DNA of 64,000 nt from Tubulanus polymorphus (lineage: Eukaryota; Nemertea; Palaeonemertea; Tubulaniformes; Tubulanidae). The DNA is taken from positions 26,008,001-26,072,000 of the forward strand of contig NC_134025.1 in NCBI RefSeq assembly GCF_964204645.1, written 5' to 3'. Both the position numbers and the translations under genes were made by a program. Shown here piece after piece: positions 1-64,000 of the stretch. A model generated the notes under the pieces. That model had not been told where the DNA came from, did no database searches, and saw nothing but the letters and a program-made list of their open reading frames with translations. Numbering within the stretch: position 1 is the stretch's first letter; every line of letters begins with the position of its first letter.

Positions 1-585
1 CCTGAAGATGCAATATTGATGCCTAGATATAAACACACCATAGCGTCCTGAAAATAAGACCACAAAGAGATTGGAAATAATCAGCCTAACCAAGTTTACT
101 AATAACAATACTAATATTTGACAAGCACATTATGTGATGATACTGTTATGAATTACGAGCACAGAATATTTTCATAAAATATACATGATGTTCTAAATGA
201 ATAACTGATAGAATGACTAGCTAGTATTACCACTGACGACACATACCGACAGCTTTACTACAATGACATATGGCTTTATAATGTATGATATGTGCTTATC
301 ATAATTTGTACACATGGTGTGTTTAATGTAGTGCAGAGTATTCTCGAAATTCATAAATTCTACAACTGATTATTCATAATCATTATCATAATTTAATATT
401 GTTTTATATACATTTCTGCTTATAGATTTTAGGTGACAGACACCGCACATTATATATTCATGATTAGATCATACAAGAACATTGATTTGTCTATCTACAT
501 AAGTATGTGTAATTTCAGTAAATACATTTTTCTCACAATATCAAACTATCGCTTGAATCTAACATTCTAATAGGAAACAGTTTGA
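1..585. other. 3' flank of pyruvate carboxylase
   Basis: This A+T-rich stretch lies downstream of the pyruvate carboxylase stop on the minus strand. It probably holds that gene's 3' untranslated region. On the minus strand a variant poly(A) signal ATTAAA reads at about 392-397, but nothing else supports it as the true site. I see no coding exon here. Confidence 0.4.
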
Positions 586-3500
586 TTAAGTGGATGGCTC
601 TATGTTCATGAGTAAATCGTCTCCTTCCACTTTCGAGCCTGGGGAAACATCTAATGATTTGATTACACCAGATACAGGAGCGTTGACTAACATTTCCATT
701 TTCATAGCACTCAGCACGAGTAATGGATCTCCTTGTTCAACTGTATCTCCAAGCTTAACCTGAAATTCACGAATTAGATTATTAATAGAACATTACTTCA
801 TTAACATGACTTAATTTATGGGAATGAAAATAAATTTTGGATATCTTACCTTCAATTCAACAATATTACCAGGCATTGGAGAGCCAACAGATCCTTTCAC
901 ACCTACTAATGCTTTCGGGTGGAAATGCATCTCCTATGATTAGAACATTACAGAATGAGAATTCTGGTACTTAAGAAATATTGAAGGAACAAGAAAATAC
1001 AATATTAAAGGCAAATACCTTCATAGCTTCCTTATCATTGATCAACACAGAGCGAACTTGTCCATTCAGTTCGAAAAACACTTCCCTCTGACCCAAAGCG
1101 TTCAATTCTTCAGCTACAGCCAATGTCTTAATATGCAGAATTTTTCCCTTCTCAATTTCAACCTAACGCAGTAGTTCAAGAATCACACACTTTAAATCTA
1201 TTTCATTCACTTAGATAAAGTTAAATGCATCATGAGTTTTGTTTACCGTGAATGATTCAGCAATTTTGGGACCGACCAGGAAGTGACGAGTTGTCAACTT
1301 ATCGACTGGTCCATATGTATTTCTGAATGTTCTGTAGTCATCGAAAACCTTCGGATAAAGAGCAGAACTAATGACATCCACATCCCTGATGTATCGACCA
1401 TGCGTTTCAATCAAATCAGATTTGCGTTTTTCTAGATCCAATGGTGGCATGGATTCTCCAGGACGCCCAGACACAGTTGGGGCTCCTTTTAGGATCTGAA
1501 AAATATACAAATCATTAAAACGACGATATAACCAAAAGACTATCCCCGATCATCCCTATGATATGAGAAATATGTGTAATGTACTGACCTTTGTTCGTAG
1601 TGGTTCTGGATAGCCGCCGTACGGTTCACCGAGCTGACCTTGCATCAGTTCAACTACAGACATGGGAAATGAAAGCTCTTCTGCACGATCTTCCACCATC
1701 TGTCCAGTGAGCTTATTCTGGACCATAAATTGTGCCAAATCGCCAACAACTTTAGAAGAAGGAGTCACCTACAAAATGTATACGCAGTTGTCCTACAATT
1801 CTATTCACAAATTTTCAAAGAACCAACCCCCCAAGAAACTTGTAATCGTATTTTACCTTAATCAAATCACCAAGTAATGCGTTGGCTTCTTTGTACATTT
1901 TCTTCACTTCTTCAAACTGATCAGCAAGCCCAAGACTATGTGCTTGGAACTGAAGATTTGTGTACTGACCACCTAGAAACAAACAGGGGAACGTTAAGAC
2001 GACCTCGCAGAATACTGCATAATATGGCTTATAAAGCAGACAATATTTTGTACCACTCACCAGGGATCTCATTTTCATAGATATCAGAGTTTCCACTCTT
2101 CAGTGTAGTTGTACATTCAAATGGAGCATAAAGACCCCTTGCTTTTTCCCAGTAGGCAGAATATTCAAATACCTTATCCATAGAAATATCTGCAAGAACA
2201 AGGTGCACGCTTGTGAAAGCAAATTATTTCAAACATCACTTTTCCATTGTATTCTTAATGTGCATCAAAATACCTGTGGCAAGATCAGTTCCCTGCAGTG
2301 AAGCAATGATTGCACCCATACTCGGCTGAGATGTCATACCAGACATCGAATCAACGGCTGTATCAATGACATCAGCACCAGCTTCAGCACAAGCCAACAT
2401 TGCAGCCACTCCCGCACCTGCTGTATCGTGAGTATGGACATGTATTGGCATGTCGGGATATTTGTCTCTCAGTGCACCAATTAGCATCTTCGCTGCTCGA
2501 GGTTTTAACAAGCCAGCCATATCCTATACATAGAGCATAAAAATAGTGAAAATAGTGAACGGTTTGATAAACCGAAGGGAAGGAATGAATCCAAATCATA
2601 AGTAAGTACCTTTATGCAAAGAATGTGAGTTCCAGCTTTTACAAGTTCATCAGCCACTTTCATATAATACTGCAAGTCATATTTCGTCTTTTTCGGATCG
2701 GAAATATCCCCGGAGTAGGATATAGCGGCTTCAATGACTCCCCCTGTACATGAAAAGGATGTATATCGATGATTTCAGCTGCATGTAAACAATCATGTAT
2801 CAGAATGCTCAATGATACAAACCTGCCTTTCCAACTGCTTCCATACCAACAACAATATTTGGCACGTAGTTAAGTGAATCGAATACACGGAAAATGTCCA
2901 TGCCATGTTGAACAGCTAACTCACAGAATCTGGCGAAAAATATTTCAAAATTTTATACATTTTCCCTGTCATGATGTATAATGAATACAAAACCACATCT
3001 TCATAATTCATAGTTTACCTGAACACCACGTTGTCGGGGTAATTTGTGTAACCTACGGCATTCGCACCTCTCAGTAACATCTGGAACGGGATGTTAGGTA
3101 TCTTCTTTCTTAGAGTTTCCAGTCGGTTCCAGGGACATTCGTGCAAGAAACGCATTGCGACGTCGAAAGTAGCACCTACAAATGACCGGCATCAATATTT
3201 ACTGTAGATAGCGATTTTATATAAGTGAATGAATCTAAGAAATTAGAATTTTTCCTACCTCCCCAATTTTCAAGACTGTACAGCCCATTGAAATTGTGAG
3301 CTACAAACGGTGAAATTTCCTTCAGATCGTGAGTACGTACACGAGTAGCTAACAACGACTGATGTGCATCTCGTAATGTCGTGTCCATCAATAATAAACC
3401 TTTATGTTGCCGTATAGCCTTAGCAAAACCTTCCGGCCCCTCGCGATGTAAGGTATCTCGAAATCCTTTCGGCAAGTCATGAGCTAAACAATAAAAACAA

Positions 3501-6500
3501 AGATATCATTGATCATTATATTGTAGATGTATGATTTTCCATTTCATTTCTTCGTAGCTTAGCCAATAAATTCTAGCACTAGCTCAATTAAAGCTCTTAA
3601 CAACAGATCATCGAGCTACTAGAGTACTCAACAAAATTTAATCTCTAAAAGGTTAAGTACTTATTTCATTGATGAAGCAACATGCAACTACTGCATTTCC
3701 TAGAGCAAAAACAAAAGATTAATAACTGGGTTAACAGGTAAAAGGAACCCATCACAATATATATTCTATACAAATAAACTGTACATATGATTTGTTTACT
3801 ATAAACAAAGCGATTAAGATAAAAGTATGTTCTAATCACTATTCCACTTTCAGCCTCTTAATAGTATCTCTCACACCGCGTTAATTGGGTTGATTCAATT
3901 ACGGTATAGCATCTACTAGTATTCATAGTCAACATATTATCCAGGTTTTAAGGGGAATCTTAAGCATAGCGGTTACTTCATTAAAGGAAGCATTTGGGAA
4001 AAGGAGAGGTCTACCCGTACTACATTTTCATCTACATACAGAAAGCTTCTGACAAAAGAAACTCAATGAAGCTGATGTGTCTTTTGACTACCGGAAAAAT
4101 GAATTATCTGACTTATCAATAAGTCAGGTTCAAAGCACAAAGAACATTCAGACTAGAAATCAGCCAAACAATCTATCCGTACAGTTCATAATAGCCAATA
4201 AAGTGCTAAAGTTTGAAAAGCTTAATGAAAACACTGCATTCAAAACATCATATCACAGATATACGATGAGTGTATTGAATATAAAAGAGGTGTCTATTAG
4301 CCCACTTTGCATGTATAAGGGACAGATTAATTCACTTGATCTCACCGTGTCGATCTGTGGTTACTGTAAAACAATTCATCCATGTCAAATAAACCGTCAA
4401 ACATGTACAAGCCCATTATTCAATATACAGTTTTGTTTGGTATTTTCGAAAAACACTTAATCATGTATAGTTCTTACCAAGAAGGAAAGGATAAGATTTG
4501 AATCATAGATCGAATACCCCGGTATAGTAAAGCGCATATCAGACTTTTTAATGGTAGCAGAAGACATGAAAATATTCCGTTAGGGAACCATTTAATTAAT
4601 TACTTACGAAATGGTACTGGAGGGCATTCTACGACAACATCTTTAGGTTGAAGATCTGTGCCTAATGGCGTCAAAGATCCATTCACCATTATTTCTCCCA
4701 GATAACGAAGCAATTTCTGAGCCCTGTTCTGCGATGGTTCGAAGTAAAACAGTTGAGGATGTTCATCGATGAAGTAAGTATCAACAACACCAGACAGGAA
4801 CTTCTCATGTTGTAACACGTTTAACAAGAAGGGCACATTAGTCTGCAAGATTCATACATAGCACAATATCAATCATGAAATCATCTTTATATAGTTTTAT
4901 ATTGAACGAAGATTAGTTAATTTATACCTTAACACCTCTGATTCTAAATTCTTTCAATGATCTGAGCATCTTTAAGCATGCGGCTTTATGATCACGAGCA
5001 TGGGCAATGACTTTCACAAGAAGTGAGTCATAATATGGTGATATAGTAGCACCAGCGAAGGCTGATGCACTGTCTAAACGAATTCCCATTCCTTCACCAC
5101 TTCTGAACACCTAAACACATAAGAAGGAATATTAGCGTTACGAACTAAATTAATGGAGAGAGAAGCTATTTACAAGGTGTTGTCTTTGTCACCTCAATTC
5201 TGCCTGTATCTGGCTGGAAACTTTTTGCCGGATCTTCAGTTGTCATTCGGCATTGAATCGCGCAGCCTTGAACTTTAACATTATCCTGATGAAGCTGCAA
5301 ATCATCGAGTGTTCTACCCTCTGCAACGCGTACCTGAGCCTGAACCAAGTCAACCCTATAGGTATAGTACATGTACAAATCTTTAAAAGATAAATATATT
5401 ATGACCTTAAGATTTATTGAAACCTCCTTAATAATCTTATATTGCACTTACCCTGTGATCTCTTCAGTTACTGTATGTTCCACTTGAAGTCTAGCGTTCA
5501 CCTCAATGAAGTAGTAGCTACCATTTTCGTCAAGAAGAAATTCAACGGTGCCAGCATTTTCATAACCGACATGTTTAGCCAACCGAACAGCATCATCACA
5601 CATTGATTGACGAATATGATCGGGAAGCTGTGGTGCTGGTGCTATCTCGACAACTTTCTGGTGTCTTCTCTGTACAGAGCAATCACGCTCATACAAGTGA
5701 ACTACCTCACCAGTTTTATCACCTTGAAAACAAATTGGGATATTGTGGCAGTCATAAAGATATAAGTCTGGTACTATTTTTAACTACGACCTACCCAGAA
5801 TTTGAACTTCTATATGTCTGGGGCGTTCAATGAACTTTTCAATGAACATGGCTCCATTACCAAATGCAGATAGCGCTTCAGATGTGGCTCTGTTAAAGCT
5901 CTCCTTTACATCCTACAATTTCATGAAAAAGATTTTCTTAGCGTATTGGGAATCAAAATGGGTCTGAGCTGTAGCATAGCGTATAGCAATTCGATATACC
6001 TTCATTTCTCGTACTACTCTCATACCACGACCTCCACCTCCATAAGCTGCCTTCAGAATAATAGGTAACCCATATTGTTGACAAAATTCATTGGCCTCAT
6101 CTGCTGTATGGATCGGACCGGGGGTACCAGGTACAACTTGAACACCTTTAAGAGATTATAACACATAGTAATGCATTCAAGAGATGCAAAGTTATTGCAT
6201 GAATTTGGTTCGGTACCATACCTGCTTCAACTGCTGCCTTTCTAGCTTCCACTTTATCTCCCATTTTGTGTACAACCTCCGATGAAGGGCCCACAAATAT
6301 GATGCCGGCATCGGTAACAGCTTTTGCAAAGTCAGCCCTTTCAGATAGGAAACCATAACCAGGATGAATAGCATCCACATCATTCTCCTAAAACAAGTTG
6401 TAACAGTGAATGAATGAATCAATAGAATTCCTGTGATTAAATCCTTTCTCCAATCCTGGATATCATACCTTTGCTTTATGAATGATTTCAGGAATATTCA

Positions 6501-6977
6501 GATAAGCAGCTACCGGAGGCAGACCTCTACCGATAAGATATGATTCATCAGCCTTCTGTCGATGCATTTGCATGGTATCCTGCTCGGAATAGATGGCTAC
6601 TGTTCGTATGTTCATTTCGGTACAAGCCCGAAAAACACGAATTGCTATTTCACCTATAATCAACAAATATAATAACTTTATAGCAAACATTCTTAAACGA
6701 CACATTCTTCCAGTATTTTGAGTGTAAAAGCAAACAACGTCTTATAGTATGGACACCTACCTCTGTTTGCCACCATAAGTTTACGGATCTGTTTCTGATC
6801 ATACAATTTGGCAGCATTTTCAGAAGTCACATCCTTCTTATTAGCCGTTGTGGAGAATAGGGCCAAACAATTCTTTGGAAGTCTGAAGCCTGCACTCTTG
6901 GCATTTGACTGCCCTAGGACTGTGCCACCAATTTGAGCCAATGGCAATTTTGCCACTCTGCTTTGCAAACGTAACAT
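586..6977 (-). CDS. PC: pyruvate carboxylase, mitochondrial
   Basis: This biotin enzyme carboxylates pyruvate to oxaloacetate in the mitochondrial matrix, for gluconeogenesis and refilling of the TCA cycle. The 21 coding exons are 6977-6761, 6653-6469, 6387-6222, 6145-6000, 5912-5795, 5722-5452, 5355-5193, 5110-4928, 4842-4608, 3483-3259, 3175-3019, 2929-2823, 2743-2610, 2523-2274, 2189-2061, 1972-1857, 1768-1589, 1495-1247, 1162-1019, 933-850 and 759-586. They total 3,633 nt, or 1,210 aa (human about 1,178). The first 65 or so residues are basic and Ser/Ala-rich, like a mitochondrial presequence, and account for the extra length. Next come the biotin carboxylase domain (GEIAIR at residue 73; glycine-rich ATP-grasp loop; [15 protein letters not shown]), the carboxyltransferase domain (DTTLRDAHQ near 595) and the C-terminal biotin carrier with AMKM (biotinyl Lys near 1173). 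The exon holding the ATG runs to a splice acceptor at 7020-7022, so an upstream 5' UTR exon exists. No key motif is damaged. Confidence 0.97.
3484..4607 (-). other. largest intron of pyruvate carboxylase
   Basis: This 1.1-kb intron falls between the biotin carboxylase part and the carboxyltransferase part of the gene. It has proper donor and acceptor sites. The plus strand carries a 127-codon open frame (4077-4460) that resembles no protein I know and has the A+T-rich composition of the intron around it, so I do not call it a gene. Confidence 0.85.
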
Positions 6978-7020
6978 TATTATGATTTTCTTCTGTACAC
7001 CTTACTAACTGATAAGAATC

Positions 7021-8936
7021 CTGCAAAACAGATAAGAATCTATAATGATTAACCAGATTTTAAAAATTTCTCCAGCTAGATAAAGTGCGTATACCAATGA
7101 TGTAGGCCTACAGAATAAAATCAATGAATCATTTAATTAGAAATTATAATATTTCAGTGAAATCAATTGGCATTTATTCAATCAGAAGAGTTAGCTCAAT
7201 ACTGGTACATGTATGTAAACATAAAGCACAGCTGTCACTGAACTATCAGTACATTCGCCAACACACAACCAGTATGCAATTGTAGCAGTCTGTGAAAGGT
7301 TGCATCTAGGTCCCAGCAAACTAAATATGAATAGATACCGTAGTATCTATTTGAAAAAGTAATTGTATAAAAAGATAGTACTACGAATCCAAGGTCGAGC
7401 GATTATACCTATATCAAGGCTAGATAACAAATGGACCATGCTATGGACTTTGATAAGATAAAGTGTAGACCTAATATCATCAAACTTTGAATTTTAGACT
7501 GCTCTTTATTTTACAAAAATTCAAAGGAGATAAAATTTACATTTTGCTATATGCGTCCCCTTTTTCACTTTGTTTATGATTTTTTATCATTATCATTCAT
7601 AAGCTTATTAGTCTACTAAGCAATTAGTCTCATTATTTAAAAAGAAATAAGATTGACCGACCGCAGACTAAAGAAACACCTCGCCGAGAACCCTGTTCAA
7701 AGCTCAAGATCATTTACGAGAAAAACAAATATCCTGGCACTGGTAAACAATTCACAGTATCAATAACAAAAACAAAATCTTGAAAATTATATCACAGGCC
7801 AAGTAAAGACTTTATTTCATTTTTGTTTAAGCATCGTTTTGGCATAGACACTGGTTAATGCCAACAACCAATCAGTCTGTGCATGTGGTCTGGGAGTTTC
7901 AACCTCAATACAAGGTCAACTCATACCCCAGGTCTAATCGTACCCTACTGCAGATAGCCCCTGCATTTTGAAAAGCTATTTACCTCCTTTTTTACATCAA
8001 AATATCATCAGATACACACAATGGAATTTTTTTAAACTCAAAATGTTTTTCTGATAATGCTTTTAGGGCATAGTTTTAGGGCCTACTTACAATTAGTCTA
8101 GTACCTAAAGTCTATTCATTTTTTATTGTCCACGATCTTTTAGCCGCCGTTCTACAAACAACCAGTAGGGAACCGGTAACGACGACTGGTATTTAGACCA
8201 CAGGGGCTCATATCAGAGTTGTAGGTAATGTAAAAACGATAATCTGTTAATCCAATGTAGGCTATATAGTACATATAAAATAACCATACTATATATATTG
8301 GATTTCTGATTAACAGATTATCATTTTTACATTACCTACAACTCTGATACGAGCCCCTGTGATTCAGACTATACTTACAATCAATCTATATACAAAATTT
8401 TTTATTTCTTTTTTCAAGACAAGTTAAAAAGGTGTACAACGTGGAAATTGGACCACGTATGAGTTGACTTAGGGAACAAAGATGACTGTTTGAATAAAGT
8501 GAATTACAACATTGAATTTAATGTGAATTCATACACAAAAAATTTACGAATGGGTGTTTTTTTGTATTATTTGTCAATTCGACACTGACTTAGTAAGGCG
8601 TATTATAATCTCCCCATTGTCACACTGTGGGACGTTGCATCGTCGAGATTATTTTCATATTTGTAAGTTTAAGCGCATTTTACCTCAATACGAAATCATT
8701 TCTTCGCTGTCTTTAATATAGAACCACCAACCAGTACGGTCGAATAGATGAGGAGAAACTAATGTCAAACATGCAAATGGTCGTAGAAAGCGATGAAGGT
8801 TTGTTCCGGCCATCTATCCCACGCTACTCGAATATTGTCGGAGCCCTCCGAATGGATTGACCTCGCCAATATTGTGGAGCTTTCAAAATGGCGGATTGAA
8901 GTTTGTCAAATTTTTTCAACGAAATTTTCTTTAAAA
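7021..8936. other. head-to-head spacer between PC and TAF6L
   Basis: This is the shared upstream region of two divergent genes. It should contain the 5' UTR exon(s) and promoter of pyruvate carboxylase on the left and the TAF6L promoter near 8600-8900, where G+C is locally higher. There is no recognisable TATA box and no coding exon. The one clear structure is the long hairpin at 8199-8362. Confidence 0.6.
8199..8362. repeat. long inverted repeat (hairpin, MITE-like)
   Basis: The left arm (about 8199-8255) and right arm (about 8296-8362) are reverse complements over roughly 50 to 55 bases, with only a few mismatches and one small gap. An A+T-rich loop of about 40 bases separates them. The arms begin and end with CACAGGGGCTC and its complement. 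The layout resembles a fold-back miniature inverted-repeat element. I could not confirm a target-site duplication. Confidence 0.8.
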
Positions 8937-11928
8937 ATGGACAAAACTCCCGTTGCATCTTTATCTGTTGGCGAGAGAAAGACCGGAGATGAGAAGAAAT
9001 ATGCCATCATTTCAAGAGAAACCATCAGAATGTACGCTGAAAGTATCGGCTGCGAGCATTTATCAGATGAAGTCGTCAATTTATTGTCTCAAGATGTTAC
9101 TTACCGACTTCGAGAAATTACCCAGGTATTTAAGGCCTATCATTAAATGACTTGATTCATCCAGTCCATTCATATTTATATCTTAGATTAACTGATAGTC
9201 GAAATTACTTCATATTGACTTGAGACTGTTGGATTTACTCGTTTAAAATCTTACAAAACATTATTGATTTGAACCAAACATGTTACATTTCCTTAATTAG
9301 GCAAGTTGTCAATATATGAGGCATTCAAAAAGACGCAAACTAACAACTGAGGACTTCAATAAAGCAATGAAGTCAAAAGATGATGAGGTAAAGTAATGAA
9401 GAAAATAAACTAATGCATTAATTCTAATATGTTTTAATTTATGTATACGTTTACAATTATTACTTTTCAAATATATTTGACAGCCTGTTTATGGGCATGG
9501 ATCGACAGGCTCAAAACCATTCCAACAAATACTAGAAAAGGACTTTCATTTCACCGAAGATGTAGAATTAGATTTAGCACAGGTTATTGAAGAGGAAATT
9601 CCTGTCAACAATCCGGGACAAATATCTGTTAAAGGTGAATATATAGATCGAGTGTGAATTAAAGGAAATTATGTTGATTAACATCAACAAATCTTAGTAT
9701 TTGCATCATTATCATTTTTCTAGCGCATTGGTTAGCAGTTGAAGGGGTACAGAAGTTGTCTAGTATTGCACAGGGTGAGTGAATTGCCTTATTGGCTGGC
9801 ATACAAATAACTGACAAAAAAAATTGTAATTTTTCATGGCTGCCCAAGATGTTTAGTTTCAAAAATAGAAGTATTCTTTTCAGCTAAAACTGGTAATGGC
9901 AAGGCACAGAAAGGACTCTCTGAAGAATTACTGATGTATTATGATAACATGACAAAAGCAATATTGAGCAATGATAAAGAACTTATGAAGGTAATTCATT
10001 TAAATGTGATTTATGTGCGTTTACGTATACCACTGAATTTACCATGACTTATCTATTTTTGATATAGATAGCTTTAGAAGACCTGCGTACAAATAACAAG
10101 ATTGTACCGCTGTTACCATATTTTGTGAATTTTGTATCAAATGGGGTAAGTACGTAATTGATAAATCTAGCTCACGTTTCTCTTGTCAGCAGTACTGAAT
10201 CGTATGCTATTTGCAGGTAAAAAAAGTGAGTCATGACATTATGCAGTTAACCAAATTACTCCATACCATCAAAAGTTTAATGAACAATCCTTCTCTATAC
10301 TTGGAACCAAAGCCATACGTAAGTTGCAAAGCTTCCGTATCATGCTCTTTAACTGAAAATGTATGTAGCATCTCTTATAATATGTCACTATTTAATCAAT
10401 GTATGTAGCTGAATATGCTGATTCAAGGCGTTATGTATTGCGTAATTGAGCCACTTGCTGCATCTATAAACCCCCTTAATGATCACTGGAAACTGCGTGA
10501 CTACGCTGCGCGACTTCTTGCGCATCTTACTAGGTGAGTTCAAACTTTTAGAAAGTGACAAAATGCATATATAACAGAAACCTTGCTTAACAGTGGAATA
10601 AATTCAAGTAACTTTTCATTTTATAGGGAATGGGCGAGTTCTATGAATCAATTACAGTACAGAAATGTACAAGCTTTGAAAGAGGTTTTGTATGATTCAG
10701 GACGACCTTTCTGTTCCCATTACGGAGCTGTCATTGGATTGGCTGCTTTGGGTCAAGAAGTAAGCATTTAATTTCTGGAGATTATTTTTGAAACCTATAG
10801 TCTTGATTTTATTAGCAAAATTCCATTTTTGAAACTTCAGGCTGTGCGTAAAGTTTTATTGCCTCATCTCCCTAACTACTGGTGTCATATAAGGGCAGCT
10901 ATGGATGACAATACTCTAAACAATGCTCAAATCAAGTCTGATGCTCATAAAGTCTATGGTACCATATTGGTAAGTCATTTTAAACCTTTTTAGCTCATCA
11001 GTTTTTAGTATCGGTGTACTGGTAATGTTAGTCTGCTTTCCTTTGTTTCTAGCTGGCTGTTGACAACTTATTGCGAACTGAAATAAAAGATATGGAAAAA
11101 TCGCTTCAAACCACTTATTCGTTAATAGCTGGTCAAAAGGATGGCACAGTCTCGAGTAGTTCATCTGATAAACTACCGGTGCAAGAAAGCAAGGTTTCGT
11201 CGAATGATAATGAACATTTCAAAAAACTCTATGACCTTTACATAGACATGTACGAACAATTCGGTGACAGTTTAGCCGTCAAATTACCACTGCCTCATAG
11301 AGTCACAAATTTAGCTCCGAAGAATAAACAGAAACCAGTGGTTGTTCTGTACGATGAACTGGCCGCGAAGTCCGGTGAAGAACTATTAACTGAGCTGCTC
11401 AATAGTGAAGTCGAAGAGCAAAAAAGCGATCATAGTCATAGTAACGTAGAAGAAATTGACATCGATAGTCGATCGTTTAAATCTGACCGGTCGTATCGCT
11501 CCGATCGATCTGATGAGATCCCCGCGTTTTTAGCCGATCCGTCAATTGATTTGACGGTGAAGAGCACCGTTAACGATCCGGCCGGCGGTATCAAATTGAC
11601 GATTTCAAAACGGATTAAACCGGTCGATGACGCTAAAGCGAAAACGGACAGAAAAAAACGTAAAACCAGTCGACATTTCAGAGTTCAAGATATGTTCGAA
11701 AAAACGACTATCAAAAGGCGATTGTGTAAAATCGAAATATCAGTACCCGGAGGTATCGTTTTACGTCGAATGCCCGATGTGCGTAGATTCTCGTTTGAAC
11801 CATTTATGTCGTCATCTCATTATGAAAAAGTCTGTTTGAAAACTAAATTTATCGGAAAAAGAAAAGCATCGACAAAACCGAAAAATAGAACTCATTTGCT
11901 AACTGGTGCTATCGATATGTGTTTATGA
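8937..11928 (+). CDS. TAF6L: TAF6-like SAGA subunit (PAF65-alpha)
   Basis: This is a histone-fold and HEAT-repeat scaffold of the SAGA/PCAF acetyltransferase complex in the nucleus. Exons: 8937-9125, 9301-9387, 9484-9634, 9724-9774, 9884-9990, 10068-10145, 10217-10318, 10409-10533, 10627-10759, 10841-10969 and 11053-11928. They total 2,028 nt, or 675 aa. The histone fold covers about residues 17-90. The TAF6-type HEAT domain (about 195-385) has PLAASINPLNDHW, CSHYGAVIGLAALG and DAHKVYGTIL, which match TAF6L better than TAF6. Residues 143-152 (AHWLAVEGVQ) are instead the TAF6-type linker. The last exon encodes about 290 polar, probably disordered residues with a basic patch. The frame is open 48 codons upstream to an ATG at 8793, but I chose 8937 because family similarity starts just after it. 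A poly(A) signal follows 58 bases after the stop. Confidence 0.93.
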
Positions 11929-11985
11929 ATCTCAAAACTTTTATTTTCTATAATATGGCGTTTCATATTTGCTGTACAGTGTATC

Positions 11986-11991
11986 AATAAA
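11986..11991 (+). terminator. poly(A) signal of TAF6L
   Basis: A canonical AATAAA lies 58 bases after the TAF6L stop codon in A+T-rich sequence. It would give a very short 3' UTR. Confidence 0.75.
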
Positions 11992-12345
11992 ATGCAAACA
12001 ATGTGCTTGAAAATTAGTTTCTTTGTCGTTTCATTCCTTTCCACTTATCAAAGATATTTGAAAGAGACTATTCAGTATGACAGTTATATCGATACCAATT
12101 AAAATCACAGCTTTACCCTAGGTTAATGACTCAGATTGCTATCATACTCGAATGGGCTTGCATTAAAACTAAATTAGTCTGATTAGATTTTGAACCCTCA
12201 AGTAATTTAAATTTTTAGTTCATAGAAATATTTTGTAACTCAACAATTTGAAACTCAAGTAAAATGGTACCTCTTAACATTGGCCCCCATACATTTAATC
12301 AATCTTGACAACTCCCTGTGGGCAGTAAACAAACAGTGATAAATA

Positions 12346-12415
12346 GGGATTCGAATCCAATAGCCATGTGATCCGTAGGGCACGTGCTATCCAGGTTGCG
12401 ATGCGAGCTGCCCAT
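12346..12415 (-). repeat. tRNA-like sequence, probable SINE head
   Basis: Read on the minus strand, this stretch has a T-arm/B-box word (GGATTCGAATCC at 12347-12358). Upstream of it is a segment that looks like a degenerate D-arm/A-box and anticodon region (GGATAGCACGTGCCC). It does not fold into a clean tRNA cloverleaf by eye, so it is more likely the 5' head of a tRNA-derived SINE, or a decayed tRNA pseudogene, than a working tRNA gene. Confidence 0.4.
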
Positions 12416-13810
12416 CAATTGGTCGCCGATGCATTGTAAACCGCGCGTTGATTGGTCAATAATGACATCATTGTTATTTACGTTCTATTTTTAGTAATCA
12501 CATCCGGGTAATTTCAGCGGGCATGCCCAGTACTGTACGTGTATGTATTATACGGTGGTGGATGATTGAATGTAACTAACTCTGAAGTAGAACCACTGCT
12601 GTTGTGTTGTTGTTGGAATGTTTTCGGACGGGTGTAACTGTAGTCGTTATTCTAAGCCGAAATTAGGAGCATGAAGTGAAAGTTTGTCACTTTTTAAGGT
12701 CTGACTCGTCACACTCATCAACCACAGACAGTCTCACGTCAACAGTAGGCCCTAAATCATTTTAATAGGACCGGCGCAACATGCATGCAATGACTAGGCC
12801 GAATTTTGAAATACCAGTATTTATTTAAACAAACCTACTTAAGGGCACCGGTATTTTGAGGTTAGAACTAAAAGCTGACTTAATCATGTTATAGTTCAAA
12901 TATTGAGTTCTTATTTTTCATCATGAGCAACCTATCAAATTAGGCCCATTTTTAGTAGTGTTCATAATTATTAGCGTGACGCTTCTGATCAACTGATGTG
13001 AGTCTGTCATCTTTTTTCAAAGTGGAACGTAACCCATCAAGCGCCAAGCATCGATCTTACAACTTAGACCTAATATTTAATTTCATCCAGTTGATGGATG
13101 CCATATGGAATATCTGAGTTAGTTTGTTTAGCGGTCAGAGAATCGTTTCAGTCACTTAAACAAACGTAGTTTTTGGAGCAATAGCATAGGCCTACTTATG
13201 CAATTGGTCAAAGCCTTCTTTTAAGGCAGATTCAGATCGATTCTTGAATACTAGATAAGTCATGCAGCTGGAGCTTTTGTAATTATGATTTCCGTTTCCT
13301 GTTAGTGTTAGTACAAGAATTTCTATTCCCGAACAGAAATCTACCTCTAGTTGTTCGTTAATGATATATCTACAATACCAGGGCATGTCCAGGATTTTCA
13401 GCGGGGGGTCTTCCACCTGTGTAAAACTGGCCAAAGACCCAAACCAGAAAAGAAAATTGTGAATGCCGCAAGTCACCTAAAAATCTGGTTGGCTCTGGTA
13501 GGGGAAGTCTCTTGAAACAGGCGCCTGGTGTGGTTACATAAGGGCTATCATTGATTTAGTAACTCGTAAACAACTTATCTGACGTTGGTCTAGAAGACCA
13601 AATGCGTGCAATTGCCCTAGGCTTAGGGGCAAATTTATAATCCGGGTATGGAAAAAGTATGGAAAATGATATTGGCTAACCCGTGGGAACCCTGAACCAT
13701 GACAGTTGTCCGAGGATATATGCAAAATTTGTCCACTTTCTCGGCACTTATAGACCCTTACTGATAAATGAATTCTTTTATTCAGGATAGCACAGTACTA
13801 AGTAATAAAA
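12416..13810 (+). other. PPM1 promoter and 5' UTR region
   Basis: The stretch before the PP2C start codon is richer in G+C and CpG around 12420-12700 than the rest of the spacer, so the promoter and first non-coding exon are probably there. A splice acceptor at 13784-13785 begins the exon containing the ATG at 13811. I could not place the matching donor. No other gene is visible. Confidence 0.45.
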
Positions 13811-15937
13811 ATGGGAGCATTCTTAGACAAGCCTAAGACTGATAAAACTAACCAGCGCGGTGAAGGAAATGGATTACGTTATGGCCTTAGCAGTATGCAG
13901 GGATGGAGAGTTGAGATGGAGGATGCGCATTGTGCTGTTACGCAATTGCCGGCAAGATTAAAAGATTGGTCGTTTTTCGCCGTATTTGATGGGCATGCAG
14001 GTGCTAAGGTTTCGTTTTACTGTGCCGAACAACTGCTGGAGCACATTCTAACTAATGATGATTTTCGTAGTTCTCTACTCGACGCTCAACCCAGTCTGGA
14101 GAAAATCAAAAACGGCATACGCACCGGTTTCTTAGATTTGGATCGAAAAATGCGCGATATACCCGAAATTTCGAGCGGTGAAGATAAGAGTGGTTCAACT
14201 GCTGTTGGACTATTGATTTCGCCGCAGCAATTATTTTTTGCGAATTGCGGTGATTCGCGCGGCATTTTGATCCGCGACGGGAAAGTGGTTTATTCGACTA
14301 AAGACCATAAACCGAGCAATCCGGTGGAGAAAGAACGAATTCTTAACGCTGGCGGAAGCGTTATGATCCAACGAGTCAATGGATCGTTAGCCGTGTCGAG
14401 GGCGTTGGGCGACTATGAATACAAAGGCGTCATGGAGAAAGGTCAATGCGAACAAATGGTGTCCCCAGAACCGGAAATAGCAGTGTTAGATCGACAGCCA
14501 ACTGATGAAATCTGTGTTTTAGCCTGTGATGGAATCTGGGATGTCCTTTCGAATGAAGAACTCTGTGACTATGTTCGCAATCGAATGCAGCTCACTGACA
14601 GTTTAGAGGATATATGCAATCAAGTAGTTGATACCTGTCTATATAAGGTAAGCGTCAGTGCCAAAGAAATACTGTGAAAATCAATTTTGGTTGAAAGAAT
14701 TTTTTCTTGAATAATGGTTTGGTTGCAAAATGTGTAAATGCTGGAATTATTGGTTATTTCAGGGAAGTAAAGACAACATGAGCATCGTGCTCATAGCCTT
14801 TGAAGGTGCTCCAAGACTTTGTCCCGAAGCGGTAAAACAGGAAGAAGAATTAAACCAAAGGATAGGAAACAAAGTAAAAGGTAATCATTGCGTGATAGAT
14901 GACCACTTTCATTTGTTCCTTATACCTGTAAGCCTGCATTGATTGATATTGGTTTTGAGATTCTTAAAAATTATGTGCATCGCTCATTTTGTTGTTATTA
15001 TATTGTAGAAATCATGGAAACTTGTGACCCATATCCTCGCAATGTTTCGACGTTGATGCATGAATTGTCCCAAGTTGGTATAGAAGGTTTACCTCCCGGA
15101 GGAGGTTTACATGCGAAGTGAGTACGAGAAAATGTGATAAGTCTAATCTTGTGAAAGGATCTGTGATGTTTATGACATTGATGCAGGGAGAAAACTTGAT
15201 TGAAAACTTTTCTTTTTCAGACACAATACAATTGAGGAATTTTACCATAAATATCGTCCCATTACAGATAAAGACTCTGAATCGGTGAGAACTTCTTGAA
15301 AAGCCCATCTGGCCATCAAACATTTCAATTCACAACTAAAACTAATAATCTTCATTTTGCATACATAAAGGGTGGCCACTGACCTCAAAAACCTGGAAAA
15401 CTCAGGGAATCAGAAAATAATCTTGGATAATTCTATTGAAAAATGAATTGTTACATTTAAAAATGTAGAAGTTTATCACTCGGGGGATTTGTAAATGGGG
15501 TGGAAAGTAGCAACCCTGGTTAACATTATTGATGAAAATCATAAGTTCATATCAAGATTATTCATAAATAGTTCTGTGTTTAAAGCCGGCTAGTAAGGAA
15601 GCTCAGGTATTCACATTAAGGTCATCTTTGTTCTTGGCAAATTGTTAGGTGACATCTAGCTTCCTTTCACCCAGACGGTTGATTGAAGGTGTCGGTCACT
15701 CCTCAGTAGATTTGAATCAATTGCATTGATTGTATGTGATGTGGTAGTTTCTGGCTGTATGTATGTATATTAGTAGGACATGAACTGTGTTTTCTACAGG
15801 ACTTTGCACTCGATTCGGCCAACATTTCAGTAGTGTTAACGCGCATATATGATAATGCTTCTTACCTGCGGGTATATTTTATCACATTTGTGTTTTCGTT
15901 TCAGACCGAACAAGAGAAGTTTTGGGATGGTCCTTAA
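13811..15937 (+). CDS. PPM1A: PP2C-family Ser/Thr phosphatase, PPM1A/B type
   Basis: This is a metal-dependent protein phosphatase. Family members dephosphorylate kinases and SMADs in stress, TGF-beta and NF-kB signalling. Coding exons: 13811-14647, 14763-14880, 15009-15117, 15221-15284 and 15905-15937, giving 386 aa (human PPM1A 382). The first exon carries almost the whole catalytic domain. It starts MGAFLDKP, so Gly2 fits N-myristoylation as in PPM1A/B. Metal ligands are in place: Glu37/Asp38 in RVEMEDAH, Asp60-Gly61 in FDGHAG, Asp240 in LACDGIWDV and Asp283 in [25 protein letters not shown] is intact. The PPM1A/B helical C-terminal region is represented by the LPPGGGL block. The protein ends DGP. 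Sequence alone does not separate PPM1A from PPM1B, and one invertebrate gene may stand for both. A donor just after the stop (about 15947) suggests a spliced 3' UTR. Confidence 0.95.
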
Positions 15938-16673
15938 CATTAATAGGTAAAAATCACTATTGTTTAGTAATCACCCTGGAATTCTTTGATGACTGATTGT
16001 TAGAATTAGACATATAAATGTGTTTCTTTGATTTCTTTTTAGATTCAATGATTAAGTGCCAATTGATAAGTTATTCACCTAAATGCGGTTCAAATGTCAT
16101 CAATGATTCCGAACACGCTGACCATCATCATCAAGGAGCTACGTGGAAATCATACGAACAGTTGACTTAAATAACGTTGTAATGACACGATTATGAAAAG
16201 TGCATGATTTTTTGAATTGATTAATCATGAGGATAAGATTGACGACATTATTTCACTATTGAACACAATACACCATCAATGAGGGTTTGCTTTCGTGAAG
16301 AATGAAACACCATTCGATTTCAAGCTCAGTAAGCGAGCTCTGGTTAACGTATACTTCAGGTCTGTCAATTCAGGATCAAAGACGATCAGTCTTCCAGTGT
16401 AACTGATCAGGTGAAGCTTACTGACATCCAACTGAGATGGGATGTAGTATAACAGTTATCTGCATTGTCAATTGCGCCCATGCATTCAGTACCCCTGGAA
16501 AACCATCGCCACGCAACAACTGTGCTGAAATAGTAAATGTATATACCGGGGTACGGTAGGATCCCGTGTAAATTTAGTGTGTGATAGCGAAACAAGCTCG
16601 TTCGTTCATTGCGTGGTGGTGCATGAGATTCGTTTCCATCAAAGTCTTTAGTGAACACTATTAACTGTTCACT

Positions 16674-16728
16674 ATGATATATCTCGTAGTTCCAACGTGA
16701 GGACATTAGTCACTACGAGATATCTCAT
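16674..16728 (+). repeat. 17-bp stem hairpin in the PPM1 3' region
   Basis: Bases 16674-16690 and 16712-16728 are inverted copies with one mismatch, around a 21-base loop (core ATCTCGTAGT / ACTACGAGAT). It sits about 0.7 kb after the PPM1 stop and upstream of a poly(A) signal, so it could form in the mRNA. Confidence 0.6.
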
Positions 16729-16843
16729 ATAGGCAGATATGGAAGAATCGTCATGGCGTTTTAAAGCATTAGGTTATCAGCAATTCCCCCAGCTTCTTGT
16801 ATCATCGACCTAACTCATGGAATCATGACGCGTTTTTGTCAAA

Positions 16844-16849
16844 AATAAA
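16844..16849 (+). terminator. candidate poly(A) signal of PPM1
   Basis: AATAAA in a plausible setting, 0.9 kb after the stop codon and followed by A+T- and T-rich sequence. Later AATAAA copies could equally be used. Confidence 0.4.
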
Positions 16850-19800
16850 GGTGCAACTCATCCACTGGCTATGTATAGGTGTTTATACTGTGTAAATAAG
16901 GTATACATTAATCATATATATTATAAATAATTATTATATGTAGTTCTTATATGAAATTTGGTATGATAACGAAGTCATCTTAAAACAAAATTGTTCCTTG
17001 GTAAATTGATGCGTGTCTGAACAGATAACATCCGGTATAGAATTTGTTGAATTAAGGTTGGGTCTGTTTATCCGATCAGGTAAATTTGCCCGGGTGACAA
17101 AAAATCAAAATATTTGATAATTATTTTTGATGAGAATGTGATACAGGTTTTGATAAAACAGTTGTCTTACCAACAAGATAGTTCCTTTCCTGTTTTGCCT
17201 CTAAACAGTCTTATGTTATTGTGATTTCATATTAATAATTCAACATTTCAGTTGGTAATCAATTATATTCCCTATAGTGTATTGCTGTCTATTCCGTAAT
17301 TGGTCTTTTAAGTTTCGATATTTGATTAAGTCATAAAAAGTTTTACAGACATTTATCGAAATCACAGGATATGAAAACGTGAAGATTTTTTTGGAAACTG
17401 CTGAGATTTTCTATTTTGCTTCTATCAATCACTCTGTTCAGTCGCTGAGTCACTTAATGTCTTGTCAGAATTCTCGATCTTTGACAATTTTCCTTGGGAT
17501 TGGCAGTATGTAGCTTGTGAATTGGCAGCCCACTACTAGCCAATATAACTGACTTAGCAAGAGTTAGTTCGGGTTTTTCTTCCGCTGCAATATTCTAAGT
17601 TTTAACGCACATTCGTCGAAATAGAAATATGTAGATATAGTTTTCAACGTTTGAAGAATAGTCTGAACAAACTTCAAACCATCCCAAAAACTACTCCCTG
17701 GATGTTCAAATCCAACACTTTAATTGGCATCACTTCTAAGAGTCTTTTCAAGCTTTACTAATTTTGTCCTATGTATAACTGGTCTAAAGGTTTAGCCAAA
17801 TTTGTTTTGACGCAAATCTTGATTCTGTAACTGGGTTAATAGTATCAAAATTAGGTAATTATGGTATTGTTGTATGCTCGCCTAATGCAGCCGAAGATTG
17901 CATAGCAGATGCTCCATAGAAATATTCACACCATTCACTTAAACCGGTAAGCTTATAAACGAAGATGCATCGCTTTATGTGTGCTAAAATTTGAAATGAA
18001 CCATCAACCAAAAGTTGTTTGAAACTGTGATATATTGCGCACTCGGAAATCTATAACAGTATTATTCAACGGTGAATAAATGTTTGTTCAGACAAAAGGA
18101 AACCTCATGTCGTGCATTCGTTTCACTATCAAAGAAAAAGAGCAGTACAGAAGCATATTTCAGAGATATTGATCACCCGAACATCAGTTTCCGTAACTTA
18201 CCGACACGATATTTTGTATTCATTCAATTTAGTCTTGATATATTTGTTATGCTGTATTCAAGAACCTCCAATGCCCAATTTTCCTGAAGCCATAATGGAT
18301 GTGAATTGTTAAATTATTGAGAAAACATTGTCATAAGTAAATTATTCTGTTTAGTGAGACCGGGTCCAGACTTTTCTACTATTGATACTGACTGAATATT
18401 TGGCATAGCCAGGAAGGGTACATACAGATAAAATTCATCTGATATACTGGTATATGTAATGTAAACCAATAACAATGGTTCCAAGATATATTTGATTTAA
18501 ATTTGGGAATGTATTAACCTATGATCTATAGTCTAGGACCCGGTGTCCTGACAGTAGTCAAATAATATGTTATTTTATCTAGCATACTCCTGATATTGAT
18601 AGCTTATCGTGCATTCTTTAATCAAGACTGTGCTTTTAGTTATAAAATATCACCCTTCAGTTTAGTCTCTTGTACGAAGCTATTGCCATTTCAGTGCACC
18701 TAGTACCTCTTCAGCTGGATTTTCAACAAAAACAAGTGACTTGAGTGAGAACCAAGCTTTTGAGGTCAAACTTACTGAACTATTGTATGATATGTTAGGC
18801 AATGTCAAAGAGCCGTATTTTTCAATAATTACATGTATAATGTTTCTATCAATCAGGGGTTACTTAATAAAAGTATTTGAAACTTTATTTGAATTTCATT
18901 GCAGTTGTCTTAATGATTTATGGATATCAGATTGATTTCATAGCTGAGAAAATCTGTGTTAAACATCAGTTTGCTGTTCATTTTAAACTAAGCATGAAGT
19001 ATATTGAAATCAAGATCTTGAGACGTCAAAAGATGAATACGGGATTAAATCATGAATTGTTGAATAAAAATAGTCTTCAATACCGTAGATCATGGCTGTA
19101 GCATAATTTTCTCAGTCATTCTTTAAATGAACTAGCTCCTGTTAAATATTGTTATGAGCTGCATGTATTTTCAACCTCAGGTTATGTACATGATATTTTT
19201 AAGGGCAGGTCTCTAATCCTCTCTCTTGATCAAAGATTAGTTGGTGTGACATAATTCTAATTCCAGAGTTAGATCTCAATTTGAGGTTTGATATTTTTCA
19301 ACTATCGGCAGCAGCAAAATCTTAATCATTTGCCATTGTGTTAAGTTGATTGACATTGATGTATTGTTTTATGCTTCGAGCATAACTGTGAAGCTTCGAG
19401 GAAGGATTAAGGGAGTGCCCTTGAAATAAAGCCTGGATTTACATGATCCAAGCTATGTTGATCTTAAAAAAGAATGTTGATAAAGAATTGCTCTGTAAAT
19501 TCATGTATTTTATATTTGGCTTTATTTTTCAGATACGAGGGGCATTGAAATGATATTAAATCTTGTGTGAGATGGTTCTGTTAAACTAGTTAAGATAAAT
19601 AAAATTGACAGTTTCATTGAAATAGCTTTTAGCTTAGCTTGTTTTACACATATGTCAGGACTTAATGACACCGCCTCTTGAGGAAAGATTTTCTAAGAAC
19701 GTACTCTCCTAGTACAGCCCCCACGACCACATTTCTTTACCAGTACTGCAATGGGCTATCGTTCATCTTTTGAGCATCTTAGTTAAGGACTATAGCTGAA

Positions 19801-20971
19801 TAAATGCAAAACAAGGGCTTCTTAAGGAGAATGGATGGAATAATGCTCGTAGTCCAGAGTTATCGTTCATGGAAACCCCTAACCAGATAGTGTTTCTGGA
19901 TGGGAGATACACCTAATATGGTACATTCGAAATTGGCTACTACTGTGTCTTGTATTTAATCATCATCTTAATCATGATACAAGAGTCCATGTTATGACAA
20001 AGAAATTTCATACAACATACCTCATTTATTTGATTTAAAATAAAGATTTACAACATGATCTTCCAAAAATCGATATACATAAACTTCTAATAATATAATA
20101 ATAGATATATTGACTATACATATGGGATATACAAGAAATTCGCTTTTAATACCTAAAATATCCTTAAATTTCGATGAACCATGCTTAGAAATAAAGAAAG
20201 TGCAAGTTGGAGACAGCACGACTAGACCATACACCTACCACCAAACACTAGATTTTGATTATGCTAAAACTCCATTGATAAGTACATGAATTACGTTGTA
20301 TCACAGTTATAGACATGATGTAGTAGCGCTTACCAACTCTCTCATTCATAGAAAATAACCGGTAAGGCACATTGTGGATGAAGAAAACATAATATATTGG
20401 GGATACTGAAAATAATGGTAATTGGTACGATAAATATACTCTTTATATACAGTGATCAACAACTCAAAATTCATTTCCTATAATTATACAAATACAAATA
20501 TTTAATTATACTAAAAGTAAAATAATACCTGAATCAATAATGCTAGTGGTTGGTCTGATTACATTAGATAAGAAATGTCAATTTTCAATTGAAGAAAGTA
20601 TCATATCAAAAATTATATAGAATTTCACAGTACAAATATTTGAATTTTTGTTTTATACACGATATCGAAAATATCCTCTATGAAAAATGCAATTAATTAC
20701 CCATTACATTTGTCAACACATTTATAACTCTATTTACTAGGGAACGTTAATTCCATAAGATTAACAAAAGATTAACATAGCAGTATACATGTATAATGAT
20801 TAACTTCATGTGATAATATAGTTGATGCTGGCAATCACTTTTTGACAAAGTTTCTATTGCAGACATTTTATGAAATGATAAGCCAGTAGCATGCAGCACA
20901 AAAAACAGATTCTTTTCGAAAAATAAACTAGATCCTGTAGGAAATCAATTCTCGTGTTTGCAGGTGCCATT

Positions 20972-23900
20972 TCATAGATCAGAGGATTCCATTTCAGAAC
21001 CACCTACTTCAAAAGAAGGTTTTTCACTCCCATCAAACATAGGATTGTCTTTAGCATGTGGCGTATCATCAGTGTTCTTTAGTTCACTACTCGAATAAGC
21101 AGTTGCTCGTCCTGATTTCCGGCGATTGTAGAAAATTGCGAGCACACCAAACATAAGAATATCAACACCCATCAAAACAGCAAACACAAAGAACTGGACA
21201 GACTGGAAAAAATATAATTGGTACCAGTAATAACAACTCTTGTCAATATATGCCACATTGTGTGATGAAACTGTCACCTGAATATACACATTGCAGCAAA
21301 ATGTATTCATGGATAACAGCTGTGTATTTATTTGAGTCACTTCAGCAACTTACCATAGCTGTTAAATATTAATATACTGGTATGCTAAATTTCTGATAAA
21401 ACATTCTTCAATTATTCAAACATATCTTCAATCAATATGGCTTTTAGAAATAATGGTTGAATCACTACTTACCCTTATATTAACATCAAACTGAACTATC
21501 ATTTGATTTTCATTAGTGATCATAAATTAAATGTATTGTAATCTATTCCGACAACCAGGACCCATGAGAAGATAAATATGATGACTAAATTCGATAATTG
21601 AAATATTTGAATAAATAACAATTACCGTAATCAGTTAAATTGATTAGAACATGCTCCCAAGAGTATATAGGAGGGTGGGGCTGAGTTGATTTTATCTACA
21701 ATCTTACCGCACTATCAGAAATGGTGACAGTGGATGCAACAATAACAATAAGGTTACCAAAAGCTGTTGTTAACAAGAAGAAAGACTGCACGACCGATTT
21801 CATAGATACCGGAGCCTGAAAGTTTACAGAACAAAATTGATGAAAATACAGATAAATAAAGTACGAAATACTTACACCATGGCTCATACTTGTCATTTCA
21901 AATAACAATACGATCAAATTGCCGATAGCGATTGTCAATAACCACACAGCCATCAAAACTGATTTCATAGTTTTAGGAGCCTGTCATTGAAAGGAATTGA
22001 GAATCGTCAAAAAATCATTGATAAGTGATAAATATGCGATTAATGGATGTGTCATGAGCAAGAAATGAGTGTCTCCATGGCTCAGCTCTGACTGCATGCC
22101 TCCATAGGAGGTGTTTCAGAAGGGGTAGTTTGTTTGGTTCTGAGCTTCAATCTTACAATCCTTTTAATACAATCTTATTTGGATGAGAAAGGAATTTCAA
22201 TCAAATATGGTAAAAGGTGAAAGAAAATGGTACAATAGTTACCTCTGAATATGCAAATGAAAGACCAGTGACCGAAAAGAAGATCTCACCAATTGTAATA
22301 ATGACATATTGAGGTATCTGCAGTAACATTGAGATCTTGTTTGGATTGACATCAGTAAATGTTGCCAAAGAATTCTGTTTGACATACAAATGACACATTT
22401 TAACATTACAATACCACTGGGAACGACATCAATTTTTGAAAGATGTTTTCTAATTCGCTTACAGTTAGAATAATCACAGTATAAACACCGCCCATTCCAA
22501 GTTCAGGATCTACAGGAATAGTCCTATTGTTTATTATATGAGTACCATTATACACCGGAACTTTAAACTTGTAGCTAGAAATAGTAAGAATGATGTTGTT
22601 GATACATATCAATGATACTATTTAGTGATATAATGACAACTGACTTTCATTGTGTGACATGGATAACTTACATGGGATCAACAGAAATATATTCTGTCGG
22701 TACTGACTTTTTTACTCCATGGAAAACATACTTATCACCATAATACATAGTTCTATTAACAGTATCTGGGATTGAATCATCAATCATATAGACAACTCTG
22801 AAATTAATATTTGATGACATTTAATTTTGTCACCTCATTCTAAACTATTCAACTCATCAAACTTTAAATCTTACCTTACTCTTGCTAATCCTTTGTGTGG
22901 CTTTGTTAATTCATCATGCAACTAAAAAACAATGTACCAATGAAATCTCAATTTTCTTCTAGCTTTTCAACCCCAAGGTATCATACTTAAAAAGACCTAC
23001 TGTTTGAATAACAATGTTTCCAGCAGTAGGTTCTGACACCATCAATGTTGTTTCATTATTTCCTAAATGAACTACTTGATTTTTCTTTGATATATCAACA
23101 CCATTTGGGCAGTGAAGAGTAATGTTCAATGACACATCACCAGATGTGGTCAGTATAGATGGAGTATCCTGAAAATATTGAATAGAATAGAATTTTTAGT
23201 CTAGATTCTACAGATGTAGAAAAACATTACATGTTACCAGTAGGCCTACTTACAGTTAGAGGCGGTACAGGGTTTTCAGATATGTAGAATGGGCTTCTAA
23301 TATCCATAGTGCAGTTTTGTACAACATTTGAAAACTTAACACGACTTTCACCCATTTGAAGCTGTGGTACTATTGTTTTCTAGAAATATACATTGATGAA
23401 ATGTTCATGCAAAAACATACTAAACTTGGACGGCAGAAGATTCGCAAAAAATTGTTCCGAAAAACACAACTTACATCAATACTAATTTGGACAAATCCTG
23501 CCATTACAAACGCTAAAGCTGCCAGTGCCATGCCAAGTACCATTTTCAGTAACGGTCTATAATAGAGGTAGATTTATATCACCAACAAATTCAATCTTGA
23601 TTTTAAATTGCTGTTCATATTTATTACTGAAGACAAATCTAAATGAATTCTATACATACCTATTCATTTTACACTTAGTCATAAGAGGATAAAGACAACT
23701 TTCAAATATCGGAATGAATATGATGATGAGTATAGTGTTGATTGCCTAAAAATCAAACAAAATCATAATATTTGGTAAATGAAATCAAGAACTTCTCTAT
23801 TTGATTGAAATTTCTATATGTACTACTATTGGTTTTCATTTCTGGATACAGCAATAAACATAGTTATGCAAATGCCCCACCTGTATTTGATCTGGTTTGA

Positions 23901-26543
23901 GAACCATAAATCCCTGAAAAAATATATTGAAAGCTTACAGATGGGGGAACCTGTGTTTGAAAAGGCAGATGCAAGTAAAAAACATCTAAATTTCTAAGGA
24001 TAATTTCAATCTATTCCTGATTATATACATACCAAATCGCCATCCATTTGTTCAGCTTGGAGAGTCCAGGTGGATCCCTATAAAATAAGAAAAATTTCAA
24101 TCAATAAACTTCACTCCATGCTGTAAGCGCTTTTTACTATTTCATCATCCCTACCTGTTGATCATAGAGAGCCCAAAATACTGGTAGAGGAAGGAATATC
24201 AACAGTACCCATAACACGGCCTTTACATCTTCAATGAATGTTTTCTAAAATTGAAAATGTTTCAAAGCTATAGAATTTCATCCACATTGCCTAACAAATT
24301 ATTCGTATTGCCTTATGCCTACTCAACACAATAATCTTATAGCCTACCTCATACATATCATCTGCATAATCCAAGACAGAATCTCTTTTGATAGTAGACA
24401 TCGTAAACTTATTAGTAATACCTCTCTGTAGGAGAAAAACATAACTAATTCAAAATAGGATAGTACTTAATAATAGTTAGGTTCTATTTCATTATAAAAA
24501 CATACATAAATACACATGAAGAATCTTCCTACAATGTTTCCACTAGGTGGTGTTATTTTGTATGCATTCTTACCACTGACAAAGAAGACTAAAAGACAAA
24601 GCAAAATATTTTGTTATACGAAGAACTTGCCTCTATTCTTCTACCAGATAAATTTCTATTTGAATGATTGATATGAAATGAAATAAACATACTTATTGCA
24701 ATAATCATAAGCAATGCAGGAACTCCAAATGCAAGTGGGTAGCAATCTCCACCAAAACACTGTACATCCTCTGTAAAAATATTTGAAGTTTTATGCAAAT
24801 GAAATTGGATCTGTGTATTTGAGAAAGTACAATTTCATTTTGACTAACCTCTGAAAATAGGAGTCAAAAAGGTTGAAATCAGTGACCCAGCATTTATTGC
24901 CAGATAGAAAATGGAAAAGAACTGAGCTAGAAGTCGCTCCTAAAATAAAAAGAATAGATACGATATAGTACAAATAGATAACTTTGAGATATGATGAGAA
25001 TATTGTATACACGAATGTCCAGACCTGACTAGGTTCAAATTGGTCACCACCAAAGGCAGATACGCAGGGTTTGATACCACCAGTTCCAATAGCTATCAAG
25101 AGAAGAGCCACCATCGGTCCGGGTACTCTGAAAAAGCCAAATCAATGTCATAGATAGGTTCCATTTGCAATTTTGGAATAGTTTCTATCTCAACTTCACT
25201 CACCTATTTTCTAATGGAAATGCTGTGAATGACATGATCACATTACCAACAGCATAAACGATAGACAGATAGGTGATTGTCCTAAAATGGCACGTCAAAA
25301 ATCATAAATTATCTCAATCAGCATTGGTTTACCGGTAATTTGATTTCCTGCCACTTTTCTTTAAAAGACTGCATTAACTTACTTGAATTTACCGATCCAT
25401 CCATCAGCTATACAAGCCCCGATAATAGGGGTAAAATAGCAAAGCATATTGAAAGCATGGAAAATTTCAGTAGCTGCGTGAGCCCCAAATTGCAGGTGAT
25501 TCTTCAAGTATAAGGTCAGTACAGCTAAAACAACACAGAATGACGAGGATAGAGATTTCAACTGATATAAGCACTGTAAATGCTATTGGTGACATGACTT
25601 TCTACTTACTTCTCATTCCATAGAAGGAAAACCTCTCACAAAACTCTGTCATGAGAATTAAGAACACCGGTTTTGGATAATCTCGACATGATTCCTAAAA
25701 TTGCAAAATGTAAATCACTGGAGTAAGATTCTAGTATTTTGTTTGTTGAAAGAACTGCAACTGTTCAACAGAAATTGATAAATATATATCTATAATATAT
25801 AATTTCTACCGAAAGTTCTTGGCAACAATTTTTCTTTTCCTTGATTTCATCATCAGGGTCTCTGGCCACATCAAGATCGCAAAGATGGTCTTTTGACATC
25901 GCACTAGATGTGTTTCCAGTTTTGCCACTTTCAAGTAATCTAGTGCCTACAAACAACATTGAATATGTCAAAAGCATTATAGCTATATATTTCTGCACAA
26001 GGGCAACAATTACTCCAATACTTTCTATATACAATGTATGTATGTGTTTTTGCAAAAAAAAAACCCATTTTGATATCTGATGAATTGATGTATGTTGTTA
26101 AGGTAAAGAAAAGTCACACTCTTGAATTCATATGATATGAATAAGACAAAATCAGTTATAATTAGATCAATGTTTAAAGTCAATGTCCAGAAAATCTAAG
26201 CATACCAGCATTTGAGTAAGTTGGCCAAAACTCTTTCTAAAAATAGGCGAATATCCAAACCGGGATGTGGATGAAAATTTGAATCAAAATTAGAAAATTC
26301 CAGGACATATTCAGGGTAATTCTTTATTCAAAAAGAAGGGGCCTAGATCCCATGTGGATCTACCACCATCAAAAGCCTGAGATATGATAAAGAATATACA
26401 TATTTAGTAGAAATTGACAAAATAAAATAGAAATGTTAGCAACAACACGATAAAAAGTAAGTTGATACATTAAGTCTACCTTCATCAATAGGCTTGCCAT
26501 TGCTGCCAGTTGATGATGCACTATCACTATCATGATTCTCCAT
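20972..26543 (-). CDS. SLC15A1/2: proton-coupled oligopeptide transporter (PEPT1/2 type)
   Basis: This is a plasma-membrane POT-family symporter that takes up di- and tripeptides with protons. Exons: 26543-26480, 25946-25810, 25694-25610, 25524-25383, 25281-25204, 25127-25025, 24939-24849, 24770-24693, 24588-24506, 24425-24348, 24244-24155, 24077-24033, 23913-23881, 23745-23660, 23556-23475, 23379-23254, 23168-23001, 22921-22875, 22797-22672, 22574-22463, 22374-22243, then 21980-21876 or 21815-21708, then 21202-20972. That gives 773 or 774 aa. TM1 has the proton-coupling ExxER motif (Glu84, Glu87, Arg88). The PTR2 signature FYLAINAGSLIST and QPYQ-like GTGGIKPCVSAFGGDQF block are intact. A loop of about 190 residues between TM9 and TM10 is the extracellular domain typical of PEPT1/2 and absent from SLC15A3/4. 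Two tandem TM11 exons are described separately. The donor after 25025 (GTCTGG) is weak. A second in-frame ATG lies just upstream at 26546. Confidence 0.95.
21708..21815 (-). other. alternative TM11 exon, copy 2 (Phe type)
   Basis: This 36-codon exon encodes APVSMKSVVQSFFLLTT and the rest of the same helix. It is clearly homologous to the exon 60 bases upstream of it. It is phase 0 at both ends, with a GTAAGA donor and a TTTCAG acceptor. The pocket Trp is replaced by Phe. Joining either copy to the flanking exons keeps the frame. Including both would add a second helix. Confidence 0.85.
21876..21980 (-). other. alternative TM11 exon, copy 1 (Trp type)
   Basis: This 35-codon exon encodes APKTMKSVLMAVWLLT and the rest of a helix that matches TM11 of PEPT1/2. 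It is phase 0 at both ends, with a GTAAGT donor and a CAG acceptor after a modest pyrimidine tract. It keeps the Trp that aligns with human PEPT1 Trp622, a binding-pocket residue, so it looks like the ancestral form. Confidence 0.85.
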
Positions 26544-29500
26544 CATCAATCTTCAGTTCATCTCCATCTAATTAAAAACGATGATTTCATTATTTAGGGT
26601 TTAAAGGATCAGAGTTATATATAGGCTTATATATGCAATATGTTCCAAATAATCAAAAACTTTCAAATTAGGTTAATGCTCAATCCAGACACATGTCAAC
26701 ATACGTTTTATTCACATATGTGTTAATAGTGCCTCAAAAACATAAGCCTAACATTATGCGTTTTTATCATCACATTTTCTATATCCTTTTCTTGTGTGAA
26801 ATATTGAAAAGAATTTATTCAAAATGCCTGATATAGTACATGAATATGATGTGTTTGTATGAAAGTTAATAAACTTTGTGTACCAAATGACAGTTCACAT
26901 ACCCAAATCAGAACGCCGAATACTGCTAACAAGACTAATGAAATGGAAAGTTTATGGTAAAATTCCGAAGATGAACGTATAAGAAATCCTTAGATCCTAA
27001 ATCCTTTGAATGAATATTGTGTCACTTAAGAAAAAGAATCATTAAATGTTTTTAACATAAACCAATGGAATCCTTAAAACTAGCTGAAGGCCACTATATG
27101 AGCCACACTCATCTAAATATTCATCCTACATAGTGGATAACAGAATCTACATTGCGTTTTCAAACTGTCCATGTAGGTGAAAAAATAGTCCATATGGCAT
27201 TAATGGAAATCCTTGCCGGCTGGTTTTATATGCACGAATGCTGTTCACTGTGAGCAATGATATGGTGGCGACGCAAAACAATGATTAACCCACTGTGACC
27301 TGTTCTTGCAGAATGCACAGCATATTAAATTGTAATGAAAATGACCTTTATCTGCAATGCTGACAAAAATATAAGTGATTAACGCACTTTTTGTTACTTT
27401 AAATACCATGCCCTAAAATATAATCATTGTTATTGCGTGTTATTGCCCTATACATATCAAAATTTATCAAATGACCTGGCAAAAGAAAATATTAATTAGA
27501 AAATAGTTAATCAATGTGTCTTGTTTGACACCTTTGTAAAGAATCAGATAGATTTTCATGATAAGCCTCATAGATAACTACTACTAGAAATAAGAAAAGA
27601 CCACAAATGGTTAAAATGCAATTATCTTGCCATGTGATAGAATCACACAGAATTGTTGAATAATGAATGATAAGCAAGTTGACCATCGCTCTATGACAAG
27701 AATAATCATTACAGGTGCTTACCTTAGGTTTATCAGTACATCAACAGCTTTACTGCACAGACCAATTCTACTACCTGCAATGACAAAATAGATGACTTCA
27801 TGCATCACAACGATCCTTAGACAAATAGAATCGATAATGGAACAGTTTGAATATTTAAGAGTGTAAATCTAACCTAACATGTACTTAGAATCATGGAGCA
27901 GAAGTCTCAAACCTAACCCTAATCTTATTCCTCAGCAAGGATATTTACCAGAGAATTGAATGCCATACCATAATGGCATGAAAAATTTGATAAATTGGAA
28001 AAATTTAGGTATGTTTGTCTTTAATAAACTTTTATGACCAAATTGAATTTAATAACATTATGTAGGAGTGTGTGTATATCAATTGGATTATTATCAATAT
28101 TGAGATTTTTATTCAGATCACATTAATATTAAGCTTCTATGGCAGATTCTGACTTACCCAATGTTACTACGATATCATTCCATTAACAGAAAGGTAAATA
28201 TTGATGTAGGATCATATTTAGGCTGTGATCATTGCTGTGTTAATTACACTATCAATCACATCAAGAAGTCAATTTACTCCATTTCCCCACCCCCTTCCGC
28301 TAGGTTTCTAGTTTCATTTTACTTACAAAGTGTTTTGTTGCATAAAATACAAACAATTGAAAGACGGAAGTAGATATTAAAATCTGGAAACAGAATCATT
28401 GAGATGCATCACAATAAAGGTGAATTAAATCGCCACTTACTGTACTGGTATCGAATTAGAAATTTCAGCTAGGAACCAGTAAACTGCTTTACGTTTATGA
28501 TAATATTCAATTGACTATCTCAATCAGAAGATAGTTGGACATTACTAAATGCTGTTTTTAGGTTATGACCCTTTATAAATAGAGTTTCGTATTGACATAT
28601 TAGACTCTGATAAGTGATAATCTAGGATATAGGTACAAAAGGTTTTAAAAATGTATCGGAAAGGTATAAAAATATGCAAGGGATAGATCTGATGTCTCTA
28701 ATCGACTCTAATCAATATATGGTGTAACTCAATGTTTAAGAAAATTTCCCTTCATCAATAGAAGAGTTTGAAATTGATGAAGCTGTGTCTATAGAATATT
28801 GCAAAATACAATCGTCTTAACTGCGATTTCTATGGGACTTATTAATCAACTGCATTAAATTAAAGTACAAAATTGGTAGCCTATGTGACAAGGCTTAATT
28901 AATGGCATAAATTTCGAAGATTTTCAACCTTTTCAAATTCTAAGATTTCCAAAGCAGTTGTTCCAATCAACTCACTTCACATTTTCACCATCTACAGCTA
29001 ATAACATGGCCAAATGCAGTCCTACCCATTTCACATGCAATGCCAACGGTCTGTATGGTCTCATCTTATCGCAGCACACTGCGTTGCATTCTGAAGGACA
29101 TAGCAAATATAGATAACACTCTCCAAAGAAAGCCTGTACTGTAGGGTGCTGTAGCACGCAGAAGCAAGAAGATTTTCTATGCCCAATCAACATTAAAAAA
29201 TTAAACTTAAGACTCATCTGAATCAGCATGCATCAGCAATTTTGACTTGACTGATGACTGGCTGAGCAGAACAACAGTCAAGAAAGGCATCTTATCACAG
29301 ACATCACAGCAACACAATCTAATTCAGGCCATGGTGGTCATCTTTGATCGCCATTGATGGACTCACTAGGCTACCTTGATTGGCTCCTCCTTTATATTTT
29401 GCTGGGCTGGCTCTTGCCTGGTTGATAACAAATAATCATCAAATTGATCATATGATGACGGGCTAGGCATGACTCACAAAATTTAAATTAATTACCGGTA

Positions 29501-30947
29501 TCAACAATTCTCCGGTATTGGTATTGGTACTGAAAGTGTACCGGTACATCCCCCACAGGAGAAAAATATTTCAGACAATATTCTTAAAGGAAATCATAAG
29601 GTACAAACTTTGGCATGGTGTGCATAAAGGGGAGTATGGTGGGCTGTGTGTATTGGACCACAATAGAGCGGTATCTTCCCATTTCTCCCCCCACAACCTA
29701 TTTCCATTTTACATTTCGCCTCGGATCCTGTCTATTTCTTTCCTAGCTTCCCAATTCGCCCTTTTCCCGATTTCGCCTTATATCAATCTTTAATTTCTGC
29801 CCACCAATTATTTTCAACCTGGAGCTCCCAGGTGGAAATTTGATTTGTGATTTCATTATTCTTGACTAATATTTTGGTTTAAGTCTTTTAAATTTGTTGT
29901 GGGTTTTTAATTAATGAGTGAGGGTTTAAAACGAGTACGTTGCTGTTTAGGTCTGATAAGTTAAATTTAAAAAAAAATATTTTTCTCGTTACATTTTTCT
30001 TAGAACTTTGTTAGAACTCAATTATCAGTAGTCCATACTTTGAAATAGGCCTATGTTGCTATTATGTTATTAATTGAAATAATAAACAACATAACAATAA
30101 CATGATTGATAGCATATCAAACTTGCAAAATTTGCAAAAATTGGCGATAACAATGGGAAATGGGTAGCACAAAATGGTTAAGGGTTAAAGGAGAGAGGGC
30201 GAAATGGGAAAAAGCTGAATCGGGAATAAATAAGGGGCGAAATGGGAATAAACCCATCAGATGTGACAGTTGTTTACATGTGACTTGCACAGGACACCAC
30301 GTGGAGTTGTTTCGCATTACCTTTCATAGTATTTGGCATCGGTAACACCGGTCGATATAGTCCGGTTTTAAATTGCTTAAAACATCAATTTAAAACTCAT
30401 ATCCACGGTCTATTTACAAATATATGTGGTAAAATACGATCTTGATTTTAAAGATAGAATTGTTCATTAATTATTGTTAGATACTGAGATTTATTTATAT
30501 GAAAAATTAAGACAATTAGGTACAAGGTAAATGGGCGGGAATCAAATAAACCAATCAAATAGCTTGTTACATCTCACATGGTTAGGTAAACAAGGTTTCG
30601 ATATCTCCACTGAATAGTATTTTCGTGGATTTAACGGACACTAAAACGCCTTGAAAAAACTATTCCATTGATTTCAAAATCTACAATTTATCCTAGATAT
30701 AAAGAATAATTCCTTTAAAGATATTCATTTAGAGATTTATGAATTATCTCTTGGATTTTTCAAATTTTATCTAATTCGCGAATTTTGCCAGCGATTACAA
30801 CGCTCTAGAAACCGCCGTGTATGTATCTAAACATGGTGGATCCTCCTCCATCTTGAATGTTTACTCTGCTAAAACTTGCCGTTCCATTTTTACTCGAACT
30901 CACCCCGATTTACCACGCGACGGAACTGATAATAGAAGGCTATTTAG
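26544..30947. other. head-to-head spacer between SLC15 and CTDSP
   Basis: The transporter's ATG exon appears to run to an acceptor near 26568, so its promoter and 5' UTR exon(s) lie further right. The CTDSP promoter should lie just before 30948, where the sequence becomes CpG-richer. A minus-strand frame of 85 codons at 28972-29229 is Cys-rich but unrecognised. The only clear structure is the short-repeat cluster at 29676-30248. Confidence 0.45.
29676..30248. repeat. inverted cluster of TTCCCATTTCGCC-like words
   Basis: On the plus strand, 29676-29690, 29748-29761 and 29764-29777 carry close variants of TTCCCATTTCGCCC. At 30197-30210 and 30235-30248 the same word occurs twice exactly in reverse complement (GGGCGAAATGGGAA), 38 bases apart. 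The two groups face each other across about 420 bases. This could be the subterminal repeats of a DNA transposon remnant or a cluster of binding sites. Confidence 0.45.
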
Positions 30948-33900
30948 ATGGACAGTACGTCCATTATTACCTCAGTGAGGGAAGATGACGGTATTATACC
31001 TCCATTCTCGCCCACCGCAGAAAAAGGTTTGTTGTTTCTTAGTATTTACAAATTAATTCGTGGCCTCGCGCTCACTCGCTCCGAATCTAACCTTCCTTTT
31101 CCTCGACATGTTGTGCTATTTTTACAGTGCTACTCTCCTGTCCCACCCATTGATATTCAATAACTCGTTGTGTGTTCTAAGCCTTCCTTTTACCAGCCCG
31201 TACTGCTGATGTTGCACTTGCCAAACAAAACGGTAATCTTGCTTTGACATACTGCTTCTCCTTTCCATCAAATAAACTGTTGGCAAGTCTTAAAGTCAAA
31301 GAGTTAAATGTGCTGACCTTGTTACAGTAGCCTTTTTTGTTAGGCCAAGCCCAACAAGGCACGTATGGCCAGCTGGAGTATGGCACAGTTAAGTTGGCTA
31401 AGGCTTAGCGTGATTAAATGCAAGCGTACATACATTATGATGTAAAAATGCTGAATGTACCTATATTAATTTACCCCGATGTATGGCTGAACGTTCTCAT
31501 CAGTGCTGTAACCTGCTACTGCCTTTTTTTAATTCTGTGAGTAACATGATTTATTACACATGTTTTATGAGGATTTTGATAGGGTTTTGTGTGGCCTGTT
31601 TGGTTTAAAACACTGGCCACTGAGGATGACATACTCTAATGGAATTATTAGCGTAGGTATTGTACTGATAGGCCTACTTGTCAGTGGTAGGGATGTTTGT
31701 AATGTTGGCCCCCACGCATTCTCTAACTCAGAGAATCTGATGCGAGTGCTACACTGTGTAGGTGTAGGCGAGTTCCAGATTCCTACATGTGCAGTGAAGA
31801 TAGTTGAACTGTTTGTAATTTGAGCTTAACAAAATTAGTAAGTTTGAGTCTATAGGCCTAAGGAAGTATTGGGTATTTGTGTCACATGCTGACCTTTTGA
31901 GGCAAGCTAGCGTCTTCGGCAGTTGCTATGCCTCACATGATATCAGTTTGATGACAGGCTTCAAAAATACTGGCAACATTTCAAGTTGTTCGAAAATGAC
32001 AGCGCGATAATTGGAGTTAGGCCTATATGCCGAGTGTAGTACCATTTAGGTAGGCTGCAGACTGTCGCATAGGTATTTGTATTGTGAAGAACCTACTGGT
32101 AATCAATTCTGATAAGTATTGGTAGGCCGATATGGCGAAAAAACAATTGATGTTCTAATTATCATATCAATAATCAATAGTGGGGCAGATACACGCGGAT
32201 ACGCTATAGGCCTATTGTATTTATCAGGAAGTGAGTGGAATTATTTTGTTCTTTTACGAGTTGAAAGATTTACTGATGTTTTATTTTTAACGCCTGGGAT
32301 CTACAGTAGAGCTGGTCTATTACTGTGGTTCGTATTTGCTGTTTGAAATAAGTTGGTCATCTTGGTGAAACTTGATATAACCTTGATTATTACGAAATAT
32401 CTTTAGTATTGACCAAAATCTAGTTCATACACAGTCCATTCCTGTTCATTATGGTCAGTTCTTAATCTTGAATTAGATACTCAACATGGATACCTAGTTT
32501 CGTTGAATTCGAATAGTCCACTTTTTCATTTCCATAGTAATATTTATTAATCAATTATTCATTGCCATTATAAAAATCATGCATTTCAAATTATTATTTA
32601 TCACGAAGTAAATTCATATTATAACATGTAGTGTAGGTGCCTAAGCGCGCAGGCGCGTGTATCAATTCATATTGAATATTAAAACAACGGAATCGTAATA
32701 TATGAATTTAAAAATATTGATGAGTAATTGTGTGCATGAAATAATAATAGCGCTGCCTGTATCGTGTGATGCGCCCTCCTACATGTATAGTAGATATTCC
32801 GGTATAATGACCTAATGTGGTAACTGTGTTTCGTACAGATTTTTCAACCAGCATGATAAATGTATTTGTTATGGTTGTTGGTTTCAATTGAAAGGAATGT
32901 CCCATATATTTTCTTTGGAATTGTGCCATATGACATTCAGTCATAAAAATTTAACCACAAACCATGAATGTTTTCAAGCGGTCATGCTTCGTAGAAGGCT
33001 ATATTGTTATGCATATATATTGTTATTGTAAGCCAAGTTTAGTTATGTTGAATTGTAATTTGCTTTGAAGGTTGAAGTTGTCGACCCAATGCCGACAAAA
33101 CTTGGCGATTATACAAACTTCCAGGTCAGCACCAATTCCTGGCATTTTTAAGGTTTCCTGAAATAATGTTTCAAAAATATGTTAGGTGGCATTCAAGTCG
33201 GCATATGTTATCACAAAAATGCCGCATGATGGCAGCACATGTACCAGTCGTGTGTGATACTGAGTTTTCACTTTATAGATTGAATTTTTTAGGAAGATGA
33301 CGTATTTATTTTACTGATAGGGCTAGGTTGACAAATATAATAAAATAGATAAAATTGATTGCTTACAAAGAATTTTTTGTCCCTTATCAGAGCATAAAGC
33401 ACATTTAGAATGCGAGGCCTAAATTTGAATGCAAACTGCTTATGATATTACAGGAGAATGAATGAATTCATTTATAGGTTAAGGAAAATTGGTTGTTTAT
33501 GTAGTTAAGTTAGTTTTCAAGACATTTCAAGTCATGCACGTTCTTGAAAATTATAGCCCAATTATTTTCAATGATCTACGATTCAATGCATGTCTAATAT
33601 TATTGGCAGTAATCCATGGTATGGTTTGACTAGTCGTTTTCAGAGTTTTTATATATATATATAGCCTATTTCAAATGGTTTGTGCGGGCGTGTATTGTAT
33701 GGGTGCGTTTTACATAATCTATACGTTGTTGTTCGTTGTTCGGTATAGTGCGAAGATTTTATTGATGAAGTTGTTGCGATTTCATCCACCAGAGGGAGGA
33801 GATCTCTAAGTTCATTATCATAATTTGTCTACTCCCGTCGTCTATGCCTGTGAGCTGCATATATGTACGTGATGTGATGGAATATCATCATTCCGGATAT

Positions 33901-36900
33901 ACCCGCCGCGCTGCGCTTGTTTATTTGTACACAACATTATAACTGATCTAATAGGATTAACAACTCCCCGTTATATCATTGATAACCATCAGTAGTTCAT
34001 TGAGTTAACTTTTTCTAAAAGGAACGCTGTGGCGGCACCCATGTCTATTTATTATGGTGCTGCTGCACATTATCCAAATCTCATCTGCAAGTCAACGGCT
34101 GTAACTGTTCGACCTCAAAAAAAATATCGTTGCAAAAAAGGTGGGTTGCTTTACATACAACGGTGCTGTTTGGAAGAGTGTAGGGTGGACCTGTTTCATT
34201 AATAAGCCTTTATTTTCTGGTTGTTGATATTTAACATTTCAAACGGTTCAAGTATTGAATCCTGTCCGTTATGTATGATTTAGTTTCTTTCAGTTCTCTA
34301 TAGCTTGTAGACTATAATGGAAGATTATTATGTATTGTATTTATCAGTTTCTGGTTGGTGTATTGTGGCGTTTTTTTTTTTATTCGTTTGTGTAATCCAT
34401 ATGCACGTATGGTAACATATGTGGGATTATAAAGCCTATAGAATTGTAAATTCTATACTGTTATCGGTGAATATGTTATGATTAGTGTAGGGCGACTAGT
34501 TATTATTATGTGCAAATCGTGAAAAGAATATTTTCCATTCATCCCGATATAGGGCGTATATACGCCCATTCATAATAATGTAAGTGTGGTTTTTCCTCCT
34601 TTCGGGAATTTTCAGCTCCTAAGATGTTAAGCCATCAATGGTCGGTATATATATATCTTTATTAACATGTCATCTCGATTAACAAGCCAGCCTATAATAA
34701 GGCTTACAAGACACATTGACATTTACAAGTACAACAAACATGTGGCATTGGATTAAAAATTAAGAATTAAGAATTTCGAAGTTTCATTCCTATGTAATGC
34801 CTATTAGCATTGTTTGAATTAGCCTCAGTTCCTGTATTAAATCAATTTTCATTCTCATCAATAATGGTTGTTTGATGAACTCATTGATTGCTTAAATCAT
34901 TCATTAGACAGATCAATAACAAGGTTTGTTTATGAACAGGCTTTGTTTTGCACGAGTTTGCTCGAGAAAAAAATGACATTTATTTGATTGGGGAATTTGT
35001 TCAATGAAAGGTCATCGGATCTAGGCCGCTGAAGTAGTTTTGTGGTTAGATTTAGGTCAGTGTGGTTCATTACCTGCGGCTGTGGCGAGGTAGCATCACA
35101 ACAACGAATGTATCATGGCTTCGTTTTGCGTTTATAGCAATTTCATTACTCAATATCCCACATGGCAGTATCCACAAAGGGCGTCAATTGTTGAGCATAA
35201 ACTGGGAAAATTTGGTGAGTTTTTTAGTGACCTAAAACTGCTTAGTGTATTTTTATGAATGAATGTAATACGATTCTGTTGACGTGATGTTCTACACGCG
35301 AATAATGGCTGCCTTTTAAAAACCAGCAGAAGAACCGAGCTGTATAAGGGAAACCGTCGATGCTTTATAAGGCTATGCATAATTGATTTACAAATATTGG
35401 TTCATTAAGGTATCTGACTGTGTAATGATTATTGATAAGGGAAATATGTCGATCAATCGAAAGTGATTTGTTTCATTCCAAAGAAGTGTACGTCTTAAGA
35501 AGGTGTTTTTCTCAATTGTTAAACATTGTTGTTGGTTCTCAGTTATTGTTGCGATGCTCGGCGTGGATGATTTTTATTCACTTATTTGAATACCGGATAT
35601 GTTTCTGTACAAACAAATGTTTGGCAAATAGTCAATTTCTACAGATCCTTGAGCTACTGAACTGTGGTGAACTCAGAAAATAGTAATAATATCTGGACTT
35701 TAGGTTAGTTTCATGAAAAGGTTTTCGAAAAAAAGGAAGGCAAGCCCTCGATCATGGTTGGCACGTATGCCTTCTTTGTATTGTGCAGCTTGTGCAACTC
35801 CACGAATACTCCCGTTTTTAAGGTCAGACTATTTACAAATCGTGTCACGTGAAGAATGTTTGAAATTCTGGCACAATGCAAAGCACGTAGATCAAAGTCG
35901 TGGTGAAGACTGACTAAGGAAGAAGAAGTAAGGACTTCGCTTAGACAGATGTGACCTATTTCAACAGTTGTTTGAGTCATTAAGGCCAGGTCTGGTCATG
36001 TGAACGTATATAATCAGCATTGGAGATAGTTGTGACTGATACTGTATGGAATATACGTGCACAGACTATAGTTCACTAAATACTGGAGATAATATGTGAA
36101 TGGATACATATGCTATTGTTCATCGCCGTTTTTTAGCGACTTTCATTTTGTGGTCATGTCTATGCTTCAGCTATTCGGTACACAAGCGAGTTTGTACCCG
36201 GTTCATAATCAGAATGTGAGAAAGTCGGCTGTCCCGCGAAGATGTATGTATCATCAGAAATAATTTGTAGGCATGGGATTTTTTCAGAAGGGTGCTTGCT
36301 CTTATAGGGTGATGTATGTCTCTTCTGTGTACTGGAAGAAGAGTACTTCATCAGGCGTCTTGAATTAGATAAAGCGATCTTTTGGTTGATACGTATTTCT
36401 TTTTCATATATTTTCAGCACCGTCCTCGAAGGTGAAACCACGAAAAGGTATCTTTGGTTCGTTATTTTGCTGTTTCGGAAATAATGCGACAAATTCTCAC
36501 AATCAAGCAGTGCCTACTGAAGAAAATGGTCATCCGAAGGTGAGCGTTTTGTTAAATCGATGGATATTTCTGACTGAATTTCTCCAGTGAAGTTCTCGTT
36601 TCTTTGCGGATCGTCAGCGATGAATGTCGCAGTTAGTTTAATCAAATCGATCTGAAGGTCACAAGCAACATTAACAGCTTTTTGTACAGCATTAGAATCG
36701 ACAATAGATAAATCACATCTAATTGCCCTACAGATTAACTGCGACAGTGCATGTATAAATTATTTTGGGATGGCTGGGTCGGCGTAGCATATATTTAGTT
36801 GTTCGAATGTTCTCAAGAGTCGTGCGATTTTTATTTGCAGACGATACAAAAATATCTGTTGCCACCGCGGAGGCAGACTGATTTAACGAAAAAGACGTGT

Positions 36901-39496
36901 ATTATAGATTTGGACGAAACTTTAGTTCATAGTTCTTTTAAGGTATGTAAAACTATATGTGTGTGTGTTTGCGCGTTCTTTTCTTGTTGTAGTGCGATGA
37001 TAAATCTGTGAATATTACGAACCTATCATTGATTTCCCGTGAGAGTAGAGAATTAATAGATCACTCGTGCTTCGTTGCACATCTCTGTTCGAGAAAGTAA
37101 ATCGAGTAGCAACATCCTAGCATCGATTTCACGCTATAATGCCACTAACTATTCTGTAACGTCGCCTATTCATGTATTAAAGTCTCCCGCTTAACCTCTT
37201 CAAAAAGACTGCAATATCTCGGCTATGTGCAAATACGATTTTAGGGCCAACTGTATAAACTATCGACATCTGATACATGTAACTGTAATACATGTATATA
37301 TTCATAAGTATTTCGATTTTCATTATTGTTAAAGGTCCTGTTACTGTAAGAATGCGTTTCAGCACTTAATGAATGACCCTTTGTCTACTGTGAAGTCTTA
37401 ATTAACCTTTTACATATTCAAGGCATTGCATGGTTTTATCAGATGTCAGTCTCTCCGATGAGACGTACTCGATAGTCACATTAAATTCTAGTTTTTTCAA
37501 TTCTATGCAGCATCTTCATCAAAATGCGCCGAGGTCGATGTATTTCAATCTTCTTTGATTTGCTTGATGCTAAGGAAAATGAACCATAGTGTGTTCAAGC
37601 GTATTTGCAGCCCTAATTAATTTCTGCGACGTATTAATCTTGCGCTGGTGGTGACAAATTTTAATTACAACTTCAAACAGACGGGAGTGATCTAGTGTAG
37701 AGATTCTGTCAGCTTTACCTCTTCCTACAGGCCGTAAAACACAGACAGTTGATGATTTTAGCTGGCGCGCTATCTCCCAGTCAGACATGTCTACACGACC
37801 TTGGTTAAACGAATATGACTCATCCGATCCGAGTTTAATGCATATTAATGCTATTTGACGAAGATGTCGCTATTAATGCACAATTCAGATCTTGAGCGGG
37901 GGACCTAGTGTAAAGCCATTTCCCAATTTTAGTATTATATAGCTACGTGTATATGCAAAATACTGTGTTCATATATTTTTTCATGTCAAGTGCGTTTGCA
38001 TTTGAAGTGGTCGCATTTTTACCAATAACTCCTGACGTGCGGCTACGTATATATAAGCATAGTACTGGCATTTAACTTACTTCTGTCTAATTCCCTCTCT
38101 CAGAAATGGCCTTCGAAGTGTTTCGGTAATTTTCGAAATAGATTCTTTAAAAAATAAGCTATGAAGGCACTCTTCATTTCACCGAAGAGCAATTAATATT
38201 TTGAACCAATACCCGGGGAACCTTAAACCGCTCAAGGGTCTCTGTTTAATTTTCATAATTTCATTCACGACACTCTGATTTCAGCAGTAATTAAAAGTGT
38301 CTATGATTAATTGAATAGGCTCGGGGCGAACAATCCTGTAATTGTTGTTCTGTGATGGTTTTTGCCTTCGCTCAAGATTTTTTCTTTCTTAAACAAATTT
38401 TTTTTTTTTTGAAAATATTTGCAGGAAGTTCCTAATGCTGATTTTATAGTTCCAGTTGAAATAGATGGAACAGTTCATCAGGTGACTATTGATTGCTATG
38501 TTATTTTCATTTCTGTCTATTTATATCAGTAATGCTGGTTACTCATTCATAATATTCATTTCACAGGTTTATGTATTAAAGCGGCCTTTTGTAGATGAAT
38601 TTTTACAAAAAATGGGAGAGCTATACGAATGTGTATTATTTACTGCAAGTTTAGCGAAGGTAAGTTTTTTTTTGGCATTTTGATCTCGATCATAAATCGA
38701 GCGGCGTGTATTTGAGGCCCAAAAAAACGCTGTCATCAGCTGAACATAATTTGTCTTCTTGACGATGGAATTCGATGCTATATTCACTATCTAAGGAAGC
38801 ATCGGTTTTCATACCAAATTTGCGCATCATTTGTAAGCTGAGACTGAAGCTGCCACTGGGAACATTACGCATTTTATGGCCCAGACATATGTCTGTAAAT
38901 CGACAGGAGCAGCTGAAGGCGTGACTAGTGTGATTATTTTGTTTTTCAGTATGCAGATCCTGTGGCTGACCTGCTCGATAAATGGGGTGTCTTCCGGGCA
39001 CGATTATTCAGGGAATCCTGTGTCTATCACAGAGGAAATTATGTTAAGGTAACTGTAAAAAAAATTACGATTACTTACATCTCAAATCTTAGATAAGAAC
39101 CGCCGTATTTATATAGTGCTCATATGATACTTGTTACAGGACCTAAGTCAGTTGGGGAGAGAACTTTCACAAGTAGTGATAGTGGACAACTCGCCAGCCT
39201 CATACATCTTCCATCCAGATAATGCAGTATGTATATTTATGTTCAGTACAATATTTGTCTAATCGACTTTTTACCCGTATCTTATGAATGTTGCGCCGGT
39301 TGTCTGTCTCCGGTTGTTATCTTCCGATAAAAGTTTCTTTAAATGTTATTTGCAGGTACCTGTACAGTCATGGTTCGATGATATGTCAGATTCGGAACTG
39401 CTCGACCTGCTACCGTTCTTTGAATCGATAGCGAAAGAGGACAATATTTATACGATATTACGGAATGCCAACACTCACCACGGCCCACCTTCATAG
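30948..39496 (+). CDS. CTDSPL: small CTD phosphatase (CTDSP1/CTDSPL family)
   Basis: This is a HAD-fold phosphatase. Family members remove phosphate from Ser5 of the RNA polymerase II C-terminal domain and from SMADs, and silence neuronal genes with REST. Exons: 30948-31026, 36418-36539, 36841-36942, 38425-38481, 38567-38659, 38950-39048, 39140-39226 and 39356-39496, totalling 780 nt, or 259 aa (human paralogs 261-276). The start MDSTSIIT matches the family N-terminus. Exon 2 has the LFCCF cysteine motif, which is palmitoylated in relatives. Exon 3 holds the catalytic [10 protein letters not shown] (nucleophile Asp90, Asp92). The FCP1 domain continues through [28 protein letters not shown] and [13 protein letters not shown]. 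The end, [10 protein letters not shown], diverges from vertebrate paralogs. The first intron is 5.4 kb, far longer than the others. Confidence 0.95.
31027..36417 (+). other. long first intron of the CTDSP gene
   Basis: This 5.4-kb intron follows the first coding exon, so it may hold regulatory sequence or alternative first exons. It has several TAGGCCTA words (31.6-32.2 kb) and an (AT)n tract at about 33650-33663. In vertebrates CTDSP introns host miR-26. I looked for the miR-26 seed-plus sequence (TTCAAGTAAT) here and did not see it. No coding exon is recognisable. Confidence 0.6.
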
Positions 39497-39670
39497 TGCA
39501 CAAGAAAACCCAATGCAAATGACCTTCGAGGAAACGTGTGGCCAAAATTTTCTACGATTGTTTTATTTCGGGAGTTGTTGGGCGGGTGTTGTTATTGTTG
39601 TTATCGCCACCCCTCGCTGCTTCATTTCATCGCCGACTGTCTTTCAACAGAAAAACTCCTTGTCGTGAAA

Positions 39671-39698
39671 ATACGCGCGCGCGTGCACGCACGTGCGT
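39671..39698 (+). repeat. alternating purine-pyrimidine (CG/CA) tract
   Basis: Twenty-eight consecutive bases alternate purine and pyrimidine, mostly CG with some CA/TG steps, 175 bases after the CTDSP stop. Such tracts can adopt Z-DNA. It stands out because the surrounding sequence is A+T-rich and poor in CpG. Confidence 0.75.
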
Positions 39699-42600
39699 CG
39701 TGTACAAACTGAATCACATCCTGTCCAAAAAACATGTCGTCATCGAAACGTGGAGTAAAATATAAACGCGATGTTGAAAACGATGTATTTTGAACGGCGG
39801 AACGAAACCTGGTGTTTTTTGTGTGAACGTGAAAGTCTGAATTTGGCATGACTCTGGATATCTAAAAACGAAGCTGTTAAAAGCGGATGGACAAAATAAT
39901 TCTTGTGTGGTCTTGATAAGGCTAGGCTTACAGGAGGTTATGTGCTCCACGAGATAAGTTTCGGACAGCGGGTTTCTCCAGTATTAGAATGTAGGTTAGC
40001 ACGATGTCTCTCTTATTATTGCTATTTGAGAATGGGGTATTTGTTTTGGAAAATTTCATACTAACTCCTAGTGATTATCAGTTGGTTTATTTCTTTTGCC
40101 CCTGGATTGTTCAGAGTTTATTAAAATTAGTTAGTCAAGGCTGTACGAGACCTCAAATTTGAATTAACGTCAAGCAAACAAAGTAATGTATCCCTCCAAA
40201 GTGCAAATTTTGTATCTGGAGTTTCAACTATTATGAGAAAATATTTGAGAATTGCTCTCACTGACGGAATTTGTAGAAAAAAAATATTTTTGTTTGAGCT
40301 CACAAAAAAACTAGTCCAAAACATATTACGCTAACCAGACGCAGCGTATTGGAATTTCCGACTCATTGTATAGTTTATCAAAACCTAAGAATTTTGATTT
40401 GTTTTGTTTTCTGTTAGTTCTTTAAATGATTATTACGCTATTATGCACTGGTCGATTCAAAAAAGAATAATTTTAAAAGAAAAAGAAAATATATAGTATA
40501 CAAATGTACCGGACGAAAAAAAAAGTCTGCTGTTCGATAGTTTTGTACATAGCTGTAAAGACGAAAGAGCCAATGTATTGAATATTATATATAGTTTGTA
40601 CAGGTAAATTACATAATTTCATACAAGGATGCTGTTCTGTGCATCTTCGTTGAGCAACAGATTTATACATACTGAAAAACGAATATCTTTGTATGTCATA
40701 ATCTAAAGAAGAATATATATATATTGAGAGAGGTGAATATAGTAGATTATGAAGGCTGTCTTGAATAAGCCATCGAAAATTTAATTTATAGTGATAGATA
40801 CAGTGTGTGCTATTTATTAACAAGCATGTTGATATTAGACTTGTTCTTTACCACATGGCTAATTCGCATGCTTGCATGTCTAACAAATTGACTTCTCTTG
40901 TCCTGATTGTTTTAACCGTAGAATTAATTGTACCCATCCACTGGATCTGCTTAGGCCTTTGAAATGAAAGTTGTTAATATCCTTGTGGCTTCGTGAACTA
41001 TGTAATCTGGAATGCTCGTCATTTTGTCAGTCATCTTGAGAAATTTAATGAGCTATCTATAGAATATATACCGTGTGATTTGAACCATTCTTTGATTGAA
41101 ATTCTGATAGAAATTCATCTCCTATGGAGGTTTAATAATACAATTGGTGAATAATACATTCGAAAAACCATTATCAATGATTACAGTTATTCTTTTGATT
41201 TTCATAAAATTACATTTTGCGAAAAAAATTATGTTCATGATGATAGTTATTGTTCTTGCTCAATTTTGCTTTTATGTGGTCAATATACTTTATGTATAAT
41301 TGTCCATGTAGACTTTGCATTCGGTAACACAAAAGGTTCATTCGGACCATTCGTTTAAATGGTTACCTCTTAAACCCTTGATTAGCTGGGGTCATTTGTT
41401 CATCCATATCAAGTCGACTGAGAAGTGAACCATTTTTATTGTACTGTAAAATTGCATGGTTATTTATTGTTTGAGTTGATCTGTCAGAACTTGTTGTTAC
41501 CTCTGATATGAAATGATCACATAATCAGTGCGTTACAGATAAAACAATGAATGTTCAGGCATATCACGTCGCCAACACGTGCGTGAAATTGGACTCCGTC
41601 TGAAATGTCTGTTATCTCGAATTTGAAATTGAAAACTTGTTTACTCAGAAAACTGACTGAAATTCGACTTATTCGTGAACGTTGTTCTCATCGGAAGATT
41701 AGACACGTCAAAATGTTGGTCAGGAGCTATTTGGATGTTGGTTGCAGAGTTGAAGAAAACGCTATGTTCATGTGTTTGTGTATTTCACATGATAGCGAAG
41801 GCTTTATGACTTCGCACATGTCACCTCAAGTATGGAATCAATATTTGAAGTACAGTCCTACTATTGACAGTGGACACCAGTTAAAGGGGTGGAATACGAC
41901 TTGCAGTGCCCTCTGATTATAAATTATCCAACAATATTGAATATTGAACCGTTCAATAGTTGCGTATTATGCTTTGCAAATTTCTCATTTCGAACTATTG
42001 TTGCAGACCCATTATTGTGAACGTCAGGGTCGTTGCTATTTAATGTGATTACACTGAAGCTAAATCTTCATGAAATATGAATATAATGGTGCTTAAAATA
42101 AGAATAAGAGTTTGAAAGTATCATTGTTATTTTCTTTCCTATATAGAGTTACTATGCAACATCTTTAGCTGGCACTGTTTTATGTTGATATCGCACTGGT
42201 TAATGATGTCACCATTTTTAGCGCGGCAATAATTGATTTCATTTTCTCCTAGAAATTCTCGTCATCAAATTGAAAGTCAATTACGGTATGCACACTTCTG
42301 CACCAAATCTCAAAGTTTTTCTCTGAAGAATTTCACATCAGATCCTCGAATGTTAGGCATCTTGACATACTTTTCCTTTGATACTAAAAATACTATTCGA
42401 ATGAGTATAAATGATGTGTTCATTTACTATTCTCCAGTGACATATGTGGAAAAAAGCTAAAAATTGTTTTAAAAAACCTATTAAAAGTCAAAACATTATT
42501 CGAACTACTGCCAAATTAGCTGTACAAGATGTATAAGTCTATTTTATGACACCATAATCTAGATGTAAATGGCTTATGTATTCCTCATTTAACCAAAGTT

Positions 42601-42903
42601 GAAGAAAGTCTTGTTATTTCCTGTGAAGTGATTCGTATTTGCTGTATAGTGTCATGTATTAAATGGATTTTGTTGTATGTGCTCAAAGACAGACTTTAAG
42701 CCTCTCGTATGTCACTGACCTCAACATCACAAGTTCAACACCTTTGGCTCCTTACCCTATCACTTTTGTTGTGCCACCCCAATCCAACTCCCTTTAATTG
42801 AGCAATTCTGAATTACAGGATTTGTTTTTTCGTTGATGTGATGTTAATATGTATGGTGCTCATTTTAATGAGGCTTTGTTTATTGTTTTTAAGTGAATAT
42901 TTG

Positions 42904-42909
42904 AATAAA
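42904..42909 (+). terminator. candidate poly(A) signal of CTDSP
   Basis: AATAAA within AATAAAAAG, followed by T- and GT-rich sequence, would end a 3' UTR of about 3.4 kb. Other AATAAA words at about 43149 and 43803 are alternatives. Confidence 0.35.
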
Positions 42910-44328
42910 AAGAAAGCTGTTTTGTGGCTTTATGAACACTGCGCAGGTGTTTTTCAAAGAAACTGCCCAAACAGATCGAAACCGCATACATTTTGACCTG
43001 CATGTTTTTTTCACCAGGTCAGCACTTCAGCTTTTCTTAGCATGTGTTTGTCATGAAATAAGTACTGAAAGTAACTGAAGATTCTTATTCATCTGAATTC
43101 TGGAACTAAATGTTTGTCAGTTTTTCTCATTTTGAGTTTTTGACTATGAATAAACAACCATGGATTATGAATTTATCGCTCAACCCGGGTTTGAAGTGCA
43201 ATTGCCTGTAACATGATGTCAGTTCTGATCTTTAATGTATATCTATGTAACTTCAATCTTGCTAATCTTTTGTCATTCTTTGTGCAAAATTAGGCCTCAC
43301 TAAGGTCACAAATGTACAGTTGTGTACAACAACTACATTGCGGATACAAAATAGATATGTGTGCTGATCCAAAATCGTGAATTATATTTATTTGAGGCCA
43401 CAAAAATACTTGCAATAATAAATGAAAGTTAAGACACCTATATAATATATATAAATCTCTATGTATAATCAAGAAGAACTAGGTATACGTGAACAAATTA
43501 TCATTGCATATTGATGGAAATTGTAATAATGAAGTCTCTTGTGAATCTTATAATTCAGATGTGTGGATGGTCGCAATTATTTTGATAAATTCTAAACTAG
43601 TCCATTGATAAGATTGTAGTAATTTTTGTGTCAAAGTAAATCACTGTACATTATGGATCACTATTTTTGCTACAAAACCAAAATGTTTCAAAACCCATTT
43701 CTATACATAGATAATTCTGTCAGTCTGTTAAACATAGAGATAAGAAAAAATAATAATTTTCTATATTCATAAAGCCTATAAATATGTATGATACTAACAT
43801 GTAAATAAAAATACAAGTATTGAAATTCATGAATGTCTTTTATTTTTTTGTCTCGCTTATGCTTTCACAGATTTTCGATTTACAGTTCAATACCGCCAAC
43901 TCCCGTGTGCTATAGTTACTCTGGAGCAGTACCTTGATAAGCAATCTATAACAGGGAAGACCTTGGCTTCACATACTTAACAGGCCATCAACTTAATCTT
44001 GATTTTAAAGCGCAGGCTTATGATGCAGGTGTCCTTTAGGTATTCATCTACAGCCCGACACACCACCCCGTTCAATACTTATATCATCATTCTTCCAATT
44101 CTTGATTCTCAAGGCTTCTCAAGGCTTTGCCTTTGTGTTCTGGTCCTCAGAATCGAAGTAACAGCTGGACAACAAACAGCAGAAATTGGTCATTGTAATG
44201 CAACACTTTAATGTCTTAAGGTCTTGGGACCACACTGGTTCAACACTTACTTCACTGTTACTGATTAGCGGGTACGTAGCTGTTAGATGTTAGATACCAG
44301 TACTGTTAACTAGGGAAGCGATGAAGGA

Positions 44329-44579
44329 CCTCGAGTTGTCGTGTTCCGAGTCGTCATATTTAGGTCGATGAAAATCGGTCGAAACTGACTTGAAACTCGG
44401 TCGTATTTCTGGCATCCTCATCTTACATTTTGACGTGTTGTCAAATGACAACTTGTCACGTGGAAAATGGGTGACAAGGTGTAAAAATGTCACGATATGT
44501 CAACATGTTCATGTCGACTTGACGCAATATATTGATATAAATATGACGACTTGTTGCATTGGGATGCAACAACTGGAGG
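44329..44579. mobile_element. probable MITE with terminal inverted repeats
   Basis: The two ends form an imperfect inverted repeat of about 45 bases. The left end begins CCTCGAGTTGT and contains AGTCGTCATATTTA. The right end, read in reverse complement, begins CCTCCAGTTGT and contains the same AGTCGTCATATTTA. Near the right end, 44551-44572 is a perfect 9-bp hairpin with a 4-base loop. Inside, around 44425-44467, is another imperfect palindrome built on TTGTCAAATGACAA. At about 250 bases with no coding capacity, it fits a non-autonomous DNA transposon. Confidence 0.55.
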
Positions 44580-45687
44580 CCCCTTATCACTTCCGTAGTA
44601 AACAGTCAAGCAGAGATTTGCATATCTTTTACAGTAATTCAATTTCTTATCAAAGAGTATATAGTCTATGGTTTTATGTACCAGCAAGCATCTGTCAGAT
44701 TGACAACAAGTCAATGCCCCTTGATTATACAAATGAAAAAAAACTTGCAAGTTTTCTATAACAAGAAAAAATCTTTTTATTAGAAGTCAGGTGGAAAATA
44801 TGAATATCCTTCTATCAAAATTATGTAACAACCATATTCACAATTCAATTACAGCAGTTATTATAAAACCATGGACTCAAACAAATTTACAACAGATCAA
44901 AAGAAACTTCACATCAACACATTCATTTCTTATTACCAGTACATATTAATCAGTATAGAATTCATGAATTACATATCCTTTTGTTAAACCAATCTTATCA
45001 AAAATCAATTTTGATTAGAAAAGCATAATTACATAATTATAACTCATAACTTATTCATAATTCAGGTACCAGGGTAATGTATTTTCTTGGAGTAGTAGAT
45101 ATGACATTATGCTGGCTTAAAATTACTCACATTTGCCTTAGATAAGAAAGCTGGTAATGAATCATCACATACCGGTACACGATGATGGGTAACAATAAAA
45201 ATCAATTTATCATAATAAAAATAAACTAAATCTAACAAACAGCCCAAATCTACTGGCATTCAGCATATTGTGGATATAAGAAAGCTGACTATGAGTCAAT
45301 CTCTTACATGATTATGCAGAAAAGTGAAGTCAATACATGTATATCCTGTTATGAAACTATATTTAATACTTTTTTGTATTTGATATGTATATATACCAGT
45401 AATGAACAGGACCTGGAATATTCAGCAATAAATGCACATACAGTTGCTAAAAGAGCTCAAATTTTTGGAAGGACTATTTAAGGAACCACTTAAAAACAAT
45501 TGAATGAATCATTTAAAAACTCTCACCAAAATGTTAAAAAAAATATCTTTCACAACGACAATGTTTCAGCAGTTGACACCACTTGGAATTAGTACAAGAG
45601 CCTTTATCCTAGTTCAAGGGACAATCCTCTGATCGAGTACATATGACACATCAACTCCGCACAGTTCAGATCCACAGCAGCACAGAT

Positions 45688-48600
45688 TCATTTCATCATA
45701 TTATATGACCAGTGTTTTTTTGAATTTTTAGATGAACTTCTGGACACAGAAGGCTTACGAATACCAGCTGAAATAGAAATGATAGATTTATCACATATCT
45801 AATTAACAATTAAATAGCAATGATAGATTTATCACATATCTAATTAACAATTAAATAGGTTGTAGTTTAAGAATGAATTTGTATCAATATCAACTCAGGA
45901 GCGAAATCCACAGTTTTGGTCTAAATTGTGTGTATAGGGGAGACTGATTGTGACTACAGAGTCAAGTTTAAGACATGATTGGAACCAACTCCTGAGAAGT
46001 TGGTGTGAATGTTTAATGTACCGGTACCTTTATTACTTTCATCGCTTGATCCTACAATATCACCATTACTACTACTACTGCTAGTATTACTATTACGGTC
46101 ACTACTGCTAGGAACTATTTGTGACTTTGAATGACCTTGTCTAGCAACAACAGGGTGATACTGATCGACTGCAAAATTATAGGATAATGCTGAAAAAGAG
46201 AAGTAAAAAATTGGCCAATTTATAATGAAAATGAGTTTTTGAACATAAACCTAATGGGGGGGAGGGGGTGGCACGATCAAGCTTACCGGCTGGAGATGGA
46301 ACATATTTTGACCAAGTCGGTCGCGTTGGACGGTTATTTGTAGGAGTCCATCCACCTGGCTTAATTTTTTCACCTTCAAGAGGAAGAAAACAATGATTTA
46401 ATGTAGCAACTTAATATTCATAAACTCTCATGCCAAGTAAAAGTAGAACAAGCCATAGGCGACAACGGTTCTCGGGCTCAGACTCGAACTCTGAAATCAT
46501 CACGTGTTAGTTCCCATTGCATTTTGGAAATTTTGTATCTAGGGCCAATAGCTAAATTTTGTTAAGATAATTTTTTGAATTTCAATCCTAGTGCCAATGG
46601 GGCACTGGGCCCATTCTTTAGCTCTCTGCACAATTAGACCCCATAATGACATTGTACCAAAGTTTCATCAAGTTCAAACCGCTGAAAGACAGACACACAC
46701 ACACATTCAAACAGACAGTACAAGGATAAGGGTCTCACGGAAGCCCAAGAACCAATCAGAACTTACTGTATATTTCTTTAACAATCGTTTTTTGTTTCAG
46801 GGATACACTTTCAGGATCCCATGTATGTACAACATGTTTTCTATTTGGCGTTATAGTTTTCAACAAGCGTTTTCTGAAAAGATGAACAAAATATTCTATA
46901 CCAGGTAATTATGATCTTTATAACATGACAATCAATTATCAGTACCGGATAATATGTTATTCCAAATACCTGCAGTATTTTCTCCAGGCGAGTTGAATTG
47001 TTAGAGCAGCTATCTGTCGAATCCACTCCTCTTCTCCGGCTTCTAAACGCTTATTTCTTATCGCATCCTGGGCAGTTTTCAGAACTCCCTTTTTGATGTA
47101 CAAATAACTGGAACAAAAGAAGTAAATAAACAAACTGAAATTATTCAATTTTAAAAAGCAAGATGGCTTTTCTTCCAACACGCACTGTCTAAATCCACGC
47201 TGAATAGTCGAAGCAGCTTTTTGCTTCAGTCTAAATTCATCTTGTCGGCTTCGTTCGGCATCAACCACTTTTTTCCGGTTTTGTTGCTTGCGTAGAATTC
47301 TTTCTTCTTCCGTTAGAATGATCTCATTACGTTTACGCCTTCGCCGAGTGGTAGCCGGCTGTTCATCTAAAAGAGCTTCTGCTGCGATGATTTCCTCGAT
47401 TCGTCGGTTTTCTATTTCTTGTAAGTTTTTAATATTCTGACGACGTTTGTATTCATCATCAGCTTTTTTCCTTAGAAAAAAAAGAATTTGAAGTAGCCCT
47501 GTTAAAACTAATTGAATAACCTAAGCATTTTTCGATCTACTGATAATACTGACTTAGCTGCATCTTTTCGAAGTTGTTCATGTTTCATCAGCAATTGCTT
47601 TCTCTCGAGGAAAGTTTTACGAACTCTGTAGCCGCGGAAATACGACTGAACTTTAGCCGCTGCGATTTCCTGAATTCCGCTGATTGACAAAGATCCCTGT
47701 TCAATGAGAAACTGCGCAACAGCGTGATGTTCACCCATCAGTGCATAATCCAAAGGGGTATATCTAAAAGGTATACATAACATAATAATCAATTTCATGG
47801 TAACTAAGAGAGAATTTCACCCTTAGCAATAGCATTAATTACTTTTTTCTAATACAATTGATAATCTGCATATTTGTTGGTAATTTCATTCATCTTTGCC
47901 GAATATGGCCTTCAGAGAACCTAAATATGAATTGCACTTAAAACGTTATTACCTGTCCTCTGTAAATTCCATACGGTTTGAAAACGCATTATATTCGAGC
48001 AGTAGTTTTACTGCGTCGAGATGTCCTTTACTGCAAGCCCAATGTAAGGCACTCATTCCCTGAAAGATTTAAGTAATGCTCATTCAAACATCACGTTAGA
48101 TGAATGAAGATTTATCAAAGAGTAAGTCGCTAATGTGCTACAGTGTCGTTTATAGACATACCTCATTATCTTGCGTGTTAGGATCAGCTTTGTTCTCTAT
48201 GAGCACAGACATACAATTTACACAACCACCATATGAAGCACAGTGTAATGGCACCCGACTACAAATAAAATGACCAGATTTGAAAACTGAAAATTGCCAT
48301 TAGAGTAAAATCATAGGCGAAAACTGTTTGATTATGCTAACTATCTAAACAAATCTCCCTGACATTCGTTGATTTTTAGCTTTTTTACAAAATTCCCTGA
48401 CGATTCCCCGACTTTTTTGAATTTAAGAAAATTCACCAATTTTTCGTTGATTTCCAGATATGTGGCCACCCTGTGTACTGTAGGCTACATACCCCGATAG
48501 GTCTCTGAAGTTGGGATCAACGCCGTACTTGATAAGCATTTGACAGATATACGCATGACCGCCGAGAGCAGCCCAATGAAGTGGAGATCGACCGTCATTA

Positions 48601-51494
48601 TCGACTAGATCGACTCGAGCGCTGTGATCCATTAGCGTCTGCACCACATCAGTATGACCCATTTCACACGCTCGAAACAATGGCGTATGTTTCAGTAGAT
48701 CGGTACTGTCTATTTGTGCTCCGTTATCGAGTAGAAGTTTCACGGTTGATGCGTGACCGGACAATGCAGCGGCGTGAAGAGCTGAATAGATATATTAGAA
48801 AATGATGCAGTCATTTAAATTCTTAATCGAATGAATATTGCATGAATTGGAAAAGTTAACAATTGCATTAACAGTTTAATCAAGGTGTTTCAATCAAGCT
48901 AACTATGGTTATCTTCTATTCTAAATCATAGAGAATGATCACCAGGGACTGTATTAACCATCAGGTGAGTTAACCCCCTGATAAGTTGGGTGAAATCTCA
49001 CAATTTTCATTAATTCATTGTAGGATTCTTGCAGAATTCTAAACTAGTCTCTTCGACATACATTAATAATACCAGTAGTGTACATTTGCCCTCACCTGAA
49101 GCACCATTTTTGTCAACATTTTTTATATCTACTTTCTCAGTATACTTCATCCACACTGTTAACACTTTATCGGCACCTTTACTACACGCCCACATGAAAG
49201 CTGTTCTTCCATCTACATCAGGCTCATCGACTATTTTATCACTTTTGAGGAAGATCTCTGCAGTTTCCTACAACAGAAATTTGCATTATTTACATCGAAT
49301 TTAACAGACAACCTAATTGTTATACTGCCGACATAAGTGCAGTGTAAAATAGCTAGAGAATTTTACTAAAATAGAGACAAGAAAACCATTCTATTTCAAA
49401 AGCTCAGATGATGTCTTAAGGAAAACAAAGATTTAAGGAAACTTACAGCATAATTGTTCTGCGCCGCATAATGTAAAGCAGTAGCACCATTTGAATCAGA
49501 ACTTGCATAGTCAGCACCTCTTGCTAGTAACATCGCAACCACACTTGTATGCCCTATGTATAGATTTAAAAAGGAGACATGAAAATATTTCACAAAATTC
49601 TAACGACTAGGAAATTGATATCACCAAGTTTACAAACCTAACACAGCAGCCCAGTGAAGGGGTGTACGAAACATGTTGTCTAATGCAGAAACATTACATT
49701 TCGGAGTCAAGGTCTAAAAATTAAAAATCGTAATTCTTGAAATGGAGACTACTTTCAAGAGTTTAAGGGCAGAAACTAAGATTTCCATATCATAACTCAC
49801 TAAAACATCAACAATGGCTTCGCTTCCTTCAGCAACTGCTAAATGTAATGCTGTTCTACCTTCGTAATCTTGCCAATTTATTACACTCGGAGCAACTTCC
49901 TACATAGAAAGAAAACAAATTCAGTAAGTCGAGATATTAAAGTGTATATTCATGACAGGGTTTGCACAGCTCTCACATAAAAATTAATGACTATTTAACA
50001 CAAATATCACTTTTCATGTCTGTACACAACCTCGTTGAAAAACTTACAAGTAATAATTTTACGCAATTAACAGCCTGGTGGTCATGGCAACTCGCCGCCC
50101 AGTGAAGAGGCGTTTTTCCTTCTGTATCCGGAATTCCGATATTAGAATCTTGTTTTAGCAGCATTCTCATATGATCTAAATTCCCATACGATGCACTCCA
50201 GTGTAAAGCAGTCCTCTAGATAAATGAAGTATCCAGTTTAGTGTTCTAGTATCATCATTTTTGCATCGTTTACAGGACAACTTACTTTCATATTGTCTTG
50301 ATCATCTACTTCTCCGGGCATAACGTACTTCAGCAAAAGGGCTAAACATTTTGAAGCCTTGTGTCTTGTACATAATTGCAAAGCAGTTTGACCTTCAAGA
50401 TCTTTTTCTTTCCATTCAGAACCTTTTGATAGCAACAACTTCATCAGCCGATGGTTACCCTGTTTAAATAATAATTAAATGATATATTTCATACATTTTT
50501 TCAGTTAACTTCTCAACAACAAATACCTTTGGTTCTGGGCAAACCATTAGCAATGGATAGGTATAAACTGTGAGCATCACGCCACCTTATTGTTCATTCT
50601 ATTTTTCTAACATACACAATATAGGCCTACTCATTAAGCAAAATTCACCTTATGAGCCGCCCAATGTAAAGCAGTTCGTCCTCCTTTATCAGTTTTATCT
50701 ATGAAACAGCCAGCTTTGATGAGAATTTCCGCACATTCTAATCGATCAGCCAGAACACAGTACATCAGAGGTGTTCGACGAAACTGATCTCCAATATCAA
50801 TTTCTCTTGGATGGCCTGTCAATTGCACAACAGTAGACATAACGGTAAACACATTTGTTTGGAATGAATGAGGGGTGAAGACAACATAGTCAAATAATGA
50901 ATTCACAAGATAGTGTGTGTTGGTAGTGTTTGAAAATCTGAAAACTACCTCCAGAAAGATAAGCATCAAAGTATTTTCAAGAATGTACATTTCTTGGCTT
51001 TAAGCTGTAGCAGTTCTGAGACAGAAAAAACTTACTGATTATGAATTTTCCGAGTGTATTTTTATCCCCATTCACAGCAGCTGCGTGTAACTGCGTAATG
51101 AACTGATTTGCCAGCTTTGTTTTTGACATATTCAAAGCAGCTTCGCTGTCCATCTGAAAATACATATCAGCTATAATGTATCCTGTGAGACATACTTTGC
51201 CGTTTTCTAAAACGCTGGGATGTGTCAACCTTTGAAAGTCAGGGTCAAAGTATCTTAGATTTAGGGTCGAGAATCTGAATTCCATAGGCTTACTACTGTA
51301 TTGATCATCATTATTCATGTAAGGTTGGTTAGGATTAGGGATAAGGGTTAGGTCGAAATAGTGATCATTTGCCGATGATTTGGATTGTATCCGCGTAGGC
51401 TTAATATTGGCAAAGCCAAAAGTATTCACTTTTGCATTCAATTCGATTTACTCACTCTACTCAACATTCCTGGACGATGGCCAGCAGTAGCCAT
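45688..51494 (-). CDS. INVS: inversin (nephrocystin-2)
   Basis: Inversin is an ankyrin-repeat scaffold of the ciliary inversin compartment. It shifts signalling from canonical to planar-polarity Wnt and is needed for left-right asymmetry in vertebrates. Exons: 51494-51456, 51153-51036, 50815-50649, 50459-50286, 50215-50048, 49899-49801, 49713-49638, 49553-49447, 49267-49096, 48781-48493, 48258-48162, 48059-47953, 47763-47554, 47470-47186, 47107-46970, 46873-46767, 46373-46287, 46189-46028 and 45767-45688. They total 2,682 nt, or 893 aa (human 1,065). Ankyrin repeats fill about residues 30-570 (for example RTPLMYCVLADRLECAEIL, TPLFRACEMGHTDVVQTL, RYTPLDYALMGEHHAV). IQ motifs follow at about 574-588 (KVQSYFRGYRVRK), about 693-705 (split over two exons) and about 733-750 (TIQLAWRKYCR). 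The C-terminal part is shorter than in vertebrates, mainly in the region between the IQ motifs. Starting at 51494 gives a short N-terminus of 13 residues from its own exon. Exon 13 uses a GTCAGT donor. Confidence 0.95.
45778..45857. repeat. 41-bp tandem duplication in the last inversin intron
   Basis: A 41-base unit starting AATGATAGATTTATCAC occurs twice head to tail, at 45778-45818 and 45819-45857, with no differences over the shared length. It starts about ten bases upstream (in the gene's sense) of the final exon's acceptor, so it duplicates sequence near the branch-point region. The perfect identity suggests a recent event. Confidence 0.85.
46440..46740. repeat. possible interspersed repeat in an inversin intron
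   Basis: The intron 46374-46766 contains a tRNA B-box-like word on the minus strand (AGTTCGAGTC at 46481-46490). It also has a CA-rich AGACAGACACACACACACA tract near 46686-46706, of the kind found at the tails of invertebrate SINE and RTE-type LINE copies. The two signals point in opposite directions, so the exact element and its borders are unclear. Confidence 0.3.
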
Positions 51495-52060
51495 TGTTAA
51501 CAGTCAGTAGACTCCCTTAGTCTTTTTCACTGATTTAGCGTGTGTAAGCCGTTTTCTGTGTAATGTACCACCAACAGACGTCAGGACCAGTAGTCCCAGG
51601 TGGCTGCCGTTCTTTTGTTTTAACAATTCACATTCAGTGAACAAAAAATTATCGTCAACGACATCGATCCAGATCAGCAATTGTGAATAAGCCAAAGTAA
51701 CAATTTTGAGTTCGCCATCTAATAAGGGCCAATTTATCAGTTTTGAAAGAATTTATTTTGGATCATTTTTTTACTTCCTGGTTTTGGTTGTCAACGGGGT
51801 TAAATCTCATACGCGAAAGGAACATTCTAGAAAACACGGAAATGAAATAATGCGTTAAACCACGGACACGGATTATCAACAACTATCGCACGATTTCGGG
51901 CGGGCCGGGGATCAATAACCACCTCATCACACGTGAAGATTTTATTTTCTACCTGCTACAATTACGATACGATTAAGAAATTTGTCCGGATAACTTATGT
52001 AAATTGTTGCGCCTGGTCCTTCGTCAAGGAAAGAAAAGATCCATGGGAGCGGCGAACGAC

Positions 52061-52078
52061 TCCGGTCCGCGGACCGGA
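52061..52078. promoter_or_regulatory. 18-bp perfect GC-rich palindrome
   Basis: TCCGGTCCGCGGACCGGA is identical to its reverse complement. It lies in the CpG-rich patch about 570 bases upstream of the inversin start. It could be a dimeric transcription-factor site, but I do not recognise the factor. Confidence 0.5.
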
Positions 52079-52552
52079 TGGCAATCTTTCCAATCCAGGA
52101 ATTTTTATTTGGCCTGACTCTCCAGTTATATATTTTTTCGATATTCACTTCACCCAAGCCATATTCATACCGGTCAAATACTGGCTAAGGTAGGCCTAAA
52201 CCGTAACCTAGAAAAATCTTCAAACACTTTAAATAGACTATTCAAACTCGCGAATGACGAGCATGTTGGTGTTTTGCCCATACACGCATATCAGCCCGAC
52301 CGACCGCACAGTGACCAGTGTCTGACCGGCGTATAGACACTATACTCAGTGGCATACGTATATGTTAGAAAAAGGTGAGTAAATAATGAAATACAATCGT
52401 TTGAATCCAAAACATTAATGTGCACAGGTTGCCGGTTTCGTTAGATTCAACTTAATGAATTCAAACTAAAGATATACAAACTCTCCAACTATTAATGAAC
52501 TGTTCCACGTTAAAACTGTATACATTCATACGTGGAGTTATATCGTGATAAG

Positions 52553-52572
52553 TTATCGCGATATCGCGATAA
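52553..52572. promoter_or_regulatory. 20-bp perfect palindrome TTATCGCGAT/ATCGCGATAA
   Basis: These 20 bases are exactly self-complementary and contain TATCGCGATA, with related TATCG words nearby on both sides. It lies between two divergent promoters and could be a regulatory site or a small cruciform. The binding protein is unknown. Confidence 0.5.
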
Positions 52573-53207
52573 TCAAAGCGTTTATATCGATCAAGTCTAC
52601 AAACTAGTCAGCAACTGTTGAAGATGAGATTTTATTTGTTGTTTTGCCATTGCAGCTCACAATGATTCTGCTCCGCCGGGGAGCATTTGATAACTCTAAC
52701 CAAATTATAGGTAATCTCCAATGTCATCCGTGATATTGATGATAACTGTAGACTACTTTGATCCTTTCAATCATGGAATTCGTTTTAGGGTCCATGTTTC
52801 AACTTAGGACATTTCAACTACACTAAATGATAAAAACTGGATTCTTGATGGCTACCCCCACATGCATATCATTTAAATATCTATTGAAATATAAAATTCA
52901 TTCATTCATATCCTCAGTTGGCTATTGGCCAAGAGGATAACTACAGAAAATGATCAATCGTTATGGAATATCGTTTTTGAATTCAGAAATTATTTCATCA
53001 AAATCCAGGATGAAAAATGAATGTTTTATATGTTTATTCACATTTAACGATGATCGCGCCGTTAAACGTATTTTCATAAACATATGCGACGACTAAAAAG
53101 GATCGTCTGATTTCTGCGGTTACATTATCGTTGTTCTGATACTGGCTTTTAGTGAATAGTAAATCAGTGAGGCACTGATGATTTTCTGGTGAGTTTCTGG
53201 TCGGTGA

Positions 53208-53241
53208 GAGCATGGATTCTTCGTTTTTAGAGTCCATGCTC
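53208..53241. repeat. 12-bp stem hairpin upstream of the fucosyltransferase
   Basis: GAGCATGGATTC (53208-53219) and GAGTCCATGCTC (53230-53241) are inverted copies with one mismatch around a 10-base loop. The function is unknown. Confidence 0.55.
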
Positions 53242-53817
53242 TAAGTAACCGCCATCGTGGTTTTCGTACCAAAAGTTTTGAACTATGATGGACGCGCTTG
53301 TTAGCTTTTCATTGTTCAAACATACGCGATATTGTCAGACTATTTATCAATATACCGTCGGTCAACATGATGGTGGTGTTATTTTACAGAAATCACGTGT
53401 GACGTTTGTATTTTCATACCGCAACGCAGGTATATATAATACATTAAATCGAAATATACGGGCCACATAAAAGTCCAGGTTGTCAATATATATAGTTGGA
53501 AATTACCGGTAAAAATATATATCGGTTATTGAACTCTAAATTTGATTCGCACAATCGGACTGTGACGGCTGTGACAGAAATGTATTGGTATAAAAGACAA
53601 AAAATATCGTATGTTGCAAACAAAAAGGGATCTGGATTACAAGGGTCGAACTCCATCACACGCTATGTTACAATTATTTTGACACCTGATTTTTCTAACC
53701 GGATAAAAGTACTTAAAAGAGCAAAAGTCCATAGGCAAATTCACAAGGAATAAGCGAGGAGATATCGTACTTTATTCTTATTCTTGTCATTTCTCTTAAA
53801 TTTTCAGGTGCCGGAGT

Positions 53818-54879
53818 ATGCAAGGAAGAATGGGCAAGCGACTCGTTCCATTGTTCACCGTCTTCTCGTTATTTGCCATTATCGGTATGATCGGGTATCT
53901 ACGAATAATTCCCCAACGCCAAGAAGCGTATCGTCTTGAAACATCTGACTTAAATACTGCTGCAGCCAAAACAAACGCCCGTACAGAAATGACAATCGAA
54001 ATGAGTGGTAGACTTGGAAACAATATGTTCCAATATGCGGCCCTGCTCGGTATCGCCAAAGCAAGAGGCAATATTCCAGTGGTTCTCAACAAAGGCAACG
54101 AGTTAAGGGTAATATTTAATTTGTCGGCCAAGTTACTATCGGATAACGAATACAAACACCGAATTGGATATAGTAAAGATAATTACGTAGAGAATTGCTG
54201 CCTCTATAATCCGAATTTAATGAAGAATATTCCGATAAAAGGAAAATTCGTATTAAAAGGATTTTTCCAGAATTGGAAATACTTCCATCCGCATGTGTCC
54301 GAACAGTTACGCCGAGAATTTACATTTCGGAAAGTGATCGTCGACGCCGCAAATTCGTTCATCTCATCATCCAGTGCAGGTTTTAAACGAGAAGTACTTT
54401 ATTTTAATAAACAAGCAAATTACGTGAAATCTTTGCGGAAAAGAAAAACGCGTTCAGATAAAGTAACATACGTAGGTGTACATGTTCGTCGTGGGGATAT
54501 TACTAGCCACTATTACATAGAAGCTGGTATGAGGCAACCGACTATGGATTATTTCAAAAAAGCGATGGCGATAATGGAATCGTTGTATGAAAACGTTTTT
54601 TATTTAGTATGCAGTGATGATTTGGATTGGTGCAGGAACAAATTCGGCCACATGAAAAATGTTGCCTTTTGTCCTGGTAAGGATCGTGTGGTCGACATGG
54701 CGATACTATCGCATTCAAATCATTCCATCCTGACTGTTGGATCGTTTGGTTTTTGGAGTGCCTTTTTGGCCAATGGAACAACCACATACTTCGGAAGCGC
54801 GCGGGCTCCTGGCTCTAGTGTTGATGTGGTTTTTAGTTACGCCCAATATTTCATGCCGAAATGGATCAAAATTCCATAA
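53818..54879 (+). CDS. GT11-family alpha-1,2-fucosyltransferase-like enzyme
   Basis: This is a Golgi type II glycosyltransferase predicted to transfer fucose from GDP-fucose to galactose in alpha-1,2 linkage, as FUT1/FUT2 do. It is one uninterrupted coding exon of 353 aa (human FUT2 343). A short basic cytoplasmic end is followed by a signal anchor (residues 9-29) and then the lumenal catalytic domain. Family motifs present are GRLGNNMFQYAALLGIAK (64-81), the nucleotide-sugar-binding HVRRGD (222-227), YLVCSDDLDWC (262-272) and HSILTVGSFGFWSAFLANG (302-320). Possible N-glycosylation sites are Asn101, Asn301 and Asn319. The ATG lies ten bases after a TTTTCAG acceptor, so the gene has a spliced 5' UTR, an arrangement also known for vertebrate FUT1/2. 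The acceptor sugar cannot be read from sequence, because GT11 genes are often expanded in invertebrates with varied specificities. Confidence 0.92.
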   Translation: MQGRMGKRLVPLFTVFSLFAIIGMIGYLRIIPQRQEAYRLETSDLNTAAAKTNARTEMTIEMSGRLGNNMFQYAALLGIAKARGNIPVVLNKGNELRVIFNLSAKLLSDNEYKHRIGYSKDNYVENCCLYNPNLMKNIPIKGKFVLKGFFQNWKYFHPHVSEQLRREFTFRKVIVDAANSFISSSSAGFKREVLYFNKQANYVKSLRKRKTRSDKVTYVGVHVRRGDITSHYYIEAGMRQPTMDYFKKAMAIMESLYENVFYLVCSDDLDWCRNKFGHMKNVAFCPGKDRVVDMAILSHSNHSILTVGSFGFWSAFLANGTTTYFGSARAPGSSVDVVFSYAQYFMPKWIKIP

Positions 54880-57800
54880 TCCTCGAATCTCAATATCTAC
54901 TTACGTCCACAATAAATATTTGCTTTACTTGAAATATTTACTATGTATTTGTACATTCTACAATACTAGATGATATATACATTTCGCAGCCAGAATGCAT
55001 GTAATTTATTGCAAATCCAAAGAATGTTAAAGATTTTTCTATTGTTATTCAAAAAGATCTATCGTATTTTGTATATATTTTACATAAGTACTATTTTGTT
55101 AAATTCGGGGACGAATCTATGATGACGAGCATTCTCGATTCGAGGGTAGGGACCTCATAACATACCCAGAGAATTAAAACTTTCAAATATTCGCTAAAGA
55201 AGTGAAACCATAAGGATACAATGCTACATTTTATATTTCATTTAGCGTGATCAAAACCGGGGATCTGAACCGCCGCGTTATTCAGTTAAGAACCGAATAC
55301 ACAGCCGGTTCAAACTTCGAGAAAATGGAACAATTGTTTGTCGTTAATTTCAAGGTTCATGCGTAGAGGAATTCGGAGTATCAAACAATCAGTCCAATTA
55401 TACATATATTTTGATCTGAAACAGGTACCGTTCGGCTATTTTCAATAAATCGCACTTTATGTGCGGCCCGCTGCATACAACTAACCAGTTATTGCTTTGG
55501 CTCAAAATTTAGTGTCACGAATACATCGATTGATTTCTCTGGTACTGGACATAATGACTCAGATATCCGACGTCAGCAAAAGATATTAGATTATTTTATG
55601 TTCATTGTTGAAAACGACTTGAAGAGACGGGTTGAAATCGATCGGAACATGTAGATGAAATCTATCTTTATAATGGAGATTTGTGTTTCTTATAACCTAA
55701 CTATCTGCACTCTTCATGAACTCAGCTTCTACCAAAACGCTGACGTTATTACAGCAATCAATACTGTGACTCAAGACCCTCTGGACGCTAAATTAACGAA
55801 AGGTTTTCTAGAAAAATTATTCCACCTCGGGATAAGTTGGGACCGCTAAAATCGGTCAGAGGTACCGGTAAGCGAACTCCGAGGTTAAGGTAGAACAATT
55901 AGTTGTCCATGTCCGAGTAAGCTGAGAGTTTACTGTTTTTACCCAATATATTATCAGATTGTTACGGTTCAAAAGAAATACAAAAAAGAACAACTTTGCT
56001 ACGGATGAACATTTATTCGTCGTGCCAGAAGTACCAAAAAGTAATCAATAATGGCATAGAGTCTAATTCGTTTTTCGATTCGAATGATTATGTATATAAC
56101 AATTATATTTTGACACTCGATAGGAAAAAATGCAAAAATTTACACAAAATAGTGACATGCAGCAGAAGTGATAAACAAACTTCAATGTGAAGTGAAAAAC
56201 TCCTAATGCGCTTTGAGCTTCAACTTTTTTTCGCTTATTCAACAGTAATAAATCTATCAGATAATCAACAATAAATCAATGGGGCATTCATTAAGTATGC
56301 ACACTGTCCAACGCCAAGGAAAAAAGTATAAATTTCTCATTGAATCTCGGGCTTCTTTCCCATTCATGTCGTATATATAAGATACTGATAGGAACGCTCA
56401 GGAATTGACGATTTTATTTTATTTTTTGTATATTAATCATGAGCCAAGGAAGGGTATGCTAGATTTCAAGAAAATTAAATTAATTTTCTTCATTAGTTTT
56501 TGGATACGTGTATTTCGAATTCATTTACAATGCGTCTATGTAGTTTTCTGGCTGATCAGCTCAATGATCGTTCATTATAGAATACGCCTAACAAACCATT
56601 ACTATAAAATCTAAATCATTTCCATGGATGTAATTAATCAACATTTATTGGCAAAGAGTTGATCGGTTATGCAATATTTTTGATTCAATGTGTGATTCAC
56701 CCGCCAATCCAGAGATCAAATATAATGCTAAGTACATTCACAGATCACACACGTAAATAACATTGAATTTTGCATAGCTAAAATATGGATAAAAAACCAA
56801 TAGACTGGGAATCTGAAGCTTGGAACAGCAGACAAAAATTTGATGACCAGAAATGTTCGAAACGAACAGGTTAAGAGTCTAGGTGTAGTAACCAGTTTCA
56901 TATTAGTCTGATATTTTAGTGCAGGCAAAATGGCATTTATCACAAAACCGCTCCCTACACCCATATATGTAAGAGGAGAGTTCATAACCAAACAGCATCG
57001 GAAAAACAACTTTTGGATGAAAACATTATTTCGACAAGTACATCTACTAATGATCTTAGGTGGCTAGAATTATTACATCATTGATATTATCACCGATGAA
57101 TACTTACTTACATCTCTATCACAATAAGTTCATGGCAGTTTTTATGCCATCTGTACAATTTTGATTACTATAGTGACAAACCTGGGCAAGTCTTCTCAGA
57201 AACATGAATAGCCTACAAACATTCTATACACATGTGTGTTATATACGATTTTATTTATACATACACGTCAATTCGAAACGAGTGAATTAACAAAATCTAA
57301 AAAAAAAGAAGAAATTACTTCACTTTTTTGGATTCCATCAAAAAAGATCTCTGTTAATAGCAATTGAATTATGACATAAAACCGTTTTATTGCTTTACTA
57401 TAAATACAATGTAACTTTAAAAGTACATGATGAAGTATAAAAACTGCTCTGGACACAACACACAGATCAGTTTATCCGCAAAATATTCAACTGTTTGTGC
57501 ACGAGAAATCTTGAATAATTCATCGAATTAAAGCGATTCGTTAACTATAGCGACAATGTGAATAACAAAGAAACAGTCTATCTAAAAATCAATCATTGTC
57601 AACCACACAATACATACAGATTGTCCGATAGCTTGATGCAAAATTTCCACACGATTAATTAAATAATCGATAATCATTGATAATCATTATTCGGTCATGA
57701 TGATTTTGAAAGCGATTTGATGTAAAAACGATTAACATATCATTTCATCAGAACAAAAGCGTTCAACAAAATCATTCCTCACTCTCGACTTTCCATCTCC

Positions 57801-58718
57801 AACATTCACTCATTCACTGACATACAACATCCATGCTAGTGAGCCTAATGAAAACTTTCGAAACAATTTGGCAAATAGTAAACATCAATTTTCCCTAAAA
57901 ATCACATTAGATAGTTGGCCGCTAAGTGATGCACTGCAGTTTGCTTCAGCCAAAGCCTATATGTAATTTAAGAAATAGCTTATTTTTTACATACTCTCAT
58001 TTGTCCATCCAACATCTATTTGAGCACCACAAACACACGTATGAAATACAATCGTATGATGATCTGGCGATCCAGCACCAAAAACAGCAATTAACACAAT
58101 TAGAGTAGTTTTTATCATCGCAAATTATTATGCACTTTCATAACCAAAGGTGTAAATCAAAACCTACATGTAAGAGTTATGGTGAATGTTAAGTAATTTG
58201 ATACTCAATATTATACAAAAGAATGAATAAATCTAAGGTATTTAATCTAAGTCATTTCTGCTGAAGTTGGAGCAAAAAGTGCCATAAACTGAATTGAAAA
58301 TCAATGCCAAAATGCTGAAAATAATGAAATAATAATAATGCTGAAATAAGAGGACGCTAAAACACCCGTAGAATTGGCTCACTTCTAATGTGGTATTTCA
58401 TTCAGCAGAGTTTGATGGTACCAGTCACTAATGAGAAAAGGTACTGGTAGTGATTCAAAATTTTCAGGTACATGGTATTATTATATATACGAACAATCCT
58501 ATGAAAGCAGATCTGTTACTTTATACAACAACAGTGTAACGTGAGAGTTGATTTGAGATTAATTTGGAACATCATGACAGGTGTACAACCATTGGCTGAA
58601 GCGTGCCAGTGTCTCGGTGTACACCGCGTATAATCCAGGCCGCAGTGAACAGACGTAAGTACAACAACTTATCACAGAAATTTGCTGGTAAAACCTTGCT
58701 GAAACAATGCACGTCCAT
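54880..58718. other. convergent spacer, no gene seen
   Basis: This 3.8-kb, strongly A+T-rich stretch between the fucosyltransferase and the MyTH4-FERM gene shows only short, unrecognised open frames. The right part is probably the 3' UTR of the MyTH4-FERM gene. A small tandem repeat of GATAATCATT lies near 57670-57690. Confidence 0.5.
54911..54916 (+). terminator. poly(A) signal of the fucosyltransferase
   Basis: AATAAA begins 32 bases after the stop codon in A+T-rich sequence. It would give a very short 3' UTR. Confidence 0.6.
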
Positions 58719-61700
58719 TCAAGCATGTGAAATAGCATTAACAGATAGAGCGTAAGGATCCAGTAATTGCTTTCTAGTTGGAGAAGGAGACCGCGAATGG
58801 TTCAAAGTCAAATTCAATGAGTTCCGACTTCCGAAGCGGTCTTTTGGAGGGGTCATGCTGCGATTATTACTGTCCATACTGGCAGAGCGATCTCGCACCG
58901 CGCCGGGAACTGATAACAGATTATTTTTCGTTTTTGCACGATTCATCTCGTTTATATAGTCTTTCATAAGATGAGCAATTTGTGAGGCCTGAAAAAAGAA
59001 AGTAAATTCGCTAATGACTACAAATTATGCATAGGTACATATACAAATAAACAAATTGTATATAATTCAGTATTCAACTCCAAATTCAGATTTTCAGATT
59101 TCAGATTCAAATTTTGGGCTGCAAATAGGTCTAGGGTAGATACATGTATATAACAAGTATCAAGACAATCCATTGAAGCGTCATCAAAACTTCGCAAAAT
59201 AAGTGTCATCTGTCTATGATAGGTGGTAGGTGAAAAATGAACACAATAGACCTTTGGGGTAGGCTAAAAACATTATGCTGATATAAAGGCTGAATTACCA
59301 ACCTGATTTGTCATGAATATGAATTTGGTTCCTTTCGCGACGTTTCCTATAATAACTAACAAGCTTTTCATGGAAGGACTGTAGGAGACTATTTCGCTGT
59401 AGTTATAGAATTGAAGAACTTCCTGAAAATAGATGAATAAATAGATTCCTATACATACATCCATAAACTTCATCAGCTGGCTGCACGTATTGTTAAATAT
59501 CTTTCTTACTTTTCCTTTGACAGCCATCATGTGTATTCCAGTTTTATTCACGAATAACCATAAATCTTTTGGAAGTGAAGACACATGTGATTGCTGAAAA
59601 CATATTCGAGTCAACTTTCATATAGATGAATGATTACAGACATGAATCAGTATCAAGATTCGAATCAACGGAACTTGTCAGCCAAGCATATGAAGTATTG
59701 ATCTCACCGTTACTTCATAAACCATAGCCCCATAAAGTGGCCAGTTCCTGAGTACATCCATAGATGCTAAATGGGCCTGAGTAGCATCCATGCCCTTCAA
59801 CGCTCCATGCATAGCCATTATATCATTGTCGTGTACAGAATCACGTAATGATCGTGGAAGAATTCTAGTCACCGTGCTGAAATTAAACCAAAAAATCTGA
59901 CAAAATTGTTCTAATATAATCCAATGAATTGTGTCAACTCGATTCAATTCAAATATCTCTTACCTGTAGTCGATTTTCCCAGCAGTTTGTGTGTCACCAA
60001 ACTCTGATTGAGCTCGCAGGGCACACAGGTGGACCTGAAAATGATGAAAATATCTTATCAAAAATCTGTTGTGGTGCCGGCAATTGTCTTGGTGAATAAA
60101 GATGAACGTACAGCATCTTGAGTTGACAAAGGAACCTTCTCCTCAAATACATCTATCACAGACTGATGGTGAATAAGATCGACTTCAACTTGATCCGCAG
60201 GATTCACAAATGGCTCAATAAAAATTCTTTTCTGAAAATTTGTCATGTAATATTGAGATATGAATTGCACTATAGTCAAAAGAATAAGTTGAAATTAAAT
60301 TTTTTAACTTCTGCAGTTTTCACTGCATTTTAGCAGATAAAAGATGAAAACTGCCAGAAAGAATGCACTCCAAATGTGGAATTGCAAAATATGTTTAAAT
60401 TCAACGTAGAATTTCACAATATGTTTAAATTCAAGCTCATGTTCTATTAATCATTTCAATACACATGTGCTAACCAACAAATTATCATTCTTACCCGGAA
60501 TGTAAATTTGAGGTCTTTATTTGATTTGCTCGATCTCGACCATCTCTCCCATTTATACATCGCGTCAACTAAGCTATCATCTAGTAACATGTTGCGTTCC
60601 AACTGGCCGCATACTTCATACAACGCCCAGCCTTTTGCGTCAGACATCATTCCTATTTTCGATTTGACCATCTGAATGACCTCTTCAGCCGTACATGTTG
60701 AATCAAATTCCAGCATGCGATGTTGCCCATCCAAGAAGTGAATCTTTTCGTGGACATATTTTCTGAAAATCATTGACAAAGCCTTCATTCCAGCGAGACT
60801 TAGTAAGCTAAGGGGCCAGTTTCAGTTGAAAGCTGAAGTTAGTTTGCTCATATGGAAATATAAACTAGATTATAGTTTATATGTCCATGTTCAGCTGGAA
60901 TGGAACTTATCACACACCTTTGGATAATGAACGATATTTCTCTGTAAGACGGTGGGAATTTTCTATTTTGTTTTTCCAATGTTTTATTCAGGCACTGAAA
61001 AAATATGCAAGATTATCAAAACCTCGCGATACACATTCATACGGGAACAAATTACCGATCAAATTTTAATTGTACTTACCTTCTGGCAAAAGACAGCAAA
61101 TTTGCCCTCTTCAGTTATTCGTTCTATGGCACACTTGCGTAAGTGCGATTGTAAGTAATGTAGGATAGTCTGATTGGTTGGCACAATAACGGCACAGGCC
61201 ATTGCCAGCAGCTGCCAATTTCGTACATTCACACGACTATTCGGATCTGAAAACAGATAGATTTGAAATGTCGATTTGAAAAAATTAGAATGAGAGGTGC
61301 ATATCAGGAGTATGAAATAACAATTGAGGAAGCAAGACAAAGAAATGCTTGATGACTATTGACAATGACCAAAATAAGATAAAGTTGATGTTATATATTA
61401 CCTGGATGATCTGTAGTTTGTTTAATCAGCTGAAGGTAAAACTCATTGCATATATCTTCAGATTCCAGACATTTGTTCAACAAAACTTGTATTACTCCAA
61501 GGTGGTCGTCACCTTGAAGGTTAGCTATAATAGAAAAACTTACAATTGAAATCTAATATTCCTAATGCAAACCCATTTCCATTTTAAGAGATCTAATGTT
61601 TGATCTAGCATCTTAATCTAACGTTTGCATGATACCGCTGAACCTGCGAACCATTAACTCACAAATTCTATATTCGACACTGTACTTACTGGAATTATCT

Positions 61701-62415
61701 AAACCTGCATAGATTAAAGTGGAATTGAACATTTTCACGGCGATTTCTTCCAAATCAGAATCACGAAATGAGGACAGCGACTGTCGAAGAGGCGACTTTT
61801 GGTAAGACCAATAACTGACTTTGAATTCGCAATCATCACCATCCCTGAATCTCTCTATCTTTGGTCGACTCAATCTGAGATATAAAAACAGGCAAATTAG
61901 TTATGAATTTGTAGAAATACCAATGATGTGGTGTTACTGACAATATGTACTGGTCGCTCATGGTCTATTTAATTTTCAAGGACATTTTCTTAAATATGAA
62001 TTTGCTATTACATCTGATTCATAAACACTCACACTGCTGTGTAAATCTGGCCCAATCCAATTTAGAACGGACCAAGCTTCACACTAACAGTTTGATCCAA
62101 ATAAATCTATCATTTGGATTTAAATATTGGGGTAAAACATCTTGAACGTCTGGAACAGGTGTTTGAACACACACTCTGATTTGGCCGGTTCCAAATTTGG
62201 CATGTTCCAGGTAAGGACCCATTTGGAACGGTCTTACTAGTGATAGTGTGAATGTAGCTATTGATTGACATCGATTACCTTCTGATAGTGTTTCTGAAGA
62301 ATCCAGAACCTTCTGCAGGCGGCTTCTGAAGGATACCACTTTCAATCAATGTTCTCCGAAATGATAAGATATCATCGTATAATTTCAGCTTGTCGTCATC
62401 AGTCAGTTTCATCGG
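58719..62415 (-). CDS. MyTH4-FERM protein, probable unconventional myosin tail (partial)
   Basis: This is the C-terminal 596 residues of a larger protein. The rest lies beyond the right edge, because the first exon seen opens with a splice acceptor at 62416-62417. Exons: 62415-62279, 61874-61690, 61524-61402, 61246-61080, 60994-60918, 60762-60495, 60231-60112, 60034-59964, 59876-59708, 59593-59510, 59422-59303 and 58988-58719. A MyTH4 domain covers about visible residues 60-225 ([46 protein letters not shown]). A FERM domain covers about 229-520 ([62 protein letters not shown]). The small 77-base exon at 60918-60994 links the two domains. MyTH4-FERM pairs at a C-terminus occur in myosins VII, X, XV and XXII. 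I favour a class XV- or XXII-like filopodial or stereociliary motor, but no motor domain is visible to prove it. A Ser/Pro/Arg-rich tail of about 75 residues ([15 protein letters not shown]) follows FERM and is unusual. Confidence 0.85.
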
Positions 62416-64000
62416 CTAAAAAAATCAAAAATACTTTGTCGTAGGAGGGAAGAAAATTGCCGGTAGGAGGCAAAGAAGGCAGATCAGAATGTACGATAAC
62501 TATAAACAATTGCTAATAATAAAACCAATATAGAAATATGAACTGATGGCCTGTGAGCCTTCAATCAACAGAACTAATAACACCAATAAATTCTGAGTGA
62601 TTGTTGAAAGCTAAGAGGCGATAGAAGTACATCATTCAGTTTGAACCGACGCGAACATGTAATTTACCCTTAAGACCTGAAGCTTAGCTTGCTATTACTC
62701 AGTCAACAGACCGGTATTACATGGTTTTTCCTAAAGACGGGTTGTACAATCGATAAGCAAGAAAGAGCTGCACAAAGACGCCTTCGCAGTTCTCAACAGC
62801 AGCAGCAGCAGCCCACATCCTAGTTAGTGACTTTCACTTGAATCATGAAATCACCACACATTAAATCGATTTCAGACTCTATACTTATCAAGATGGGTAT
62901 GAATTTTTGTATGTTTTTAATTAGATTTTAAGATCTGTTAGATTCGTGGAGTCTCTTATCCTCGAGGAACCATTTATAGCGAATAATTAAACACAATTAC
63001 TAATCTACATAGGAGGCACGGGATAATCAATTCTGTAATAGTTTAGGGGTGTTGTTGTTCTTTGATCAGTGAAAGATTGCGTGTGAAGGGCTGGCTATTC
63101 ACTTGTGAAAATACCTTCAAACTTCAAATCACGAGTGTGAAAATGGTGTTTGCATTACAACATGTAGAAAAAAATATATATTCATCGTTAGATGGTAGAT
63201 TTGTCGGTTTCGAAGGAATTATCCCTTGGCTACCTATGAATAGTTAAAAAGTTGAAAATACAAAGATTTAACATCAATTTCATAAGCTAACCAAGGGATA
63301 GAAGCTGTAACAAAGTTGAAATGTAAGATGAAGGGAAACACGTAGAGTTAATCATCCACGTAGAGTGAACATTTTGTCATGTAACATTATCGAAAACCAT
63401 TAAAGTAGGAGTAGGCACATAGATTACAATCACCCAGTAAAATAAACATAGAAATGTATACATGTTTCCGTAAAAACCTATAGAATAATGACAGTAAAAC
63501 AATATCGTATTGACTAGTGATAGGGCTGCCATCTTTGGCAATAATACGCTATCAGTAACAAGTTGAAATGTCTTCAAAGGAACATTGTCATTCGACTGGT
63601 TCTATCGTGTAATGTAACTACGCGATACTCAGTGACGAAATCTAATTTACTGTCATGAATCGCAAGGTGTGGAGAGAGAGTGATGTGTATATCGAAAGCC
63701 TTTTTAACAACAAGCAATTACCCGTCTTCCCCCAATTAGGAATGCAAAATACGATTTTGAAACTCGTTTGCCCTGAAAAGCAAAAATAGGACTGGATTAC
63801 ACAAACACAGAATGTACAACATGCAGGTGAATTGTGTCGAATATTTTGGAATTTTCAGCTCCGATACGTGAACCGATGACTAAAAAAACGGACCAACACA
63901 CAAAAAGGTCTCAACAACGTACACGCATATTGATATATGATTGTGCTCGTTTGATGATAATCAAAACATATGAATTATTATAACATGCCGATAAAGCTAA
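62416..64000. other. upstream intron of the MyTH4-FERM gene
   Basis: No exon is recognisable in the last 1.6 kb. A CAG/CTG run near 62799-62812 reads through a short open frame on the minus strand that has no family similarity. The stretch is probably intron of the MyTH4-FERM gene, whose earlier exons lie beyond the window. Confidence 0.5.

Follow-up and report, generated by a model that had tools for sequence, protein, structure and literature searches.

Many oral drugs, as well as peptides from the diet, are carried by the SLC15 family, in which the basis of side-chain preference is still debated. In vertebrates there are two PEPT genes, PEPT1 and PEPT2 (SLC15A1 and SLC15A2). Variants of a transporter can also be produced from a single gene, as in SLC12A1 (NKCC2), where exons 4A, 4B and 4F are mutually exclusive and the transmembrane (TM) helix that they swap alters affinity. 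SLC25A3 and SLC39A14 carry mutually exclusive exons as well (PMC5740500), and tandem duplicated substitutable exons are over-represented among ion channels and transporters (PMC9741552). Paired exons that encode TM helices can hardly be cassette exons, as the use of both or of neither would change the side of the membrane on which all later sequence lies (PMC5740500). A steric threshold of roughly 50 nt between donor and branch point is cited for mutually exclusive exons (PMC5740500, PMC7969005).

The locus described here resembles SLC25A3, SLC39A14 and NKCC2 in that tandem exons swap a region of a transporter, although the folds and families differ from SLC15. It also resembles α-tropomyosin and exons 4a/4b of OGDH, which are likewise homologous neighbours with a short intervening intron and exclusivity expected from the spacing (PMC7969005). 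The OGDH exons, however, have distant branch points in an intron of 118–131 nt in birds and mammals (PMC7969005), whereas the intron here is only 60 nt long. Exon pairs of this kind are already known. The original prediction knew of no earlier report of such exons in SLC15, and none was found for SLC15 peptide transporters or PepT1 in the part of the literature searched, within which the case is new for SLC15; databases may already annotate such isoforms.

The gene and its two TM11 exons

The window, i.e., the whole 64-kb stretch of DNA that was analysed, contains on its minus strand the gene listed here with the features around TM11 (residue numbers are those of human PEPT1):

20972..26546, minus strand: PEPT-type SLC15 peptide transporter gene, 24 exons (hand-built model, GT-AG introns, continuous frame)
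22243..22374, minus strand: exon 21 (TM10, ends ...FAYSE), common donor GAG/gtaact
21981..22242, minus strand: intron upstream of A, 262 nt
21876..21980, minus strand: exon A (exon 22), 105 nt, encodes a TM11 that has Met619/Trp622/Ile626, weak acceptor
21816..21875, minus strand: intron between A and B, 60 nt, no shorter one found in this genome, proposed to prevent A–B joining sterically
21708..21815, minus strand: exon B (exon 23), 108 nt, encodes a TM11 that has Gln619/Phe622/Thr626
21203..21707, minus strand: intron downstream of B, 505 nt
20972..21202, minus strand: last exon (TM12, cytosolic tail, stop), common acceptor

All introns of the model are GT-AG and a single continuous frame runs from the ATG to the TGA. 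If A and B are mutually exclusive, each transcript would have 23 exons and the product would be 774 (with A) or 775 (with B) amino acids long. In a profile search, the spliced product matches the POT profile PF00854 with 366.6 bits (cut-off 27). Its similarity to mammalian PEPT1 and PEPT2 is nearly full length (about 670 residues aligned, E about 1e-150), the ExxER motif is present in TM1 (EFCERFSFYGMR), and there is a large domain between TM9 and TM10, which is a hallmark of animal PEPTs. By profile, ExxER motif and full-length likeness, the gene is identified as a genuine PEPT-type SLC15 transporter, of the same family as vertebrate PEPT1 and PEPT2 and with full-length homology and the extracellular domain in common with them. 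Vertebrates have their two PEPT genes, whereas only this PEPT-type gene was found here: searching the genome assembly (268 Mb, 77 contigs) with the transporter protein revealed no second one, although a search of this kind can miss matches. One other SLC15 gene was seen in the genome, of the PHT (SLC15A3/A4) type, on contig C2 at 2684500–2692500: APRTMQGVIMGFFWFF.

The adjacent TM11 exons of 105 and 108 bases that had been predicted were located exactly, at 21980–21876 (A, APKTMKSVLMAVWLLTIAIGNLIVLLFEMTSMSHG) and 21815–21708 (B, APVSMKSVVQSFFLLTTAFGNLIVIVASTVTISDSA), with intact GT-AG sites (cag/A/gtaagt and cag/B/gtaaga), phase 0 at each end and no stops; the pair is flanked by a donor at 22243 on the upstream side and by an acceptor at 21202 on the downstream side. 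Both exons start with the Ala-Pro of an "AP..MKSV" segment, and Ala-Pro, MKSV and Asn630 are kept in both. The two are identical at 16 of 35 amino acids and at 56 of 105 nucleotides. Their ungapped BLOSUM62 score is 75, the maximum in 200,000 shuffles of B being 41, and in tblastn over the window each retrieves the other with an E value of about 1.3e-6. Judged by these comparisons, A and B are homologous versions of the TM11 exon, beyond chance. The same tblastn search yielded no convincing second copy for any other exon of the gene. A recent duplication or an assembly artefact is ruled out by the divergence at nucleotide level.

Residues exchanged in TM11

Three positions of interest are swapped between the copies: 619 (Met in A, Gln in B), 622 (Trp in A, Phe in B) and 626 (Ile in A, Thr in B). 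Alignment to structures places exon position 13 at Trp622 of human PEPT1, which bears out the prediction of Trp in the upstream and Phe in the downstream copy at this site. The further claim that the site lies in the peptide-binding pocket agrees with structural work: the equivalent residue of PepT2, W649, lines the side-chain pocket with L650 and I653 (PMC8565842), and the same Trp of PepTSt, Trp427, covers the P2 pocket as a lid together with Phe428, Ser431 lying in that pocket (PMC5845931). The swap extends beyond what had been claimed, to 619 and 626; in human PEPT1, Gln619 is a gate residue beside Trp622 (PMC3970736). By analogy with these structures, the roles assigned are lid of the side-chain (P2) pocket for 622, intracellular gate for 619 and pocket wall for 626. 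Asn630, common to A and B, forms a bond with Tyr64 when PepT1 is outward-open (PMC8565842).

The states found at these positions elsewhere in the family bear on whether B encodes a working peptide transporter. Splicing could be exclusive and the B isoform nevertheless be a non-transporting or differently coupled form. The inspected PEPT structure chains have Trp622, as do all 80 of the bacterial relatives inspected (the best-scoring matches, which lean to similar sequences and were found with scan patterns that leave out TM11), and the loss of this Trp from B would fit such a form. Phe, however, is normal at 622 in the PHT gene of this animal as well as in human SLC15A3 and SLC15A4; B also keeps Gln619 and Asn630, and the TM10–TM12 segment fits PF00854 equally well with either exon (50.9 bits with A, 50.5 bits with B). 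Thus, Phe622 of B is, on these comparisons, not the usual PEPT residue, yet it is tolerated in the family at large, and a B isoform that does not work as a peptide transporter is unlikely, albeit the least unlikely of the three alternatives considered here.

Met619 of A is the state in the same 80 bacterial relatives, and also in PepTSo and PepTXc. Vertebrate PEPT1 and PEPT2 both keep Gln619 together with Trp622, whereas neither exon here has both. As each copy retains some PEPT1/2 states that have been lost in the other, neither exon is simply the original. An origin of B by borrowing from PHT was considered and rejected: PHT1 and PHT2 (SLC15A4 and SLC15A3) share with B the Phe at the Trp622 position, but the rest of their TM11 (MQG/MQS, Ser at 630) is unlike B.

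Conservation of the two copies

Between A and B, the synonymous difference (pS) is 0.73 per site, i.e., near saturation, and the non-synonymous difference (pN) is 0.39. For the helix proper, pS is 0.70 and pN is 0.31; the synonymous excess there fails in 1% of codon bootstraps (P 0.01). Only five of the 16 shared residues use the same codon. Synonymous sites near saturation, together with a lower non-synonymous difference, indicate that the duplication is old and that the protein sequence has been held; both TM11 copies are, on this evidence, old and constrained.

This bears on the alternative that one copy is a fossil exon, left over from an old duplication and now always skipped, so that every transcript carries the other. 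Neither copy has a stop, a frameshift or a lost splice base, and long neutrality is rejected by a drift simulation, kept simple (20,000 runs of an unselected copy of A, scored for an open frame, the observed identity and the splice bases): at 0.5 substitutions per site the observed state was retained in 0.5% of runs, and at 1.0 substitutions per site in none of the 20,000. The evidence for constraint is drawn from one genome, with which a very recent loss of use is compatible. In favour of a fossil exon are the absence from B of the otherwise invariant Trp622 and the acceptor of A, which scores below those of all 30 reference introns, the small sample from which the splice-site matrices were built. 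The donor of A ranks 4/30, and the sites of B are ordinary (acceptor 9/30, donor 18/30). The ranks give a hint, and only that, that B might be the default exon and A the regulated one; the weak acceptor of A could reflect either regulation or infrequent use. Weighing near-saturated synonymous sites in a protein sequence that has been held against the weak acceptor and the lost Trp, a fossil exon seems improbable, slightly more so than a non-working B isoform.

Spacing of the exons and probable mutually exclusive splicing

The intron between A and B is only 60 nt long, so that, wherever the branch point is placed, it could hardly be more than 45 nt from the donor of A, which is under the threshold of roughly 50 nt. 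All of 46 other introns of this genome are at least 76 nt long, with a pile-up at 76–88 nt and none of 75 nt or less. The sample comprises 20 introns of the PEPT gene, 16 of PRPF8 and, from spliced alignment to the human protein, 10 of a pyruvate carboxylase gene. Two raw values were left out: one of 47 nt in PRPF8, which arose from misalignment next to a 4-base exon, and one of 312 nt in pyruvate carboxylase, which came from the end of a query piece. The sharp lower edge at 76 nt, seen across three genes, is a useful yardstick for other short-intron claims in this genome. The pyruvate carboxylase gene that served as part of the size yardstick lies at 1200–7001 of the window, on the minus strand. 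Splicing of A to B is probably blocked sterically, as judged from intron length, although some animals splice 60-nt introns. A regulatory RNA structure of the docking/selector type was not found: the folding of 22290–21660 is no stabler than that of shuffled sequences (z 0.52).

Joint inclusion of both exons, constitutively or by retention of the intron, is very improbable: exons and intron are multiples of three, the intron has no in-frame stop and 21983–21699 is one open frame, with the reading frame kept whether both exons are used or neither, but an open stretch as short as 60 nt is probably due to chance, the intron is below the minimum observed in this genome, and the double (or no) use of the exons would add (or remove) one membrane helix, a protein of 13 helices having TM12 and the cytosolic tail turned to the outside.

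The best reading of the DNA, with high probability, is that the TM11 exons are spliced in a mutually exclusive manner and that the gene thereby yields two PEPT transporters. Exon 21 would join either A or B, and the chosen exon would then join the last exon. The joining of A to B would probably be blocked, as any usable branch point would lie within about 45 nt of the donor of A, in an intron below the 76-nt minimum. Both proteins would keep the POT fold and the Asn630 of TM11. They would differ in side-chain preference for the second residue of the peptide (through 622 and 626) and in gating (through 619); a difference between the isoforms in peptide preference or gating is likely. Mutually exclusive use had been proposed from the outset, and that proposal is supported by the constraint on both copies, their usable sites, their coding for the same single TM helix and the 60-nt spacing. 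The sequence, the homology, the constraint, the intact splice sites and the outlying intron length are observed; from them we infer the expression of both exons, the steric mechanism and the functional difference. Mutually exclusive splicing is strongly favoured but unproven.

The broader proposition, that one gene gives two transporters, one with a Trp lid and one with a Phe lid, which differ in gating and in the dipeptides they prefer, splicing taking the place of the vertebrate PEPT1/PEPT2 gene pair, has a somewhat better than even chance of being correct. If true, splicing, and not duplication of the gene, would have given two transporters to an animal with a single PEPT gene, and two natural proteins identical except in TM11 (at the pocket lid, the pocket wall and the gate) would offer a ready-made experiment on side-chain preference.

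Other features were noticed along the way. On the plus strand of the window there are a protein phosphatase 2C gene (PF00481, 13802–14674) and an uninterrupted frame that encodes a family 11 glycosyltransferase (PF01531, alpha-1,2-fucosyltransferase type, 53818–54879). On the minus strand, inversin-like ankyrin and IQ-motif exons (46960–51447) and MyTH4/FERM-like exons (58562–62345) were read by eye. Beside PRPF8, on contig C2 (22673000–22682999, reverse strand, at about 7600–10000 of that piece), there are long overlapping open frames that are retroelement-like.
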